Of a stretch of 64,000 nt of DNA, positions 1-64,000 are shown piece by piece. The translations under genes were made by a program, and so were the position numbers. This stretch comes from Pseudomonas sp. S06B 330 (lineage in GTDB: Bacteria; Pseudomonadota; Gammaproteobacteria; Pseudomonadales; Pseudomonadaceae). Numbering within the stretch: position 1 is the first letter of the stretch; each line of letters starts with the position of its first letter. The notes beneath the pieces are model-generated. The model did no database searches, had not been told where the DNA came from, and saw nothing but the letters and a program-made list of their open reading frames with translations. The DNA lies in the NCBI RefSeq assembly GCF_002845275.2, contig NZ_CP088149.1, positions 4,212,501-4,276,500 of the forward strand, written 5' to 3'.

Positions 1-30
1 TAAAGGCGCACGAAAGCGGCAATTTTGGCT

Positions 31-86
31 GTGGCTCAGAAACGACAAGGCCGAGCATAAAGCCCGGCCCTGTCATTACGCCTGTG
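31..86 (-). terminator. Possible terminator after the glycosyltransferase operon
   Basis: An imperfect inverted repeat (GGCCGGGC, short loop, GCTCGGCC on the minus strand) lies just after the stop codon at 87. No clean U-tract follows, so terminator function is only suggested by position. Confidence 0.3.
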
Positions 87-2969
87 TCACGCCAGCTCGC
101 TGACCCACTCGAGCACAATCGGCCGACCGGAGTCGGCAATCCTTGACACGTCCACACCAAATTGATCATAGGCTGCCACCCGCGTCGTGAACGCCGATGG
201 CCAACGCTCTGCCAATGCCTGCTGTTGTTGTTGCCCCAGAACCGGAACAACGTCATTGATCATTTGCGCCTGTGGTGTCCAGATTACCAGCAGCCCCGCC
301 TCAGCAGCCCTCAGGCACAAATCGACATCGCCCCCCCCAAACACTTGCATGCCGCCGCATTGACTGAACAGGTCCTTGCGCACCATCAGACAATCATCGG
401 ACACCGCCTGACAGCTACGTACCTGTGCCAAGCCAAGGGCCGACTCAGTTGCGGACTTGGGCACTCCCAGCAATGCGCTCTGGACCTGACCGGAAACCAA
501 CAGCGCGTAACCGGCATGGGTTACCTTCTCGTCGCGACCATGCAACAGGCAACCCACCACACCCACCTCTGGCCGTAGCGCCTGGTTGAGCAACGCCTCG
601 ATCCAGGCCGCCGAGGACACCTGACTGCGGCTGGACAGCAGCACAAGGTATTCTCCGCGAGCCTGTGCCGCTGCTTGATTGATCAACTGCGAACGAGACG
701 CCCCCGGCTCGCCCGCCAGTACACTGATTCGCCCCCCCGCTTGGAGGCCGGCAAGCTCGCCCGCCAGTGCTTCTGCGCTGCTCCCGTCGCCGGCCACGAT
801 CACTTCGTAACGGGGATAACGGGTGCGCTGCAAGATACTCGCCAGACAAGTCCTAAGTTGCGCCAGGTCACCGTCGACCGGGAGCAGGATACTGACTTGC
901 GGTGTCACTGGGTGACGAAAATCAATCTGGAACGCGCCATCAGCACTTGCACTGACCTGAGCATTGTAACCAAGGCCGCTCAAGTGACGCTTGAGCGTAG
1001 CCAGCGCATCTACCGACATGCTCTCGTGTCGTTGCCGACCAATAACCAGGTACTCGTCCAGATGCGCCAGCCCGCCCATGCCTTGCTGCTCAATCAACCT
1101 GAGCAGCAAGTCGAACTCAAGGGCTTTTGCATACGCCTCACTGTATCCCCCCAGACCAACTACGATCTCACGGCGCAGCAACCAATGCCGGGACATCAGA
1201 TCAGGACGACTGCGCAACAGATCCAAGTTGGCGCCAGGTCGAATAATACTGACCAGACGACCATCTCCCGCACGCTGTACTTCATTTGCGCAAATGGCCT
1301 GGCAACCATCTGCACCACCCAGTTCAGATTGCAAACGCAGCAATCCACCCGGCGTCAGCACATCGCCCGCCTCAAGCAACATCACCCAATCACTGGACAA
1401 CTGCCGTACCACCTGATTGAGGTGGGCAACCACGTTGCCGGCAGTGACCTTGATAAAATGCAAAATATCCCGCGGCGTGGTAATCGCCGGCAGCTCACCC
1501 GCCTTGAGCACGACAATCTTAAAATCTCGCAACCCACTGGCCAGTAAACTGTCGAACGTGCCTTGCAATGCAGCATCATCGTTGTCGAGATCCATCAGCA
1601 CGAAAGCGATCTGCTGCGAGGGCTTCTTGCTCAAGTGAGCGAGTACATGCTTTCTGGTGGCATCGTCAGGCGTTGCTGCGCCAATGGCTGCGAGAATTTT
1701 GCCTGACGGCGTCGACGCCAAGCGCTCTTGCACCGAGGCCCCACCCAGCGCTTCGAGACGCTCAAGCCACCCCTCTAGCTCGCGAGCCTTGGCGGCGTCA
1801 TCCTTGCCATCTAGCAATTCAACCAGGCGCCGACATACCTGGGTGTTGAACAGCCCCAAAGACAGTGCTTGCCAGTATCGTTCCTTGAGGCTTTCCGCCG
1901 AATCGTTGGGGTGAACCTTGAGCAAGGCCTGCTGACGCACCCAGCTTCCTTCGAGGGCCAGGATCTGACGCTGACCCGCTGGCCAGGCATGCAACAAAAA
2001 CTCCAACGCATGCAATTGTGCAAACACCACTGCATTGTAGTAAGGCATCTCGACAAACTGACGTGGCTCAAAGGTCCGCTCCGGGTCTTTCAACACCCCT
2101 CCCCAGCACGACTTGAACAACAACTGGGCCTCACGCCCCTCATGAGTGCGACGAACGAAATTGCCCAACACAGCAAAGTCGACGGTGCCTTGGTCTGCTC
2201 GCCCTGAGTCAGCATTCCATTGATGCAAACTGCGTACTGTCTGGTTGAGACATTCTTCATAAGCAATTAGGTTTTGCTGACCAGGTCGATACTCGACCAC
2301 AGCACTGGTCTGTGGCAAAACTTCGCCTGCTCCGTGTCTCAGTAGCGCGTAGGCAACTGCCACCAACCAACCTTCGAGTGGCAAATTTGTAGGCGCATCA
2401 CTCACCGCAGACTTCAAGGCCTCGACCCTTACCAGCGAACGCCATGCTTGCAAGCCGAGACGAGCGTACAACGCAACACGCTCACAAAAATCACCGGCAC
2501 AAGGGTGGCTGCGGGCTGATCCAAGCTTGTAATAGTCAACCTCGTTGCCGCCTGATGAATACCCAATTGAATAACCTTGAGCCATGGTGAAATCAGCGTG
2601 ATTCTGGAGAAAGTCCACTCCCACGGCCAAGGCATCGGCGAGTAGGAAGTCGCTGTCCGGCGTCAGGATTGCAAATGGCGTCTCTATTTGCTCAAGCACA
2701 CTAAGCAACTGCTCCCGCCAGGCTTGAGCAGATGCAGAGCGTGTCGCAATGTCGACGCTCAGTACCTGGCGAAAATGCTGTTTGTAGTAATAGCGTGCAC
2801 GCCCCTGATAATCAGGGCCACTCACGCCCAGCACAACAACCGTTACGTCGTTCAGTGATGTCGCCAATTCAACCGCTTTCTCGCCCATAGCGCACCTAGT
2901 ACTCATAAAATTCGAATTCGGGCAGGCGCCGATTAACGATCGGGTGTGATCAATCAGCCAGCCAGCCAT
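87..2969 (-). CDS. fgt2: Multidomain glycosyltransferase, probable flagellin glycosyltransferase 2
   Basis: A protein of up to 960 residues. Residues about 20-420 form a region resembling the TIGR00180-type glycosyltransferase domain seen in Pseudomonas flagellin-modification proteins. A degenerate GT2-like domain follows (about 450-690), then a second GT2-type domain (about 700-930, ending in a GGGDVDLCLRAAEAG stretch typical of the acceptor side). No signal peptide or membrane segment is seen, so it should be cytosolic. It overlaps the preceding, related gene by 20 bases. The start is uncertain: ATG 2969 overlaps the upstream gene and ATG 2906 is an alternative, and neither has a clear Shine-Dalgarno. 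Position downstream of flgL matches the fgt1-fgt2 flagellin glycosylation island of P. syringae, which adds sugars to flagellin. The sugar donor cannot be read. The family is fairly sure, the flagellin role is inferred. Confidence 0.7.
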   Translation of the reverse strand: MAGWLIDHTRSLIGACPNSNFMSTRCAMGEKAVELATSLNDVTVVVLGVSGPDYQGRARYYYKQHFRQVLSVDIATRSASAQAWREQLLSVLEQIETPFAILTPDSDFLLADALAVGVDFLQNHADFTMAQGYSIGYSSGGNEVDYYKLGSARSHPCAGDFCERVALYARLGLQAWRSLVRVEALKSAVSDAPTNLPLEGWLVAVAYALLRHGAGEVLPQTSAVVEYRPGQQNLIAYEECLNQTVRSLHQWNADSGRADQGTVDFAVLGNFVRRTHEGREAQLLFKSCWGGVLKDPERTFEPRQFVEMPYYNAVVFAQLHALEFLLHAWPAGQRQILALEGSWVRQQALLKVHPNDSAESLKERYWQALSLGLFNTQVCRRLVELLDGKDDAAKARELEGWLERLEALGGASVQERLASTPSGKILAAIGAATPDDATRKHVLAHLSKKPSQQIAFVLMDLDNDDAALQGTFDSLLASGLRDFKIVVLKAGELPAITTPRDILHFIKVTAGNVVAHLNQVVRQLSSDWVMLLEAGDVLTPGGLLRLQSELGGADGCQAICANEVQRAGDGRLVSIIRPGANLDLLRSRPDLMSRHWLLRREIVVGLGGYSEAYAKALEFDLLLRLIEQQGMGGLAHLDEYLVIGRQRHESMSVDALATLKRHLSGLGYNAQVSASADGAFQIDFRHPVTPQVSILLPVDGDLAQLRTCLASILQRTRYPRYEVIVAGDGSSAEALAGELAGLQAGGRISVLAGEPGASRSQLINQAAAQARGEYLVLLSSRSQVSSAAWIEALLNQALRPEVGVVGCLLHGRDEKVTHAGYALLVSGQVQSALLGVPKSATESALGLAQVRSCQAVSDDCLMVRKDLFSQCGGMQVFGGGDVDLCLRAAEAGLLVIWTPQAQMINDVVPVLGQQQQQALAERWPSAFTTRVAAYDQFGVDVSRIADSGRPIVLEWVSELA

Positions 2970-5900
2970 TTGCCCAGTGCTGCAACTTATCTGCCGTCAG
3001 CACATAGTCGCGCAGCACCACTTCACGCAACTCATCGCCTTGTCGATAGCTGGCGCGGGGATCGGCCAGATGCATACGTATTGCTTGCAACCATTCCTGA
3101 GTGGTGTTGCTGACCACTCGCGTACAAGGCAAATAACCTCGATAGGCCCTGGCATCGCTACAGATCACCGGATAACCACACGCACCATACTCAAGTAAAC
3201 GCAAGTTACTCTTGCAGTCGTTGAACAGGTTGGACTCCAGTGGTGCCAGGGCCAGGTCCAGGTCCAAACCGGCTAATTTGCGCGGATACTCAAGCAGCGA
3301 TACACCCGGATGAAACTCGTGGACATAAGGACGCAGCAAATCCGGACACATGCCAAAGAACACCCACTCGACCTCGTTCGCCAGCTCCTTGACGACATCG
3401 ACAATAAGCTCGAGATCACCACGGTGACTTGTGCCCCCCGCCCAACCCACCCGGGGTTTGAGTGAAGTCTGGCGGCGACTGCGCAGACCGTGCCACAACT
3501 GCGAAGCCAGCATGTTCGGAACCACGCGAATATCCTGATTCATGCTCGACAACAGTTCAGCCAGCGGCTCGGTGGAGACCACCAGCCGATCACAAAGGGA
3601 AATACCCCGCGTCACCATTTCGCGCATGTTGCCTGGAAGGTTGCGACCGTGAGCGTTCTTTTTCGGCACATCGAGGATGTAGTCATCAATCTCGTAAATG
3701 CGTCGAGCATTGGAGAAGCGCTTGATACGCTCTATTTCCTCGAGCGCGTTGGGGGTATAGCGACACTGCAGGATGACCACATCCGGCTTGTCGCGCTCCA
3801 TCTCGATGTATCCAGGCGTGGTGTAGGTCATTCGCCCCTGGATCCAGCCTGCCTCTTCCAGTTCAAAAAATGGTTGTGCCACCCGGTAGTGCCCTACCGC
3901 CGACGTATTGATCGGCAAAGCCAGAACAAAGGGTAACGCTCGACTGACGAAAGGGTCCCAGCCAGCGCGCAAGCCAGGATCAAGGGTGAAGCTGGACATT
4001 TTCAGGCTGAGGTTAGGATTGTAGGCGGGATCACTGGCCACACGTGACAACCAGCGCTGGTAAAAAGCCTCTTGATCCCGATCAGCAGTATCCTGTCCTG
4101 TCTGCACTTCACTCGGAGCGCTCATTCGAGCGACCATGGCAAAAGGCGTCCAGACAATCAGATAACCATGGTCGCGCACCCGCAGACACAAGTCTGCATC
4201 GAACCATTGATCCTGATAAGCGCCCTCCTCAAGGCCCCCTAGCTCGGTGAATAGGCTTCGGCGCACCACCAGACACTCACCACTGACAGCGCTCCAGCTC
4301 TGCACCACACTCAAGCGATTCATGTACCCACTGGCATCAGCCGAATACCCGGAGAATGGACTGCTGGCAGGCCCATGAAGGCCCAACACCAGACCTGCGC
4401 CCACTACGGTACCGTCATGAGCGCAGAGTTTCGGACCTGTTACACCGACTTCCGGACGCTGGGCTTGAGTCATCAACTCGCTCAGCCATTGGCCGTCAAA
4501 GATCATGCACCCGGCGTCAAGCAACAGCAGGTAGGCACCCAGTGCTTCGTGACTGGCCTGATTTATCCGTTGTAGGGCACTGTGCCCCGCAACCTCGATA
4601 ATTCTCAGTTGTTCGCTACCCAACCCTTGCATGGCGGCGAACCAGTCCCTCATCGGTTCAGGTTCGCCTCCACCGCTGACGACCAGGACTTCGTAGGGGG
4701 CATAGACCGTGTATTCGAATATCGACTCGACGCAACGGCGCAACAACTGCAGGTCATGACCAGCATCAATAATGATCGACACCCCGGGCCTATCATCATG
4801 CAGGTAACGAACGCGTGAGAGCATGCTGCCTTGCGCCACAGCGAGCTCGAACGGCACTCCCAGACGTTGTAAATGCGCCTTGAGTATTTGCGGCGCCTGA
4901 AGCACACAGTCCGGCTCAAGTAACCAATCCGTGTAACTGGCCTTACACTGCACGAGCAGCTCAGCGATATGCCCGACGACTTGCAAGCCATCCGCCTCGA
5001 CCATCCGCCAGAGCAGGTCATGGGGCGCCAGCGCGCCGAACTCCGAAGCAAAACCACCTAAACGGGACAAGGCCTCGCATTTGAAAGCCAGCATGCGCCC
5101 GACATAGGGAAAACTGCGCATCAGGTCGAGATTGAAGTCCGGCTTGAAAATCGGGCTGGAGGCCTGAAGATTGTCGTTCGCCCCTTCATCGGTGTAGTAG
5201 CAGTTCCTGTCGTCATACAACGCCATGCGCTCAGCCATGATCACCAATGCATGCGGATGCAATCGGTCGCCAGCGCGCAGCAGGAAAATCCAGTCAACAT
5301 CACCTGCAGATTGCAATCGCGCATTGATCTGTTCGAAACCGTCTCCACGCAAAGTCGCTGTTTGCACATTGGCAGTATCCGGCTCCTGCGCCGGTTCACA
5401 GGCGAACACCCACACCTGAGCGGCGGCGTAAGACTGCAGCGCAATGCTCTCCAGCGTAGCTTTCAATGCCAGCGGATCTCCCATGGGATCCATGACCACC
5501 GGAACAATGCGTGGTGTGCTCGGCCATTGCTCGATCCGCCGGGACATCAGACGACTCTGCGCAGCAGACAAGGTTCTGCACTCCAGCCACTGAGCATAGA
5601 GCTCGGCAAAGCTCAGACTATCGGTACCCACCTGCTGCTGATAGTTGGCGACTTGTCCGGAATACAAGCGAGAAAGCTCATACTCCTGCCAATCCTTGTC
5701 TGCGCCCTCGCCATATTGCTCGAACGTTACATGACGCACCCAACCGGTAGCTGGCGCCGGCTCACCGGTTCGCGAGGCGAGCATTTGTAACAGCCACTCA
5801 GTCTCTACCTTGAAGGCCATTTCCATGCTGGTGTGATGACTCAAGCGACCGGCATGCATCCGCTCGATGCTGAGCATTTGCTGGAGGTACCCCAGGTGCC

Positions 5901-6570
5901 CACGGCGCAACAGGCAAATGTATAGCGCCATGTCCAGGCGCGCGGTAAAACCCTGCCCTTCCTGCACCAACATTGCCAGCGACTGCTCCACCAGTGCCCG
6001 ACGCAATAGAACGTGACTTAAGCCACCAAACAGGTTCGGTGCATTGGCAGCCACAGCGTCCAGCAGATCGCCACCGTTGAGCACTGCGCTCTCCATAGCG
6101 ATAACGCAATTCATCGCACGTGAAGGCAGCAAGGAGTCTTGGGCATCACATAAAAAGCGGTGGTTGGTCACCATGCTGACGTCAGGACAGTCTGACAATA
6201 CTCGCGCCTGATGACGGATGCTGGTCGACAGCAACCAATCATCATCACAGAGAAACTTGATGTACTCCCCCCGGGATTGCTCAAGGCACACCAACACGTT
6301 GCGTGAGAACCCAAGGGTCATTGCATTGCGCACATAACGCAACACACAGGTTGCCTGACCTGCCAGCTCGTCAAAAATTACCTTGATCTCATCCCCGCGG
6401 CTGTCATCACAGACAATGACCTCAAGACAAGCGTAGTCCTGCGAGATTGCGCTGAGCAATGCGCGGCGAAAGAACTCAGGATTGAAAGCCGGGATGGCAA
6501 TACTGACTAATGCTTGGTGGTTCACGATGGAAAACCTGGAGGGAGGCGCTTTGCCAGAAGCTACTGCCAT
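2950..6570 (-). CDS. fgt1: Giant multidomain glycosyltransferase, probable flagellin glycosyltransferase 1
   Basis: A 1206-residue protein with apparently four glycosyltransferase modules. An N-terminal GT-A/GT2 domain begins VSIAIPAFNP with a CDDD motif near residue 110. Two further GT2-like domains lie around 350-570 and 600-840. A C-terminal GT-B-like domain (about 890-1200) contains VGWAGGTSHRGDLELI and a donor-site-like LRLLEYGACGYPVI stretch. There is no signal peptide. It starts 20 bases after flgL ends and runs into the next glycosyltransferase, so all three are likely co-transcribed. The two proteins share related GT2-type modules. In P. syringae the pair Fgt1/Fgt2 glycosylates flagellin between flgL and fliC. 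ATG 6570 lacks an obvious ribosome site. GTG 6523, just before the first GT2 strand, is an alternative. The flagellin role is inferred from location. Confidence 0.72.
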   Translation of the reverse strand: MAVASGKAPPSRFSIVNHQALVSIAIPAFNPEFFRRALLSAISQDYACLEVIVCDDSRGDEIKVIFDELAGQATCVLRYVRNAMTLGFSRNVLVCLEQSRGEYIKFLCDDDWLLSTSIRHQARVLSDCPDVSMVTNHRFLCDAQDSLLPSRAMNCVIAMESAVLNGGDLLDAVAANAPNLFGGLSHVLLRRALVEQSLAMLVQEGQGFTARLDMALYICLLRRGHLGYLQQMLSIERMHAGRLSHHTSMEMAFKVETEWLLQMLASRTGEPAPATGWVRHVTFEQYGEGADKDWQEYELSRLYSGQVANYQQQVGTDSLSFAELYAQWLECRTLSAAQSRLMSRRIEQWPSTPRIVPVVMDPMGDPLALKATLESIALQSYAAAQVWVFACEPAQEPDTANVQTATLRGDGFEQINARLQSAGDVDWIFLLRAGDRLHPHALVIMAERMALYDDRNCYYTDEGANDNLQASSPIFKPDFNLDLMRSFPYVGRMLAFKCEALSRLGGFASEFGALAPHDLLWRMVEADGLQVVGHIAELLVQCKASYTDWLLEPDCVLQAPQILKAHLQRLGVPFELAVAQGSMLSRVRYLHDDRPGVSIIIDAGHDLQLLRRCVESIFEYTVYAPYEVLVVSGGGEPEPMRDWFAAMQGLGSEQLRIIEVAGHSALQRINQASHEALGAYLLLLDAGCMIFDGQWLSELMTQAQRPEVGVTGPKLCAHDGTVVGAGLVLGLHGPASSPFSGYSADASGYMNRLSVVQSWSAVSGECLVVRRSLFTELGGLEEGAYQDQWFDADLCLRVRDHGYLIVWTPFAMVARMSAPSEVQTGQDTADRDQEAFYQRWLSRVASDPAYNPNLSLKMSSFTLDPGLRAGWDPFVSRALPFVLALPINTSAVGHYRVAQPFFELEEAGWIQGRMTYTTPGYIEMERDKPDVVILQCRYTPNALEEIERIKRFSNARRIYEIDDYILDVPKKNAHGRNLPGNMREMVTRGISLCDRLVVSTEPLAELLSSMNQDIRVVPNMLASQLWHGLRSRRQTSLKPRVGWAGGTSHRGDLELIVDVVKELANEVEWVFFGMCPDLLRPYVHEFHPGVSLLEYPRKLAGLDLDLALAPLESNLFNDCKSNLRLLEYGACGYPVICSDARAYRGYLPCTRVVSNTTQEWLQAIRMHLADPRASYRQGDELREVVLRDYVLTADKLQHWANGWLAD

Positions 6571-6590
6571 CTGTCAAAGCGCCGAGTCAA

Positions 6591-8159
6591 TCAAAGCTGG
6601 TTGAACAAGCTCAGCGAGGAAATTTTCGAGAAAGCCAGCTGCGAGGCCTGCAGCATGGTCTGTTGCAGGTTAAGACGGATCAACACTTCGGCCGGGTCCG
6701 CATCACGGATCGAACTCTGGGTCTTGGTGTTGGCCATTTTCAGGCTCTCGTTGGTTTCGGCCTGGACATCCAAAGCAGCGCCGCGAGCACCGATTGAGCT
6801 GATCGCTTCAGCCACTTTGTTGGCGCCGCTCTCAAGGTTGCCAACTGCCGAGTCCAATGCCGCCTGATACTTCTGTCGCGACGCGAGATCAGTATCGACC
6901 GGCATCTCCAGCGCCTTACGGAACTCCGAGATGGTGTCGAGTATGTTTTGGGTCTGATGGGTATCAACCTTGACCGAGAACTGATCACCGCCAACTGGCG
7001 GCTCGGAGAAGTCAAAATCGACACCGGCGATGGTGGCCTTGGTGGCAGGCGTGCCGGTCAGCACGCCACTGGCTACTGGACGGGCATCTGGCCCCATGGG
7101 CTGAGCATAGACGTCAAAGTCGGTGGCGCTGGTGAATTTAAAGATGGCGCCGCCGCCTGGAAATGCATTGTCGTACGCAGTCTTGTCCGTGATGCTGGCG
7201 CTGTTGATTTGCGCCGACGAGGTATTGCCCGGGCTGCGCGATCCGCTGACTTCATCGACTTTGGAAGCCAGATTAAACGTGTACCCGGCGATTGCGGTAT
7301 CCGGATCGTCGCCCTCCTTCAAGTTGACGTCCAGGCGCATTTCGACACCACGGAAACTGATGCTGGCGTCCTTTTTCGAATCGAAGGTGCCGCCACCGGT
7401 GGCCTCCAGGGTTACGTCATTGTTGGCCGCGTCAGTGATCTTGAATTCGGTGTTGCTGGTGAAGGTGATGGTGTACGGCTCACCGCCACGGAATCGATCA
7501 TTGTACTGTGTACTGCCTGACACTTGTCCGTTGGACAGGCTGACCCGACCATCATCCACTGCCGGATAAGTCAGGTTCGTCTGGCTGCGACTGGTATTCA
7601 ACGCCTGTTCGAATACGCTGTAACCGCTATCGTTGGTAGCCATGCTGAGCATGTCGCCCACTTGCAAACTCAGGGTACTTTGGTCGCCCTGGTAGCTGTA
7701 AGTGCCATCAGCGTTGCGCACATAGGGCTGGGTATCGCCACGCGAACCAGAGAAAATGTACTTGCCGTTCTCGTCACGGCTGTTCATCAGGCTGTAGAGC
7801 TGCTCTTCGAGCTGAGCCAACTCCTGCGCGTTAGCTTTGCGATCGGCATCGGTATAGCCGCCGTTACCAGCGCCAATCGCCAGCTCCTTGACTCGTGCCA
7901 AAACGTTGGTAATGGAGTTGAGGGTTGACTCAGCAGTACCCAAGCTATTACGCACGCTGGTGATATTGCCATCGTACTGATCAATCAGATTGCTCTGCTG
8001 TTGCAACTGCAACAGGCGCGCAGCCCCTACTGGATCATCAGCAGCCGTACGCACGCGAATGTTGTCACTGGCCTGCTGACCGGTCTTGACCAGATTGGAA
8101 AAATTGTTCGAGTAGTTCGCAGCGCTGGTTTGGTAGAACTGGGAAGTAGAAATACGCAC
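6591..8159 (-). CDS. flgL: Flagellar hook-filament junction protein FlgL (HAP3)
   Basis: FlgL forms the second junction ring between hook and filament and is exported by the flagellar type III system. The 522-residue protein begins MRISTSQFYQ and has the conserved N-terminal helix region (NIRVRTAADDPVGAARLLQL) and C-terminal helix ending in SLSLFNQL that pair as in flagellin. The start is GTG at 8159, supported by TAAGGAG nine bases upstream. It is longer than the enteric homologue (about 317 residues) because of a large variable middle region, as is usual in Pseudomonas. It lies 13 bases after flgK. Confidence 0.96.
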   Translation of the reverse strand: MRISTSQFYQTSAANYSNNFSNLVKTGQQASDNIRVRTAADDPVGAARLLQLQQQSNLIDQYDGNITSVRNSLGTAESTLNSITNVLARVKELAIGAGNGGYTDADRKANAQELAQLEEQLYSLMNSRDENGKYIFSGSRGDTQPYVRNADGTYSYQGDQSTLSLQVGDMLSMATNDSGYSVFEQALNTSRSQTNLTYPAVDDGRVSLSNGQVSGSTQYNDRFRGGEPYTITFTSNTEFKITDAANNDVTLEATGGGTFDSKKDASISFRGVEMRLDVNLKEGDDPDTAIAGYTFNLASKVDEVSGSRSPGNTSSAQINSASITDKTAYDNAFPGGGAIFKFTSATDFDVYAQPMGPDARPVASGVLTGTPATKATIAGVDFDFSEPPVGGDQFSVKVDTHQTQNILDTISEFRKALEMPVDTDLASRQKYQAALDSAVGNLESGANKVAEAISSIGARGAALDVQAETNESLKMANTKTQSSIRDADPAEVLIRLNLQQTMLQASQLAFSKISSLSLFNQL

Positions 8160-8172
8160 GGTCTACCACTCC

Positions 8173-10209
8173 TTAAAGGGCATTGATCAGTGTGGAGAAG
8201 ATGTCCTGCGCCGCTTTGATGATCTGCGACGAGGCCGTGTAGTACTGCTGGTACTTGATCAGGTTGCCGGCTTCTTCATCGAGCTGAACGCCCGACAGCG
8301 AATCACGCGAAGCCTTGGCCGAGGTGTGCAGTGCCGTGGTCGAATCGACGTCCATCTGCGCCTGAGCAGTCTTGCCACCGACGTTTTCCACCAGTTTGCC
8401 GTAGGCATCGGTAAGGCTGATACCTTTACCGTTAGCACCGATCTCAACCGTCCCCTTGGTCTGCAGGTCGATCACTGCCTGGCCGTTACGGTTGTTGTCT
8501 GAGCCCGGACCCGTCAAGGAAACGGTGTAGTTGTCACCTTCCTTGGGCGAGCCAGAGACTTCCATCTCAAAGGTAAACGACTTCTGGTTGCCACTGGCAT
8601 CGTTGATCGGATCGCCATTGGCGTCGACCATCGGCACCGAGAACTGCAGTTTGTTGGCCTGGCCCGGAATGATCGTACCGGTACCCAGGGTGCCGCCCTG
8701 GGCATCGAGCAGCTTGTAGGTCTGCGGGGTAGTTTTGTCATCACCGAACACCAGTTTCACCGGTGTCGAATATTTCAGACCGTTCTGCAAGTCCAGACGC
8801 TGGGCCGGATCGTAGATGTCCATCGCCGAGGTCAGGTCAGGTTGGCCAATAATGCCGGTACCCTGGTTACCCGAACCACTGGTAGCGGTCAGAGGCGAGG
8901 CCAGTGCCAGGCGCTTGGGATCGGTGAGCACCGTGTCCAGGTTGCTGGCAGCGTTGCGCGTCGGGGTGATCTTGAAGCTGTCACCGGCGCTGTTAGTGCC
9001 GCCACTGAGCTTGAGGGTAAAACCATCGATTACCGGCGCCGGGTCATCGTTGATGTCGTAAGGTCCCAAAGCGGTGCCATCCGGCAGCTTCTTGACGCTG
9101 TAACCGGTGGCGCTGGTGAAGGTCACCTGGTAGTCGCTGGTGCTCAGCTTGCCGGTGTCCTTGATGATCACATCCAGGCTGCCATTGCCGGTATTGCCGG
9201 CTTTGGCGATGCTGCGCTGGCTGATGAGCTCAGGGCTGTTGATGTTGTTGAACAAGGCAGCGCCAAATTCACCGTTCTTGTCGATGCCCTGGGCCAACTG
9301 ACGGTTGATCTGATCGGCCATGACCAAGGCCACACGCCCCAGCTCGTTGAGCGATGGGTCGAGCACTTCGCTGCGATAACGCAGCAAGCCGCCGATCTCA
9401 CCGCCGTTGAGGCTGGAGGTAACGTCCATCACTGTGGTGCCCCGGTTGAGCTGAATGCTCACTCGGGTCGGATCGTTCTTGCTTGGTACGGTCTGCAGGG
9501 TGTTGATGGTCTTGCCCATCACCAGCGGCTGGCCGTTCTCCAGGTAGATATCCAGGTTACCTTCACGCTCAACGACCTGGGTACCGACCAGCTCGGACAA
9601 CTGGCGCACGGCCTCGTTGCGCTGGTCGAGCAGGTCGTTCGGGGTGCCCTGCATCTGCGAGATCTGGTCGTTGTACTGAGCAATGGTCGCCGACAACTTG
9701 TTGACCTGATCGGTCATCGACGTCAGGTTGCCATTGAGGTTGCTGTTCTGTTCGTTGAGCTGGTTGGCGATGGTATTGAAGCGCTTGCTCAGCGATTGGG
9801 CACTGGTCAGCAGCAACTGGCGCGATGCATCTTCGTTGGGCTTGGCGGCCGCACTTTGCATGGCAGTGAAGAAGCTTTTCAAGGCGCCGGTAATGCCGGT
9901 GTCGGCATCGGACAGCATGCTGTCGAGCGGTGCAACCTGATTGAGGTACGCCGCCGCATCGCTGTTGAGCGACGTGGTGGTACGCAACTGGCTTTCCAGG
10001 TAACTGTTGTAGACCCGGCGTACATCGGACAGGGTGGTGCCGGTACCGATGAACACGTTGCCGTTCTGCTGCGAGCCATTGGACCGCTGCACGTTCTGCT
10101 GGCGCGAATAACCAGCGACATCGGCGTTGGTAATGTTGTTACCCGTGGTGTGCAGGCCCGACTGACTGGCGCCGAGCCCCGACATCCCGATGTTGATCAA
10201 ACTCGCCAT
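8173..10209 (-). CDS. flgK: Flagellar hook-associated protein 1 FlgK (HAP1)
   Basis: FlgK is the first hook-filament junction protein. The N-terminus (MASLINIGMSGLGASQSGLH, then TTGNNITNADVAGYSRQ) and C-terminus (VQLDEEAGNLIKYQQYYTASS) carry the flagellar rod/hook family signatures. At 678 residues it is longer than the roughly 550 of enterics, owing to an expanded exposed domain (about residues 300-600). It is followed closely by flgL and preceded by flgJ in the standard order. Confidence 0.97.
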   Translation of the reverse strand: MASLINIGMSGLGASQSGLHTTGNNITNADVAGYSRQQNVQRSNGSQQNGNVFIGTGTTLSDVRRVYNSYLESQLRTTTSLNSDAAAYLNQVAPLDSMLSDADTGITGALKSFFTAMQSAAAKPNEDASRQLLLTSAQSLSKRFNTIANQLNEQNSNLNGNLTSMTDQVNKLSATIAQYNDQISQMQGTPNDLLDQRNEAVRQLSELVGTQVVEREGNLDIYLENGQPLVMGKTINTLQTVPSKNDPTRVSIQLNRGTTVMDVTSSLNGGEIGGLLRYRSEVLDPSLNELGRVALVMADQINRQLAQGIDKNGEFGAALFNNINSPELISQRSIAKAGNTGNGSLDVIIKDTGKLSTSDYQVTFTSATGYSVKKLPDGTALGPYDINDDPAPVIDGFTLKLSGGTNSAGDSFKITPTRNAASNLDTVLTDPKRLALASPLTATSGSGNQGTGIIGQPDLTSAMDIYDPAQRLDLQNGLKYSTPVKLVFGDDKTTPQTYKLLDAQGGTLGTGTIIPGQANKLQFSVPMVDANGDPINDASGNQKSFTFEMEVSGSPKEGDNYTVSLTGPGSDNNRNGQAVIDLQTKGTVEIGANGKGISLTDAYGKLVENVGGKTAQAQMDVDSTTALHTSAKASRDSLSGVQLDEEAGNLIKYQQYYTASSQIIKAAQDIFSTLINAL

Positions 10210-10219
10210 GGTTCAAACC

Positions 10220-11422
10220 TTATAGTTGCGTAGTGGTGCCAATCGCTGCGTAGCTTTCGTAGGATTTCATTTGCTTGGCGATCTGCGAGATCTTGCTCGC
10301 GTAATCCGGGTCGGTTGCATAACCGGCCCGCTGCAGCTCGCGTACAAACTGTTCCGGTTTATCGGCAGCCTTGACCGCTTCTTTATAGCGAGCGTTGTTC
10401 TGCAACAGGCTCACCAGGTCATGGAAACTATCTTGATAGGAATCGTAGGAGCGGAACGCCGCCGTCTCCTTGACGAACTGACCATCACGGAACTCGCTGG
10501 TGATCGCCCGCGCCTGCTCACCCTGCCAATTACCGGTCGCCTTGATACCAAACAGGTTATGGCTGCTGCGGCCATCGTCCTGACGCATGACCGACTTGCC
10601 CCAACCAGTTTCCAGTGCGGCCTGAGCCACCAGGTAACGCGGATCGATACCAATGCGCTTGGCCGCCTGCTCCGCCATCGGCAGCATGGTGGCAACAAAG
10701 TCATCGGAAGAGCTGAAGGCACGCTTGGCCGGTGCCAATGGCGGCTGCGCCATGGCGCGACCATAAATACGTAGGCTGCCGGGCGCCGCGAAAGCTTGTG
10801 CCGGCTGCCAGTCGCCCTTGGCCACTGCATCGCCAACGAGGGTCGAGCGGCCGGGGATCGGTGCCGTGTTCGTAGCAGCCGGCACAGCGCCGGCTGCGGG
10901 CACCAACCCCGCCAGCAACCGATCTGTAAGCTTGCTTGGCAAGGCCAGGCGCCGCGAATTGAGGGCGGCCACATCGTTGCGGGTAACAGCAGTTTCCTGC
11001 GGCCGCTCGGCCACGCCCACTGCTGTTGCACCCAGCGGCTTGGGCGCGATGTCAAAACGCGGGAACGGGCTGGTGTTGCTCGCAGAGGCGGCTTTCTGCT
11101 TGGACAGCTGACGCATCAGCACATCCTGCAGGCCGATACCGCCCCCTTCGCGCGACATGCTCACCGCCAGCTGCTGGTCGTACATCTGCTGGTACTGCTT
11201 GGTGGTTTCGGTGTTAAGCGGGTTGTCTTTGGCCAGCACATCACTGGCCGAACGCATCGACTTGAGCATCTCGTTGAGAAACAGCGACTCGAATTCCTGG
11301 GCCACCTTGCGCAGGTTGGCCTCGCTGTCGCGATCACCGACCTTCAACGAGCTGAGTCGATTGAGGTCGGTGTAAGCGCCACTGTCGGCCATCGTGGTCA
11401 TTGGGTTTTTCGGCATATCCAT
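10220..11422 (-). CDS. flgJ: Flagellar rod-assembly muramidase FlgJ
   Basis: FlgJ caps the growing rod and opens the peptidoglycan for it. The N-terminal rod-binding domain (about 20-115, with QEFESLFLNEMLKSMR) is joined by a linker of about 100 residues, rich in Ala and Pro, to a C-terminal glucosaminidase domain (about 220-390, with VAQAALETGWGKS carrying the expected catalytic Glu). ATG 11422 has AAGGGG seven bases upstream. It sits 10 bases upstream of flgK. Confidence 0.96.
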   Translation of the reverse strand: MDMPKNPMTTMADSGAYTDLNRLSSLKVGDRDSEANLRKVAQEFESLFLNEMLKSMRSASDVLAKDNPLNTETTKQYQQMYDQQLAVSMSREGGGIGLQDVLMRQLSKQKAASASNTSPFPRFDIAPKPLGATAVGVAERPQETAVTRNDVAALNSRRLALPSKLTDRLLAGLVPAAGAVPAATNTAPIPGRSTLVGDAVAKGDWQPAQAFAAPGSLRIYGRAMAQPPLAPAKRAFSSSDDFVATMLPMAEQAAKRIGIDPRYLVAQAALETGWGKSVMRQDDGRSSHNLFGIKATGNWQGEQARAITSEFRDGQFVKETAAFRSYDSYQDSFHDLVSLLQNNARYKEAVKAADKPEQFVRELQRAGYATDPDYASKISQIAKQMKSYESYAAIGTTTQL

Positions 11423-11433
11423 GCGAGCGCCCC

Positions 11434-12549
11434 TTAAATCACGATCAGGTCGGCTTGTAGCGCGCCGGCCTGCTTCAGCGCTTCAAGGATCGCCATCAGG
11501 TCACTCGGAGCAGCGCCCACCTGATTCACTGCACGCACGATTTCATCCAGGGTGGTACCCGGACCGAACTTGAACATCGGCTTGGCTTCCTGCTCGGCAT
11601 TGACCCGCGAGCGCGGCACGACAGCCGTCTGGCCATTGGAGAACGGCCCTGGCTGACTGACAATCGGGTCTTCGGTGATGGTCACGGTCAGGCTGCCGTG
11701 GGTCACCGCTGCCGGTGACACCTTGACGTTCTGGCCGATGACAATGGTGCCCGTACGCGAGTTGATGATGACCTTGGCCACCGCCTGACCCGGATCGATT
11801 TCCAGGTTCTCGAGAATCGACAGGTAATCAACCCGCTGGCTTGGATCAAGCGGCGCAGTCACCCGCACCGACCCCCCATCCAGGGCCTGGGCCACGCCCG
11901 GGCCGAGCAGCTCGTTGACCTTGTCGACGATGCGCTTGGCGGTGGTGAAGTCTGGCCGATTGAGGTTCAAGGTCAGGCTGTTGCCCTGATTGAAACCACT
12001 GGGCACGGCACGCTCTACCGACGCGCCACCAGGGATGCGTCCAGCTGACGGCACGTTGACGGTGATCTTCGAACCATCGCGGCCTTCAGCGTCAAAGCCG
12101 CCGACCACCAGGTTGCCCTGAGCGATGGCATAGACGTTGCCGTCGATACCCTTGAGCGGCGTCATCAACAAGCTGCCGCCGCGCAGGCTCTTGGAGTTAC
12201 CGATCGAGGACACGGTGATATCCACCACCTGCCCCGGCTTGGCGAATGGTGGCAGGTCAGCATGCACCGAGACCGCCGCGACGTTCTTGAGCTGCACGTT
12301 GCCGGTACCGGCCGGCACCTTGATGCCGAACTGCGACAGCATGTTGTTGAAGGTCTGCAGGGTGAACGGCGTCTGGGTGGTCTGGTCACCCGTGCCGTTG
12401 AGCCCCACCACCAGGCCGTAGCCGATCAGCTGGTTGCTGCGCACGCCGGAAATGCTGGCAATGTCCTTCAGGCGTTCAGCCTGCGCGACAAACGCGACGG
12501 ACATCAAAAGCGCGGCGGTAATCAGCTGCTTGAAGTTGAACATGGTCAT
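11434..12549 (-). CDS. flgI: Flagellar P-ring protein FlgI
   Basis: FlgI forms the periplasmic P-ring that bushes the rod in the peptidoglycan. The 371-residue protein starts with a Sec signal peptide (hydrophobic [13 protein letters not shown]) followed by the hallmark [20 protein letters not shown]. The C-terminus ([20 protein letters not shown]) is also typical. ATG 12549 and ATG 12543 are both possible starts. It lies just after flgH. Confidence 0.97.
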
Positions 12550-12555
12550 CCGAAC

Positions 12556-13251
12556 CTAGAAAGGCCAAAGCGGGCTGAGGAAGAAACGGTCGAGCCATCC
12601 CGGCTGGCTGGCATCGGCAAACGAGCCGGTGCCCGAGTAAGTGATGCGCGCATCAGCCACTCGCGTCGAAGGCACGGTGTTGTCGGTGGCAATGTCATCG
12701 GCGCGAATCATGCCGGCAATGCGTACCAGCTCGTCACCGGTGTTGAGCGTCAGCCACTTCTCACCACGCACGGCGATGATGCCATTAGGCAGCACGTCAG
12801 CCACGGTGACAGTGATCGAGCCGGTCAGACTGTTGCCCTGCCCGGCCTTGCTGTCGCCCTTGGTCGCACGATCACCGCTGTAGCCCGCACTGAGACTCAG
12901 GTCGCCATCGCTGAACGGGTTGTTAGTGGTCATCGAGGAGCCGAACAACGAGGTCAGACCGATATCGGCCTTGCTGTTCTTGGCGATCTGCGAGTTGGCA
13001 TTCTTGCTCGCCTGGGTACGCTCGTTGAGGGTGATGGTGATGATGTCACCGACCCGGAACGCCTTGCGATCGCTGTACAGGTTCTGGTCAAACCCGGCCT
13101 GGTAGATCGAGCCGTTGTTGGCCGCCGCCGGCAGTGGCGTACGCGGCAATACTGGCGCGTAGTACGGATCATTAGGCTTGGGCGGCGGCGAAACGCAGCC
13201 AGCCAGCACGCTGATCCCACTCAGGGCAAGTACGGATAACAAACGACTCAT
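12556..13251 (-). CDS. flgH: Flagellar L-ring lipoprotein FlgH
   Basis: FlgH forms the outer-membrane L-ring. I place the start at ATG 13251 rather than further upstream because it begins directly with a lipoprotein signal ([19 protein letters not shown]), giving a 231-residue precursor of normal family length. The Cys of LAGC would be lipidated. Conserved [19 protein letters not shown] follows at about residue 65. Confidence 0.96.
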
Positions 13252-13305
13252 GACTCTGACCTCACGGTGTAACAGGCGCCGTTCAAGCGACCTCGAAGAC
13301 TTCAA

Positions 13306-14091
13306 TTACAGGTTCTGGGTAACGAACGAGAGCATCTGGTCAGCGGTGGAAATGACCTTGGAGTTCATTTCATAGGCTCGCTGGGTGGTGATCATGTTGA
13401 CCAACTCTTCCACGGTGCTGACGTTGGAGTTTTCCAGGGTCTGCTGCTGAACCACACCAAAACCGTTCAGGCCTGGCGTGCCCACCTGTGGCGCACCGCT
13501 GGCTGCGGTTTCCAGGAACAGGTTGCCACCCGTTGCCTGCAGGCCGGCCGGGTTGATGAAGTCGGCGGTCTGAATGTTGCCGATGACCTGCGCGGCCGGG
13601 TTGCCAGCGATGGTGATCGACACGGTGCCGTCACGGCCGACAGTAAAGGTCTGCGCCTCAGGCGGAACGACAATGGCCGGCTCCAGGGCGAAACCGCTGG
13701 CGGTGACGATCTGGCCATCGGAGTTCAGGTGGAAGGTACCGTCGCGGGTGTACGAGACCGTGCCATCGGGCTGCAGGATCTGGAAGAAACCACGGCCGTC
13801 GAGCGCCATGTCCAGCGGGTTTTCAGTAGTCTGCAGGCTACCCGCGGTGAAGCTCTTCTGAGTGCCAACAATGCGCACACCCGTACCCAGTTGCAGGCCC
13901 GAAGGCAGCTCGCTGTCCTGGGTCGACTGGGCACCGGCCTGGCGGCGGGTCTGGTAGAGCAGGTCCTGGAATTCAGCGCGATCACGTTTGAAGCCGGTGG
14001 TCGAGACGTTGGCCAGGTTGTTGGAAATGGTGGTCAGGTTCATGTCCTGAGCGGACAGACCGGTTTTACTCACCCAAAGAGCCGGAAGCAT
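13306..14091 (-). CDS. flgG: Flagellar distal rod protein FlgG
   Basis: FlgG builds the distal rod through the peptidoglycan and outer-membrane rings. The 261-residue protein has the rod-family N-terminus (WVSKTGLSAQDMNLTTISNN) and the C-terminal SNVSTVEELVNMITTQRAYE motif. Start ATG 14091 has GAGGAG nearby. The gap of 45 bases to flgF and 54 to flgH fits a single operon. Confidence 0.97.
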   Translation of the reverse strand: MLPALWVSKTGLSAQDMNLTTISNNLANVSTTGFKRDRAEFQDLLYQTRRQAGAQSTQDSELPSGLQLGTGVRIVGTQKSFTAGSLQTTENPLDMALDGRGFFQILQPDGTVSYTRDGTFHLNSDGQIVTASGFALEPAIVVPPEAQTFTVGRDGTVSITIAGNPAAQVIGNIQTADFINPAGLQATGGNLFLETAASGAPQVGTPGLNGFGVVQQQTLENSNVSTVEELVNMITTQRAYEMNSKVISTADQMLSFVTQNL

Positions 14092-14136
14092 GCTGTTCTC
14101 CTCGTGCGCCTGTTTTACGGCGCTACGTCTGTGTAA

Positions 14137-14877
14137 TTAGCCGATCTGCAAAACCCGAGCCATGGCTTCATCGCCTTCTTTGGCCGTGGTCATCATTTTG
14201 ATGTGCAGTTCGAATTGACGGGACAGCGCCAGCACCGAGGTCATTTCCTCGACAGCGTTGACGTTACTGGCCTCAAGGAAGCCCGACACCAGTTTGACGT
14301 TGGCGTCAGCCACGGCGGGCTGGCCATTGCTGGTGTGGATCAAGCCGTCCAGGCCCTTACTCATGGTCTTGAGGTCAGGGTTGACCATCTTGATCCGGTC
14401 GACTTCAGCCATCACCTGTGGCCCCTCGCCCATGGCGCGGATCGTGATGGTGCCGTCTTCACCGACCTCGATCTTCTGCTCCGGCGGCACGGCAATCGGC
14501 CCGCCGTTGCCCATGATCGGCATGCCGTTGCCGGCACGCAGCACACCCAGGGCATCGATGTTCATGCTCGCGGTACGCACATAGGCTTCGCTGCCATCAG
14601 GCGCTTGCACGGCGATGAAACCGTCGCCACCAATGGCTACGTCCAGGTCACGCCCGGTTTCCAGCATCGAGCCTGGCGAGAAATCCGTCGCCGGGCGCTC
14701 GGTCATCGCATACGCACGCGCCGGAAAGCTGTCACCAAACACCGGCATCGAACGCGCCTGCTCCAGGTCACGCTGAAAACCGGTGGTGGAAATGTTCGCC
14801 AGGTTGTTGGCATGCGCCTTCTGCGCCAGCGCGTTCTGGCTGGCACCGGTCATGGCCACGTACAGCATCTTGTCCAC
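14137..14877 (-). CDS. flgF: Flagellar proximal rod protein FlgF
   Basis: FlgF is one of the proximal rod subunits. The 246-residue protein has N-terminal YVAMTGASQNALAQKAHANN and NLANISTTGFQRDL, and the C-terminal rod-family motif SNVNAVEEMTSVLALSRQFE. It heads the flgFGHIJKL transcription unit behind a readable RpoN-type promoter at 14938-14954. Confidence 0.96.
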   Translation of the reverse strand: MDKMLYVAMTGASQNALAQKAHANNLANISTTGFQRDLEQARSMPVFGDSFPARAYAMTERPATDFSPGSMLETGRDLDVAIGGDGFIAVQAPDGSEAYVRTASMNIDALGVLRAGNGMPIMGNGGPIAVPPEQKIEVGEDGTITIRAMGEGPQVMAEVDRIKMVNPDLKTMSKGLDGLIHTSNGQPAVADANVKLVSGFLEASNVNAVEEMTSVLALSRQFELHIKMMTTAKEGDEAMARVLQIG

Positions 14878-14937
14878 AGTCTTTCTCCCCTGCGCTGGCG
14901 AACACTTGCCGTTCGCCGCTGCTTTGCAGTGCTTGTA

Positions 14938-14954
14938 GCAAGTTTCAAACCAAC
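14938..14954 (-). promoter_or_regulatory. RpoN (sigma-54) promoter for flgF operon
   Basis: On the minus strand the sequence TTGGTTTGAAACTTGC has the invariant GG-N10-GC spacing of -24/-12 promoters. It lies about 60 bases upstream of the flgF start. In Pseudomonas the flgF-L unit is a class II/III RpoN-dependent transcript. Not a perfect match in the CACG part. Confidence 0.6.
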
Positions 14955-15048
14955 TTTGCAGAAGTGACCAAAAGCCCCGCCAGACAAGGGCTTGCGCACA
15001 GCAGGGGAATACGACGGGGAGATGCGCCGTCGAAATTACGGCGCCAGC

Positions 15049-15064
15049 TTGCCGCTAGCGGCAA
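15049..15064. repeat. Perfect 16-base palindrome
   Basis: TTGCCGCTAGCGGCAA lies just past the 3' end of the small gene ending at 15068. There is no U-tract on either strand, so it is not a canonical terminator, though it could be a transcript-end hairpin. Confidence 0.4.
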
Positions 15065-15067
15065 CGC

Positions 15068-15256
15068 TCAGTAAGCGCGGCACGCACCATTATTGAAGGG
15101 GCCGGCAAAGCGCTTCCAACCATCCCCCGGAGAAAACTGGGCACACACCAGACGCCCATCGGCCTGGCTCTCCCAACGATACCAAGGCGCAGCATCCGCC
15201 CTGACCTGAGCCATCAGCAATACCGCAAACAAGGCCAACGCCACTCGTTGCAACAT
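15068..15256 (-). CDS. Small exported protein between flgE and flgF
   Basis: A 62-residue protein with a Sec-type signal peptide (MLQRVALALFAVLLMAQVRA) and a mature part of about 40 residues with two Cys (VCAQF and GACRAY) that could form one disulphide. I chose ATG 15256 because GGAGG sits eight bases upstream and the signal peptide begins there. It is flanked by a terminator upstream (after flgE), so it may have its own promoter or read through. No family function is known to me. Location inside the rod/hook cluster suggests, but does not show, a link to flagella. Confidence 0.65.
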   Translation of the reverse strand: MLQRVALALFAVLLMAQVRADAAPWYRWESQADGRLVCAQFSPGDGWKRFAGPFNNGACRAY

Positions 15257-15280
15257 GATCGATACCTCCGAAATGAAAGA

Positions 15281-15298
15281 CCCCTTTCGAGAAAGGGG
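15281..15298 (-). terminator. Terminator after flgE
   Basis: On the minus strand CCCCTTTC-TC-GAAAGGGG forms a perfect 8-bp stem followed by TCTTTCATTTC, 31 bases past the flgE stop. It separates the flgBCDE unit from the small gene and flgF operon. Confidence 0.7.
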
Positions 15299-15328
15299 CC
15301 TGTCCACAGCTATCGCCTCACACCCACA

Positions 15329-16654
15329 TCAGGTCATCTGAATGATGGTCTGCATGATGGTGCTCTGGGTAGAGATGGTCTTGGCGTTTGCCTGATAGTT
15401 GCTCTGCGCCTTGATCAGCTCGACCAGCTCGTTGGTCAAGTTGACGTTCGAGGCCTCCAGCGAGTTGGAAGCGATGGCACCCAGAGTACCGGTCTTCGGC
15501 GCATCAATACCCGGGATACCCGAGGAATAGGTTTCCGCCCAACGCGTACCGCCCATAGGCTGCAGGCCCTGCTCGTTGGCAAAGGAAGCAATCGCCACCT
15601 GACCAATCGCGCGCGACTGCTGGTTGCTGAAGCTGGCGAACATCACACCGCTGGAGTCGATGCTCAGGCTCGACAGGATGCCGGTAGCGTAACCATCCTG
15701 GCTCTGCGACAGACGCGTGGTCGGGGTGTTATAGGAGGTGGTCGCGTTCATGTCGATGGCGATACCACCCGCGCTCGCTTCCGAACCATTGGAGCCCCAT
15801 ACCGGCGGCTTGGCGTTTGGATCGGTAATGGTGGCAGGCACCCAGCCGGTCAGCTTGAAGACCTTGTTCTCCACTTCGTAGCCCGAACCTGCAGCGCCCG
15901 CCGTCATGGTGTCGACGCTACCATCCGGATTGAAGTTGATGGTCCCTTCCAGCGGCTGCGGCGGCTCCTGGCTCGGATCGAGCGGGTTGCGACCGTCGAT
16001 CAGGGTGTACGACTTCCACTCATTGGTGTCGGTCTTGACGTAGTACTGATCCATGACGTGCTCGTTACCCTGGCTGTCATAGATCTTGGTGGCAAAGGTC
16101 TTGTTCCAGGTGGTGTCATCACTTGGATCGAAAGTGGTGGTTGCCGGGATGACCTTGTCCGACGAGTTGAGGTTGATCCCCTGATTGATCGAGGTGGTGG
16201 ACTTTGGCGCCAACGCCGAGGTGTCGATCTTAAGATCAGTCAGCACGCCATTGATGATCTTGCCATTCTCATCCACACCGTAGCCGCGCAGGCGCAGGCC
16301 ATCGGCGGTGACCACGTAATTGTCTTTGTCGGTCTGGAAGGCACCGGCACGGGAGTAACTGAGCGAGCCGTTGTCGCTCAGCACAAAGAAGCCCTGCCCC
16401 TGGATACCCATGTCCAGCACGTTGCCGGTATTGGTGATTTCACCGTTGGTGAATTGCTGCGACACCGAAGCCAGGCGCACACCGTTACCCACGCTCTGAC
16501 TGCCGACGCCGAGCTTGTTGGCCGAGTAGACATCGGCGAATTCCGCGCGCGACGATTTAAAACCGGTGGTTGCAACGTTGGCGATGTTGTTGCCGGTCAC
16601 GTCCAGTTGTTTGTTGGCTGCATAGAGACCGCTAAGGCCGATATTGAATGACAT
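15329..16654 (-). CDS. flgE: Flagellar hook protein FlgE
   Basis: FlgE polymerises into the hook. The 441-residue protein starts MSFNIGLSGLYAANKQLDVT with NIANVATTGFKSSRAEFADV, and ends with the hook-family motif SNVNLTNELVELIKAQSNYQ. CAAGGAG stands just upstream of ATG 16654. It is followed by a terminator hairpin at 15281-15298. Confidence 0.97.
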   Translation of the reverse strand: MSFNIGLSGLYAANKQLDVTGNNIANVATTGFKSSRAEFADVYSANKLGVGSQSVGNGVRLASVSQQFTNGEITNTGNVLDMGIQGQGFFVLSDNGSLSYSRAGAFQTDKDNYVVTADGLRLRGYGVDENGKIINGVLTDLKIDTSALAPKSTTSINQGINLNSSDKVIPATTTFDPSDDTTWNKTFATKIYDSQGNEHVMDQYYVKTDTNEWKSYTLIDGRNPLDPSQEPPQPLEGTINFNPDGSVDTMTAGAAGSGYEVENKVFKLTGWVPATITDPNAKPPVWGSNGSEASAGGIAIDMNATTSYNTPTTRLSQSQDGYATGILSSLSIDSSGVMFASFSNQQSRAIGQVAIASFANEQGLQPMGGTRWAETYSSGIPGIDAPKTGTLGAIASNSLEASNVNLTNELVELIKAQSNYQANAKTISTQSTIMQTIIQMT

Positions 16655-16685
16655 CTTTCAACTCCTTGTGCCGCGTTAGCCGGCT

Positions 16686-17393
16686 CTATATACCGATGGT
16701 TTGGACTTTGGACAGCGCGATGCTGCCCAGGCCAGCGAGATTGAGCATCATCTCGCCGCCGGTCTGACTGAGGGTGACGCTGCTGACCGTGGCGGGCAGC
16801 AGGGTGTACATATCCAACTGCTTGCCTTCGATGGTGGTTTTGGCGGCAAAGGTGTAGGTACCTGGATCAACCTTCTCACCGGCGTCATTGGTGCCATCCC
16901 AGACGAACTCGGAATTGCCGGCCTTCTGCTCACCCATATCGATGGTCTTGACCACCTTGCCATCCTTGTCGGTGATGGTGACGGTGGCGTTACTCAGCGA
17001 CTGCGGCACTACCACGGAACCGGTGAAGCTCTTGGTGGTGTCGACCATGGCCTTGTCGGTCTGGACGATCACCGAGCGACCAACCAGCGATGACGCCTGC
17101 AGCGCCTGGGACGATTTGAAGTTGCCGGAAATCGCCGTCACCGTCTCATTGAGCGTGGTGATGCCTTCCAGGCTGCTGAACTGCGCCAACTGGGCAACGA
17201 ACTCACTGTTGTCCTGAGGATCAAGCGGGTTCTGATTCTGCATCTGGGTAACCAGCATCTGCAGGAACGCGTCTTTGCCCAACGCCTGGTTGCCGCCAGC
17301 CTTGTTGTTGCCACCATTGTCGGAAGTCGGATTGGCCTTCTTGAGCACGTCATTCAGGTTTACCCCGCTTGGGGCATCATTAACACTTGCCAT
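16686..17393 (-). CDS. flgD: Flagellar hook-capping scaffold FlgD
   Basis: FlgD caps the hook during FlgE polymerisation. The 235-residue protein contains the diagnostic FLQMLVTQMQNQNPLDPQDN stretch near residue 43 and a C-terminal FlgD Ig-like/tudor region (FVWDGTNDAGEKVDPGTYTF). AAGGA precedes ATG 17393. It lies between flgC and flgE with gaps of 15 and 31 bases. Confidence 0.97.
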   Translation of the reverse strand: MASVNDAPSGVNLNDVLKKANPTSDNGGNNKAGGNQALGKDAFLQMLVTQMQNQNPLDPQDNSEFVAQLAQFSSLEGITTLNETVTAISGNFKSSQALQASSLVGRSVIVQTDKAMVDTTKSFTGSVVVPQSLSNATVTITDKDGKVVKTIDMGEQKAGNSEFVWDGTNDAGEKVDPGTYTFAAKTTIEGKQLDMYTLLPATVSSVTLSQTGGEMMLNLAGLGSIALSKVQTIGI

Positions 17394-17408
17394 TGGCTTC
17401 GTCCTTTA

Positions 17409-17852
17409 TCACTGACCCAGGGTCAGGACCTTCTGCATCATGGTCTTGGCCGTGTTCATCAACTCGGCGTTGGTTTGGAACGAGCGACTGGCAGAGATCA
17501 TGTCCGCCATCTCCTCAACCACGTTGACGTTCGGGTAGTAGACGTAGCCGTCCTTGTTCGCCGCCGGATGATTTGGCTCGTAGCGTGCCTCAAGGTTGCT
17601 TTGGTCTTCGACCACGCCCAGCACCTGGACGCCCTGACCGGCAGCATCCTGATCCTGGAACAGCGACTGGCTGACGCCACCCTGCGCCTGCTGGAAGGTG
17701 GTGGCGAACACCGGATGGCGAGCACGGTAGGTCTGATCGATGCTCGATGAGACGGTCTCGGCGTTGGCAATGTTCGAAGCGACGGTGTTCAGACGCGTGG
17801 TCTGCGCACTCATGCCGCTACCGGCAATGTTGAAAACACTGGCGAGGGACAT
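17409..17852 (-). CDS. flgC: Flagellar proximal rod protein FlgC
   Basis: A 147-residue rod subunit. It shows the family N-terminus (AGSGMSAQTTRLNTVASNIA) and the C-terminal VNVVEEMADMISASRSFQTN. It starts three bases after flgB ends, indicating translational coupling. Confidence 0.96.
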   Translation of the reverse strand: MSLASVFNIAGSGMSAQTTRLNTVASNIANAETVSSSIDQTYRARHPVFATTFQQAQGGVSQSLFQDQDAAGQGVQVLGVVEDQSNLEARYEPNHPAANKDGYVYYPNVNVVEEMADMISASRSFQTNAELMNTAKTMMQKVLTLGQ

Positions 17853-17855
17853 GAC

Positions 17856-18263
17856 TTACTCTCCGCGCAGGGCCGATACCAGCCCTTTGAATTTACTGTT
17901 GAGCAGCGTAAAGCTGGCCTGGAAACCGACGGCGTTTTCCGCATAGCTCGATTGTTCAAGCTGAGCATCGACGGTGTTCTGGTCGACCGAAGGCTGCATC
18001 GGCGTGCGGTACTGCAGGGCTTCATCACCCATGCTCACCCCTTCGGCGTCGATGTGCCGGGCATTGGTGCGATCCAGGGAGAAGTGGCCCTTGCTGGTCT
18101 TCTCGCTCTGCGCCGCCAATACCGAAGCGAAGTCCATGTCACGCGCCTTGTAGTTGGGCGTGTCGGCGTTGGCGATGTTGTTGGCCAGCACTTCAGCACG
18201 CTGGGCGCGAAAGCCCAGTGCCTTTTCGTGAATGCCAAGCGCTTTGTCGAAGCTGATGCTCAT
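17856..18263 (-). CDS. flgB: Flagellar proximal rod protein FlgB
   Basis: A 135-residue rod protein. It contains RAEVLANNIANADTPNYKAR, the conserved N-terminal rod motif, and a C-terminal amphipathic helix. It is the first gene of the flgBCDE unit, behind a good RpoN promoter (18303-18320) and downstream of the cheR terminator. Confidence 0.96.
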   Translation of the reverse strand: MSISFDKALGIHEKALGFRAQRAEVLANNIANADTPNYKARDMDFASVLAAQSEKTSKGHFSLDRTNARHIDAEGVSMGDEALQYRTPMQPSVDQNTVDAQLEQSSYAENAVGFQASFTLLNSKFKGLVSALRGE

Positions 18264-18302
18264 GTCAGGGAAACCTTCGAAGGTTTTTCGTTGACTGAGT
18301 CA

Positions 18303-18320
18303 GAGCAAGAGCCATGCCAA
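18303..18320 (-). promoter_or_regulatory. RpoN (sigma-54) promoter for flgBCDE
   Basis: Minus-strand TTGGCATGGCTCTTGCTC matches the -24/-12 consensus with exact GG-N10-GC spacing, 40 bases upstream of the flgB ATG. The flgB operon is RpoN/FleQ-controlled in Pseudomonas. Confidence 0.78.
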
Positions 18321-18325
18321 AAAAC

Positions 18326-18349
18326 AAAACCCCGTAAATACGGGGTTTT
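18326..18349 (-). terminator. Rho-independent terminator after cheR
   Basis: On the minus strand AAAACCCCGTA-TT-TACGGGGTTTT forms an 11-bp stem followed by TTTTGTTTTTT. It ends the cheV-cheR transcript just before the flgB promoter. Confidence 0.88.
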
Positions 18350-18452
18350 CAGGGCGTGCGGTGAGCGGCAATGCCAGAAAAGCGGCAAAGGCTTTCCGCC
18401 ACCTGCCGACAGAGCGGCAATTTGGTGGCGGCAATCGCGCTCCTGCCAAAGG

Positions 18453-19280
18453 CTACTTGGCCTGGTAAATGATCCCCGGGCTGCACTGAACCATCTGGTA
18501 GTGATCCGGCAAACCGTTGAGCGCCTCGGAAGCGCCGAGGAACAGGTAGCCGCCAGGCTTGAGGGTGCTGTGGATACGCAGCAGGATGTCTTTCTTGACC
18601 TGGGCCGAGAAATAGATCAACACGTTGCGGCAAAACACGATGTCGAACTTGCCCAGAGCAGCATAGCTGTCGAGCAGGTTGAACGAGCGAAACTCCACGC
18701 GACTGCGAATCGGCGCCTTGATCGCCCAGCGCCCCGGCGTCTTGACATCGAAGTAACGCTGCAAGCGCTCCTGGGATAAACCACGAGCAATGGCCAGACT
18801 GTCGTACTCACCAGACTTACAGTTGTTGAGCATGGTCCCGGACAGGTCAGTGGCAACAATCTGCGCCCCCATTTTCAACTGGCCGATGTTGCTGCGCTCG
18901 AACTCGTCAATCGCCATGGAGATCGAGTACGGCTCCTGCCCCGAGGAACAAGCAGCCGACCAGATACGCAGGCGCTGACCTGGGTTGGCCTTGATCTGCT
19001 CAGGCAGCACTTTGTTCTTGAGCACTTCAAAGGGGTAAGTATCGCGAAACCACAAGGTTTCGTTGGTGGTCATGGCATCCACCACCTGCTCGCGCAAACC
19101 GCTGCGCGGCTGGCTCTGAATACGCTGCACCAGTTCAGTCAGGGACTTGATGCCCTGCTGCTCCATCAGCTTGTTGAGACGGCTGGAGACCAGGTACTGC
19201 TTATTTTCGCCCAGCAGGATGCCACAGGCTTTTTCCAGGAAGACCCGGAACTGTTCGAAATCCAAATTACCCGTAGACAA
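18453..19280 (-). CDS. cheR: Chemotaxis protein methyltransferase CheR
   Basis: CheR methylates glutamates of chemoreceptors with S-adenosylmethionine. The 275-residue protein has an N-terminal helical CheR domain (about 1-75) and a SAM-binding domain with WSAACSSGQEPYSISMAI near residue 108 and FDIVFCRNVLIYF near 215. The start is TTG at 19280, giving the usual Pseudomonas beginning MSTGNLDFEQF, with GAGG upstream. It lies 51 bases after cheV, as in P. aeruginosa where cheV-cheR precede flgBCDE. Confidence 0.95.
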   Translation of the reverse strand: MSTGNLDFEQFRVFLEKACGILLGENKQYLVSSRLNKLMEQQGIKSLTELVQRIQSQPRSGLREQVVDAMTTNETLWFRDTYPFEVLKNKVLPEQIKANPGQRLRIWSAACSSGQEPYSISMAIDEFERSNIGQLKMGAQIVATDLSGTMLNNCKSGEYDSLAIARGLSQERLQRYFDVKTPGRWAIKAPIRSRVEFRSFNLLDSYAALGKFDIVFCRNVLIYFSAQVKKDILLRIHSTLKPGGYLFLGASEALNGLPDHYQMVQCSPGIIYQAK

Positions 19281-19331
19281 TGATGCCGCCTCTTAAATCG
19301 TGTGAACCGCCAGGGGTACACCCCCTGGCCG

Positions 19332-20261
19332 TTAGTGCGTGGCCTTGATCCGATCAACGACGCGCTGGGCGAGGTCATCCGGCTTGAACTTGGCCAGGAA
19401 ATCATCCGCGCCGACCTTCTTGACCATCGCTTGGTTAAACACCCCAGACAACGAAGTATGCAGGATGATGTGTAACTTTTGCATGCGCGGGTCGCTGCGA
19501 ATCTCGGCCGTCAGGGTGTAACCATCCATCTCCGGCATCTCGATATCGGAGATCATCATCAGGAATTCTTCTTCCGGACGCTTGCCCTCATCGACCAGCT
19601 TGCGCAGGTAGTCCAGCGCCTGGCGGCCATCATTGAGCGCCACCACTTCCACCCCGACCGTCTGCAGACAACGACTGACCTGCTTGCGCGCCACCGACGA
19701 ATCGTCGACCGTCAGCACCCGCAGTAGCACCGCCTTGTCCTGCACCTCGGCATCGACCACACCGGCAGAAATGACCTCGGAAGTCGGCGCAACTTCAGCA
19801 AGGATTTTCTCCACATCGATGATCTCGACCATCTTGTTGTCGACCCGAGTCACCGCCGTCAGGTAATGATCGCGCCCGGTACCTTTGGGTGGCGGATGGA
19901 TCTCTTCCCAGTTCATGTTGACGATGCGCTCCACCGAGTGCACCAGAAAACCCTGGGTCTTGGTGTTGTACTCGGTAATGATAACGAAGCTGTTGCGCAC
20001 ATCTTCACTCAGACCGGGCATCCCGGTCGCCATCGCCAGATCAAGGATCGGGATGGTTGCCCCACGAATATTCGCGACACCACGCACTACCGGGTTGGAC
20101 TTGGGCAACACAGTCAGAGGCGGACATTGCAGCACTTCCCGCACCTTGAACACGTTGATCCCGTAGAGTTGCTCGCCATTGAGACGAAACAGCAGCAGCT
20201 CCAGACGATTCTGCCCCACCAGTTGTGTGCGCTGGTTCACCGAATCCATTACACCAGCCAT
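19332..20261 (-). CDS. cheV: Chemotaxis coupling/response-regulator protein CheV
   Basis: CheV couples receptors to CheA and adjusts signalling through phosphorylation. The 309-residue protein has an N-terminal CheW domain (about 15-160) and a C-terminal receiver domain (about 180-305) with the acidic pair in LTVDDSSVARKQ, the phospho-acceptor Asp in MMISDIEMPEMDG, and the Lys in FLAKFKPDDL. AAGGAG stands seven bases before ATG 20261. A FliA-type promoter lies just upstream. Confidence 0.95.
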   Translation of the reverse strand: MAGVMDSVNQRTQLVGQNRLELLLFRLNGEQLYGINVFKVREVLQCPPLTVLPKSNPVVRGVANIRGATIPILDLAMATGMPGLSEDVRNSFVIITEYNTKTQGFLVHSVERIVNMNWEEIHPPPKGTGRDHYLTAVTRVDNKMVEIIDVEKILAEVAPTSEVISAGVVDAEVQDKAVLLRVLTVDDSSVARKQVSRCLQTVGVEVVALNDGRQALDYLRKLVDEGKRPEEEFLMMISDIEMPEMDGYTLTAEIRSDPRMQKLHIILHTSLSGVFNQAMVKKVGADDFLAKFKPDDLAQRVVDRIKATH

Positions 20262-20302
20262 GCCAGAACTCCTTCACCTTACGCTACGAGCCTCGTACCC
20301 AG

Positions 20303-20328
20303 TGTCGGCACGCGCTTTGCTTTTTTTA
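20303..20328 (-). promoter_or_regulatory. FliA (sigma-28) promoter for cheV
   Basis: On the minus strand TAAA-N15-GCCGACAC (TAAA at 20328-20325, GCCGACA ending near 20303) matches the sigma-28 consensus TAAA-N15-GCCGATAA, about 42 bases before the cheV ATG. It occupies the same bases as the RpoN promoter of flgA on the other strand. Confidence 0.68.
20305..20321 (+). promoter_or_regulatory. RpoN (sigma-54) promoter for flgA
   Basis: TCGGCACGCGCTTTGCT has GG-N10-GC spacing and GGCACG plus TTGCT, close to the ideal -24/-12. The GC ends at 20320, so transcription should begin near 20332, only a few bases before the annotated flgA ATG at 20334. Confidence 0.75.
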
Positions 20329-20333
20329 ATCGT

Positions 20334-21086
20334 ATGAACACGAAAACGACATTTTTCCGACGCCTTACCTGCCACCTGCCCGGCTTCTTTGTTGTGCTGT
20401 GCCTGATGGTCCCCGGCGCTCGCCCTCTGGCTGACGCTTTTACCTTGCCTGAACAGCTTATCGGTGTCACCCAAGGGTTTCTTGAATTCACGGTTGAAGA
20501 TTACCTGGCCAGCAGCCAGACCGAAGGGCGTTACGAAATCCAGGTCAACACCCTTGATCCGCGCCTGCGCATGCCACTGTGTGACCGCCAATTGGATGCC
20601 AGCCTGGAAAGCCCGGCACAGCCCCTGGGCCGCGTGACGATAAGGGTTCGCTGCGAAGGAAGCTCACCCTGGACGGTGTTTGTGCCCGCCCAGGTACGGC
20701 TGTTCCGCCAAGTGGTGACCGTGGTGCGACCGCTCAAGCGCGAGAGCATTGTCGGTGAACAGGACGTCGCCCTGCGCGAGCGCGATGTAGGCGTGCTCAA
20801 CCAAGGTTTCCTCAGCAGCCTGGACCAGGCGATCGGACTCAAGCTTATCCGACCGACGGTCATGGACCAGGTACTGACACCGCAACACCTGGAGCAGGCC
20901 GAAGTGATCCGCAAGGGCGATCAGGTGGTCATCACCGCGCGCAGCGGCAGCCTTGCCGTGCGCATGCCCGGCGAAGCCCTGAGCAAAGGCGGCCTGAGCG
21001 AACAGATCCGGGTCCGTAATCTCAACTCCAAACGCGTGGTCAAGGCCAGAGTAACCGGGCCGGGCCAGGTGGAAGTGGCCATGTAA
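20334..21086 (+). CDS. flgA: Flagellar P-ring assembly chaperone FlgA
   Basis: FlgA is a periplasmic chaperone for FlgI. The 250-residue precursor has a signal peptide ([18 protein letters not shown]), then a FlgA/SAF-type region; [20 protein letters not shown] and [20 protein letters not shown] are typical. ATG 20334 is used because the frame upstream is covered by the divergent promoters. It has no Shine-Dalgarno and would lie only about two bases from the predicted RpoN start site, so the message may be nearly leaderless or the start may be further downstream. Confidence 0.92.
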
Positions 21087-21188
21087 AGGAGCGAACTGCG
21101 AAGAACTCTGGCGATCAGGAACTGCTTTTCCTAAACTGTGTCCCATTGGGTGCGCCGAATGCCGTGCAGGTTGCAGCGTAATTGCGCC

Positions 21189-21215
21189 TAAAGTTTCTTT
21201 CGGGTTGGCCGAAAA
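21189..21215 (+). promoter_or_regulatory. FliA (sigma-28) promoter for flgM
   Basis: TAAAGTTT-N11-GCCGAAAA is an almost exact sigma-28 promoter, 38 bases upstream of the flgM ATG at 21253. FliA control of its own anti-sigma factor is the classical feedback arrangement. Confidence 0.85.
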
Positions 21216-21252
21216 CAAGGCAAGCGTCCATATACCCAGAGGTTTTCTGATC

Positions 21253-21567
21253 ATGGTCATCGACTTCAGTCGTTTGAATAACTCCCCGTCGGTTACCGGC
21301 GTGCGCACTGGCAACAGCCCGGAAAGCGCCACCGAAACCCGCGCAGCCAAGGCCGACACTGTCGCCCAGAGCGGCGCCAGTGGGGAAGCCGTACACCTCA
21401 GCCACGAGGCCCAGCAGTTGCAAAAGGTCAGCGACAAGCTGCGCGACCAGCCGATTGTCAACAGCGCCCGGGTGGCGGAGTTGAAACAGGCTATCGCCGA
21501 CGGCAGCTACCAGGTCGACAGCAACCGCGTCGCCAGCAAACTGCTTAATTTCGAAGCCCAGCGCTAG
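21253..21567 (+). CDS. flgM: Anti-sigma-28 factor FlgM
   Basis: FlgM binds FliA and is exported once the hook is complete. The 104-residue protein begins [10 protein letters not shown] and has the conserved C-terminal sigma-binding region ([20 protein letters not shown] followed by RVASKLL). ATG 21253 is chosen because family members start MVIDF and because the FliA promoter lies 38 bases upstream. Confidence 0.94.
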
Positions 21568-21612
21568 CCACTGGCGCGCTGACTTCAGGACGCTTGAACC
21601 AAAGAGCCAGCC

Positions 21613-22080
21613 ATGCACGACACTACCTTGCTGCAATTGATCGAAGATGATTTTGCTCCAGCGCAACAATTGCTCGAATTGCTGCACACCGAGGCGACTG
21701 CCCTGCACGGCCGCGACATGCCGTTGCTGGAAGAGATCCTGGCGCGCAAGCAATCGCTGGTGATCCTTCTTGATCAGCAAGGTCGGCGCCGCAGTGAACT
21801 GCTCGCAAGCCTTGGCCTGAGCCAGGACCGCGAAGGCGTTCAGCAACTGGCCAGCCAGTCAGACCTGGGCGAGCTGCTCCTGCAGCAGCTGGATGTCCTG
21901 GGCAAACTGCTTGCCGACTGCCAGGCCATCAACGAGCGCAATGGCCGTGCGATCCAGCTTCAGCAAAGCACCACCGCCAATCAGATCAGAATCCTCATGG
22001 GCGGCGAATCACCGTCGCTCTACGACGCCCGTGGGTCGACCTCGCCCCTGGCCAAGCCGCGGGCGCTCAGCCAGGCGTGA
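21613..22080 (+). CDS. flgN: Flagellar export chaperone FlgN
   Basis: FlgN is the cytosolic chaperone for FlgK and FlgL. The 155-residue, mostly helical protein has ERNGRAIQLQQSTTANQIRI near residue 115, typical of Pseudomonas FlgN. It lies 45 bases after flgM in the usual flgMN order. Confidence 0.9.
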   Translation: MHDTTLLQLIEDDFAPAQQLLELLHTEATALHGRDMPLLEEILARKQSLVILLDQQGRRRSELLASLGLSQDREGVQQLASQSDLGELLLQQLDVLGKLLADCQAINERNGRAIQLQQSTTANQIRILMGGESPSLYDARGSTSPLAKPRALSQA

Positions 22081-22160
22081 TTCCCTGTATCAAGGCACGG
22101 AACATACTGGCAAAATGCCGTTACTTGCGTGTGCCGTTTTTGCCTGGAGATTGATTACCC

Positions 22161-22904
22161 GTGTTCAATGAAGCAGAAGCTCCGCAGCCTCCAAAGGTGC
22201 TTACCACCCCTTTGGAAATTGCCGCCAACTTGCGGTCGCTGCAAGAGAGCCATGACCCACTGATCATCACCTTCCACGAGCGTAGCCAGCGTTTCCAGAG
22301 CTATGTGGTCGAAGTCGACCGCGAAAACAATCGACTGGCGTTTGATGAAATGATTCCTCGCGACGGTGAACGCTATCTTGAGAATGGCGAACCGTTTCGG
22401 GTCGAGGGCTTTCATGATGGCGTGCGTATCGCCTGGGAGTGCAACACCCCGCTGAGTATCAGCGAAGTTGATGGCCATCGCTGCTATCGCGGCGTATTGC
22501 CGACCGAAGTGGCCTACCACCAACGTCGCAATGCCTTCCGCGCCGCGTTGAAGCTGTCACAACTGGTCGATGTCAAACTCGACGGTGACAAGCTCAAGGG
22601 CAATGGCGAGTTGAAGGGCAAGTTACTGGACATCTCCGCCACCGGCTGCAAACTGCGCTTTGAGGGCGATGTCGAAGAGCGCCTGCAACTGGGTCAGGTG
22701 TATGAGAGATTCGCCTCGGGCGCACCGCTGGGCTTGTCTCAGGTTGAGGTGGAACTGCGTCACTTGCATTTCGAGGAGCGGCTGAACACCACTTTCGCCG
22801 GTGTGCGCTTTCACAATCTGAACGGACCGATGCAGCGCAAGGTTGAGACCTTTGTCTATCAGTTGCAGCGCGAGGCGCGGCGGTTCGACAAAGACGACTT
22901 TTAA
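22161..22904 (+). CDS. flgZ: Flagellar brake protein FlgZ/YcgR with PilZ domain
   Basis: A c-di-GMP receptor that slows flagellar rotation. The 247-residue protein has an N-terminal YcgR domain (about 10-110) and a C-terminal PilZ domain (about 115-235) with both binding motifs: RRNAFR (R-x3-R) and DISATG (D-x-S-x2-G). The start is GTG 22161 with TGGAGA upstream. It follows flgN at 80 bases, as in P. putida and P. fluorescens. Confidence 0.93.
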
Positions 22905-22910
22905 GCCGCT

Positions 22911-23000
22911 CTCGCCGGCAAGGCCGTCTCCCACTGCAAGCAGAATGGCATCAGCCTTTGTGGGAGCTGGCCTTGCCAGCGATGGGCCGCACAGCGGCCC
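22911..23000. repeat. Pair of Pseudomonas REP elements plus hairpin
   Basis: Two inverted REP-like units (CGCCGGCAAGGCCGTCTC at 22913 and GTGGGAGCTGGCCTTGCC at 22960) face each other, followed by a perfect GGGCCGC-ACA-GCGGCCC hairpin at 22984-23000. This is the familiar REP doublet of the P. putida/fluorescens group, lying between two convergent genes, where it may also aid termination. Confidence 0.8.
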
Positions 23001-23004
23001 TGAC

Positions 23005-24348
23005 TCACACCGGCGCCGGTTTCTCCGGCGACTCGCCAGCACCACCCTCCTCTGACGGCTCATCCTCTTCCTCGGTATCCTCAGCCGCCACCGGCGTCTG
23101 CATCTGCTCCTGCACCACCTGCTCATCCACCCGCGGGTCGAGCGCCGCCGACAAGGGCGAACCGGCTGCCGGCATGGCCACGTGATTGAGTGGCGCATCG
23201 TCGACCTGATGCAAGCCGGTAACCGCCTTCGGTCGAATCCGCCAGACCAACACCAGGGAAAAGAACACGAAGAAGGCATACAGCATCTGCGTGCCCAGTA
23301 CCTTCATCAACACCCCTGCTACCAGAGGCCCGATACTGGCGCCAACACCATAGGTCACCAACAGCATTGCGGTCAGCGATACCCGTCGCTCACTTTCCAC
23401 ATGGTCATTGGAAAACGCCACGGCCAAGGGGTACAGGCAGAACTGCAGCAATGACACGGCAAAGCCTGCGATGAACAAGATCATCAACGGCACCGTCGGC
23501 ATGATCGCCAACGGCAGCGCAGCAACGGCCAAGCCGATGGCCACGCTACGAATCAACACCGCACGGTCATAGCGATCCGACAGCCAGCCCAACGGCCATT
23601 GCACCAACAGGCCGGCAAAAATACAGCAACCCATGAACAGGCCGACGTACTCAGTACTCAGCCCTTGCTTGGCCGCATACAACGGCGCCAGACCATAGAA
23701 TGACCCGACAATCAGCCCCGCCCCCAGTACGGTGGTCAGGGACTGGGGCACTCGCTTGATAAAGAACCGCGGTTCCATTGGCGCCGGATGCAAGGCGGCC
23801 GGGTGAATACGTCGGGTCAGGGCCACCGGCACCAGGCACAAGGCAAAACACATGGCCACCAGCATCAACAGCTCCGGTCCCAGTTGCGGGTGCGCGACCA
23901 GGATCAACTGACCGAGTACCAAGCCCAGGTAGGAAGCGATCATATAGCCACTGAACACCGCGCCACGCTGCTTGGCATCCGCCTGCTCGTTGAGCCAGCT
24001 TTCGATAACCATGTATTGGCACATCATGCCCAGGCCAACAATTACCCGCAGCACAATCCAGGCCGGCAGCCAACTGACCATGCCATGCCCCAGCACCGCC
24101 GCGCCGACGATCCCGGCACAAGTGGCATAGGCTCGAATGTGTCCGACCCTGGCAATCAGCCGGTGTCCGATCTTGCCGCCCAGGGCCAGGCCGAAATAGT
24201 TGGCGGCCATCAACGCACCGACCCACAGACTGTCGACATGGTCAGCCGCCAGGCGAAGGGCCAAGTAAGTACTCAACAAGCCGGAGCCGATCAACATCAT
24301 CAGCGCCGCGAAATACAGCGCGCGAAAAGACTTCCAGATCTGTCGCAT
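23005..24348 (-). CDS. MFS transporter, YcaD-like, with acidic C-terminal tail
   Basis: A 12-helix major facilitator protein of 447 residues counted from ATG 24348, where the first helix begins (FRALYFAALMMLIGSGLLST). The loop LGGKIGHRLIARVGHIR is the motif A equivalent, and WPLGWLSDRYDRAVLIR is its copy in the second half. The last 45 residues form an unusual acidic tail (TEEEDEPSEEGG) after the final helix. The substrate is not readable. It is convergent with flgZ and downstream of a glutamine-synthetase-like gene. An ATG at 24465 would add a hydrophobic extension, which I consider less likely. Confidence 0.8.
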   Translation of the reverse strand: MRQIWKSFRALYFAALMMLIGSGLLSTYLALRLAADHVDSLWVGALMAANYFGLALGGKIGHRLIARVGHIRAYATCAGIVGAAVLGHGMVSWLPAWIVLRVIVGLGMMCQYMVIESWLNEQADAKQRGAVFSGYMIASYLGLVLGQLILVAHPQLGPELLMLVAMCFALCLVPVALTRRIHPAALHPAPMEPRFFIKRVPQSLTTVLGAGLIVGSFYGLAPLYAAKQGLSTEYVGLFMGCCIFAGLLVQWPLGWLSDRYDRAVLIRSVAIGLAVAALPLAIMPTVPLMILFIAGFAVSLLQFCLYPLAVAFSNDHVESERRVSLTAMLLVTYGVGASIGPLVAGVLMKVLGTQMLYAFFVFFSLVLVWRIRPKAVTGLHQVDDAPLNHVAMPAAGSPLSAALDPRVDEQVVQEQMQTPVAAEDTEEEDEPSEEGGAGESPEKPAPV

Positions 24349-24519
24349 CAGCGTCCCGAGCGGCCCCTTGAGCAGGTGGAAAAACTGGTTGAAAGCATAA
24401 GTGAAAAAAACCGTGTTGCAGAATGCCAAGCATAAAAAAACAGGTGGCAAACATTTACCAAACAATGCCTGCCACCTGCTTTCGCCGCCCCTTTTACCGG
24501 GCCGACCGTGGATTCGAGC

Positions 24520-25863
24520 TTAGGCTTGCGCCGCCAGTACACGGCGCTCCCATGGGGTGATTTCATCAAAGAAACTGGTCAGCTCCAGGGTCTTGGTGGC
24601 GATGTAACCTTCGATGAACTCCTTACCGAACAGTTCCCGCGCAAGCTCACTACGCTTGAGACGCTCAAGGGCAGCATGCAAGGTACATGGCAGGCTTAAA
24701 TGATCCGGCACTTCAAATTCACCCTGGATCGCCGCCGTTGGCTCAAGCTGCTGTTCGATGCCATGCAGGCCGGCAGCCAAGCTGGCGGCAATGGCCAGAT
24801 AGGGGTTGGTGTCGGCACCGGGCAAACGGTTCTCGACCCGCCGCGCTACCGGTGCACTGGCCGGAATGCGCAGGCCGGCCGCGCGATTGTCCTCGGACCA
24901 GCATGCATTGTTCGGCGAGGCATAGGGGTGGCACAGGCGCTGGTAGGAATTGACGTTCGGCGCGAACAGCGCAGTAAAGTCAGCCATGCACGCCTGCTGA
25001 CCACCAATGAAGTGATAGAAGCTTGGCGTCGGTTTGCCCTGTGCATCACTGAACACATTACGCCCGCTGTCGATCTCGACCACACTCTGGTGAATGTGCA
25101 TGGAGCTACCCGGGGTGTGCGCCAGAGGTTTGGCCATGCACACTACGGTCAGGCCGTGCTTGAGCGCGACTTCTTTGAGTAGATGCTTGAACAGCAGGGT
25201 CTGGTCGGCCAGCAGCAATGGATCACCATGCAACAGGTTGATCTCGAACTGGCTGACGCCCATCTCATGCATGAAGGTGTCGCGCGGCAAGCCCACGGCC
25301 TCCATGCAGCGATAAACCTCATTGAAGAACGGCCGCAGGCCATTGTTGGAGCTGACACTGAACGCGGAGTGCCCTTCTTCGCGGCGGCCATCCTTGCCCA
25401 CCGGCGGCAGAAACGGTTGATTCGGATCCGTATTGGGAGCGAAGACAAAAAACTCAAGCTCCGTTGCCACCACCGGCGCCAGGCCACGTGCGGCGTAACG
25501 GGCAATCACCGCCTTGAGCAGACCGCGGGTGGACAGGCCGGAACTTACGCCGCTCAGCTCGACGGCATCGCAGATTGCCAAGGCCCGCGGCTCGTCGCTC
25601 CAAGGCAGGCGATAGATATGTTGGGGATCCGCTACCAGGGCCAGGTCGCCGTCATCGCTGCCATAGAAGCGCGCCGCGGGATAACCGCCCATGATGCACT
25701 GCAACAGCACCCCTCGGGCCATCTGCAAGCGGCGGCCTTCCAGAAAGCCTGCGCCGGTCATTACTTTGCCGCGCGGTACGCCGTTGAGGTCCGGCGTGAT
25801 GCACTCGATCTCATCAATGCCCGTCAAGCGCTCGGCAAGAGAACGCTGGCCACTGGTCGTCAT
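24520..25863 (-). CDS. Glutamine synthetase family protein, probable gamma-glutamylpolyamine synthetase
   Basis: A 447-residue member of the class that ligates glutamate to amines with ATP rather than to ammonia. Family motifs are present: PVVATELEFFVF (metal-binding Glu), GVSQFEINLLHGD, KPLAHTPGSSMHIHQS, NSYQRLCHPYASPNNACW, and RVENRLPGADTNPYLAIAAS near the end. In Pseudomonas such proteins (PauA/SpuI types) start putrescine and other polyamine breakdown. Which amine is used cannot be told from sequence. It is single in its unit, divergent from nothing obvious, with bkdR upstream in the same direction. Confidence 0.82.
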   Translation of the reverse strand: MTTSGQRSLAERLTGIDEIECITPDLNGVPRGKVMTGAGFLEGRRLQMARGVLLQCIMGGYPAARFYGSDDGDLALVADPQHIYRLPWSDEPRALAICDAVELSGVSSGLSTRGLLKAVIARYAARGLAPVVATELEFFVFAPNTDPNQPFLPPVGKDGRREEGHSAFSVSSNNGLRPFFNEVYRCMEAVGLPRDTFMHEMGVSQFEINLLHGDPLLLADQTLLFKHLLKEVALKHGLTVVCMAKPLAHTPGSSMHIHQSVVEIDSGRNVFSDAQGKPTPSFYHFIGGQQACMADFTALFAPNVNSYQRLCHPYASPNNACWSEDNRAAGLRIPASAPVARRVENRLPGADTNPYLAIAASLAAGLHGIEQQLEPTAAIQGEFEVPDHLSLPCTLHAALERLKRSELARELFGKEFIEGYIATKTLELTSFFDEITPWERRVLAAQA

Positions 25864-26010
25864 GACACTATCCTTATTGTTTTCGCATGCCGGGAACGGC
25901 GGTAGCTACAACATAGGCATTGGGCGTTCAAAATTTCAAGCAAGCGCAGAGCTAATGATCGTAATTTTCTACAACCCGATCGTGACGCAACCTTCGACAG
26001 TGGCGACGGT

Positions 26011-26045
26011 TTGTAGCCGCTGCCGAAGGCTGCGATCGATCGCGA
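26011..26045. repeat. REP-like palindrome (GTAGCCGCTGCCGAAGGCTG type)
   Basis: TTGTAGCCGCTGCCGAAGGC followed by TGCGATCGATCGCG is a well-known Pseudomonas repeat class. It lies between bkdR and the glutamine-synthetase-like gene. A second, more diverged copy occurs at 31799. Confidence 0.65.
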
Positions 26046-26071
26046 AGCGGTCGCACTTAGCGTCCGGCCGA

Positions 26072-26557
26072 TCAACCAGGCAAGGTCAACCCATTGGCCG
26101 GTAGCGGCAACGCCGTCTTGTAGCGCACCTGCTTCAAGGCAAAGCTTGAGCGGATATTGGCCACCCCTGGCAGACGGGTAAGGTAGTCAAGAAAGCGCTC
26201 CAAGGCCTGAATGCTCGGCAACAGCACCCGCAACAGATAGTCCGGATCACCCGTCATCAAATAGCACTCCATCACCTCCGGGCGCTCGGCGATCTCTTCT
26301 TCAAAACGGTGCAGGGACTGCTCCACCTGTTTTTCGAGGCTGACATGAATGAACACATTGACGTCCAGCCCCAGTACTTCAGGGGCCAACAAGGTCACCT
26401 GCTGGCGAATCACCCCCAGCTCTTCCATGGCCTTGACCCGGTTAAAACACGGCGTCGGCGACAAATTGACCGAGCGCGCCAATTCGGCATTGGTGATCCG
26501 GGCATTTTCCTGAAGGCTGTTGAGAATGCCTATGTCGGTGCGATCCAGTTTACGCAT
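26072..26557 (-). CDS. bkdR: Lrp/AsnC-type activator of the bkd operon, BkdR
   Basis: A 161-residue Lrp-family regulator with an N-terminal helix-turn-helix (about 5-60, [20 protein letters not shown]) and a C-terminal effector domain (about 70-150, with [18 protein letters not shown]). It is divergent from bkdA1 across 202 bases, exactly as in P. putida, where BkdR with branched-chain amino acids activates bkd transcription. Confidence 0.93.
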
Positions 26558-26753
26558 GAGATAATTTCACCTGTTTTTTGTCTTTATAAAGAATGTTTAT
26601 CCGCAAGCCGGAACAAAGGCAATGAACTTGAGAGAAATATTCTTCAGGCGCCCGAATATCATGTAGGACAAGACTGACTCCCTAGTCACAAGCCGGGGTG
26701 TCAGCAGCGACCGCTTCAAAGCTCAACAAAAACACAAGACAGAGCGAGCGTAA

Positions 26754-27992
<1,239 letters not shown>

Positions 27993-27993
27993 C

Positions 27994-29052
27994 ATGAACG
28001 ATCACAACACTTCAATTCAGTTGGACACCGCCATGGCGACTACCACCATGACCATGATCCAGGCCCTGCGCTCGGCCATGGACATCATGCTTGAGCGCGA
28101 TGAAGACGTAGTTGTCTATGGCCAGGACGTCGGTTACTTCGGTGGCGTGTTCCGCTGCACCGAAGGCCTGCAGACCAAGTACGGCAAGTCACGGGTCTTC
28201 GATGCGCCGATCTCCGAAAGCGGCATCGTCGGTACCGCTGTGGGCATGGGTGCTTATGGCCTGCGTCCTGTCGTCGAGATCCAGTTCGCCGACTACTTCT
28301 ACCCGGCCTCCGACCAGATCGTCTCGGAGATGGCCCGCCTGCGCTACCGTTCGGCAGGTGAATTCGTCGCTCCGCTGACCCTGCGCATGCCATGCGGTGG
28401 CGGCATCTACGGCGGCCAGACCCACAGCCAGAGCCCTGAGGCGATGTTCACCCAGGTCTGCGGCCTGCGCACGGTGATGCCATCCAACCCTTATGACGCC
28501 AAGGGCCTGCTGATCGCCTCGATCGAAAATGACGACCCGGTGATCTTCCTGGAGCCTAAGCGCCTGTACAACGGCCCCTTCGACGGCCACCACGACCGCC
28601 CGGTAACGCCGTGGTCGAAACACCCGGCCAGCGCCGTCCCCGATGGCTACTACACCGTGCCACTGGACAAGGCCGCCATTACCCGCCCTGGCAATGACGT
28701 CACGGTCCTGACCTACGGTACCACCGTGTACGTGTCGCAAGTGGCTGCCGAGGAAACCGGCGTCGATGCTGAAGTCATCGACCTGCGCAGCCTCTGGCCA
28801 CTGGACCTGGAAACCATCGTCGCCTCGGTGAAAAAGACCGGTCGTTGCGTCGTGGTCCATGAGGCCACCCGCACCTGCGGTTTCGGCGCGGAGCTGATCG
28901 CGCTGGTTCAGGAGCACTGCTTCCATCACCTCGAAGCCCCTATCGAGCGTGTGACGGGTTGGGACACCCCCTACCCGCATGCGCAGGAGTGGGCGTATTT
29001 CCCCGGCCCTTCACGCGTGGGCGCGGCATTGAAACGGGTTATGGAGGTCTGA
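27994..29052 (+). CDS. bkdA2: Branched-chain 2-oxoacid dehydrogenase E1 beta subunit
   Basis: The 352-residue partner of BkdA1 forming the E1 heterotetramer. It shows the transketolase-like pyrimidine domain (VYGQDVGYFGGVFRCTEGLQ; EIQFADYFYPASDQIVSEMA) and C-terminal domain. The start ATG 27994 begins MNDHNTSIQL, one base after the bkdA1 stop, and the gene abuts bkdB directly. Confidence 0.97.
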   Translation: MNDHNTSIQLDTAMATTTMTMIQALRSAMDIMLERDEDVVVYGQDVGYFGGVFRCTEGLQTKYGKSRVFDAPISESGIVGTAVGMGAYGLRPVVEIQFADYFYPASDQIVSEMARLRYRSAGEFVAPLTLRMPCGGGIYGGQTHSQSPEAMFTQVCGLRTVMPSNPYDAKGLLIASIENDDPVIFLEPKRLYNGPFDGHHDRPVTPWSKHPASAVPDGYYTVPLDKAAITRPGNDVTVLTYGTTVYVSQVAAEETGVDAEVIDLRSLWPLDLETIVASVKKTGRCVVVHEATRTCGFGAELIALVQEHCFHHLEAPIERVTGWDTPYPHAQEWAYFPGPSRVGAALKRVMEV

Positions 29053-30339
29053 ATGGGCACGCACGTCATCAAGATGCCGGACATCGGTGAAGGCATCGCA
29101 CAAGTTGAACTGGTGGAATGGTTCGTCAAGGTCGGTGACACCGTCACCGAAGACCAGGTCGTGGCCGATGTCATGACCGACAAGGCCACCGTGGAAATTC
29201 CTTCGCCAGTGAGCGGTAAAGTCCTGGCCCTGGGCGGGCAACCCGGTGAAGTCATGGCGGTGGGCAGCGAGCTGATCCGCATTGAAGTCGAAGGCGCGGG
29301 CAATCATCAGGAAGGCGCTGGCAGTGCTCCAGCCAAACAAGAAGCGGCGCCAGCCGCGGTAGTCGCCAGCAAACCCGAGCCGGTGCCAGAGCAACCTGCA
29401 GCAGTAACCCGCGCGGCCTCCGCCAGCACAGCAAGCGCCGCAGCCATCGTCCCGCGCGAAGCCAACGAACGCCCGTTGGCCTCCCCGGCCGTGCGCAAGC
29501 GCGCCCTGGATGCCGGTATCGAACTGCGTTATGTCCACGGCAGCGGCCCGGCCGGGCGCATCCTGCATGAAGACCTGGACACCTTTCTCACCCAGCCGAC
29601 CCGCAGCAGCCAAAGTGCACCCACCGGCTACAGCAAACGTACCGACAGCGAGCAGATCCCGGTCATCGGCCTGCGCCGCAAGATCGCCCAACGCATGCAG
29701 GATGCCAAGCGTCGTGTCGCGCACTTCAGCTATGTCGAAGAGATCGACGTCACGGCATTGGAAGAGCTGCGCCTGCACCTGAACACGAAGTGGGGCGACA
29801 GCCGCGGCAAGCTGACCCTGTTACCCTTCCTGGTCCGCGCCATGGTCGTGGCCTTGCGTGAGTTCCCGCAGATCAACGCCACCTACGACGACGAAGCCCA
29901 GGTCATCACCCGCCACGGCGCGGTGCATGTCGGTATCGCCACCCAGGGTGACAACGGCCTGATGGTGCCGGTACTGCGTCACGCCGAAGCCGGCAGCCTG
30001 TGGAGCAACGCCGGCGAGATCGTGCGCCTGGCCAATGCTGCGCGCGGCAACAAGGCCAGCCGTGAAGAACTGTCCGGCTCGACCATCACCCTGACCAGCC
30101 TCGGCGCGCTGGGCGGCATCGTTTCCACGCCGGTGGTCAACACCCCGGAGGTGGCCATTGTCGGCGTTAACCGCATGGTTGAACGGCCGATGGTGATCAA
30201 CGGCCAGATCGTTATTCGCAAGATGATGAACCTCTCCAACTCGTTCGATCACCGCGTGGTCGACGGCATGGACGCGGCCCTCTTCATTCAGGCCATCCGT
30301 GGCCTGCTCGAACAACCCGCCAGCCTGTTTGTGGAGTGA
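29053..30339 (+). CDS. bkdB: Branched-chain 2-oxoacid dehydrogenase E2, dihydrolipoyl acyltransferase
   Basis: The core of the complex, 428 residues. An N-terminal lipoyl domain (1-80) carries the DKA lipoyl-lysine motif in [17 protein letters not shown] linker rich in Ala/Pro/Glu follows, then the peripheral-subunit-binding domain (about 140-180, [15 protein letters not shown]). The C-terminal catalytic domain ends in [15 protein letters not shown] (H-x3-DG active site). ATG 29053 immediately follows the bkdA2 stop. Confidence 0.97.
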
Positions 30340-30341
30340 TC

Positions 30342-31727
30342 ATGCAACAGACGCAAAACACCACCCTGCTGATCATCGGTGGCGGCCCTGGCGGTTATGT
30401 CGCGGCCATACGCGCCGGCCAACTGGGCATTCCTACCATTCTGGTCGAAGGCCAAGCACTGGGCGGTACCTGCCTGAACATTGGCTGCATTCCGTCAAAG
30501 GCGCTGATCCATGTCGCCGAGCAGTTCCACCAGACCCACCTGCACAGTCAGCAGTCGAATCTGGGCATCAACGTTTCGCCGCCGACCCTGGACATCGGCC
30601 AGAGCGTGGCCTGGAAAGACGGTATTGTCGATCGGCTGACCAGCGGCGTTGCCGCCCTGCTGAAAAAGCATGGCGTGAAGGTGATCCATGGCTGGGCGAA
30701 CATCCTCGACGGCAAGACCGTCGACGTCGATGGCCAGCGCATCCAGTGCGAGCACCTGTTGCTGGCAACCGGTTCGAGCAGTGTCGAGTTACCAATGCTG
30801 CCGTTGGGCGGTGCGGTCATTTCCTCCACCGAAGCCCTTGCACCTAAAGCCCTGCCCAAGCACCTGACGGTTGTCGGTGGCGGCTACATCGGCCTTGAGT
30901 TGGGTATTGCCTACCGCAAACTTGGCGTCGAAGTCAGCGTGGTCGAAGCACGCGAGCGTATTTTGCCGACTTACGACAGCGAACTGACCGCACCGGTGGC
31001 TGAGTCAATCAAGAAACTGGGCATCACCCTCTACCTCAAACACAGCGTCGAAGGCTTTGAGGCTGACACTCAACGCCTGCAAGTGCGTGATCCGGCGGGA
31101 GCGTTGCTGCAGTTGGAGACGGATCAGGTATTGGTTGCCGTAGGGCGCAAGCCGCGCACTCAAGGTTTCAACCTGGAAAGCCTGGCCCTGAAGATGAACG
31201 GTGCGGCCATTGCCATCAACGATCAATGCCAGACCAGCATGCGCAATGTCTGGGCCATCGGCGACCTCAGCGGTGAACCCATGCTTGCTCACCGGGCCAT
31301 GGCCCAGGGCGAGATGGTCGCTGAAATTATTGCCGGCAAGTCTCGCCGCTTTGAACCCAACGCTATTGCCGCGGTGTGTTTCACCGATCCGGAACTGGTG
31401 GTGGTCGGCAAGACCCCGGACAACATCGAACAGGAAGGCCTGGACTGCATCGTTGCGCAGTTCCCCTTCGCCGCGAACGGTCGAGCCATGACCCTGGAAT
31501 CAAAAAGCGGGTTCGTGCGCGTGGTCGCGCGTCGCGACAATCACCTGATCCTCGGCTGGCAAGCCGTCGGCGTGGGCGTCTCGGAACTGTCGACGGCCTT
31601 TGCCCAGTCACTGGAAATGGGCGCACGCCTGGAAGATGTCGCGGGCACTATCCATGCCCACCCAACCTTGGGCGAAGCGGTCCAGGAAGCTGCATTGCGG
31701 GCACTCGGTCACGCCCTGCACCTGTAA
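30342..31727 (+). CDS. lpdV: Lipoamide dehydrogenase E3 of the branched-chain complex, LPD-Val
   Basis: Reoxidises lipoamide of BkdB with NAD. The 461-residue flavoprotein has the FAD fold ([15 protein letters not shown]), redox disulphide [16 protein letters not shown] fold ([19 protein letters not shown]) and C-terminal active-site His in [15 protein letters not shown] 30342 (MQQTQ) matches the known P. putida protein start better than the in-frame GTG at 30336. A terminator follows at 31754-31788. Confidence 0.97.
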
Positions 31728-31753
31728 CACACTGAAGCGGCTGCGGCCGATTT

Positions 31754-31788
31754 GACCCGCTGCACTTAGGTGTCGCGGGTCTTTTTTT
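31754..31788 (+). terminator. Rho-independent terminator of the bkd operon
   Basis: GACCCGC, 14-base loop, GCGGGTC, then TTTTTTT. It ends the bkdA1-A2-B-lpdV transcript 27 bases after the lpdV stop. Confidence 0.85.
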
Positions 31789-31798
31789 GGTTTTTTTG

Positions 31799-31838
31799 TT
31801 GTAGCTGCTGCCGAGGCACGAGGCTGCGGCTATAAGGG
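31799..31838. repeat. Diverged REP-like element
   Basis: TTGTAGCTGCTGCCGAGGCA then GAGGCTGCGGCTATAAG resembles the repeat at 26011 and lies between the bkd terminator and the convergent LysR gene. Confidence 0.5.
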
Positions 31839-31861
31839 GCCAGTCAAGACCGTTGATCCCC

Positions 31862-32758
31862 CTAGCCACGCGTAGCCTGGGCCTCGTCGAGCAACCATTC
31901 ACTGAACGCCTGAACCTCCGAGCGTTCGGCCGCCTCTTTCTGACTGACGATGTAGTAGGAGAATTGTGCAGGCCAGGGCTTATCCAGCACTTTGACCAAT
32001 TTACCCGCGGCCATCTCTTTCTGCGCATGATCCTCTGAAACCAACGCCAGCCCCTGACCCGACTCGGCCGCACGAATCAGCAGAAGATCGTCCTCAAAAC
32101 TGCTACCGCGCTCTGTACGCACATCTGCCGCCACGCCATGGGCGGTGAGCCAGAGCGCCCAGTCGGCGCGGTCAGAATCATGCAGCAAGGGGTAGTTCAG
32201 GCAGTCCTCCGGCTCCTTGAGTGGCGAGCCTGCGGCCAGCAACTCAGGGCTGCCCACTGGCACCATCACCGGCGTGATCAGGCGCGTGACATGCAATTCC
32301 GGATAAAGCCCCAGACCATGCCGAAGCGCGATATCCACCCTGTCGCGGCGCAAGTCGACCACCGAAGACGTGGTCTCGATCCTGACTTCGATTTGCGGGT
32401 ACATACGGGTAAAGCTCCCCAGGCGCGGCACCAGCCAGGAAGCGGCGAAAGCCGGTACCGTGCTGATCGTCAGCACTTGGCGATCGTTGGTGCCCTCAAG
32501 GCCGCGCACAACGCTCTCGATCTGACCAAATGCCTCTTGCAGCAGTGGGTGTGCCTGTGCGCCCGCTTCGGTCAGGCGTACGCCGTGATGCTCGCGAATG
32601 AACAGTGACGTGCCGACACGTTCTTCCAGCAAGCGGATTTGCTGACTGACCGCCCCGGAAGTGACGTTCAACACTTGAGCGGCTGTTTTGATACTTCCGT
32701 AATGACCAACTTCAACAAACGTACGCAGTGCGAGCAATGGAATCGAAGGCTTGATCAT
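31862..32758 (-). CDS. LysR-family regulator, GcvA-like (paralogue 1)
   Basis: A 298-residue LysR protein. The N-terminal winged helix-turn-helix (about 8-65, LLALRTFVEVGHYGS through GAVSQQIRLLEERVGTSLFI) and effector domain (about 95-290, with STVPAFAASWLVPRLGSF and VDIALRHGLG) are of the GcvA group. It closely resembles the two other LysR proteins at 43129-44046 and 50240-51136, down to CLNYPLL, DSDRADW and SFEDDLLL stretches. A TAG-N5-CTA element (32763-32773) stands only four bases upstream of ATG 32758 and there is no good Shine-Dalgarno, suggesting autoregulation through occlusion. Target genes are not proven; the neighbouring hydrazine-type operon is likely. Confidence 0.85.
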   Translation of the reverse strand: MIKPSIPLLALRTFVEVGHYGSIKTAAQVLNVTSGAVSQQIRLLEERVGTSLFIREHHGVRLTEAGAQAHPLLQEAFGQIESVVRGLEGTNDRQVLTISTVPAFAASWLVPRLGSFTRMYPQIEVRIETTSSVVDLRRDRVDIALRHGLGLYPELHVTRLITPVMVPVGSPELLAAGSPLKEPEDCLNYPLLHDSDRADWALWLTAHGVAADVRTERGSSFEDDLLLIRAAESGQGLALVSEDHAQKEMAAGKLVKVLDKPWPAQFSYYIVSQKEAAERSEVQAFSEWLLDEAQATRG

Positions 32759-33010
32759 GGTTTAGTTTTTCTATCCTCACTTCTAAGCAATTATCGTTTT
32801 CCTTTCACTGCAAAACGGGACAACTTAGCAACTTAAGCCGCCAATTTTAGGGAAAAGAAACAATGCCGCCTTCGAGAATAAACACTTTCAAAACTAATTC
32901 AACGATGAATTTTTCTAAACTCTGAGTATAGTAAAACACAGCGTTTGAATTTGACTCATGCAGTAACGGGCGGGAAATTTGTTTGGCACCATCTTTTTCC
33001 GCGCACAAAA
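32759..33010. promoter_or_regulatory. Intergenic region with LysR-type operator
   Basis: A mostly AT-rich stretch between the LysR start and the terminator of the biosynthetic operon. It holds the element TTTAGTTTTTCTA-N19-ATCGTTTT (32761-32800), pointing away from the LysR gene although no gene now reads rightward. A reverse-orientated partial copy (TTTAG then ATTCATCGTT on the minus strand, 32904-32921) is also present. No ORF in it is credible. Confidence 0.55.
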
Positions 33011-33042
33011 AAGCCGGTTAACTGTGGTCAGTTAACCGGCTT
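33011..33042 (-). terminator. Strong terminator of the biosynthetic operon
   Basis: A perfect 14-bp stem (AAGCCGGTTAACTG, loop TGGT on the plus strand, CAGTTAACCGGCTT) followed on the minus strand by a T-run. It lies 41 bases after the decarboxylase stop codon and closes the eight-gene operon starting at 42545. Confidence 0.92.
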
Positions 33043-33083
33043 CGTTATTACTTCAATAATCAGTGGGCAAGATGCCCAAGCCT

Positions 33084-34538
33084 TCAACCCGACTTGCGCA
33101 CGGCGTCCCGGGCCTGATTCAGTTGCACCAGCAGATTGTCGACATCTGCGCGGGTCGAGCGGTAGCTGGTAATGCAGGTACGCAGGGCTTTTTCCTTGTT
33201 GAACGTGGTTGACGATAACCAGACCTGGTTGGCCGCCAAGACCTGAACCAAGAGCTGATCAATATTCACGCCCCCGGCATCCTTGAAGCAGATAACCGGC
33301 AACGGTGTCGCGTTTACCACTACCCACCCATGCAGCTCCAATGACGACTTCAAGTAGGCGCCCAATTCAACTTGATAGTCGATCATCTTGCTAAAGCCTG
33401 CACGACCGAGAATTGCCAACGGGATGAACAGTTTCAAGCCGTTGAAGCGCCGAGACCACTGCATCGAGTTGACATAGGGATCAATATTGACGTCATCGCC
33501 CGCCGGCATGTAATTGGTCGATACCGCAAACGGTTCGTTGAGCAGGGTCTTGTCAGCACAGATGAACATGCCCGTGCCCATCGGAGCGGTCAGCCACTTG
33601 TGGGCATCCAGGGTGATCGAATCAGCCAGCTCGATGCCGCGCAAGAGGGGCGAATGGTGATCGCTGAGCAAGATAGCCCCCGCCCAGGCTGCATCAACAT
33701 GGAAATACAGACCCTGTTCTCTGGCCACAACCGCCATCTCTGCAAGCGGATCGATAACCCCGGCGTTGGTCGTACCGGCAGTGCCCACCAGCATGAAAGG
33801 GGTAAACCCACGTTGACGGTCATCGGCAAGGGTGGCGCTCAGTTGAGCGACATCCATTTTGCCGTTGACGTCCACCCCGACCAACCGTACAGCGTCATGC
33901 CCAAGCCCCGACTGCAAGGCGATCTTCAACCAGGCAAGGTGGCTGTCGGCAGAAATATAGAACACCGGTTGCGACGGTTGAGACTGCAGGCCCTGCTTGG
34001 CGAAACCAGGAATCTTACGCGTCAAGGCACAAATCAGTGCCGTGCAATTGGCCTCCGCACCACCGGTGGTGAACGCCCCGCCGACGTGGGCGGGGGTAAA
34101 CCCGGCCAATTGCCCCAGGTAACGAATAAGTTTCTCTTCAATGTCCACGCAGGCTGGAGCATGGCTCCAGACGGCCAGTTGCGGGTTGTAGAGTGCGGTA
34201 ATGAAATCGGCGATACCACCCCAGAAGGAAGAGGTAGGGTTGAACAAACCGAAATAGTTGGGGCTGGTCACATGCACCATGCCCTGCTCCATCAGGTTGA
34301 TCACATCGCCAAGGACCGAAGCCGCCGGCAGGCTACCATCAAAGTCGTAGCGGGCGATGACTCCGGCAATGTCGGCCTTGGACATCGAGGGATTGACCTT
34401 GATCGTCGAGATGTCGGCCACGTAGTTCTCCACCACATTCTTCAAAAAGCCGAAAACCTCCGTACGCTCGTCTTGCTCCGGAAAGAAGGACGCGATGATT
34501 TCTCGACTGACATCCGTGTTCAGGGTTGTTGTGCTCAT
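33084..34538 (-). CDS. Group II PLP-dependent amino acid decarboxylase
   Basis: A 484-residue member of the pyridoxal_deC family (glutamate, aromatic amino acid, 2,4-diaminobutyrate and related decarboxylases). SPNYFGLFNPTSSFWGGIAD corresponds to the substrate-pocket region, FTTGGAEANCTALICAL binds PLP phosphate, VDAAWAGAILLS holds the Asp that binds the pyridine ring, and LDAHKWLTAPMGTG carries the PLP lysine. ATG 34538 has AAGGA nine bases upstream. Last gene of the operon, 22 bases after the second monooxygenase. Next to a diaminobutyrate-type aminotransferase it could make 1,3-diaminopropane as Dat/Ddc pairs do, but it may instead decarboxylate a late N-oxygenated or hydrazino amino acid. 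Family secure, substrate unknown. Confidence 0.87.
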   Translation of the reverse strand: MSTTTLNTDVSREIIASFFPEQDERTEVFGFLKNVVENYVADISTIKVNPSMSKADIAGVIARYDFDGSLPAASVLGDVINLMEQGMVHVTSPNYFGLFNPTSSFWGGIADFITALYNPQLAVWSHAPACVDIEEKLIRYLGQLAGFTPAHVGGAFTTGGAEANCTALICALTRKIPGFAKQGLQSQPSQPVFYISADSHLAWLKIALQSGLGHDAVRLVGVDVNGKMDVAQLSATLADDRQRGFTPFMLVGTAGTTNAGVIDPLAEMAVVAREQGLYFHVDAAWAGAILLSDHHSPLLRGIELADSITLDAHKWLTAPMGTGMFICADKTLLNEPFAVSTNYMPAGDDVNIDPYVNSMQWSRRFNGLKLFIPLAILGRAGFSKMIDYQVELGAYLKSSLELHGWVVVNATPLPVICFKDAGGVNIDQLLVQVLAANQVWLSSTTFNKEKALRTCITSYRSTRADVDNLLVQLNQARDAVRKSG

Positions 34539-34560
34539 GTTCTTAAATCCTTGAATCACG

Positions 34561-35868
34561 TCAGATGGAATAGTCGAAAGGCACAACAACGCTGGCCTGC
34601 AACGACTCAAAGATCAGCCCGGCGCGAAACGCCACCGCGGAGAACGACTGGCCATCACTGATGCCGTGCGTGCGCTCCGACAAGCCATTGACATAAATTT
34701 GCACGCCGTCACTGTTGCGCAGCGCCACCTTGTACTGACCATCGACTTGCAAGCCACCCTGAGCATCCTTGACCAGATAGTCCTCCAGTGGCTTGAGCAG
34801 CCCTGGCACCATGGGCTGTTGATAGCCGGTACCCAGCGCGATGGCATCGACAACGTACTCACTGAGCGCACCGGTGAACGAGTCCCGCAAGGTCACGTGA
34901 TAACCCTCGTCAGTGCGCACAAGCGTCAGCAACTCCGAGTTCACCGCCATTTTCAGGCGCTCTTTGCCGACGATCTCGTCTTCATAAATCACCGAATAGA
35001 GGTGCTGACTTTCATCAACATCGATACCCGAATAGTTGGTGCTCTTGACGTGATTGAAGAAACGCTCGCGCCCTTCGCTATCCAGGCCCTTGAAGTACTC
35101 AATGTTTTCCGGCAGGAACACCAGGTTGGGGAACTGCCCCAACTGCGCCACCTTGAAGCCGATCGAGCGGTGCACCGAGACAACATGAATGTCGTCTTTC
35201 TTGGCGATCAGGTCAGCAATGACCTCACCGGCACTCTGCCCCGATCCCAGGACCAACCAGCGCTTGGGAATATCGCCATTGAACGCCTTGAGGCGGTCCA
35301 GGTATTCACTGGCATGAAATACATGGCTGCCCATGTGCTCCCTGAACACTGCCGGCACATTCGGCGACGAGCCATTGGAGAGAATCAGCTTGCGAGACTC
35401 ATAAGTGAAACCGTCACCCTGGACCCTGAAACCACTGAGCTGGCCGTCTTTGAGGATCGGTTCGATGGCCTGGACGGCGTGGTCGTAACGCACATAGTCC
35501 TTGAGTTTCCCGGCTACCCAGGTCATGTAATCCGACCATTCAAAACGGCTGGCCGGGCGCCCCAGCAGACCGAACTTGAACAGGCGATTCTTTTCCTTGA
35601 GGTACATGGCAAAGCTGTAAGGGCTTTGCGGGTTACGCGGGGTTACCAGGTCCCGATAGACGTGATGATTGATATCGGTGTTGCTGAGCAGCAGGTTCGG
35701 ATGCCAAGCGCAGCTTGCGGCCTTTTCCAGCGCCAGAAAACTACGCCAGCCGGTGCCGCCCTGCGCCGTGAATTCTTCATCGTAAACGCAAGCAAGTGCC
35801 AGGCCTGCCGGACCAAAGCCGATACACAGCGTATCGATGTAGTGGGAGGACGTCGTCGCATGGTTCAT
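34561..35868 (-). CDS. SidA/IucD/PvdA-family N-monooxygenase (second copy)
   Basis: A 435-residue flavin- and NADPH-dependent amine N-hydroxylase. The FAD fold is DTLCIGFGPAGLALACVYDE (about 12-31). W-containing AWHPNLLLSNTDINHHVYRD follows, then LVTPRNPQSPYSFAMYLKEK, an NADPH fold LVLGSGQSAGEVIADLI (about 205), and ALGTGYQQP near residue 345 replacing the usual ATGY. Relatives hydroxylate the side-chain nitrogen of lysine, ornithine or diamines. It is diverged from the first copy (41220-42545), so a different substrate or a second oxidation is likely. One base separates it from the binding-protein gene upstream. Confidence 0.88.
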   Translation of the reverse strand: MNHATTSSHYIDTLCIGFGPAGLALACVYDEEFTAQGGTGWRSFLALEKAASCAWHPNLLLSNTDINHHVYRDLVTPRNPQSPYSFAMYLKEKNRLFKFGLLGRPASRFEWSDYMTWVAGKLKDYVRYDHAVQAIEPILKDGQLSGFRVQGDGFTYESRKLILSNGSSPNVPAVFREHMGSHVFHASEYLDRLKAFNGDIPKRWLVLGSGQSAGEVIADLIAKKDDIHVVSVHRSIGFKVAQLGQFPNLVFLPENIEYFKGLDSEGRERFFNHVKSTNYSGIDVDESQHLYSVIYEDEIVGKERLKMAVNSELLTLVRTDEGYHVTLRDSFTGALSEYVVDAIALGTGYQQPMVPGLLKPLEDYLVKDAQGGLQVDGQYKVALRNSDGVQIYVNGLSERTHGISDGQSFSAVAFRAGLIFESLQASVVVPFDYSI

Positions 35869-35869
35869 T

Positions 35870-36841
35870 TCAGGATTCTCGATTAGTTTGGATGAGTTCG
35901 ACGGGGCGCAATTGCTGATTGTCGTTGTTGGTCCACAGGCACAATGCAGCGTGACGCTGCTCGCCTTTGATGAAACTCAACTCACCCAGGGAAGTGGTGA
36001 ACGTGGTCGTGTTGAGGTCGGCAATAAAATCATCCGAGCTCGCCTGCAATTCACTGACAATTTCCAGCGCGGCAATAGTTTCGAGGAAGAACACCCCCGG
36101 CATTTCCCCGTAGCGCTGGACATACTCGCGGACACAGGGTGCCGCCGGGTTGACCAGAGCAGCCGGGGCGAAACCGACGCCGCGAATGCGCCCGGCACTG
36201 ATCGATGCGGGGATGCCCAGGTGCGCACAGGCGGCGTCGTCGGTCAGGATGAAATCGCGATTTGCGTCCTTGCCCTCGCAAGCCTGCAGGAACATCTCAC
36301 TGCGGCGCCCGGTGCCGATAAAGACAATGCTCGAATCCTTTTCCGTCGCGCGCGGGTCACGAGAACGGTTGGCCAGCGTTGACTTGAGGACACCGGCCAG
36401 GTTCTGCGCGTAGCTGGACTCGTCGGTATAGACCTCGATATTGAACTCCTCGCCCGCTGCGAACAGGCCCAGCATGGTGTCGACGATATCCCGATTGTTT
36501 GCACACACCCGGAAGACCGAGTCGCGATCCTGTGTCAGGTTGGTTTCGGTGGCGCTGGGTAACAGCAGCGCCACACCGTGCTCGGCATAGAAGCCTGCAG
36601 CGCCGATTGCCGAACTGCTCGCGTAGTGCCCCACCACCACATCGACACCTTGGGACACCAGGTAATCGGCAGCATGTGCGCCGCCCTCCAGCGAGCCGTA
36701 GTCTTCACAGAGAATGAACTCGATCCGATCACCTGCGAACAGCTCCTTGTAGATCTGCAAGGCACGCAGGACCGTCTCGCTATGAATCGACCTGGCAGGA
36801 TCCAGAATCGCGGCAAAGCCGCAACGCAGTGATTTTTTCAT
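35870..36841 (-). CDS. Signal-less periplasmic-binding-protein homologue (LivJ/AmiC type)
   Basis: A 323-residue Peripla_BP_6-type protein. Start ATG 36841 (MKKSLRCGFAAILDPARSIH) overlaps the preceding flavoenzyme stop by four bases. Family features are GVDVVVGHYASSSAIGAAGF near residue 65 and VALLLPSATETNLT near 90, followed by the second lobe. It has no signal peptide, so it should remain in the cytosol, as does AmiC, which senses amides. No permease or ATPase genes accompany it. It may sense an intermediate or product, chaperone a reactive compound, or have become an enzyme. Roles are guesses; fold assignment is reasonable. Confidence 0.72.
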   Translation of the reverse strand: MKKSLRCGFAAILDPARSIHSETVLRALQIYKELFAGDRIEFILCEDYGSLEGGAHAADYLVSQGVDVVVGHYASSSAIGAAGFYAEHGVALLLPSATETNLTQDRDSVFRVCANNRDIVDTMLGLFAAGEEFNIEVYTDESSYAQNLAGVLKSTLANRSRDPRATEKDSSIVFIGTGRRSEMFLQACEGKDANRDFILTDDAACAHLGIPASISAGRIRGVGFAPAALVNPAAPCVREYVQRYGEMPGVFFLETIAALEIVSELQASSDDFIADLNTTTFTTSLGELSFIKGEQRHAALCLWTNNDNQQLRPVELIQTNRES

Positions 36842-37977
36842 TGGGCCAGTTCCGCCAGAGGAAACCGTGCAAGGCCGTAAACGGCATTTCCTTGGGCGGG
36901 CGCCAGGCGCCCCTGGGCGCGACCGGCCAGCAGGGTATTCCTGACGTTCTGGGCAACGGCCAGAGCGATCTTGTAGCCGATACCGCAGAAGCCGGTCGCC
37001 GCAATGCACCGATGATTTTCATCGACAAAGTCCAGCACCGGACGACCATCCACGGTGTAGGAATCAAAGCCTTTGAGCACCGAAACCACATCATCGACAC
37101 TGTGCATGACTTTCGACCCGCCCAGGCGCGCCAGGATGTCCGGCGCGATCAGCTTCTGGTCGTAATTGAGCAGTTCTGGCGTTTTTGCCGACACCCTGAT
37201 TTTCGACCCGGCCTGGTAGAAACCGCGATTGAGTGGAATCAGATGGGTACCGGTCTTGGTATCGATGATCGGCAGCGGAATCTCTCGAGCGGTCGACAGA
37301 CTCGCCAACGGAATGCTCTGGGTCTCGATCGGCAAGAATTCGCACAGCTCGCCGGACCAGGCACCAGCAGCCAGCACCACATAGTCGGCTTCAAGCGTGA
37401 CATTGGCGCAGCGCACCGTTACACCACTGGCGCTAGTGCTGAAGCCGTCGACCTGGGTGTGCTCCATCACCGGGTTGCCGTAGGACTTGACCATGAATGC
37501 CAAGTCCCGGGCCGCCTTGCGAATATCCCCGAAACCGCCCTTGGCTTCATAGAGAATGGTGCGCACATTGTCGGAGGAGTAGCAGCCACAGCTGAGTTCG
37601 TAAGCCTTCTGAGCAGAGATCAACTCCAGCGGGTACAAGGCATCGCTGTAGGTGTTGATGCACTCATTGATCGAGTCATAGCTGAGTTGGTTTTTCTCAC
37701 ACGCGTAAAGTATCCCTGAGCGCTTCAAACTCTGGGCAAACACCTGACCAACCCGGGTCTCCTCCATCATCTCGATACTGATCCGCGAGAGCTTGGCAAT
37801 CTCCCGATCGGGGTCATACAGACGAAACAGGGCACCTGAAAATTTCGTGGCGCCATTGCCACCGATGGTTTCCTTTTCCAGCAAGGAAACCTGATGCCCC
37901 TCGACAGCCAGGTTGGCAGCAATGGTCGTCCCAATGATGCCGCCACCAATGACGATGATACGTGCTGAATTAGTCAA
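36838..37977 (-). CDS. DAO-family FAD oxidoreductase, Spb39-like
   Basis: A 379-residue D-amino-acid-oxidase/glycine-oxidase fold protein. It starts at TTG 37977 with AAGGAG seven bases upstream, so that RIIVIGGGIIGTTIAANLA forms the N-terminal dinucleotide fold, followed by SLLEKETIGGNGATKFSGAL. A C-terminal FAD segment (AATGFCGIGYKIALAVAQNV) is present. In s56-p1 biosynthesis the FAD enzyme Spb39 oxidises the hydrazine-linked amino acid pair, releasing hydrazinoacetate. The position immediately downstream of the MetRS-like and cupin genes (19 bases) makes the same step likely here. The substrate is inferred. Confidence 0.8.
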   Translation of the reverse strand: MTNSARIIVIGGGIIGTTIAANLAVEGHQVSLLEKETIGGNGATKFSGALFRLYDPDREIAKLSRISIEMMEETRVGQVFAQSLKRSGILYACEKNQLSYDSINECINTYSDALYPLELISAQKAYELSCGCYSSDNVRTILYEAKGGFGDIRKAARDLAFMVKSYGNPVMEHTQVDGFSTSASGVTVRCANVTLEADYVVLAAGAWSGELCEFLPIETQSIPLASLSTAREIPLPIIDTKTGTHLIPLNRGFYQAGSKIRVSAKTPELLNYDQKLIAPDILARLGGSKVMHSVDDVVSVLKGFDSYTVDGRPVLDFVDENHRCIAATGFCGIGYKIALAVAQNVRNTLLAGRAQGRLAPAQGNAVYGLARFPLAELAQ

Positions 37978-37996
37978 TCCGAGGCTCCTTGCCTGA

Positions 37997-39484
37997 TTAT
38001 TCAAGGCCCAGCAGCGATGAGAAGGCGGCCAGTTCGTGTTCGCTGATCTGGCTACGCAGAACACTGGCCAGTTGCGGCAAAGTGGGCGCGCACAGCAACG
38101 TGAACAGCACAATCAGATTGCGGCGCGCTTGCCCCTGCGCGATGTCGCTTTCAAGTGCTTCGAGCATTGCCATCAACACCTGAGCGATGCGCTTGGTTGA
38201 AAAGTTGTCATGCCGCGAACACTGCTGCCATTGCTCGACAATGGCGCGCTCGAAATCGGACAGCAGCACAGCGTCACCAGGGCGTGCGGCATGAGCCGGA
38301 TCGAAGAACACCGAAGAAATCTTCGGCAGCAACTCGACGAAAATACGCTTGCGCCAAGCCCAGAATTCTTCAGCTGAGAAGTTTTCGGTCTGCTCTTCCG
38401 GAGCGTTCAACGACACATAGAAGCGCACGCTATCGGAACAGGCATCACCGACCAGATCGCGGACCCAGATGGCATGGCCGCGACTGGTGGAAAAATCTTC
38501 GCCATCGAGTTTCAAGAACGCGTTGGTGTAGAAAGCGTTACTGAACTTGAACTGCTCGTTGAGCAGCACCTGGGCGGGATAAGCCAGTACATGGCTGTAG
38601 GAGCAGTCCATCCCCAGGAAGTTGACCATGCGCGTCTTGTCGCTGAACAACATCGCATAGGCATCCCGCGCCTGCTCGTTGCTTTCGGACAAGGCTTTGA
38701 GCGCCGCGAAGTAACCGGCCTGCCCCATGAACCAGGTATGCACGCGGTGCGCTTCATCATCATAGAGTTTGAGCCCCGCCTCATCCGGACGGGTTACCCC
38801 CCAATCAAGTACACCGCGGGCGAACGCATCGTCGATCCAGGTTCTGAGCTGAGCACGCATAGGCGACCGGGCAAGTCGCGCGCGCAACGCTGGCGCTACT
38901 TTAGAAAACGTGAGGAATTTACGCTCGACCGGCCGGTGAGAAACCGCCTGCTTACACAGAATGCACTTCAAATCCTTCATTTCCAGGGCATTCGGTGCCA
39001 TCGCACAGGATTCACACTGGCTCGGGTCAGAGCTGGTGCCGCAATGATTGCAAGCGCCACGGGCGAAGGCTTCGTACCCCCATACCTCACACTGTTCACA
39101 GTAGGGCTCAACACTGGGCTTGGCCTGGATCAGGCCGCTTTCCAGGCCCTGCTCGTAGAGCATTCGTGCAGCGTCCTCGAAATAGGGATTCTGGTACGAC
39201 TCCAGCCAGTAATCGACCTCGATCCCGACCATGCGCAGTGACTGCTGAATCTTCGCGGAATTTTCCTTAGCCAACGCCACTTCGTCGCCAGACATTTCCA
39301 TGGCTTTGCGGCGCAGGTACGACTGGTAATCATCCGAATAGGACACCAGGTAGCAATGGGCACCCTTCTGACGCTGAGTACGAGCGAAGATATCAGCACT
39401 CAGAAACGGACCGGCGATATGGCCAATGTGCAAGTCGCCGTTAGGGGTCGGCGGCGTGATCGTGACAATGAACTGATCAGTCAT
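37997..39484 (-). CDS. Methionyl-tRNA-synthetase-like half of a hydrazine synthetase
   Basis: A 495-residue class I synthetase relative. The HIGH motif is intact (PNGDLHIGH, residues 15-22), and four CxxC pairs form two zinc knuckles (129/132, 145/148, 157/160, 174/177) as in long MetRS. The KMSKS loop, however, reads DFSTSRG (330-336), with both lysines lost, which argues against normal tRNA charging. Start ATG 39484 overlaps the cupin stop by four bases; the longer reading frame upstream is the cupin gene. In Spb40 and PyrN a cupin is fused to such a domain, which activates an amino acid (glycine or glutamate) for coupling to an N-hydroxylated amine before cupin-mediated N-N bond formation. 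A housekeeping metG is unlikely given context and the lost lysines. Confidence 0.86.
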   Translation of the reverse strand: MTDQFIVTITPPTPNGDLHIGHIAGPFLSADIFARTQRQKGAHCYLVSYSDDYQSYLRRKAMEMSGDEVALAKENSAKIQQSLRMVGIEVDYWLESYQNPYFEDAARMLYEQGLESGLIQAKPSVEPYCEQCEVWGYEAFARGACNHCGTSSDPSQCESCAMAPNALEMKDLKCILCKQAVSHRPVERKFLTFSKVAPALRARLARSPMRAQLRTWIDDAFARGVLDWGVTRPDEAGLKLYDDEAHRVHTWFMGQAGYFAALKALSESNEQARDAYAMLFSDKTRMVNFLGMDCSYSHVLAYPAQVLLNEQFKFSNAFYTNAFLKLDGEDFSTSRGHAIWVRDLVGDACSDSVRFYVSLNAPEEQTENFSAEEFWAWRKRIFVELLPKISSVFFDPAHAARPGDAVLLSDFERAIVEQWQQCSRHDNFSTKRIAQVLMAMLEALESDIAQGQARRNLIVLFTLLCAPTLPQLASVLRSQISEHELAAFSSLLGLE

Positions 39485-39849
39485 GGCTGGTCTCCCAACG
39501 ACTTGAGAAAGTCTTTCGAGCTTTCCCGGTCCCACCAGATCGAATAAAAGTGAAAGTCCGCATCGCTGTCATTGACCACTGAGTGTTCGGTGTTCAGCGG
39601 CAACAGAATCAAGTCGCCTTTTTCCGCGACCACGAACTCCTCACCCACCCTGACGTTGGCCCGCCCGTCGATGGCAATGAACAGCTCATACTCATCATGG
39701 GAGTGACGTCGGCTCTCGGTGCCTGGGCGAACCACACACCAGGCCCCGCCAAACGGTGACTTCATGCCTTCCCAAGGCAGCAACCTGGATCCATCCAGAT
39801 CGTATTCATGAACCAGCGCGCCCCAGTTCATTTTTCGAAAGACAGTCAT
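39481..39849 (-). CDS. Stand-alone cupin, N-N bond-forming half of a hydrazine synthetase
   Basis: A 122-residue single-domain cupin with a complete metal site: H49-x-H51-x3-E55 in motif 1 (RRHSHDEYE) and H89 in motif 2 (PLNTEH). In Spb40/PyrN-type enzymes a zinc cupin domain rearranges the ester between an activated amino acid and an N-hydroxylamine into a hydrazine. Here the domain is a separate gene that overlaps both the aminotransferase (4 bases, ATGA) and the MetRS-like gene (4 bases, ATGA), so equal amounts and a complex are expected. By itself it could be any small cupin; the neighbours make the assignment. Confidence 0.82.
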   Translation of the reverse strand: MTVFRKMNWGALVHEYDLDGSRLLPWEGMKSPFGGAWCVVRPGTESRRHSHDEYELFIAIDGRANVRVGEEFVVAEKGDLILLPLNTEHSVVNDSDADFHFYSIWWDRESSKDFLKSLGDQP

Positions 39850-41216
39850 TGACCGGCCTCCTGATCGGCATCGAGCGCATGCATGTGCTCAGCCAGAACC
39901 TGTTCCAGGACAGCCAGTGCTTGCCCCACGCTTTCAGCGCTCACGTTCAACGGTGGCAGCACTCGCAGAACGGTATCGTCACGCCCACCCAATTCGGTGA
40001 TCAGGCCGCGACGCAGTGCACGTTGCTGAATCTTCGAAGCCGTTACTTCACAGACCTTGCCTGTATACGGGCTGAGAATTTCGACACCCAGCATCAGCCC
40101 CAAACCGCGGACCTCACCCACCAGGGCAAAATCCCGCTGCAGGTTCTCGAGGTGGCTGCGAATTTGCTGCGAACGCTCACGGACATTCCCCAGCACATCA
40201 TCGCGCTTGAATACTTCAATCGCCTTGGCGCCCGCGACGAATGCCAGCTGGTTACCGCGGAACGTGCCGATATGGCTGCCTGACGGCCAGTTCTTCAAGG
40301 ACTTCTGGTAGAACATCAGCGCCGAAGGCAAGCCAATACCGCTGGTGCCTTTGGAGGTCACGAAGATGTCCGGTGTGATGCCGTACTGTTCGAAGGCATA
40401 CCAGGTGCCGGTACGCCCGCAACCTGTCTGGATCTCATCAATGATCAGCGGGATGGCAAACTTCTTGGCTACCCGTGCCACGCGCTCGACAAAGGTCTTG
40501 TCGGCCACATAAGCGCCGCCCTCTCCCTGCACCAGTTCAAGGATGATCGCAGCGACATTGCCAAGGCCCGAGTTGACATCTTCCAGGGCTGATTCGAGCA
40601 ACAGCGCAGCATCCACTTGAGCCTGGTTCAACACTGAGCTGGCCTGTGAACGAGACGTCGATCCATAGGGGAAGAAATGCACCCCCGGCATTTTCCCTGG
40701 CACATTCTTTTTCATGCTGCGGTTGCCCGTTAGCGACAGTGCGCCGTTGGTACAACCGTGGTAGCCACCACGGAAGCTGATGACTTCATCGCCACCGGTA
40801 ACCGCCTTGGCCAGCTTGATCGCCGCTTCGACAGCATCGGCGCCCGTTGGTCCACAGAAGTGCATGCGGTAAGTGTCGCGTACGGCTGCCGGAAGCATGC
40901 TCAAGTGGGCATCAGTAAACTGCTCTTTGGCCTGGGTCGGAAAGTCCAACCCCATGCACAATGTCCCGGCCTGCTCGATAACTTGAGCAACAACTTCTGG
41001 ATGCGAATGGCCCAGCGGCAAAGAACCAGCCCCTGAAAGAAAATCGATAAATACGTTGCCGTCGAGGTCCTCGACATAGCAACCCAAGCCTTTCGCCAAG
41101 GAAATAGGCAAACGCTTGGGATAAGAAATCGCCGTGGATTCCTGCTGCGATTGTTTGAGCAATGCTTGTTGAGAGCGAGGCCCAGGAATATCGGTCTGCA
41201 CGCTAATATTTTTCAT
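39846..41216 (-). CDS. Class III aminotransferase, diaminobutyrate--2-oxoglutarate type
   Basis: A 456-residue PLP enzyme related to Dat/EctB, which make 2,4-diaminobutyrate from aspartate semialdehyde and glutamate. Features are GAGSLPLGHSHPEVVAQVIE, FCGPTGADAVEAAIKLAK (phosphate binding), FRGGYHGCTNGALSLTGN, IIDEIQTGCGRTG (Asp for the pyridine ring) and FVTSKGTSGIGLP (PLP lysine). It starts three bases after the first monooxygenase, without a clear Shine-Dalgarno, so coupled translation is likely. It probably supplies a diamine building block for the pathway; ornithine or lysine transamination cannot be excluded. Confidence 0.86.
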   Translation of the reverse strand: MKNISVQTDIPGPRSQQALLKQSQQESTAISYPKRLPISLAKGLGCYVEDLDGNVFIDFLSGAGSLPLGHSHPEVVAQVIEQAGTLCMGLDFPTQAKEQFTDAHLSMLPAAVRDTYRMHFCGPTGADAVEAAIKLAKAVTGGDEVISFRGGYHGCTNGALSLTGNRSMKKNVPGKMPGVHFFPYGSTSRSQASSVLNQAQVDAALLLESALEDVNSGLGNVAAIILELVQGEGGAYVADKTFVERVARVAKKFAIPLIIDEIQTGCGRTGTWYAFEQYGITPDIFVTSKGTSGIGLPSALMFYQKSLKNWPSGSHIGTFRGNQLAFVAGAKAIEVFKRDDVLGNVRERSQQIRSHLENLQRDFALVGEVRGLGLMLGVEILSPYTGKVCEVTASKIQQRALRRGLITELGGRDDTVLRVLPPLNVSAESVGQALAVLEQVLAEHMHALDADQEAGQ

Positions 41217-41219
41217 GAT

Positions 41220-42545
41220 TCAGGCTTCTGTTTTCATCAAGTTGGCAGAGGTGGCGTTAGCGGTAGAAAGTTGCTTTATCGAATCGAGAATATTTTTCGA
41301 GCGAATCGACACCAGGCTCAATGACCCCGCATCGCCCATACCGTGGGAAGATTCGCAGAGACCATTCAGGTACAACCCCAGTCCATCAAGCCCCTCTAAT
41401 GCAAGGCGATAATCACGCCCGACCCTCATCTCACCGACTTCATCTTTTTCCAGTAACGGATAGACACTATCCAGCAACGCCGGACACAACTCTTGATGCG
41501 CCAACGGACCAAAATCACGGAAACCGGTCGCGGAAATAACCATGTCGACTTCCAACGAAGTTATGTTTTCGTCACTGTGCGCGGCTATCAATTCCAGAGA
41601 CACTTTTGACCCCACCGTTACGGCGCTGACAATCTCTACCGAGTTATGCACCTTCAATTTGCTGTTACCAAAATGCTTGTCGCGGTACAGCGTACGGTAC
41701 AACTCATCCAGCACGTCGGCATCGGAGGCCGAGTAATTGGTGAGATTCAGGTCATCCTTGAGCCGTTGCTTGTGCTCTGGCTTGCTGCTGTAGAACAGAT
41801 CAACGAACCCCGGGAAGTACACTTCCCCGGTGAATGGCGATGTATCTTTCAAACGATAACCGAACTTTCTCGACACCCCGTGTACCGCCACATGAGGAAA
41901 CTTATCGGCCAGATAGATCATGATTTCTATCGCTGACTGACTGCCACCGACGATAGCAACACTGTTGACCTCGCCAGCGTTGAGGCGGCCAAGGATGTTA
42001 TTGAATTTAGCCCCATGGACCAGTTGATCCCGGCTCAACCCGCTAAGGACGGGAGGGACGTACGGCGTGCGGCCAGTACCTACCACTAGGTTCGTGCAGG
42101 TGTAGGTCTTGCCGGCCGTGGTCTTGATCTCAAAGCGGGCGTCGCTGTCGCTTTGTGCCAGGGCGCGGACACCACTGACGACCGTTGAATAATGCACCGA
42201 ACCATTGAAGTGTTCGGCCGCCCATTTGATGTAGTCGCGATACTCATACCGATAGGGATAGTAAAGCCCCATGTTCAGGTGCTCGAACAATCGCCCCTTC
42301 TCATGGAGATAATTGGTGAACGAGTAGTAGCTTCGCGGATTACGTGGCGTGGCCAGGTCGCGCAACGGGTGATTTTGAATATCCGAGTTTGCCAGCAATA
42401 ATCCTGTCTGCCACTCGCTCGATGCTTCTTTTTCCAAAAAAAGACATCGCGCGCCCGGTGCCTCTTCCTCCAGCGTAATTGCCAATGAGATGTTCGAAGG
42501 GCCAAAGCCCACACCAATGATGTCGTAATGCATAGATGCGCTCAC
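41220..42545 (-). CDS. SidA/IucD-family lysine/ornithine-type N-monooxygenase (first copy)
   Basis: First gene of the operon, 441 residues from GTG 42545, chosen because AGGGAGG lies six bases upstream; ATG 42533 is a weaker alternative. The FAD fold is IIGVGFGPSNISLAI, substrate-loop landmarks are LLANSDIQNHPLRDLATPRN, the NADPH fold is VAIVGGSQSAIEIMIYLADK, and ISATGFRDF matches the family ATG(Y/F) motif. These enzymes N-hydroxylate side-chain amines; Spb38, the corresponding enzyme for hydrazine formation, makes N6-hydroxylysine. Because diaminobutyrate/diaminopropane-type genes are in the operon, another diamine substrate is possible. It is too far from any siderophore synthetase to suggest hydroxamate siderophore synthesis. 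Confidence 0.89.
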   Translation of the reverse strand: MSASMHYDIIGVGFGPSNISLAITLEEEAPGARCLFLEKEASSEWQTGLLLANSDIQNHPLRDLATPRNPRSYYSFTNYLHEKGRLFEHLNMGLYYPYRYEYRDYIKWAAEHFNGSVHYSTVVSGVRALAQSDSDARFEIKTTAGKTYTCTNLVVGTGRTPYVPPVLSGLSRDQLVHGAKFNNILGRLNAGEVNSVAIVGGSQSAIEIMIYLADKFPHVAVHGVSRKFGYRLKDTSPFTGEVYFPGFVDLFYSSKPEHKQRLKDDLNLTNYSASDADVLDELYRTLYRDKHFGNSKLKVHNSVEIVSAVTVGSKVSLELIAAHSDENITSLEVDMVISATGFRDFGPLAHQELCPALLDSVYPLLEKDEVGEMRVGRDYRLALEGLDGLGLYLNGLCESSHGMGDAGSLSLVSIRSKNILDSIKQLSTANATSANLMKTEA

Positions 42546-43128
42546 GCTTAGCCTCCCTCTAAATATTAAACCGTCCAAAAACACACTTTGATAGCACCAC
42601 TACGCCGAACAACGAGCGCTTGTCACAACAGAAAAGCACACTATGCTTACTACTGAAACTGGCTTACTCAACAGGCAGCAAAACGCTATCACTTGCATTA
42701 ACAATGCGCATAATCATTTTATCTAAAGTGTCTGTTTAGTTTTTCTAAGCTCAAGTTTTCAAGCAATTAGTCGCAGCAATGAAAAGTTATCGTCACACTT
42801 TCCAAGTACAAGTCATTCAGGCGCAAAACACCGAAAACCAAAAAGGTTATAAGCTTATGCTTTTTCGAGCATCGCACCGGGATCTTGTTCGGCGTCATTG
42901 CCGACAATTCATTTGGTAACCATTTGTTTCATGGTTGCGGAGATAAAAAATGCCGCGCTTGCCCTGCCTATTTAGTTTGACAGGGACTCGACGCGACATC
43001 ATGAAAGTGTAGAAGCGCGAAAATCTGAAATATCTTCGTGTGGAAAACCATGATGCTGATTGTCCGAGTTCCGTGCTGTGATAGCATCGCGCCGCTTTCC
43101 ACAGGATCATCAATAAAAGGAGCTATCG
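42546..43128. promoter_or_regulatory. AT-rich divergent control region of the biosynthetic operon and its LysR gene
   Basis: A 583-base stretch with no credible gene. It should contain the promoters of the operon starting at 42545 (left) and of the LysR gene at 43129 (right). A TTTAGTTTTTCTA element at 42735-42747, followed by AAGCAATTAG, closely resembles the element upstream of LysR 1 (32761-32793). The second half (ATCGTTT in other copies) is degenerate here. The region is clearly richer in A and T than the flanking genes. Confidence 0.6.
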
Positions 43129-44046
43129 ATGACTGCCGTCTTACCGCTATTGGCACTCAGGGCGTTTACTGAAGTCGGCAGGCGAGGAAGCGTTAAAGCT
43201 GCAGCCCAATCCATGGGCGTGTCTCCCGGTGCGGTCAGTCAGCAAATCCGGATTCTCGAAGACCGGGTGGGTTTCTCGCTTTTTCTGCGCACCTCCAAAG
43301 GCATCAAGCTCACAGCACGCGCCGAGCGGGTTTACGAAACGCTGCAAATATCCTTCGACAACATCGACAAGTCATTGAAGTCACTGCGTGCAATGCAGTA
43401 CGAGCACAAGGTGTCGATCAATACCACCCCCGCATTCGCTGCCTCCTGGCTGATCCCCAAGCTGACCGATTTCTATAGCAAATTCCCCCACATAGAAATC
43501 AGCATTGAGTCGTCCAACGAACTGGTCGACCTCAAACGCAGCTCTACCGATATTGCACTGCGTCATGGCCTGGGCAACTACCCAGGGCTGAGCACGATGC
43601 GCCTGATCGCCCCACGCCTGATTCCGGTTGCAGCCCCCGGCCTGCTGGCCAATGGGCCAGCCATCAATACCGTCGAAGATTGCCTGAACTACCCGCTGCT
43701 GCAAGACTCCGATCGCGCCGACTGGCACTTGTGGCTGCAAGCACACGGTATCGATGATGATGTGCGTGCCCGCAAAGGCCCCAGCTTCGAAGACGACTTT
43801 CTCCTTGCCCGCGCGGCCGCAACAGGTCAAGGCATGGCCCTGGTCCCGGAATTTTGCGTCGAGGAAGAATTGCGCGAAGGCAAGCTGTGCGTGGCCCTGG
43901 AAAAGACCTGGCCGGCGAGGTTCGCTTACTATGCAGTCACGCTCCCGGAAACACTGCGACGCTCGGAAATCAGAGAAGTACTGAGCTGGCTGATTGAGCA
44001 AACCACGCAGGAGGAGGTGTATGTGCAGGAACTGGCGGTGAGTTAG
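43129..44046 (+). CDS. LysR-family regulator, GcvA-like (paralogue 2), divergent from the operon
   Basis: A 305-residue LysR protein. The winged helix-turn-helix covers about 5-62 (LPLLALRAFTEVGRRGSVKA; GAVSQQIRILEDRVGFSLFL) and the effector domain about 90-295. AAGGAG stands seven bases before ATG 43129. Divergent placement from the hydrazine-type operon is the classical LysR arrangement, so it is the best candidate for pathway-specific regulator. It is a clear paralogue of the regulators at 31862 and 50240. Confidence 0.88.
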   Translation: MTAVLPLLALRAFTEVGRRGSVKAAAQSMGVSPGAVSQQIRILEDRVGFSLFLRTSKGIKLTARAERVYETLQISFDNIDKSLKSLRAMQYEHKVSINTTPAFAASWLIPKLTDFYSKFPHIEISIESSNELVDLKRSSTDIALRHGLGNYPGLSTMRLIAPRLIPVAAPGLLANGPAINTVEDCLNYPLLQDSDRADWHLWLQAHGIDDDVRARKGPSFEDDFLLARAAATGQGMALVPEFCVEEELREGKLCVALEKTWPARFAYYAVTLPETLRRSEIREVLSWLIEQTTQEEVYVQELAVS

Positions 44047-44390
44047 CCGCAGCAGTTAGTACACCTTAGCACCCCCCCCTGAAATACCTCGGGGCGCCCC
44101 GCCTCGCCGCCTCGCCCCCTCGCCCTACCTGCCGCCTGACAGCTAACCACTACAACCAGCCGAGTTTAGAAAAACTATCCTGAAGCCTCAGGGAATATCG
44201 TTTTTCCTCTTGCCAAAAGCCCAATAGTATCCGGATACCACATCCATAACGCTTTAGCAGATCTCACCTTTCGGCTGGGGAAAATAATGCCTAGAACACC
44301 TGTTATCCGAGCACTGACTCACCATTTGCAGGCCTTGCGCTCAGTTCAGCCAGGCTCACCTGTGCAGCACACAACGCACCGAGGCAAATC
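44047..44390. promoter_or_regulatory. Control region of the RND pump with LysR-type element
   Basis: A 344-base stretch without a gene. A C-rich low-complexity segment (about 44070-44150) follows the LysR gene. The element TTTAGAAAAACTA-N19-ATCGTTTT at 44165-44204 points toward the pump operon (start 44391). It matches, with the same 19-base spacing, the copies at 32761 and 51153. Confidence 0.6.
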
Positions 44391-45548
44391 ATGAGCACTC
44401 AATCACCGGCCAAGGCCTTCTCCAAGCCGTTGGCACTGACAGCACTCGCCCTGCTCTGCGCCATTGGCGGACTCTACCTCTATGACAGTCAGCGCAAGCA
44501 GGCTGCCGAACAGGCTGCTTTGGCCGCAGGCGAGCCAGCCCCTATTGCAGTGGAGGTCGCGGCCGTTCGCAGCGAGGTGTTGCCGGCCACGGTCAAGGCA
44601 ATCGGCACCGTAGTCGCAGATCATCAGGTGCTGGTGGCGGCGGAAGTGGCCGGACGCATCACCAAAGTGCATTTCACCAGTGGTCAGACCATTACTGCCG
44701 GTACACCGCTGGTTCAACTCAACGATGGCCCACTGCGCAGCGAACTGGAACGCCGCCGGGTTGCCCTGCGCTTGGCCAGCACCCACCTCGATCGCGCCAA
44801 GCGCCTGCGTGGCCAAACCATGTCCAGCGCAGAGTACGAACAGCACGTAGCGGCCTATGACGAGGCCCGAGCTCTGGTTGCACAATCGGAAGAAGACATT
44901 TCCCAACGCCTGGTGCGCGCACCTTTTGGTGGCGAGCTTGGTCTGCGCCGGATAAACCTTGGCCAGTACGTGGAGGCCGGCACACCAATTGCCACACTGA
45001 CTGACAACCGCGTGCTGCACATCGACTTTACTGTCCCAGAGCGCAACCGTGCAGCACTGAAGACGGGCCTTCAGGTGCGAGTCAAAGGGGACGGGGAAAG
45101 TGGCAAGACCCTCAGCGGGCAGATTTCTGCAATCGATCCGCAAGTGGACAAGGAAAACCATGCCATACGCGTGCGGGCCACTCTGCGCAACGACGCACAA
45201 GGCGCCCTGTGGCCCGGAAAGTTTGCTCATGTAGTGCTTGAGCTCAGTCCCGGCCCTGCCGTCACCACTATTCCTACCGTAGCGCTGGAAACATCACTGT
45301 CCGGCGAGCGTATTTATGCCCTGCGGGAAACCGATGGCGTATTGCGCGCCCAGCTGGTTTCCGTACGTACCGGCTCGCAGTCAGACAGCCGCACCGAAGT
45401 GCTGGGCAGCAACCTGAATGAAGGCGACCTGGTTGTAGTAGCCGGCCAGATCAACCTGCAGGACGGAGCCCTGGTTGCCCCGCGCCAGCCCGAGGCACTC
45501 GCGTCAGGATCCGAGGCTATCGGGTCCTATACCGGTAAAAAGGAATAG
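44391..45548 (+). CDS. RND efflux periplasmic adaptor, MexH-like
   Basis: A 385-residue membrane-fusion protein. One N-terminal hydrophobic anchor (ALTALALLCAIGGLYLY) is followed by a barrel-sandwich lipoyl domain (VLVAAEVAGRITKVHFTSGQ; LVRAPFGGELGLRRINLGQY), a helical hairpin between its halves (about 110-165), and beta-barrel and membrane-proximal domains. GAGG precedes ATG 44391. First gene of a three-gene pump operon; the best-resembling system known to me is MexGHI-OpmD. It links the inner-membrane pump to the outer-membrane channel. Confidence 0.92.
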   Translation: MSTQSPAKAFSKPLALTALALLCAIGGLYLYDSQRKQAAEQAALAAGEPAPIAVEVAAVRSEVLPATVKAIGTVVADHQVLVAAEVAGRITKVHFTSGQTITAGTPLVQLNDGPLRSELERRRVALRLASTHLDRAKRLRGQTMSSAEYEQHVAAYDEARALVAQSEEDISQRLVRAPFGGELGLRRINLGQYVEAGTPIATLTDNRVLHIDFTVPERNRAALKTGLQVRVKGDGESGKTLSGQISAIDPQVDKENHAIRVRATLRNDAQGALWPGKFAHVVLELSPGPAVTTIPTVALETSLSGERIYALRETDGVLRAQLVSVRTGSQSDSRTEVLGSNLNEGDLVVVAGQINLQDGALVAPRQPEALASGSEAIGSYTGKKE

Positions 45549-45554
45549 ACCGCC

Positions 45555-48500
45555 ATGGCTGTTACCGACATTTTCATACGCCGTCCCGTGCTGACGCTGG
45601 CCTTCGCCCTGCTGATCGTCCTGGTGGGTCTTCGCGCATTGATGGACCTGCCCTTGCGCCAGTACCCCAAAATCGAAAGTGCCGTGATCACGGTCACCAC
45701 CGAGTACCCCGGGGCTCCGGCCGATCTGATGCAAGGTTTCGTCACCACCACCTTGGCCCAGGCAGTCGCTACCACCCAGGGCGTGGAATACATGAGCTCA
45801 TCCTCTGAGCAGGGGTTGAGCACAATCACCGCCTATCTACGCCTGAATGCCAACTCCGACGCGGCCTTGACCGAAGTACTGGCCAAGGTCAACGAGGTAC
45901 GTTACCTGCTACCAGAAGAGGCCTACGACCCGGTTGTGGTACGCCAGGCACCAGGCGCGATCGGTGTCATTTACGCCGGTTTCAGCCCCGGCGAAGGTGA
46001 AGCCTTGACGGGTATCACCGACTACCTGATGCGCGTGGCCCGGCCCATGCTGACCACCGTTGAAGGCGTGGCCGCCGTCAACGTGCTTGGCGGTCAAAAC
46101 CTGTCGATGCGTATCTGGCTCGACCCCCTGCGCATGGCCGCTCACGGCATTACTGCCGCCGACGTCGACCGGGCCATCGAGGAGAACAATTATCAGGCCG
46201 CCCCTGGCCAGATCAAAGGCGCGCTGGTGGTTGCCAACGTGCGCATCGACACCAACCTCAATACCGTCGAAGGCTTCAGCCGCTTGGTGGTAAAAAAGGG
46301 CGAGAGCCTGGTTCGTCTTGAAGATATCGCAACGGTTGAAATCGGCACACAAAGCCGCGACCAGATCACCGGCATGAACGGCGAAGCAGCCGTGTACCTG
46401 GAGGTCATGGCAACACCAGGGGGCAACCCGTTGACCATTTCCCGCCAGGCCAGACAGGTGCTCGACAAGCTGAACCTTCCGCCTGGGGTCAAGATGGCAA
46501 TCCCCTACGATGTCACTGTGTTCATTGATGCGGCGATCGACAACGTATTGGTTAAATTCGTGATCGCCGGCCTGGAAGTGGTACTGGTGATTTTCCTGTT
46601 TCTAGGCTCCATGCGCGCCGTTGCCGTACCGGTCCTGAGTATTCCGCTGTCGCTGCTTGGCGCTGCTGCGATCATGCTTGCGCTGGGTTTCAGCCTCAAC
46701 CTGCTGACGCTGCTGGCCATGGTCCTGGCCATCGGCCTGGTGGTCGACGACGCCATTGTCGTGGTTGAAAACGTCCATAGGCGTATGGAAGAAGGCGAGT
46801 CTTCCTTCGAGGCAGCCAAGAACGGTGCCCGGGAAATTGCCGGCCCGGTCCTGACCATGGCCGCCACCCTGGTCGCGGTGTATGCGCCACTGGGCTTGAT
46901 CGGCGGGCTGACCGGTGCTTTGTTCAGCGAGTTCGCCTTCACCCTGGCAGCCGCCGTGGCGGTGTCCGCTGTTGTCGCCCTCACCGTCTCGCCCACCGTG
47001 GCGTCCAAACTGTTGCATCATGACTCACCCAGCCGTTTTGCTCGTAAGGTCGAGGCCATTACCACCCGCGTCGTGAATGCCTATGACCGCTTGCTGGGCA
47101 AAGTGCTCAAGGATGTCCGCCTGGCGCTGCTGATTGGCCTCGGCGCCATGGTGAGCCTGCCCGTACTGTTCAATGGCCTGCAATCGGAATTGGCCCCGGC
47201 CGAAGACCAGGGTGAAATTGTCGTCGACATGAAGGCGCCACAAGCAAGCAGCCTGGAGTTTCTGGAAGAACAGGCCAAGCGGGTTGAAGCGACGTTGCTG
47301 TCCATTCCCGAAACCGGCACCGTTTATATGGTCGCCGGTGTAGGCGCTTCACTGAACAAAGGCTGGGCGGGCGTCATGCTCAAGCCGTGGGGGGATCGTG
47401 AGCGCTCGGCGGAGGAGATCATGGCCGAGCTACAGGGCAAGCTGGCCTCTGTAGAAGGTATCGCCGGGTCAGCCTTTCTGCCGGCACCGCTGCCAGGCTC
47501 GGTGGGCGGTTTTCCGGTACAGCTGGTGGTGACTTCTGCGGCCAAGCATGAAGAAGTCTATGAAAACATGGAGAAGGTCAAAGCTGCCGCTCGCAACAGT
47601 GGGCTGTTTGCCTTCATCGACTCCGACCTGACCTTCACCAACCCCACAGTACTGGTGCGCATCGACCGCTCCAAAGCCCATGACCTGGGCCTGGACATGA
47701 AGGAAATCGGCGACACCTTTGCCCGCCTGGTCGGTGAGTCCTATGTCAACCGTTTTGGCGCTCAAGGTCGTTCCTATGATGTCATTCCACAGGCCCCACG
47801 GGACCAACGCCTGACACCAGAGTTTCTCGAAAGCTACTACATTCGCACGGCCAGCGGGGGGCAAGTGCCCATTTCCACGGTGATCACCCTGGAACGAGGT
47901 GTCGAGGCCAACGCACTGACCCAGTTCAATCAACTCAACAGCTCCACCCTGGTGGCGATCCCGGCCCCTAACGTTACCTTGGGCCAGGCGGTGGCCTTCC
48001 TCCAGCAGGAAGCTGCAAAACTGCCAGCAGACTATCAGCATGACTTCCTCGGTGAATCACGTCAGTACCTGCAGGAACAGGGCGGCTTTGCCATTACCTT
48101 CGCCTTTGCCCTGGCATTCATTTTCCTGGTGCTGGCGGCTCAGTTCGAAAGCGTGCGCGACCCCCTGCTGATCCTCACCACCGTCCCTCTGGCAGCCTGC
48201 GGTGCACTGACGGCGATGTTCTTCGGTTTCGCGACGCTGAACATCTACACCCAGATTGGCCTGGTTACGCTGATTGGCCTGATTGCCAAGCACGGCATCC
48301 TGATCGTGGAATTCGCCAACGCCGCGCAACGCAATCAACACCTGGACCGGGTCGAAGCGGTACGGGCCGCCGCGCGTACGCGTATTCGCCCGATCCTCAT
48401 GACCACCGCAGCAATGATTGGCGGGCTGCTTCCGTTGCTCTTTGCAAGCGGCGCCGGTGCCGGCAGCCAGCGCTCGATCGCCGTGGTACTGGTGGCGGGA

Positions 48501-48629
48501 CTGATGGTCGGCACTGTGTTCACGTTGTTCGTCCTGCCTGCGGTATACGCCCGTTTTGGCCGTCAGTTGGCGCACAAACAGCCTGAGGCTATCGAACAAC
48601 CGCTGCACGCAAGCCCTGACCACATCTGA
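45555..48629 (+). CDS. RND efflux pump, MexI-like HAE1 transporter
   Basis: A 1024-residue inner-membrane proton antiporter with the twelve-helix, two-porter-loop layout. The beginning (FIRRPVLTLAFALLIVLVGL; ITVTTEYPGAPADLMQGFVT) is very close to MexI. The proton-relay Asp pair is in GLVVDDAIVVVENVHRRMEE (TM4, near residue 400), and the second half shows TLIGLIAKHGILIVEFANAA. It lies six bases after the adaptor gene. MexGHI-OpmD moves phenazine and quinolone-pathway intermediates; here the substrate may be the product of the neighbouring operon, which is inference. Confidence 0.93.
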   Translation: MAVTDIFIRRPVLTLAFALLIVLVGLRALMDLPLRQYPKIESAVITVTTEYPGAPADLMQGFVTTTLAQAVATTQGVEYMSSSSEQGLSTITAYLRLNANSDAALTEVLAKVNEVRYLLPEEAYDPVVVRQAPGAIGVIYAGFSPGEGEALTGITDYLMRVARPMLTTVEGVAAVNVLGGQNLSMRIWLDPLRMAAHGITAADVDRAIEENNYQAAPGQIKGALVVANVRIDTNLNTVEGFSRLVVKKGESLVRLEDIATVEIGTQSRDQITGMNGEAAVYLEVMATPGGNPLTISRQARQVLDKLNLPPGVKMAIPYDVTVFIDAAIDNVLVKFVIAGLEVVLVIFLFLGSMRAVAVPVLSIPLSLLGAAAIMLALGFSLNLLTLLAMVLAIGLVVDDAIVVVENVHRRMEEGESSFEAAKNGAREIAGPVLTMAATLVAVYAPLGLIGGLTGALFSEFAFTLAAAVAVSAVVALTVSPTVASKLLHHDSPSRFARKVEAITTRVVNAYDRLLGKVLKDVRLALLIGLGAMVSLPVLFNGLQSELAPAEDQGEIVVDMKAPQASSLEFLEEQAKRVEATLLSIPETGTVYMVAGVGASLNKGWAGVMLKPWGDRERSAEEIMAELQGKLASVEGIAGSAFLPAPLPGSVGGFPVQLVVTSAAKHEEVYENMEKVKAAARNSGLFAFIDSDLTFTNPTVLVRIDRSKAHDLGLDMKEIGDTFARLVGESYVNRFGAQGRSYDVIPQAPRDQRLTPEFLESYYIRTASGGQVPISTVITLERGVEANALTQFNQLNSSTLVAIPAPNVTLGQAVAFLQQEAAKLPADYQHDFLGESRQYLQEQGGFAITFAFALAFIFLVLAAQFESVRDPLLILTTVPLAACGALTAMFFGFATLNIYTQIGLVTLIGLIAKHGILIVEFANAAQRNQHLDRVEAVRAAARTRIRPILMTTAAMIGGLLPLLFASGAGAGSQRSIAVVLVAGLMVGTVFTLFVLPAVYARFGRQLAHKQPEAIEQPLHASPDHI

Positions 48630-48667
48630 CCGAGACACTCAGGAATGCTCAGCGAAAAGGATATCCA

Positions 48668-50194
48668 ATGAGAAGCATCGAAAAGATTCCCGCCTTCACC
48701 TGCACTAGATTGCCACTGGCCCTGGGCTTGCCCTTGGCCCTGGCGCTACTTGCCGGCTGCTCGCTCACACCGGATTATTCGGTACCCGATGAAGCGCGAA
48801 GCTGGGTATACAAAGAGGCACCCGCCCTCCCCCAGAATCAGACCGGTTCCTGGAAGCAGGCCCAGCCCGCTGAAGACCAGCTGCGCGGCCAATGGTGGCA
48901 AGTCTTTGCTGATCCGCGCCTCAATCAACTTGAAGAGCAGGCAGCCCTGGCCAACCCCGGCTTGCATGCCGCCGCCGCCCGACTCAAGCAGGCCCGTGCT
49001 CTGCAACGGGATGCGCGGGCGGACCGCATGCCGCGCGTCGATGCCGCATTCGGGCCATCGCGTCAGCGTGAGTCCCCAGCCTCCCTGGACCTGCCCGACG
49101 ACGGTCCGGCCAACACCTTTACACTTTGGCGCGCAGAGCTTGGGATCAGCTATGAAGTGGATCTGGCCGGACGCATCGACGCACAAGTTGAAGCGGCCAC
49201 CGCTGAACTTGAGAAAAGCGGCGCACTGTATCGGACCGTGCTTTTAGCCTTGCAGGCCGATGTTGCCGAGCACTACTTCCTGATACGCGAGCTGGACACC
49301 CAACTGTATGTCTATCGACGCACGCTGGAGCTGCGCAATGACACCTATCGCCTGATCAAGCATCGCCACGACAACGGCGATGCCGGTGAGCTCGACCTGG
49401 TGCGCGCGCACAGCGAACTGGAAGCGGCCCGCTCCGAAGCATTGGGGGTAGAGCGCAATCGCGCATCGGCAGAACACGCCCTGGCAATCCTGCTGGGGCT
49501 GCCACCTGCGAAGTTCAGCCTCGAACCCCAGCTACTGGTGGCAAAAGACATCGCCATCCCCCCCGGCTTGCCGTCCTCGCTGCTCGAACGCCGACCTGAC
49601 ATCGCTGCAGCAGAACGCGCCATGGCAGCTGCCAACGCCCGTGTCGGTATCGCCAAAGCGGCGTTCTTCCCGAAATTGGAGCTCACCGCTGCTGGTGGCT
49701 TCGAATCCAGTGAACTGGGTAACCTGTTCGAATGGTCGAGTCGAACCTTTCTTCTCGGCCCGCTGGTAGGCGCCGCCATGACCCTGCCCTTGTTCGATGG
49801 TGGCCGGCGTCAGGCCGGCGTGGACTATTCACAGGCCGCCTATGAGGAGGACGCGGCTCGCTACCGAGAAGTGGTGCTCAAGGCGTTCGGGGAAGTCGAA
49901 GACAATCTTGCACTATTGCGCATCATGGCCGAGCAAAGCCGCGCGCAGCAGATCGCCCTGGCCGCCTCGGAGCGAGCGGCAGAACTTTCCCACCTGCAGT
50001 ACCGTGAAGGTTCGCATACCCAGCTCGATACCATCGACGCGGACCGCACGATGCTCACTCAACAACTGGCGACCGCGCGCCTCAATGGCGACAGGGCGCG
50101 CTCAACCGTGCGCCTGATCCGGGCGCTGGGTGGTGGCTGGGAGGAGGCCCTGAAACAACAGCACAGCATTGCCAGCAACACGCAAGAAGAGTGA
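48668..50194 (+). CDS. Outer-membrane efflux lipoprotein, OprM/OpmD family
   Basis: A 508-residue TolC-type channel. It has a lipoprotein signal ending LALALLAGC (Cys near 32), followed by two OEP repeats (about 90-280 and 300-490), with conserved LGISYEVDLAGRIDAQVEAA and LPSSLLERRPDIAAAERAMA. It completes the pump operon 38 bases after the transporter gene. Confidence 0.93.
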   Translation: MRSIEKIPAFTCTRLPLALGLPLALALLAGCSLTPDYSVPDEARSWVYKEAPALPQNQTGSWKQAQPAEDQLRGQWWQVFADPRLNQLEEQAALANPGLHAAAARLKQARALQRDARADRMPRVDAAFGPSRQRESPASLDLPDDGPANTFTLWRAELGISYEVDLAGRIDAQVEAATAELEKSGALYRTVLLALQADVAEHYFLIRELDTQLYVYRRTLELRNDTYRLIKHRHDNGDAGELDLVRAHSELEAARSEALGVERNRASAEHALAILLGLPPAKFSLEPQLLVAKDIAIPPGLPSSLLERRPDIAAAERAMAAANARVGIAKAAFFPKLELTAAGGFESSELGNLFEWSSRTFLLGPLVGAAMTLPLFDGGRRQAGVDYSQAAYEEDAARYREVVLKAFGEVEDNLALLRIMAEQSRAQQIALAASERAAELSHLQYREGSHTQLDTIDADRTMLTQQLATARLNGDRARSTVRLIRALGGGWEEALKQQHSIASNTQEE

Positions 50195-50239
50195 TCGCAA
50201 CGCCGCCCTTGCCAACGGCAGGGGCGGTGAGCCGTCAAC

Positions 50240-51136
50240 TTACGCGGCAGAAATGCTGCCTGCCTCCCCCATGATCCAGTCGATAAACGCCTGTACCTCA
50301 GGGCGCTGCGTGGCATCAGGACGCGTGACCACGTAGTAGGCAAAACGCGACGGCCAAGGCTTGTCCAGCGCCACAACCAATTTGCCGGACTCGATGTCTT
50401 CCTGGACATGGCTGTCCTGAACCAAGGCAATTCCCTGCCCCGCAGCGGCAGCACGCAACAGCAACAAGTCCTCCTCGAAACTCATCCCACGCCGCCCCTC
50501 ATCTCCCACCTGCACGCCATGGGCTTGCAACCAGAGCACCCAATCGGCGCGGTCACCATCCTGCAGCAAGGGATAATTGAGGCAATCGATGGGCTCACGA
50601 ATCAGCGGTCCCTGGGCAAGCAGCCCAGGGCTTGCGACCGGCAACAACACCGGCGCCATCAAACGAATCGACTCAAGCCCTGGGTAGCTGCCTAGCCCAT
50701 GGCGCAGCGCCACATCAATCCTGTCGCGCTTGAAGTCGACCATCTTCGCCGATGCCTCGACCCGCACTTCGATTTCCGGGTGCAACTCACTGAAGCGACC
50801 AATTCTTGGCACCAGCCAGGCGGAAGCGAAAGACGGCACCGTACTGATGGTGAGGGTCTTTTCAACCGCCATGGTTTCCAGTGTCGAAAGCGATTTTTCA
50901 ATCTGGTCAAAGCCGCGCAACAGGCCTGGGTGCACGCGCGCACCGGCTTCGGTGAGGTAGACGCCATGGCGGCCACGCACAAACAACGCAACGCCTATGC
51001 GCTCCTCCAACAGACGAATCTGTTGACTGACCGCACCTGGGGTAACCCCCAGGCTTTCAGCCGCGGCCTTCAGACTCCCAAGGCGCCCTGTTTCAGTAAA
51101 GGCACGCAGTGCGAGCAACGGTAAGACTGCTCCCAT
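50240..51136 (-). CDS. LysR-family regulator, GcvA-like (paralogue 3)
   Basis: A 298-residue LysR protein, MGAVLPLLALRAFTETGRLG onward, with GVTPGAVSQQIRLLEERIG in the recognition helix region and an effector domain closely like the two other copies (STVPSFASAWLVPRIGRFSE; DVALRHGLGSYPG). It is convergent with the pump operon and divergent from the GST gene; the shared operator-like element (51153-51190) lies in that intergenic space. GAGGA stands seven bases before ATG 51136. Confidence 0.88.
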   Translation of the reverse strand: MGAVLPLLALRAFTETGRLGSLKAAAESLGVTPGAVSQQIRLLEERIGVALFVRGRHGVYLTEAGARVHPGLLRGFDQIEKSLSTLETMAVEKTLTISTVPSFASAWLVPRIGRFSELHPEIEVRVEASAKMVDFKRDRIDVALRHGLGSYPGLESIRLMAPVLLPVASPGLLAQGPLIREPIDCLNYPLLQDGDRADWVLWLQAHGVQVGDEGRRGMSFEEDLLLLRAAAAGQGIALVQDSHVQEDIESGKLVVALDKPWPSRFAYYVVTRPDATQRPEVQAFIDWIMGEAGSISAA

Positions 51137-51151
51137 GTGTCTGTCCTCAGA

Positions 51152-51190
51152 TTAGAAATTCTAACGCACCGCAGGAGAATTCATCGTTTC
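51152..51190 (+). promoter_or_regulatory. LysR-type operator between regulator 3 and GST gene
   Basis: TTAGAAATTCTA-N19-ATCGTTTC: the dyad TAG-N5-CTA at 51153-51163 is followed after exactly 19 bases by ATCGTTT, as at 44167 and 32763. It points toward the GST gene at 51269. Confidence 0.6.
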
Positions 51191-51268
51191 TCAATACGGT
51201 AGCTCCTCACTAGGATAGCAACTGAGGCATTGACTAGAAAGCAGCTTATCTAAGGTAGACAACGGAAC

Positions 51269-51901
51269 ATGAAGACCCCTGATTTGATCCTTTATACCGA
51301 CAGTTCACCCAACGGATTCAAGATCACCATTGCCCTTGAAGAGCTCGGTTTGCCGTACGTCCTCAAACATGTGCGCATCGAACAGGGCGAGCATCGTCAC
51401 CCTGATTTTCTCAAGCTCAATCCTCATGGACGGATTCCCGTTCTGGTCGACGAAGACACTGGCGTTACGTTGTTTGAGTCTGCCGCAATCCTGATGTACC
51501 TGGCCGAGAAAACCGGACGCCTGCTCCCAGACAACCTGGTCATGCGCTGGTCAGCCATCACCTGGTTGATGTTCCACGCTTCGAGCATGGGGCCCCTTCT
51601 CGGCCAACGCGTGCAATACGAAATTTTCGATACCAGCCACAGCGATGTTGGCGAGCGCTTTCGACGCCTCACCGAAGAGGCTTTCACAACATTGGACAAC
51701 CACTTGAAGGACAACTTCTGGCTCGCTGGCCCTGAGTACAGCATCGCCGACATTGCCACCTTCGGCTGGATGCACATCGCGCACATCATCAATTTCGATT
51801 TCAGCCGCTTCAGCCGCCTGAGCGCTTGGCACGACCGCGTCAGCCAGCGCCCGGCGGTACAACGTGGCATCAACCTGCCCCAACCGGCGACCGGCCCCTG
51901 A
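51269..51901 (+). CDS. Glutathione S-transferase family protein
   Basis: A 210-residue GST with an N-terminal thioredoxin-like domain (1-82, LYTDSSPNGFKITIALEELG; the substrate-binding GRIPVLVDEDTGVTLFESAA with the cis-Pro and E-S pair) and a C-terminal helical domain. TDSSPNG resembles the YghU/Nu-class active-site region. It heads a small unit with the luciferase-like gene (24 bases away). A detoxifying or biosynthetic role for the neighbouring metabolite is plausible but unproven. Confidence 0.85.
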   Translation: MKTPDLILYTDSSPNGFKITIALEELGLPYVLKHVRIEQGEHRHPDFLKLNPHGRIPVLVDEDTGVTLFESAAILMYLAEKTGRLLPDNLVMRWSAITWLMFHASSMGPLLGQRVQYEIFDTSHSDVGERFRRLTEEAFTTLDNHLKDNFWLAGPEYSIADIATFGWMHIAHIINFDFSRFSRLSAWHDRVSQRPAVQRGINLPQPATGP

Positions 51902-51925
51902 CACTTACCGCAGAAGAGAATCGGC

Positions 51926-52972
51926 ATGAACGAGACCGTGATACGCACCGACCGCGCCACCATCCGCGGCGCCAGCGCGCCAGCCTTTGCCGGACACCCT
52001 GGCTACACGCGGATGTTTGCGCCAGACCAACTGACGCTGGGCATCTTTCTGCCGCTGCGCTTTTATGAAGGCGACATGAGCGTCTTGGCCGGCCAGGCCG
52101 ACCTGGTCAGCGAGATTGACCGCTACGGGTTCGCTGCAACCTGGGTCAGGGACGTGCCGTTATTCGATCCGTACTTCGGTGATGCCGGGCAAGTCTTCGA
52201 TCCCTTCACTTACCTGGCCTACCTGGCCGCCAGAACCAAGCGTGTCACCCTGGCCACCGGCAGCGCGATATTCTCTTTGCGCCACCCGATAGACCTGGCC
52301 AAAGCAGCGTCGACCATCGACCAACTGTCCGGTGGACGCCTGGTCATGGGTATCGCATCGGGCGACCGCCCTGTCGAATTTCCCGCTTACGGGCTGGAGC
52401 ACAGCGAGCGCGGTGAACGCTTCGCCGAATCGGTGGATTACTTTCGGCAATTGCTGCAAAGCGGCGAAAAAACCATCAGCTCACCGCTGGGACACTTGAG
52501 TGACGCGCAGTTACTGCCCAAACCTGCCACGGGCAACATTCCTTTGCTGGTCACCGGTTCCTCACGCCAATCGATGCAGTGGCTGGGTGAACAGGCCGAT
52601 GGCTGGCTGACCTATCCGGAATCAACGCAGAACATCTCAGGGCCGCGGCGCCTTGCAGAGAAAATACGTGCCTGGCGCAGCCATATTCCTGACCAGGGTT
52701 TCCGCCCCCACGTCACCAACGAGTGGATTGACCTGAGCGCAGATCCCAACTTCCCGCGTACGCCGTTACGCGGCGGCTATGTCCTCAAGACCGGTCGACG
52801 GGGCTTGATCGAGCTACTCGGCGAATGGCGTGACGCCGGCGTGAATCACGCAGCGATCGGCATTCACCTGGCAGAGCGTCCGGCGCAGGAAATCATTCAG
52901 GAACTGGCTGAAGAAGTGCTGCCGCTGTTTCCTTCTCACGACGGTGTGTTGCCACTTGCACAACACTGGTAA
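51926..52972 (+). CDS. Luciferase-like (LLM class) flavin oxidoreductase
   Basis: A 348-residue bacterial-luciferase-fold protein. It shows TLGIFLPLRFYEGDMSVLAG, GFAATWVRDVPLFDPYF, RTKRVTLATGSAIFSLRHPI and LSGGRLVMGIASGDRPVEFP, of the BA3436-type subgroup. Such enzymes use reduced flavin (or F420 in actinobacteria) for oxygenation or reduction. In operon with the GST. The substrate cannot be read; a tailoring or detoxification step is possible. Confidence 0.83.
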   Translation: MNETVIRTDRATIRGASAPAFAGHPGYTRMFAPDQLTLGIFLPLRFYEGDMSVLAGQADLVSEIDRYGFAATWVRDVPLFDPYFGDAGQVFDPFTYLAYLAARTKRVTLATGSAIFSLRHPIDLAKAASTIDQLSGGRLVMGIASGDRPVEFPAYGLEHSERGERFAESVDYFRQLLQSGEKTISSPLGHLSDAQLLPKPATGNIPLLVTGSSRQSMQWLGEQADGWLTYPESTQNISGPRRLAEKIRAWRSHIPDQGFRPHVTNEWIDLSADPNFPRTPLRGGYVLKTGRRGLIELLGEWRDAGVNHAAIGIHLAERPAQEIIQELAEEVLPLFPSHDGVLPLAQHW

Positions 52973-53053
52973 TCAGCCCACACGTTACTGCCAGAGCACC
53001 TTCGCGCCTCTGGCAGCCGTGGCCTCATTCATCCATTTACAGGGATCACACGG

Positions 53054-53593
53054 ATGCACCTTGCCAAACCTCAGCTCTATCGCGGCCACTATGACAGTCA
53101 ACTGGGGCGGATAGATTTGTTGGTCAATAGCAACGGTGCATTGTTGCGACTGGATTTCGCATTGCCCGGGGCGCTCTACACCCGGGTCGAATATGCCAAT
53201 GCCATCGCCGAGCAGGAACCCTTCACGCCAATTTGCCAACAACTGGGCGAATACTTTGCAGGCAACCGAGCCGACTTCGATATCGAGCTCGCCCCTGCCG
53301 GCAGCAGCTTTTTGAAGGAGGCCTGGGCATTGCTCAGAGCCGTTCCCTATGGCACCACTACAACGTACGGTGCCCTGGCCAAGGCGATGGGCAAGCCAGG
53401 GTCTGCGCGGGCTATTGGCATGGCTAACGCAGTGAACCCGATTTCGATCATCGTCCCCTGCCATCGCGTCATCGCTGCCAGTGGCGCTCTGACCGGCTAC
53501 AGCGGCGGGCTGGACAAGAAACGTGGACTACTGATCCTGGAAGCAGAGCATTCGCGGGGCGACCTGGCGTGTGTACCTAGCAGGCCGGTCTGA
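53054..53593 (+). CDS. ogt: Methylated-DNA--protein-cysteine methyltransferase (Ogt type)
   Basis: A 179-residue suicide alkyltransferase that repairs O6-alkylguanine. The active-site IIVPCHRVI motif is present with Cys near residue 136, and the N-terminal ribonuclease-like domain is followed by the recognition region (AVPYGTTTTYGALAKAMGKP) and GYSGGLDKKRGLLILE. It has the same direction as the GST and luciferase-like genes, 81 bases downstream. A terminator follows. Its presence beside a putative hydrazine pathway could reflect protection from alkylating products. Confidence 0.9.
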   Translation: MHLAKPQLYRGHYDSQLGRIDLLVNSNGALLRLDFALPGALYTRVEYANAIAEQEPFTPICQQLGEYFAGNRADFDIELAPAGSSFLKEAWALLRAVPYGTTTTYGALAKAMGKPGSARAIGMANAVNPISIIVPCHRVIAASGALTGYSGGLDKKRGLLILEAEHSRGDLACVPSRPV

Positions 53594-53635
53594 AGACCGC
53601 ATCGCAATACTGCTGCAGAACCTCAGCCTTTTTCG

Positions 53636-53667
53636 ACCCACTGTGCGCATCGCGGTGGGTTTTTTTA
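53636..53667 (+). terminator. Rho-independent terminator after ogt
   Basis: ACCCAC, 13-base loop, GTGGGT followed by TTTTTTT, 43 bases past the ogt stop. Confidence 0.8.
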
Positions 53668-53784
53668 TGGTTCCGATTTAGTCAGAACATTTGCAGATTT
53701 TTCCTCTTCCTTGTAGTCCATTTCCCAAAGATACTTGTGCCGCCTTTGAGCCATTGCGCTGCTCTGGAGTGCGGCCTAACCTCT

Positions 53785-53811
53785 GCCGGTCGTTGACATT
53801 CAACGACCGGC
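53785..53811. repeat. Perfect 12-bp inverted repeat
   Basis: GCCGGTCGTTGA-CAT-TCAACGACCGGC forms a strong hairpin followed by CTTTGACAGG on the plus strand. No gene immediately precedes it, so it may be a stray terminator or the core of a small structured RNA. Confidence 0.5.
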
Positions 53812-53983
53812 TTTGACAGGCCGACCAACCTTCAGAACATGTGCCGCTTAATGGCGGCTGTACGTGGGGCACTTCGTGTGCGCCGAGTTGTTCTGGAGTT
53901 ATCGGTCTGTCAACCCGCGTACAGCTGCCACCTAACTGTTTGACAGCAGGTGGGTAGCAGCCTCATCAACTCCAGAGGTGTAT

Positions 53984-54220
53984 ATGCTCAAGATCGTCCC
54001 CGATCCACCCCTCCTCCCCCGAGACACCCACCACTCCCTCGAAGACCTGCTCGTCCAGATTTCGGAGTACCTGGTCTGTGCATTGACCGTAGCCCAACAG
54101 ACGGTGCTCCTGCACCCGCGACCACCCGGGCAGATTCTGACCTTGGCAACCATGCATGAGATCGACAGCGCCCGTAGCCTGGTCGAGTTAGCCTTGAGCA
54201 AGGTGCAGGTACAGCACTGA
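53984..54220 (+). CDS. Small DUF6124-like Pseudomonas protein
   Basis: A 78-residue protein beginning MLKIVPDPPLLPRDTHHSLE and ending in a helix (ARSLVELALSKVQVQ). AGAGG precedes ATG 53984. It resembles the short DUF6124 proteins that Pseudomonas species carry in many copies next to DUF3077 genes. Function unknown. It is followed after 72 bases by just such a gene. Confidence 0.72.
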   Translation: MLKIVPDPPLLPRDTHHSLEDLLVQISEYLVCALTVAQQTVLLHPRPPGQILTLATMHEIDSARSLVELALSKVQVQH

Positions 54221-54292
54221 GTTCAAACCCATCGCGGGTCAAGCCCGCTGCAACAGGCGGGCTTGGCGGCGGCAGATGTTGAGGAGTGGTTA

Positions 54293-54601
54293 ATGACTGG
54301 CCGTAACCCATCGCAAGGCAAAAACGGACCTTGGCAAACCTGTGGTATCGGCAGCTTCGGTGAAGGCGTCGGGGGGCAAATCGAGAACCGATTATTCCGC
54401 ACCACTGCCGGGCAGGATGTGCAATACGCGCTGGAGCAGGCCAACGTGTTGATGAGCTGTGTTAATACGATCACCTTGCAAGCAGCGATCGAGCAGGATG
54501 ACACGCTGGCGTGGGCGGCACATTACCTTAGCGGTATGGCTAAGGCGCTGATAGAGGATGTGGCTTATGTAATGAAGGCGGAGTCATTTCTCAGAACTTA
54601 G
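54293..54601 (+). CDS. DUF3077 family protein
   Basis: A 102-residue protein. ATG 54293 is chosen for its perfect GAGGAG six bases upstream. DUF3077 features: RLFRTTAGQDVQYALEQANV then LMSCVNTITLQAA, and the C-terminal AWAAHYLSGMAKALIEDVAY. Cytosolic, helical, function unknown. Paired with the DUF6124-like gene as in other Pseudomonas. A hairpin terminator follows at 54638. Confidence 0.8.
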   Translation: MTGRNPSQGKNGPWQTCGIGSFGEGVGGQIENRLFRTTAGQDVQYALEQANVLMSCVNTITLQAAIEQDDTLAWAAHYLSGMAKALIEDVAYVMKAESFLRT

Positions 54602-54637
54602 CAGGGAGAAAGAACCAGACCTAAATTACTTTAGATC

Positions 54638-54657
54638 GAGGCTGCCGAAGCAGCCTC
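54638..54657 (+). terminator. Terminator after DUF3077 gene
   Basis: GAGGCTGC-CGAA-GCAGCCTC followed by AATTCTTCAGTCTTT; a stable 8-bp stem with a CGAA tetraloop. Confidence 0.65.
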
Positions 54658-54751
54658 AATTCTTCAGTCTTTGTCGCATCAGATATACAGACAACATTAA
54701 TATAATTTATCTTCAACGTCAGTAACTGAGGGCATGAGGATCTTGCTAAGT

Positions 54752-54895
54752 TTACGAACCAGAAGATCCCGAACTACCACTACCATTGGTATTGCTACTT
54801 TGACTTTGACTGCCACTGCCACTGCCACTGCCACTGCGAATAACTTTGGTTGTAGTATCCTTTTGACCAGATTTATCTTTAGGGCTATCAGTCAT
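54752..54895 (-). CDS. Small Ser/Gly-rich protein, 47 residues
   Basis: A short minus-strand gene: MTDSPKDKSGQKDTTTKVIR then a run of Ser-Gly dipeptides (residues 21-28) and a C-terminal half rich in Ser, Gly, Gln and Asn, ending at TAA 54752. GGAGG stands six bases before ATG 54895; an adjacent ATG at 54898 would have only three. The DNA carries a hexanucleotide repeat encoding Ser-Gly (54802-54836). The protein is hydrophilic, charged at the N-terminus and apparently disordered. The good ribosome site and in-frame repeat support coding. I do not recognise it. Confidence 0.55.
   Translation of the reverse strand: MTDSPKDKSGQKDTTTKVIRSGSGSGSGSQSQSSNTNGSGSSGSSGS
54802..54836. repeat. Short tandem repeat of TGCCAC units
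   Basis: About five near-perfect copies of a 6-base unit (TGCCAC on the plus strand, GTGGCA/Ser-Gly on the minus strand). The unit length keeps the minus-strand frame intact, so copy number changes would lengthen or shorten the encoded linker. Confidence 0.75.
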
Positions 54896-55039
54896 CATAC
54901 ACCTCCATTAAAGCGCTAAAAATGCGCTGAGTCCTGATTAAACCAAATGAGTAAAAATCCGCAACTGACAAAAATGATAGGTAACCACCCTAACGAACGA
55001 TTCGAAAAACATAAAAACCCGAGCCCCCCCCGAACTTCA

Positions 55040-55061
55040 GCCAGACGCTAAAGCGTCTGGC
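55040..55061. repeat. Hairpin at the 3' end of the peptidoglycan hydrolase gene
   Basis: GCCAGACGCT-AA-AGCGTCTGGC, a perfect 10-bp stem 24 bases past the stop codon at 55085. On the minus strand no U-tract follows; it is preceded by TTTTATT, so termination efficiency is uncertain. Confidence 0.55.
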
Positions 55062-55084
55062 AATAAAAAGTAACCTGGGTGGTC

Positions 55085-56791
55085 TCAGCCGTGCACCCAG
55101 AACGCGCTCTCTGCAAACTGTTCGCCATTCCACCAATTTGCCTTGCCGGTGCCATAGCTGAAGTTGCTCGCGCCAGCCTGGCTCTGCAAGGGGGCGATCA
55201 CCTCGCCGGCAGAATCGCGCCTGGCGCTGAACGTCGGCGTTTCTGGAACCACTGCAACGATATGCCCGGATTTGCCCTCTTCCTTGCGCCGCGCCACGAT
55301 CAGACCGATGCCACCCTGATTGGCAGCTTGTTGGAGCTTGCTCAGCGTTCCGGTCTGGCGCCAGCCAAAATCTGCACCAAAATCGCGTAACCAGCGAAAC
55401 AGATCATTGGCGCGCATTTCGAAAAGCGTATCGCCAATCAAGGGCTCTACCTGATTGCCTTTGGCCAGAGCAATGACAGCCTTGGACGTCCACCACACAC
55501 GCGGCAAGTACACGCCCGCCAGGTGGCAATAGTCATGGCAATAGATATTGCAGAACGTCAGCCCACTGTGCGGCTGGTAGCGCTTATGTGCGGAGCTGTC
55601 TACCGCCAGCCATTTGATGATGGCGGCAAGTTCACCGCGCAGCTCATCCGGTGAAGTGCCTTGGCGTGCGGGTTGCCCTGACTCGTTCAAGTAATGAGCA
55701 CCCGCCGTATCCGCCCGCCGGGTCACGCGCGCAGGCTTTCTGGGCATTAATACCGCCACCACACCTGTGCTTGGCGATGAAACCGCTGGAGCGACGACAG
55801 GAATGTCATCTAGGTCAGGCGCTGCCACCAGGAATTTTTGCGAGACAAAACCATGCAACAGCGCACCCGCCAGGGAGGTTTGCACTTCACGAAAACCACC
55901 TTGGGCTTTTTTCGCCACCGCGCGCACGGGGTGACCATCAGGCAAGTGACCAATCACATTGGCTTGCGGCGGATCACTGATACTGGGTTCGCTTCGCACC
56001 CGCAGCATGCCCTCACGGGTTTCTACCCGAAAAAAGTCACCTTGTGCCTCCACAGGGCTTGGCGTTGGCACCAACGCCAAGCCAGCGGCCGGTGCCACGA
56101 GCGCCGGGGTGGAGCCTGGCAACGCTACCGACTGGGCAAGGAGAATGAAGTCGAAAATCTTCTCGCCATAGAAGTGCTGGCCATCAAAATGGCCCTGCCG
56201 TAGCCCCTTTTTCGGATTGAAGCCTCCGGTGTTGTAGGTAATGGCCACAGCAGCCAGCTCATGGTTGGTCAGTGTCGAACGCCCCTGAAAGCCCAACTTT
56301 TTCAAGCCACGCTTAAGCTCTTCGATGCACATGCCCAACGTGGCCTCGAACTGCTCGTAACGTCGCTCGAGAAAGTAGTCCGGATCAACGTTGAAGAACT
56401 GCAGATCGCGTTGAAACATGCCAAAACCATGGCAGAACTTGTTCGGTTTTTTCGCCACTGCAGCGAAGCCGGGGATGTGCTCGGCCATGTCGACCAAGGC
56501 CTGATGGGCCAGATCGAACATCGCTGCACCACCCGGCACGGCCAGCAAATCGGCTTTGGTTCTGGGGAATGCTGAGCGTCCCTTATCGGCGTCCAGCGTG
56601 TCGCCAACGCACAGTGCGAGGATGTGCGCCGTGGTCATTGCCTTGGCGCGCAGCACCGACCAGACGTGTCCGGTCTCCTGGCAGGCAATTGCGGTGATGA
56701 AATCCACCGTGAAGGGCAATCCCGCAAGCCGCGGGGTAATCAGTGGCTGAAATTGGGTCTTGAACCACAGCACATCAGCGTGTTTGGGCAT
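55085..56791 (-). CDS. Two-domain peptidoglycan hydrolase: lysozyme-like domain, SH3 domain and Cys/His peptidase-like domain
   Basis: A 568-residue protein without a signal peptide. Residues about 15-220 look like an SLT/lysozyme-fold muramidase: Glu in AIACQETGHVW, HGFGMFQRD in place of the GLMQ motif, and AITYNTGGFNP in place of the YNAG motif. Residues about 250-330 look like a bacterial SH3 domain (REGMLRVRSEPSISD). A C-terminal domain (about 390-568) has Cys in LTFCNIYCHDYCHLAGVYLP and His in KSGHIVAVVPE, as expected of an NlpC/P60- or CHAP-type amidase. GGGAGG precedes ATG 56791 perfectly. It could be a T6SS or contact-dependent antibacterial effector or a phage-derived lysin; no immunity gene is obvious. 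Function is inferred from motifs only. Confidence 0.65.
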   Translation of the reverse strand: MPKHADVLWFKTQFQPLITPRLAGLPFTVDFITAIACQETGHVWSVLRAKAMTTAHILALCVGDTLDADKGRSAFPRTKADLLAVPGGAAMFDLAHQALVDMAEHIPGFAAVAKKPNKFCHGFGMFQRDLQFFNVDPDYFLERRYEQFEATLGMCIEELKRGLKKLGFQGRSTLTNHELAAVAITYNTGGFNPKKGLRQGHFDGQHFYGEKIFDFILLAQSVALPGSTPALVAPAAGLALVPTPSPVEAQGDFFRVETREGMLRVRSEPSISDPPQANVIGHLPDGHPVRAVAKKAQGGFREVQTSLAGALLHGFVSQKFLVAAPDLDDIPVVAPAVSSPSTGVVAVLMPRKPARVTRRADTAGAHYLNESGQPARQGTSPDELRGELAAIIKWLAVDSSAHKRYQPHSGLTFCNIYCHDYCHLAGVYLPRVWWTSKAVIALAKGNQVEPLIGDTLFEMRANDLFRWLRDFGADFGWRQTGTLSKLQQAANQGGIGLIVARRKEEGKSGHIVAVVPETPTFSARRDSAGEVIAPLQSQAGASNFSYGTGKANWWNGEQFAESAFWVHG

Positions 56792-56937
56792 GAAGGACCT
56801 CCCGAGAACAAGGCAACTCGCACACGGCTACCACCCGGACTGCGACTCGGGAAAACTGGTTAGTTTTCAGGTCCTTCTATATTCAAGTAAAGCCACCCGC
56901 CCATAGGCGTCAAGTTTTCGCTCAGACCTCCTGGCTA

Positions 56938-57972
56938 TTAGCGCCCGAGAAACAGCAAAGCAACTACCAACGCGGCGAGGAAAAAGGTTTCACCGACCAG
57001 CATGACGATGGGTTGCCAGCCGACCTTGGTCAGTTTCTGTAGCGATGTTTTCACCCCCAGAGCAGCAATGGCCACCACCAGGCAACTGCGTGACAGGTCG
57101 TTCATGCCATCGGTCACCGTGTGCGGTATGACGCCCGTGCTGTTGATTGCCACCAGCACCATGAAAGCGACCAGAAAGCCCGGCACCAAAGGGATGCGCC
57201 CACGCTCGCTGCCCACTTGTTGATGGCGGAACAGCCAGGCAATCACTACCACTGCCGGTACCAATAGCGCCACACGCAGCAGTTTCACCACGGTCGCGAT
57301 ATCACCTGTTGCCGGCGAGATCATGTACCCAGCACCGACCACTTGGGCGACGTCATGGATAGTCCCGCCGAGGAACGTGCCGGTCTGCTCAGGACTGAGG
57401 CCAAGCAGCTTGCACAGAATGGGATAGGTGATCATCGCTAACGTCGACAATCCGGTGACGCCGACAACAGTAAGCAAGGTGTCGCGCTCACTGTGCTCAT
57501 GCTTGGGCAGTACGGCGGAAATAGCCAAGGCCGCCGATGCGCCACAGATTGCCACGGCGCCGCCGGTGAGTACGCCGAAATCGGCGCGCTGGCCGAGCAG
57601 GCGGGCGCTGATCCAGCCGATGCCGATGGTTGCAGCAACCGCCAATACCGCGGCAAGGACCGTTTCCACGCCCAACGCGCCGATTTGCTCCAAGGTGATA
57701 CGTGCCCCCAGCAAAATGACCCCCAGGCGCAAAATGGTACGCGAGGCATATTCGATACCAGGCAGGCAGCGACCGTCTTCGATCAGGAAATGGAAGGTCA
57801 TACCGAAAAGCAGTGCATACAACAGCGTCGGGCCACCGTAATGGTCGGCAATAAAGGCCGAAGCCATGGCGATTGCCAAGCTGACCATCATGCCGGGGCC
57901 CAGGGTTTGTACGCGGGTCAGGATTCGTCGGGGGGCGGTGGCGGGCGTTGCGCAGGGCACATCCTTGATCAT
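56938..57972 (-). CDS. YeiH family putative sulfate exporter
   Basis: A 344-residue, about ten-helix membrane protein of the conserved UPF0324/YeiH family. Landmarks: GGPTLLYALLFGMTFHFL, RLGVILLGARITLEQIGALG, VLTGGAVAICGASAALAISA and FLGGTIHDVAQVVGAGYMIS. The family is often annotated as sulfate exporter; solid evidence on substrate is limited. The ATG at 57972 overlaps a tiny upstream ORF by four bases. Confidence 0.88.
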   Translation of the reverse strand: MIKDVPCATPATAPRRILTRVQTLGPGMMVSLAIAMASAFIADHYGGPTLLYALLFGMTFHFLIEDGRCLPGIEYASRTILRLGVILLGARITLEQIGALGVETVLAAVLAVAATIGIGWISARLLGQRADFGVLTGGAVAICGASAALAISAVLPKHEHSERDTLLTVVGVTGLSTLAMITYPILCKLLGLSPEQTGTFLGGTIHDVAQVVGAGYMISPATGDIATVVKLLRVALLVPAVVVIAWLFRHQQVGSERGRIPLVPGFLVAFMVLVAINSTGVIPHTVTDGMNDLSRSCLVVAIAALGVKTSLQKLTKVGWQPIVMLVGETFFLAALVVALLFLGR

Positions 57973-58094
57973 TTCACTGCCCCCCGGTTCGCCCGGCAGC
58001 TACAGGTGATCAGCCCGGCAATGAAACCACACGCGCAAGCATCTGCGAGTGAGGGAATGGCACTTCCAATCGGTATTTTTTTCTTGTTATTCAT
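57969..58094 (-). CDS. Small Cys-containing ORF translationally coupled to yeiH-like gene
   Basis: A 41-residue ORF, MNNKKKIPIGSAIPSLADAC followed by ACGFIAGLITCSCRANRG, with four Cys in two close pairs around a short hydrophobic stretch. GAGAG lies about eight bases upstream of ATG 58094, and the TGA overlaps the exporter ATG (ATGA), a typical coupling. It may be a leader peptide controlling the exporter by translation of Cys codons, or a small membrane partner. Not a family I recognise. Confidence 0.5.
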   Translation of the reverse strand: MNNKKKIPIGSAIPSLADACACGFIAGLITCSCRANRGAVK

Positions 58095-58318
58095 GATGTG
58101 GCTCTCATGCCGGTGAACGGTGAGAGGCACTACATCAAACGCGGAACAATGGCGGAAGTGAATATCCATCATTCATGGTATGCACCAGGTTAATGCCAAA
58201 ACACGCGTGCTTATACGCGTTGAGCATGCGCTCACATGGGCGTTGCGCCACGCTTGGCGACAGCTATTTGATCCTCAAAAAACGCCTTCCCTGGCAGGTG
58301 ACGCGGCTCACTGCTGAA

Positions 58319-59692
58319 TCAGCGCACGCCTTCCTGACGCAGAGCTGCAGGGGTGTAGCTGGACATCAACGCTTTCACGCCGAACTCCACGCTGCGCTTT
58401 TCTTCATTCTTCAGCCCCAGTACCGAATAACGACCGGAGACCAAGTCATACAGGGTCTCGGCGGTGTAACCCGGCACCTTGTGGTTGTAATACTGTTGTG
58501 CGTGGCCCTCGGCGACCCGCCACAGTACCCCACGGCCGTCGTAGTGATCGACCTCGGCCAACTGCCAGGTGTCCTCGTCGAAGTACAAATGGCGCTTGGC
58601 ATAGATGTGCCGCTCACTCGGCTTGAGCGTGGCTTCGACTTCCCAGACACGGTGCAGCTCGTAGCGGGTCAGGTCCTGATTGATGTGGCCAGGTTTGATG
58701 ATGTCGTCGTACTTCAACTGCGGCGAGTCGAGCTTGTAGCTGTTGTATGGGATGTACAGTTCCTTCTTGCCGATCAGCTTCCACTCGTAACGGTCCGGTG
58801 AGCCGTTGAACATGTCGTAGTTGTCCGAAGTGGCCAAACCATCGGCAGCCGTGGCTGGGCCGTCGTATGCCACTTGCGGGGCGCGACGCACACGGCGTTG
58901 ACCGGCGTTGTAGAGCCATGCCATGCGCGGTTCTTTGACCTGGTCAATGGTCTCGTGCACCAGCAGTACACTGCCCGCCAATCGTGCCGGGGCAGTCACC
59001 CGCTGGATGAAGAAGAACAGGCTGTTCTGCGCCTTGGCCTTGTCGAGGTCCGGCAGGTTACTCGGGTAAGAGATTTCGTCTTCAAAATGCACCATGGTGA
59101 ATGCGCCATTGACCTGCGGCTGCACCCGCGTCACGAAACGGTGCACATTACCGCCGCGGTAGCGCGTGGTGTGATTCCACACGACCTCGACGCCATTGCT
59201 CGGGATCGGGAAGGCGTAGTAGCGGCTGTCGCTGAAGTTTTGCAGCCCGTTACCATCAGACAGTGTTTCGGTCTTGGCCGCGCTGGTCTTGATCGCACTG
59301 TAGATCTCGTCCGGCAATGCCGCCGTACGGTGGGTGGTGTAGACCGGAATTTTGTAGGTCTGGGGGTAACGCTGGAACATCGCCAGCTGGCCTGCGGTCA
59401 GCTTGTCCTTATATTGTTCGACGTTGCCAGCGGAGATGGTGAACAGTGGTTTTTCACTGGCGAACGGGTCGGCCAGGAAACCCTTGGCATCCACAGCGCC
59501 GGCATTGGTCGGCAGTCCGCCGCTCCAGGCTGGAATCGAACCGTCGGCATTGGCGGATTTCTCGGCCCCCATCGGGGTGAGACTGGCCCCCAGCTTGGCG
59601 ACCTGATCGGCAGGCACCGCAGCCATGGCACTGGCGGCCAGCAGCGACAGAGAAAGTGCGCCGGTTTGCAGCAGATTTCGGGTGGTTTTCAT
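58319..59692 (-). CDS. DUF1329 family exported protein
   Basis: A 457-residue precursor with a Sec signal peptide (LLQTGALSLSLLAASAMAA) and the DUF1329 fold (LolB-like, periplasmic or outer-membrane-facing), with YRGGNVHRFVTRVQPQVNGA and RHIYAKRHLYFDEDTWQLAE. ATG 59692 has AAGGTGAT upstream. It is 27 bases downstream of a DUF1302 gene; the pair recurs in gene sets for uptake or breakdown of hydrophobic compounds (sterols, aromatics, polyketides), where they appear to act with efflux or envelope transport systems. Substrate unknown. Confidence 0.88.
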   Translation of the reverse strand: MKTTRNLLQTGALSLSLLAASAMAAVPADQVAKLGASLTPMGAEKSANADGSIPAWSGGLPTNAGAVDAKGFLADPFASEKPLFTISAGNVEQYKDKLTAGQLAMFQRYPQTYKIPVYTTHRTAALPDEIYSAIKTSAAKTETLSDGNGLQNFSDSRYYAFPIPSNGVEVVWNHTTRYRGGNVHRFVTRVQPQVNGAFTMVHFEDEISYPSNLPDLDKAKAQNSLFFFIQRVTAPARLAGSVLLVHETIDQVKEPRMAWLYNAGQRRVRRAPQVAYDGPATAADGLATSDNYDMFNGSPDRYEWKLIGKKELYIPYNSYKLDSPQLKYDDIIKPGHINQDLTRYELHRVWEVEATLKPSERHIYAKRHLYFDEDTWQLAEVDHYDGRGVLWRVAEGHAQQYYNHKVPGYTAETLYDLVSGRYSVLGLKNEEKRSVEFGVKALMSSYTPAALRQEGVR

Positions 59693-59719
59693 TGTTATCA
59701 CCTTTCTGATGTTGACCCG

Positions 59720-61609
59720 TTAGAAGTTCACGCCGAGGCTGAGGGCAAGAAAATCGCGGTCGACCTGAGTGTTGTACTTGCCGTCGAAAAAGTTCGTGTA
59801 ACTCACGCTGGCGTTGTAGGTGTTGCGGTACTCGGCATCCAGCCCAAGGCTCACAGCCTTGGCGCCCTCGGTGAACAAACCGTTCGGGCCATAGCCGTTG
59901 ACGTCATGCGACCAGGCCACGTTCGGCTTGAGGTTCACGCCGGCAAACACGTTGCTGTAGTCCCAGATGGCGCGCGCGCGGTAACCCCAGGATGTAGTGG
60001 TGACGAAGCCGTCGTTTTCGCAGTTGCGCACCAGGTTCTGGGTAGCGCCGGTGTTGCCAACGGCGCCATTGATCGTGCTTTGGTTCAGCGCCTGACAGGT
60101 ATTGATCGCGCCGCTGGCCGGCAACTCGCCCGGCCCGAAGACGGCATCACGGCCATACCGTGCCTTGTTGGACGCCTCCAATCCCCCTGTATGCACCACC
60201 CCAACCTCACCGACCAGCGTCAAGCGCTCGGCGCCCATTACTTGATCGAAGAAGTGCGTAAAAGTGGTTTGCAACTGGGTGATTTCTTTGCGGCGGTAAC
60301 CTTGTAGGTCGCTGCCCGGCGTGCCGTCGAGCAACGAAGCATTGCCGTACAGCGGGTTGACGCTGGCCTTCAGCGGATCGACCACGGCGAACAGAATGTC
60401 GGGAGTGTTCAGTTGCACTGGCGCATTGGGCCGATAGCTGATTTCGCCCTGCCATGCCGTGCCAGTAGGCAGCGTGGTGGAAAAGCTCAGGCCATACAGG
60501 CGGATGTCTTGCGGGTACTCCATGAAATACTGGGCGTTACCCGCCACCACCAGCGGTGCGGCGGCGCCGAATCCGGCGGCGGCGTTATAGACGCTTTGGG
60601 CCGGCGCGGTGTCGCCAAAAAACGGCGCGCGGCTGTGGTAGTTCATGAAGTAGGCGCCAAACTCGGTGTCCAGCGGCTCGAACATGTAGCGTAGCGCCAG
60701 GCCCCACTGACCACTGTCACGCGCATCACGGTCCGCCCCCCGACTTACCCGGGTACCTTCACCATTCTGGTTGATGTCCAGGGCCGTGCCAGGCAGGCGG
60801 CTGTTAATCAGGTTGCCCACCGCCGGGTTGTTGGTCAGCAAACGCAAGTTGTCGGTACAGCCATCGGCAGCCAAATCGGATTGGGCGAAGAATGTGCCGC
60901 AGTTGTCCACCACGGTCTGGTCCCACTCGACTTGGTAGAACGCCTCGGTCGACAGGTTATCGGTCAGGCTTTGCTGAACGAAAAACATGTTGACCGGAAT
61001 CAGGCCTTCCTTGACCTCCGCACCGGGACGGCGGAAGGCTGACACATCGACTGGGTTGATCGAGTTGATACCGTTCTGAATGAACGTACTTTCTCCCCAA
61101 CTCACGACCTGCTTACCGACCCGCACACTGCCTGGCTGCTGAGCCAGGGTGTAGTTGTAGTAAGCAAACGCATCGAGCAGTTGATAACCAGAGGACTTGG
61201 CGCCCTCCTTGCGGCCATGGTTGTCGATGTCCTTGAACGGCCGGCTCTCGTCCTGCAGCTCAAAGTCGTACCAGTACTTGCCGCGCATGAACACACCGAC
61301 ATCACCGTACTTCAGTTCGAGGTCATGGATACCCTTGAAGATTTTCGAGAATGTGCGGTTTTTCTCGAAGTTCAGCCGCGAGTCATCCGAGGTCTGTGAC
61401 AGTCCCTTGCCGCCGTTATTAACCCCAATCAGATTGCTGTCCGGGCTTGCGGTCGACCAACTGGCGCCGACCGACAGCGAGGAGTCGAACTGGCCTTCGA
61501 TTTCACCCACATTGAAATTGACGGCGTGGGCTTGAGCTACGCAGCCCAAGGTCATGGCGGTCGCAAGCGCCTTCAGTTCGAACGCTGCACACGTTTTTAT
61601 TGTTTTCAT
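59720..61609 (-). CDS. DUF1302 family outer-membrane beta-barrel protein
   Basis: A 629-residue precursor from ATG 61609 with a signal peptide (LKALATAMTLGCVAQAHA) and mature start VNFNVGEIEGQFDSSLSVGA. The rest is rich in aromatic-flanked beta strands and ends with a terminal F (YNTQVDRDFLALSLGVNF), the usual outer-membrane barrel signature. SVRVGKQVVSWGESTFIQNG INSIN-type sequence is diagnostic of DUF1302. It forms a two-gene unit with the DUF1329 protein, likely a channel for hydrophobic or aromatic substrates. Confidence 0.88.
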   Translation of the reverse strand: MKTIKTCAAFELKALATAMTLGCVAQAHAVNFNVGEIEGQFDSSLSVGASWSTASPDSNLIGVNNGGKGLSQTSDDSRLNFEKNRTFSKIFKGIHDLELKYGDVGVFMRGKYWYDFELQDESRPFKDIDNHGRKEGAKSSGYQLLDAFAYYNYTLAQQPGSVRVGKQVVSWGESTFIQNGINSINPVDVSAFRRPGAEVKEGLIPVNMFFVQQSLTDNLSTEAFYQVEWDQTVVDNCGTFFAQSDLAADGCTDNLRLLTNNPAVGNLINSRLPGTALDINQNGEGTRVSRGADRDARDSGQWGLALRYMFEPLDTEFGAYFMNYHSRAPFFGDTAPAQSVYNAAAGFGAAAPLVVAGNAQYFMEYPQDIRLYGLSFSTTLPTGTAWQGEISYRPNAPVQLNTPDILFAVVDPLKASVNPLYGNASLLDGTPGSDLQGYRRKEITQLQTTFTHFFDQVMGAERLTLVGEVGVVHTGGLEASNKARYGRDAVFGPGELPASGAINTCQALNQSTINGAVGNTGATQNLVRNCENDGFVTTTSWGYRARAIWDYSNVFAGVNLKPNVAWSHDVNGYGPNGLFTEGAKAVSLGLDAEYRNTYNASVSYTNFFDGKYNTQVDRDFLALSLGVNF

Positions 61610-61809
61610 GCGGTGCCCTGCTGGGTTGTTGTTGTTTTTGTTGTTGCTTACCCGCCCGGCGCTTTGTGCGCCCCCCAAAATTCAGCCAACACTCCGCCTA
61701 CCGTCACTACGGTGACGGATGCCAAAAGGGGGAGTTATCAGGCCGGACGCAAGGTTTTCTCGATGCTCAGCGTTGCCGGGGGACTAACACAAGCCCTGCG
61801 GGTGTCGGG

Positions 61810-62223
61810 TCAGGCAGACGGCGCTTGTTCAAAGCACGGCAAATCACGGTCCACGGTGACCCATGGCAAGGCCGAGGCACACCATAGGTGCATCCCTGGT
61901 TGCACGCGCGCGGCATTGCTCAAGGTTCCGGCCTTGATGGCCAGTACACTTGGCATAGCGGCTATTTCCGAGTACAACGCCGAGCCACAGGCGTTACAGA
62001 AAAAACGCTTTACCGGATGACCACTGCCTCCGGCTTTCTCGTAGTTGGCGAGGCTATTGCCCTGCACGACAAAACCTTCAGCCGGCAACAAGAGGTTGAT
62101 CGAGAACGCACTGCCCGACTGCTTCTGACAGTCTGTGCAATGGCACACGGCCGTGGTCAGTGGCGCCATGGCGCTGGAATAGTGGACGCTGCCGCACAGG
62201 CAACCGCCATCGATAGTGGTCAT
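61810..62223 (-). CDS. GFA family (glutathione-dependent formaldehyde-activating-like) zinc protein
   Basis: A 137-residue single-domain protein with the Mss4-like zinc sites: CLCGSVHY (residues 8-15), CHCTDCQKQSG (about 27-37) and FFCNACGSALYSE near 75-87. Homologues are annotated as GFA/CENP-V domain proteins; true formaldehyde activity is often unproven. It stands alone between the DUF1302 gene and an MFS gene. Confidence 0.9.
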   Translation of the reverse strand: MTTIDGGCLCGSVHYSSAMAPLTTAVCHCTDCQKQSGSAFSINLLLPAEGFVVQGNSLANYEKAGGSGHPVKRFFCNACGSALYSEIAAMPSVLAIKAGTLSNAARVQPGMHLWCASALPWVTVDRDLPCFEQAPSA

Positions 62224-62263
62224 GGGAACGCTTCCTTTGGGATGGAGTAAACAGGTGCGATTG

Positions 62264-62283
62264 CCGGCGCCTCAAGGCGCCGG
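62264..62283. terminator. Hairpin downstream of MFS gene
   Basis: CCGGCGCC-TCAA-GGCGCCGG, a perfect 8-bp GC stem four bases past the stop codon of the MFS gene. No U-tract; probable but weak terminator. Confidence 0.5.
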
Positions 62284-62286
62284 ACG

Positions 62287-63708
62287 CTAAAGCAAAGGCG
62301 AATGACGGGGGCCGATCATCGTGTTCTGAGCAGGCGTGACAGCCTTGGGCTTCCACACAGCGGCGTGACGCTCGGTGTGCCGGAACGAGGTAAAACCAAT
62401 GCTGAACCAGAAACAGGCCAACAGCCCCGACAGCAGGCAGACAATCAACATCGCGTACTTAATCGCTGCCAGATCATGCAGCACATGATCAGTCAGCAAG
62501 CCAACGGCGACGGGGCCCAATCCAGCACCCAGCAGATTGATCATGCCGGTGTACATTGCCGCGAACTGGCCGCGCATCGGTGCCGGAGCACTCTCTTGAA
62601 TCGCCGCCGGCCCGGCACCAAAGAAGATGAACCAGAACGGGCAAGAAATCGCGAGAAAGATCAGCGCCAACTGGGCCGTGGGCATCAGCAACATCAACGA
62701 GCTGCTCAAGGTCAGACCAAAGCCGCCGACCACCGCAACCCGCAAATTGCCATGCATCACACCTCGCTTGCGCCAGTAGTCGCCCAGCCAACTGCCGACC
62801 AGCGCCCCCAAGGGCCCGAGAAAACACAGAAACAGGCCTAACTGCTTACCGATTTCGGCATAGGTCCAGGCGAACTCGCGAACGAAAAACGTCGGCACCC
62901 AACTGCTCATCGCGTACACACCCATGTAGAAAAAACCACCGCCCAGCATCAACGCTGAATAGCTTCTACGGTTCGAGCGAAGAAAGGCCATGACCTCTGA
63001 AAACGGCAACTGACTCGCGCCAGCCATGCGCTGTTGAGCGGTGTTTTTTCGGGTCCTGGGCTCGGGAATAACCGTCACCATCAAAGCGATCAGAAGCCCT
63101 GGCAGACCAATAGTCAGGAACGTTAGTTGCCAGGCCTCTAACTTGCCCAGCAGTGGCAATGTGGGCGCTGCAGCGGTGAACACCCCCAACACCGTGCCGC
63201 CGATGAGCAAACCGGCGCCCGCCCCGAACGGGCCGGCAGCACCAAAAATACCCAGTGCTTTACCCCGCCGGTGAGGAGGAAACAGATCGGCCAGCAATGA
63301 CACCGTGCCAGGAATCAGCACCGCTTCGCCGACTGCTACGCCAATACGCGCCAGCAGCAGATGCCAATAGTCACTGGCCAAGCCGCCCGCCGCCGTGGCC
63401 AGGCACCACAGAGCGATCCCCACGGCAATCACCATGCGGCGGTTGCCGTGGTCAACCAAACGAGCAATGGGCATCCCCACCACGGCGTAGAACGCCGCGA
63501 AGGTGAAGCCATGCAACAGCCCCATCAAGGTATCGCTGACACCCAGCGAGTGCTGGATTGGACCGACCAGCAAGGTCAGGATTTGCCGGTCCATGATGGA
63601 GAAAACATAAGCCAGCAGCAGGGTGCACACGGCATACCACGCACTGTGTCGGCTCACACCCAGCCAGGGTTGCTCACCGAGCACGCTAGCATCGGACTTC
63701 TGGGACAT
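62287..63708 (-). CDS. MFS transporter, spinster-like/ACS family
   Basis: A 473-residue, twelve-helix transporter. Family landmarks: YVFSIMDRQILTLLVGPIQH, GMPIARLVDHGNRRMVIAVG (motif A), RIGVAVGEAVLIPGTVSLLA and RRGKALGIFGAAGPFGAG. The spinster-like group moves organic acids, lipids or drugs. It may belong with the DUF1302/DUF1329 pair in handling a hydrophobic or aromatic compound, but only by neighbourhood. Confidence 0.87.
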   Translation of the reverse strand: MSQKSDASVLGEQPWLGVSRHSAWYAVCTLLLAYVFSIMDRQILTLLVGPIQHSLGVSDTLMGLLHGFTFAAFYAVVGMPIARLVDHGNRRMVIAVGIALWCLATAAGGLASDYWHLLLARIGVAVGEAVLIPGTVSLLADLFPPHRRGKALGIFGAAGPFGAGAGLLIGGTVLGVFTAAAPTLPLLGKLEAWQLTFLTIGLPGLLIALMVTVIPEPRTRKNTAQQRMAGASQLPFSEVMAFLRSNRRSYSALMLGGGFFYMGVYAMSSWVPTFFVREFAWTYAEIGKQLGLFLCFLGPLGALVGSWLGDYWRKRGVMHGNLRVAVVGGFGLTLSSSLMLLMPTAQLALIFLAISCPFWFIFFGAGPAAIQESAPAPMRGQFAAMYTGMINLLGAGLGPVAVGLLTDHVLHDLAAIKYAMLIVCLLSGLLACFWFSIGFTSFRHTERHAAVWKPKAVTPAQNTMIGPRHSPLL

Positions 63709-63753
63709 GGTTGTGCCTCGTTGTTCTTATTTTTAACGGAGGAGTGCAAACAC

Positions 63754-63783
63754 TCGCCCCTTGGCTCAGGCCGCGGGGCGAGC
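63754..63783 (-). terminator. Probable terminator of the truncated gene
   Basis: On the minus strand CTCGCCCC, 14-base loop, GGGGCGAG, followed by TGTTTGC, six bases past the stop of the incomplete gene at the window end. Confidence 0.5.
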
Positions 63784-63788
63784 CCTGG

Positions 63789-64000
63789 TTAACCGTGTGT
63801 TCCGTCCTTGCAACTGGCCTGCGTCCAGATGTTATTTTCGCGCCAGAAGTTTTCCTTGCGCCAGTACGCCGGCAAACCACTGCCCGTCGAGCGAATGACT
63901 CGCTTGAGCAGCACTTTCAGCAGTTGTGCCTCTTCGAAGTTCAATGCTTGTTCTGCAGACGTTTCGGCGGCCTTGGCAAACGCCAATAACTCAATAGCAA
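63789..64000 (-). CDS. 3' end of an unidentified gene running off the window
   Basis: An open minus-strand frame from the window edge to TAA at 63789 (about 70 residues, including LNFEEAQLLKVLLKRVIRST and ending SCKDGTHG). The frame stays open through position 64000, so it is the C-terminus of a longer protein rather than a 65-codon gene. Too little is present to name a family. Confidence 0.5.
   Translation of the reverse strand, partial: AIELLAFAKAAETSAEQALNFEEAQLLKVLLKRVIRSTGSGLPAYWRKENFWRENNIWTQASCKDGTHG

Follow-up and report, generated by a model that had tools for sequence, protein, structure and literature searches.

In the window, i.e., the 64,000-nucleotide stretch of Pseudomonas DNA that was analyzed, an operon of eight intact open reading frames, all of them open, was found on the minus strand between positions 33084 and 42545. 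From its first to its last gene, it encodes an FAD N-monooxygenase of the Lys/Orn class (NMO1, 41220–42545, 441 aa, with a GTG start preceded by GGGAGG; PF13434, 286 bits), a class III aminotransferase of the dat family (39846–41216, 456 aa), a stand-alone cupin (39481–39849, 122 aa), a methionyl-tRNA synthetase (MetRS)-like protein (37997–39484, 495 aa), a DAO-family FAD oxidase (36838–37977, 379 aa, with a TTG start preceded by AAGGAG; PF01266, 124 bits), a binding protein with the Leu/Ile/Val/GABA-receptor fold (35870–36841, 323 aa; PF13458), a second FAD N-monooxygenase (NMO2, 34561–35868, 435 aa; PF13434, 240 bits), and a PLP group II decarboxylase (33084–34538, 484 aa; PF00282, 214 bits). 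The domains detected (Lys_Orn_oxgnase twice, Aminotran_3, Cupin_2, tRNA-synt_1g, DAO, Peripla_BP_6, and Pyridoxal_deC) agree with the gene identities of the original prediction. The intergenic spacings are 3, −4, −4, 19, −4, 1, and 22 bases, so its description of a tight packing, with gaps of at most 22 bases and three ATGA overlaps, was exact. A terminator-like stem of 14 pairs lies 3′ of the last gene (33011–33042, minus strand; listed on the plus strand by the scan), with a minus-strand T run of six bases, two at the end of the stem and four directly after it. The predicted strong terminator is thus present as a stem, but only the length of this stem stands out, since the scan yielded fewer sites (9) than the shuffle mean (11.6). 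The promoter scan was no better than chance (6 sites versus 5.4 in shuffles).

The operon is flanked downstream by a LysR regulator gene (31862–32758, minus strand), whose homologue in Serratia (65%) is located directly upstream of the operon, and, upstream of NMO1, by a divergent LysR gene (43129–44046, plus strand). Three further plus-strand open reading frames (44391–50194), named by reading alone, would encode an RND efflux adaptor, pump, and outer-membrane factor. The operon and the RND pump form an 18.5-kb block that is missing at the corresponding site in the relative G007; the best G007 match to the pump reaches only 53%. By its linkage in the same variable block, the RND system is a candidate exporter. 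A phage origin was rejected, the cupin having no match at an E-value of 1e-5 in 50,697 phage records.

All eight genes were found in the same order, with 62–77% identity, in Serratia oryzae (L001), the one locus obtained from the contig scan of genomes, and this conservation indicates that the operon is not due to chance. The class-wide search returned the operon's own genome alone (1 of 369 genomes from 272 genera, hence few members of each), and the Serratia PTS protein gave 0 of 143 in the search for an Enterobacterales anchor genome. Among 398 sampled Pseudomonas genomes, 30 contain a relative of the MetRS-like protein, our genome included, and for 20 of the 29 genomes besides ours the core itself was examined; a five-gene core (cupin, MetRS-like protein, DAO, binding protein, and NMO2) kept the same order in 19 of these 20 fetched loci. 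Across the 22 related loci that were read, cupin, MetRS-like, DAO, and NMO genes were always found together. Relatives of the MetRS-like protein are also named from Serratia, Photorhabdus, and Xenorhabdus, and homologues of the MetRS-like protein, the binding protein, and the decarboxylase are all listed, within each on contigs of the same length, for Pseudomonas sp. 210_17, S. rubidaea, and P. temperata; from these shared lengths we infer that Photorhabdus and S. rubidaea carry operons of this kind.

Two types of related clusters were distinguished. Type I Pseudomonas clusters share the cupin, the MetRS-like protein, the DAO, the binding protein, and NMO2 with the window, but carry SbnA/SbnB-type 2,3-diaminopropionate genes in place of the aminotransferase, NMO1, and decarboxylase genes, an assignment for which the cut-offs were checked in one type I locus and the same gene family was found in 19 of 19. 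Type II clusters (Xenorhabdus pXT29, a Vibrio halioticoli plasmid, and Pseudomonas G346) share the MetRS-like protein, cupin, DAO, binding protein, an NMO1-type hydroxylase, and the aminotransferase; the Vibrio locus lacks annotation and was searched only with the proteins of the window operon. No match to NMO2 or to the decarboxylase was obtained in the type II loci L032 and L052, and the Xenorhabdus and G346 clusters additionally have genes for a GNAT protein, an adenylating enzyme, and an alpha/beta hydrolase.

The aminotransferase scored 407.4 bits against TIGR00709 (dat), above the cut-off of 401.6, and its predicted product is L-2,4-diaminobutyrate. In the NMO tree, NMO1 shared one clade with the NMOs of the three type II loci (support 1.0), each of which carries a homologue of this aminotransferase. 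The Xenorhabdus homologue is annotated as a diaminobutyrate--2-oxoglutarate transaminase, the Vibrio homologue was recognized by its match, and that of L052, clipped by the end of the locus (36% over 88 residues), was read on further in L060. The evidence does not show NMO1 to be a lysine N-hydroxylase like Spb38: it groups with clusters holding an aminotransferase of the diaminobutyrate kind, and its predicted reaction is the N4-hydroxylation of L-diaminobutyrate. NMO2, whose closest solved structure is 5cqf (468 bits), clustered with five type I NMOs (support 0.82). As judged from these relationships, the operon is apparently a mosaic, with NMO1 grouping with diaminobutyrate-aminotransferase clusters and NMO2 with SbnA/SbnB-type clusters. 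A supply of diaminopropionate by SbnB was considered unlikely, the best match of the type I SbnB-like query in our genome being 23% (33.8 bits).

The cupin, aligned with 22 relatives, contains H49, H51, E55, and H89 with a spacing identical to that of the metal ligands H50, H52, E56, and H90 of the PyrN cupin (PMC8664883). The second His of this set is Gln in type I Pseudomonas clusters and Asn in two aligned type II cupins. The nearest solved structure is plu4264 (4mv2/4q29, 183 bits); RHS1 (5uqp), a solved cupin with demonstrated N–N activity (PMC8664883), was missing from the 12 PDB matches at an E-value of 0.001. For the MetRS-like protein (AlphaFold2 model, pLDDT 93.4), the top PDB match by sequence was 9l8v (165 bits), by its title the MetRS-like C-terminal domain of PyrN, and three chains of this entry hold Foldseek ranks 1–3; the true archaeal MetRS of P. 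abyssi reached 123 bits. The PyrN match and the four ligand positions support the predicted resemblance of this pair to hydrazine synthetases. The MetRS-like protein is predicted to activate an amino acid and form an O-ester, and the cupin to carry out the N–N-forming rearrangement.

A DAO homologue was found in all 22 related loci (L001, L032–L052), and its predicted role is a C–N cleavage that frees the hydrazine. The DAO had been likened to Spb39. This resemblance holds at the superfamily level at best, as nothing beyond the FAD motif, if anything, was shared with the DAOs of two Streptomyces clusters and one Pantoea cluster, and the best match to the two Streptomyces proxies had an E-value of 0.007 over 46 residues.

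The binding protein gene was likewise found in all 22 related loci read. Its profile match was the GABA receptor Atu2422 (3ip5, 103 bits), and a model with a pLDDT of 90.4 supported the Leu/Ile/Val/GABA-receptor fold in Foldseek. It shares amino-acid-pocket positions with Atu2422 and the Leu/Ile/Val-binding proteins, S75, T98, D201, and D202 being invariant in 36 sequences at such positions. Unlike these proteins, it has no recognizable signal peptide, as originally proposed, and the operon contains no transporter genes. The lipobox pattern was missing in 35 of the 36 N-termini (one of these, P0135, starts late), the sole match being LVAC in L052, inside the first strand, and no strongly hydrophobic N-terminal stretch was detected with a simple hydrophobicity scale. 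From these sequence features, the protein probably stays inside the cell and is predicted to be a cytosolic binder of an amino acid or a hydrazine. The annotation of a Robbsia cluster contains no binding protein, and only one of two Streptomyces clusters has one, some kilobases off and beside transporter permeases.

Few of the enzymes that form N–N bonds, themselves a rarity in biology, are understood. On balance, we lean towards the operon encoding a pathway, predicted to form an N–N bond, that follows the cupin/MetRS-like hydrazine-synthetase route in a divergent branch equipped with two putative N-hydroxylases. The aminotransferase would supply L-2,4-diaminobutyrate, and NMO1 would hydroxylate its terminal nitrogen. 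The MetRS-like protein would then esterify the hydroxylamine oxygen with a second amino acid, the zinc cupin would rearrange this O-ester to create the bond between the two nitrogens, and the DAO oxidase would cut a C–N bond, releasing the hydrazine. The decarboxylase may remove the carboxylate and NMO2 may N-oxidize the product, and the signal-less binding protein may hold the amino acid or hydrazine in the cytosol. The likely product would be a short C3 hydrazine, which could close to a pyrazoline-like ring or take the final form of a hydrazone or an azo compound. All reactions and substrates of this scheme, along with the product, the partner amino acid, and the late steps, are what we infer from the observed gene content and order, sequence homology, retained metal-ligand positions, missing KMSKS lysine, and separate nearest relatives of NMO1 and NMO2.

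The decarboxylase could instead act first, converting diaminobutyrate to 1,3-diaminopropane, which would then be N-hydroxylated and coupled, as suggested by the gene set of Robbsia andropogonis. The aminotransferase and the PLP decarboxylase share one operon here, a Robbsia plasmid unites aminotransferase, decarboxylase, NMO, MetRS-like, and cupin genes, and N3-OH-DAPN, an abbreviation left unexpanded in the portion of the article used, is named there as an accepted hydroxylamine (PMC11705231). However, the window decarboxylase reached only 170 bits with the RhbB model against 423 bits for the Robbsia decarboxylase, both below the cut-off of 900, and 132 bits with 2qma, a chain named diaminobutyrate decarboxylase, against 174 bits with 4rit. 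Its homologues with 54–87% identity are named from Pseudomonas, Enterobacterales, Photorhabdus, and Xenorhabdus, after which the score drops from 585 to 501 bits and further relatives are partly named aromatic-L-amino-acid decarboxylase. Apart from the window, only Serratia has a homologue among the 22 related loci. Moreover, both NMO1 and NMO2 have Arg at the position of PvdA Lys69 and retain TNYS, sequence features that favour amino-acid over diamine substrates, whereas the Robbsia NMO, encoded beside an RhbB-like decarboxylase, has Ala at this position. An early decarboxylation is therefore unlikely. In the PvdA FVN motif, NMO1 has Gly in place of Asn, a point against the main scheme.

The loss of a lysine in the MetRS-like protein bears on whether an N–N bond is formed at all. 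The HIGH motif is retained, but the KMSKS signature is absent and replaced by DFSTSR, and Asp330 occupies the position of PyrN K458, a residue that PyrN needs, since the activity of K458A was negligible (PMC8664883). All 120 listed MetRS-like proteins (the window's own included) carry Asn, Asp, or Thr at this position and none carries Lys, whereas the lysine is kept in five of five other hydrazine-cluster proteins as well as in PyrN and P. abyssi MetRS. The activity thus cannot be read from homology alone, and the protein may be inactive in amino-acid activation, in which case the two NMOs of the operon would lead to a doubly N-hydroxylated amino acid or a hydroxamate-like product. Against this, 68 columns are invariant among 55 MetRS-like sequences, including both His and the Gly of HIGH, which indicates selection on the site; the metal-ligand positions of the cupin are kept, and every one of the 22 related loci has both the cupin and the MetRS-like gene. 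We thus consider such a product distinctly unlikely and call the pair, on its sequence, a divergent relative of hydrazine synthetases, nearest to PyrN and yet with Asp330.

When 16 MetRS-like proteins were placed in a tree, the branch of the window protein was set apart from the five other hydrazine-cluster proteins and from the genome's own MetG (split support 1.0). The true MetG was placed among these five proteins without support in this small tree (0.11), so the tree does not show a common origin of the window branch and the hydrazine-cluster proteins apart from true MetRS; of the predicted membership in the hydrazine-synthetase clade, it is the position of PyrN as nearest solved structure that stands. 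That the gene encodes a spare or resistance methionyl-tRNA synthetase, in an operon for something else, is very improbable: the protein does exceed the cut-off of NCBIfam NF008859 for methionine--tRNA ligase (667 versus 553 bits) and MetG is not separated from the other hydrazine-cluster proteins, but the genome has a second MetRS with an intact KMSKS (a 696-residue open frame around C1:1362308-1362493), PyrN is the closest solved relative, and cupin, DAO, and NMO genes adjoin in all 22 related loci. The pocket residues of the MetRS-like protein differ from those of MetG and of the Streptomyces, Pantoea, Klebsiella, and Robbsia hydrazine-cluster proteins, and this comparison does not reveal its amino-acid partner.

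If this branch is active in N–N bond formation, the hydrazine-synthetase reaction tolerates the loss of a lysine essential in PyrN, and the binding protein would be an addition that may deal with an intermediate that is toxic or unstable. A more far-reaching version, tentative and rather unlikely as a whole, is a separate branch of N–N machinery without the KMSKS lysine, in which a cytosolic binding protein of the amino-acid type, a constant component, would shelter the unstable ester or the free hydrazine and hydroxylases of two cluster types would be combined to make a doubly N-functionalized, decarboxylated hydrazine or pyrazoline of a new class, exported by the RND system. The NCBI model name, methionine--tRNA ligase, of the key protein may hide such clusters.

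Like PyrN, RHS1, Spb40, and Tri28, the window has cupin and MetRS-like parts, the metal-ligand positions, a linked N-hydroxylase, and a flavin oxidase. In contrast to PyrN-type synthetases, its cupin and MetRS-like parts are separate proteins, as in RHS1, an Asp takes the place of the KMSKS lysine, and the operon encodes a dat-type aminotransferase, a decarboxylase, and a binding protein in addition to its two N-hydroxylases. The literature searched, most subscription journals being outside its scope, contained nothing on the eight-gene operon, its binding protein, or the cluster products. In PMC13061610, mining of Actinobacteria and Proteobacteria yielded 129 related clusters; its text has 0 occurrences of "Pseudomonas", and the window operon may be in that set. 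The idea that such chemistry would be new to Pseudomonas did not hold, as the portion of PMC11705231 used describes Por11 of P. orientalis as a hydrazine synthetase in vivo and includes P. fluorescens A0A423LFS6 in its table of identified ones. According to the same portion, Por11 couples N4-hydroxydiaminobutyrate or N5-hydroxyornithine with glycine; compared by this description with Por9/Por11, the window proteins are separate, whereas Por11 has one accession and is probably fused. Likened by its description there, the actinopyridazinone pathway (Apy9–11) would share N4-hydroxy-L-diaminobutyrate and a DAO-family oxidase with the window, which adds a decarboxylase, a second NMO, and the binding protein.

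The eight predicted genes, with their order and spacing, were borne out on the minus strand (33084-42545), separated by gaps of 3, -4, -4, 19, -4, 1, and 22 bases; the MetRS-like gene starts with an ATG at 39484 that overlaps the cupin stop by four bases. The terminator proposed after the operon was also recognized, in the form of a 14-pair stem 3' of the last gene; read on the minus strand, it has a T run. Pfam identified two Lys/Orn N-oxygenases (NMO1 and NMO2), a class III aminotransferase, a cupin, a class I (Met) synthetase-like protein, a DAO oxidase, a Peripla_BP_6 protein, and a pyridoxal decarboxylase. The GC content was 56.3% in the operon versus 59.0% in the remaining window. We lean, by a modest degree, towards reading these genes as a predicted N-N bond-forming pathway of the cupin/MetRS-like hydrazine-synthetase kind, in a divergent branch.

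The same eight genes were found in the same order in Serratia oryzae (62-77% identity). There, the operon is immediately preceded by a LysR gene that shares 65% identity with the one downstream of the window operon; we call this shared arrangement type III. Homologues of the MetRS-like protein, binding protein, and decarboxylase were listed with equal-sized contigs in Pseudomonas sp. 210_17 (5,647,290), S. rubidaea (5,056,178), and P. temperata (116,181), and two of the three were likewise listed in P. sp. RL_5y_Pfl2_73, X. siamensis, and a P. putida. Of 398 sampled Pseudomonas genomes, 30, among them the one that holds the window, have a MetRS-like match with an E value no higher than 1e-60, and the other 29 matches were 41-47% identical to the window protein. 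From these 29 loci, 20 were fetched (18 kb each), and 19 kept the order cupin, MetRS-like, DAO, binding protein, and NMO2 (type I). All 19 carry a PALP/ornithine-cyclodeaminase gene family, and one checked against NCBIfam matched SbnA (394, cut-off 350) and SbnB (386, cut-off 327), which act in 2,3-diaminopropionate synthesis. These type I clusters (L033-L051, e.g. L033:7782-17050) combine a hydrazine-synthetase core with SbnA/SbnB-type genes; a FAD/NAD-binding protein family (17/19) and a LysE exporter family (10/19) were also seen, and MetRS-like relatives of 43-45% identity were named from many Pseudomonas syringae strains. Type II comprises the twentieth Pseudomonas locus, a Xenorhabdus plasmid, and a Vibrio plasmid, with MetRS-like, cupin, DAO, binding-protein, and NMO1-type hydroxylase genes and an aminotransferase resembling that of the window. 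The Xenorhabdus cluster (L032:14995-27357) lies on a 29-kb plasmid, adjoined by Tn3 and recombinase genes. In Vibrio halioticoli (L055:15693-20918), the aminotransferase and binding-protein matches are each split over two reading frames, possibly through frameshifts or sequencing errors.

According to the accessible part of the PyrN study (PMC8664883), the MetRS-like domain of this hydrazine synthetase converts an amino acid, ATP, and N6-hydroxylysine to an O-acyl ester, its zinc cupin domain rearranges the ester to the N-N product, and a K458A variant has negligible activity. The hydrazine-synthetase pair of the original prediction held in that PyrN was nearest by sequence and fold: the best solved match of the MetRS-like protein was 9l8v (165 bits, versus 123 bits for a true MetRS), and Foldseek with an AlphaFold2 model (pLDDT 93.4) placed chains titled PyrN C-terminal domain at ranks 1-3. 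The two differ at K458, in the KMSKS region, where the window protein has Asp330. This numbering takes the Lys of GEKFSTGR, residue 336 of the 546-residue 9l8v chain, as 458 if the chain ends at PyrN 668; arithmetic on the 560-residue chain 9vq4 yields the same assignment. Among the best 120 of 294 proteins (E 1e-40, the window's included), this position was Asn in 95, Asp in 22, Thr in three, and Lys in none, and Lys was present in all five hydrazine-cluster proteins from Streptomyces (two), Pantoea, Klebsiella, and Robbsia, so that on alignment the lysine-less proteins, the window's among them, are a separate branch of their own. Among the 120 listed proteins, the HIGH motif varied no further than HLGH or HVGH, and 68 columns were invariant across 55 MetRS-like sequences, a constancy that speaks for an active site still in use. 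Model confidence is lowest in the KMSKS loop (pLDDT under 50 at residues 333-335). The NCBIfam equivalog NF008859, "methionine--tRNA ligase", also catches this gene (window:37997-39484, 667 bits versus a cut-off of 553), so that members of this branch may be misnamed by automatic annotation.

A tree of 16 MetRS-like proteins placed the window branch with type I (support 0.97) and apart from the five hydrazine-cluster proteins. The true MetRS of the same genome, MetG, fell among those five without support (0.11), and therefore one common origin of the MetRS-like branches is not demonstrated by this tree. As for the cupin, H49, H51, E55, and H89 have spacing identical to H50, H52, E56, and H90 of PyrN, in favor of the predicted pair; the second His is replaced by Gln in 19/19 type I cupins and by Asn in both aligned type II cupins. 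Its nearest solved structure was plu4264 of Photorhabdus, for which the literature titles seen concern structural methods and immune receptors. However, RHS1 (5uqp), a solved cupin with demonstrated activity, was absent from the 12 structure matches of the window cupin at E 0.001. The tree position and the lack of an RHS1 match make it harder to class the pair as a known hydrazine synthetase. Because of both, our confidence in the N-N pathway was lowered by a small step, and the alternative that the operon makes no N-N bond gained slightly, although it is still improbable.

In a tree of 17 N-monooxygenases, NMO1 clustered with the three type II proteins (support 1.0) and NMO2 with the five type I proteins in the tree (support 0.82). 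The position of PvdA Lys69, the carboxylate contact of ornithine, is Arg in 21/21 NMO2 and 4/4 NMO1 sequences aligned, Ala in the Robbsia enzyme, and Ser in 6xbb; the basic residue here favors amino-acid substrates rather than diamines. The Asn of the PvdA FVN motif is Gly in NMO1 and its Serratia counterpart and Asp or Glu in two type II relatives, which counts against a simple reading. The aminotransferase exceeded the cut-off of the diaminobutyrate aminotransferase (dat) subfamily (407.4 versus 401.6). The decarboxylase was matched only in Serratia among the 22 related loci (L001, L032-L052), and scored 170 bits with the RhbB diaminobutyrate decarboxylase model, versus 423 for the Robbsia decarboxylase. 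Among its best 120 of 7841 homologues, identity was 54-87% down to Xenorhabdus bharatensis (585 bits), below which the score dropped to 501 bits. The proteins from there on, at most 52% identical, form a broad group; some of them are named aromatic or glutamate/tyrosine decarboxylase-like. Given this remoteness from RhbB and this profile of relatives, we infer that decarboxylation would come after N-N bond formation.

The binding protein occurred in all 22 of these loci, and a similar one (30% over 181 residues) in the Pantoea cluster. No such gene was found in the Robbsia stretch or in one of two Streptomyces stretches, and in the other a binding-protein gene adjoins transporter permeases some kilobases off; the binding protein is not universal to hydrazine clusters. 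Its best solved profile match was the GABA receptor Atu2422 (103 bits), and Foldseek concurred with Leu/Ile/Val-type receptors. S75, T98, D201, and D202 were invariant across 36 sequences; in structures of this fold, the Ser and Thr contact the carboxylate and the Asp the amine. The proteins begin with the first strand itself, and their N-terminal residues are not strongly hydrophobic. The simplest reading is a cytosolic amino-acid or hydrazine binder, with which sensor, shelter, and enzyme all fit. For a 430-aa protein of Photorhabdus antumapuensis (P0136), the listing gives a binding-protein domain as well as an N-monooxygenase domain, a pattern that would fit a fusion of the two neighboring genes or the breakage of one.

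The genome of a relative (G007), with a 93% identical lipoamide-dehydrogenase-like protein, is colinear with window 26131-31787 (88.7% DNA identity); the match resumes at 50272 (71%), preceded by a different gene. The intervening 18.5 kb, which hold the operon together with two LysR genes and an RND trio, are missing at this site. In three other relatives, no probed gene followed the same dehydrogenase within the fetched stretch. The best match to the RND pump in G007 was 53% and elsewhere in the genome; since the trio shares this variable block with the operon, the pump is, from linkage alone, a candidate exporter. At 50240-51901, a glutathione-S-transferase-like gene is accompanied by a third LysR gene, 59% identical to the downstream one. 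G007, which lacks the operon, has this pair too, and a similar glutathione-S-transferase-like gene lies near the Serratia operon.

In the accessible part of PMC11705231, the hydrazine-synthetase family is known to be widespread, and Por11 of P. orientalis and A0A423LFS6 of P. fluorescens are listed as members, so the genus was already known to have hydrazine synthetases; 129 related clusters were mined in PMC13061610, as far as its accessible part states. Our search, covering few subscription journals, found no publication on the eight-gene type III operon, the binding protein, or the lysine-less branch. Other clusters were seen on plasmids. Pantoea ananatis, on a plasmid typed conjugative (L054:8350-16401), carries NMO, cupin, MetRS-like, oxidase, MFS, ATP-grasp, signal-less binding-protein, and GNAT genes, and a Klebsiella variicola plasmid record (L056) starts similarly and stops after the MetRS-like gene. 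Plasmid p1 of Robbsia andropogonis (L058:5577-11832) carries aminotransferase, RhbB-like decarboxylase, NMO (possibly of diamine type), MetRS-like, and cupin genes, adjoined by IS elements, possibly representing a hydrazine cluster built on 1,3-diaminopropane.
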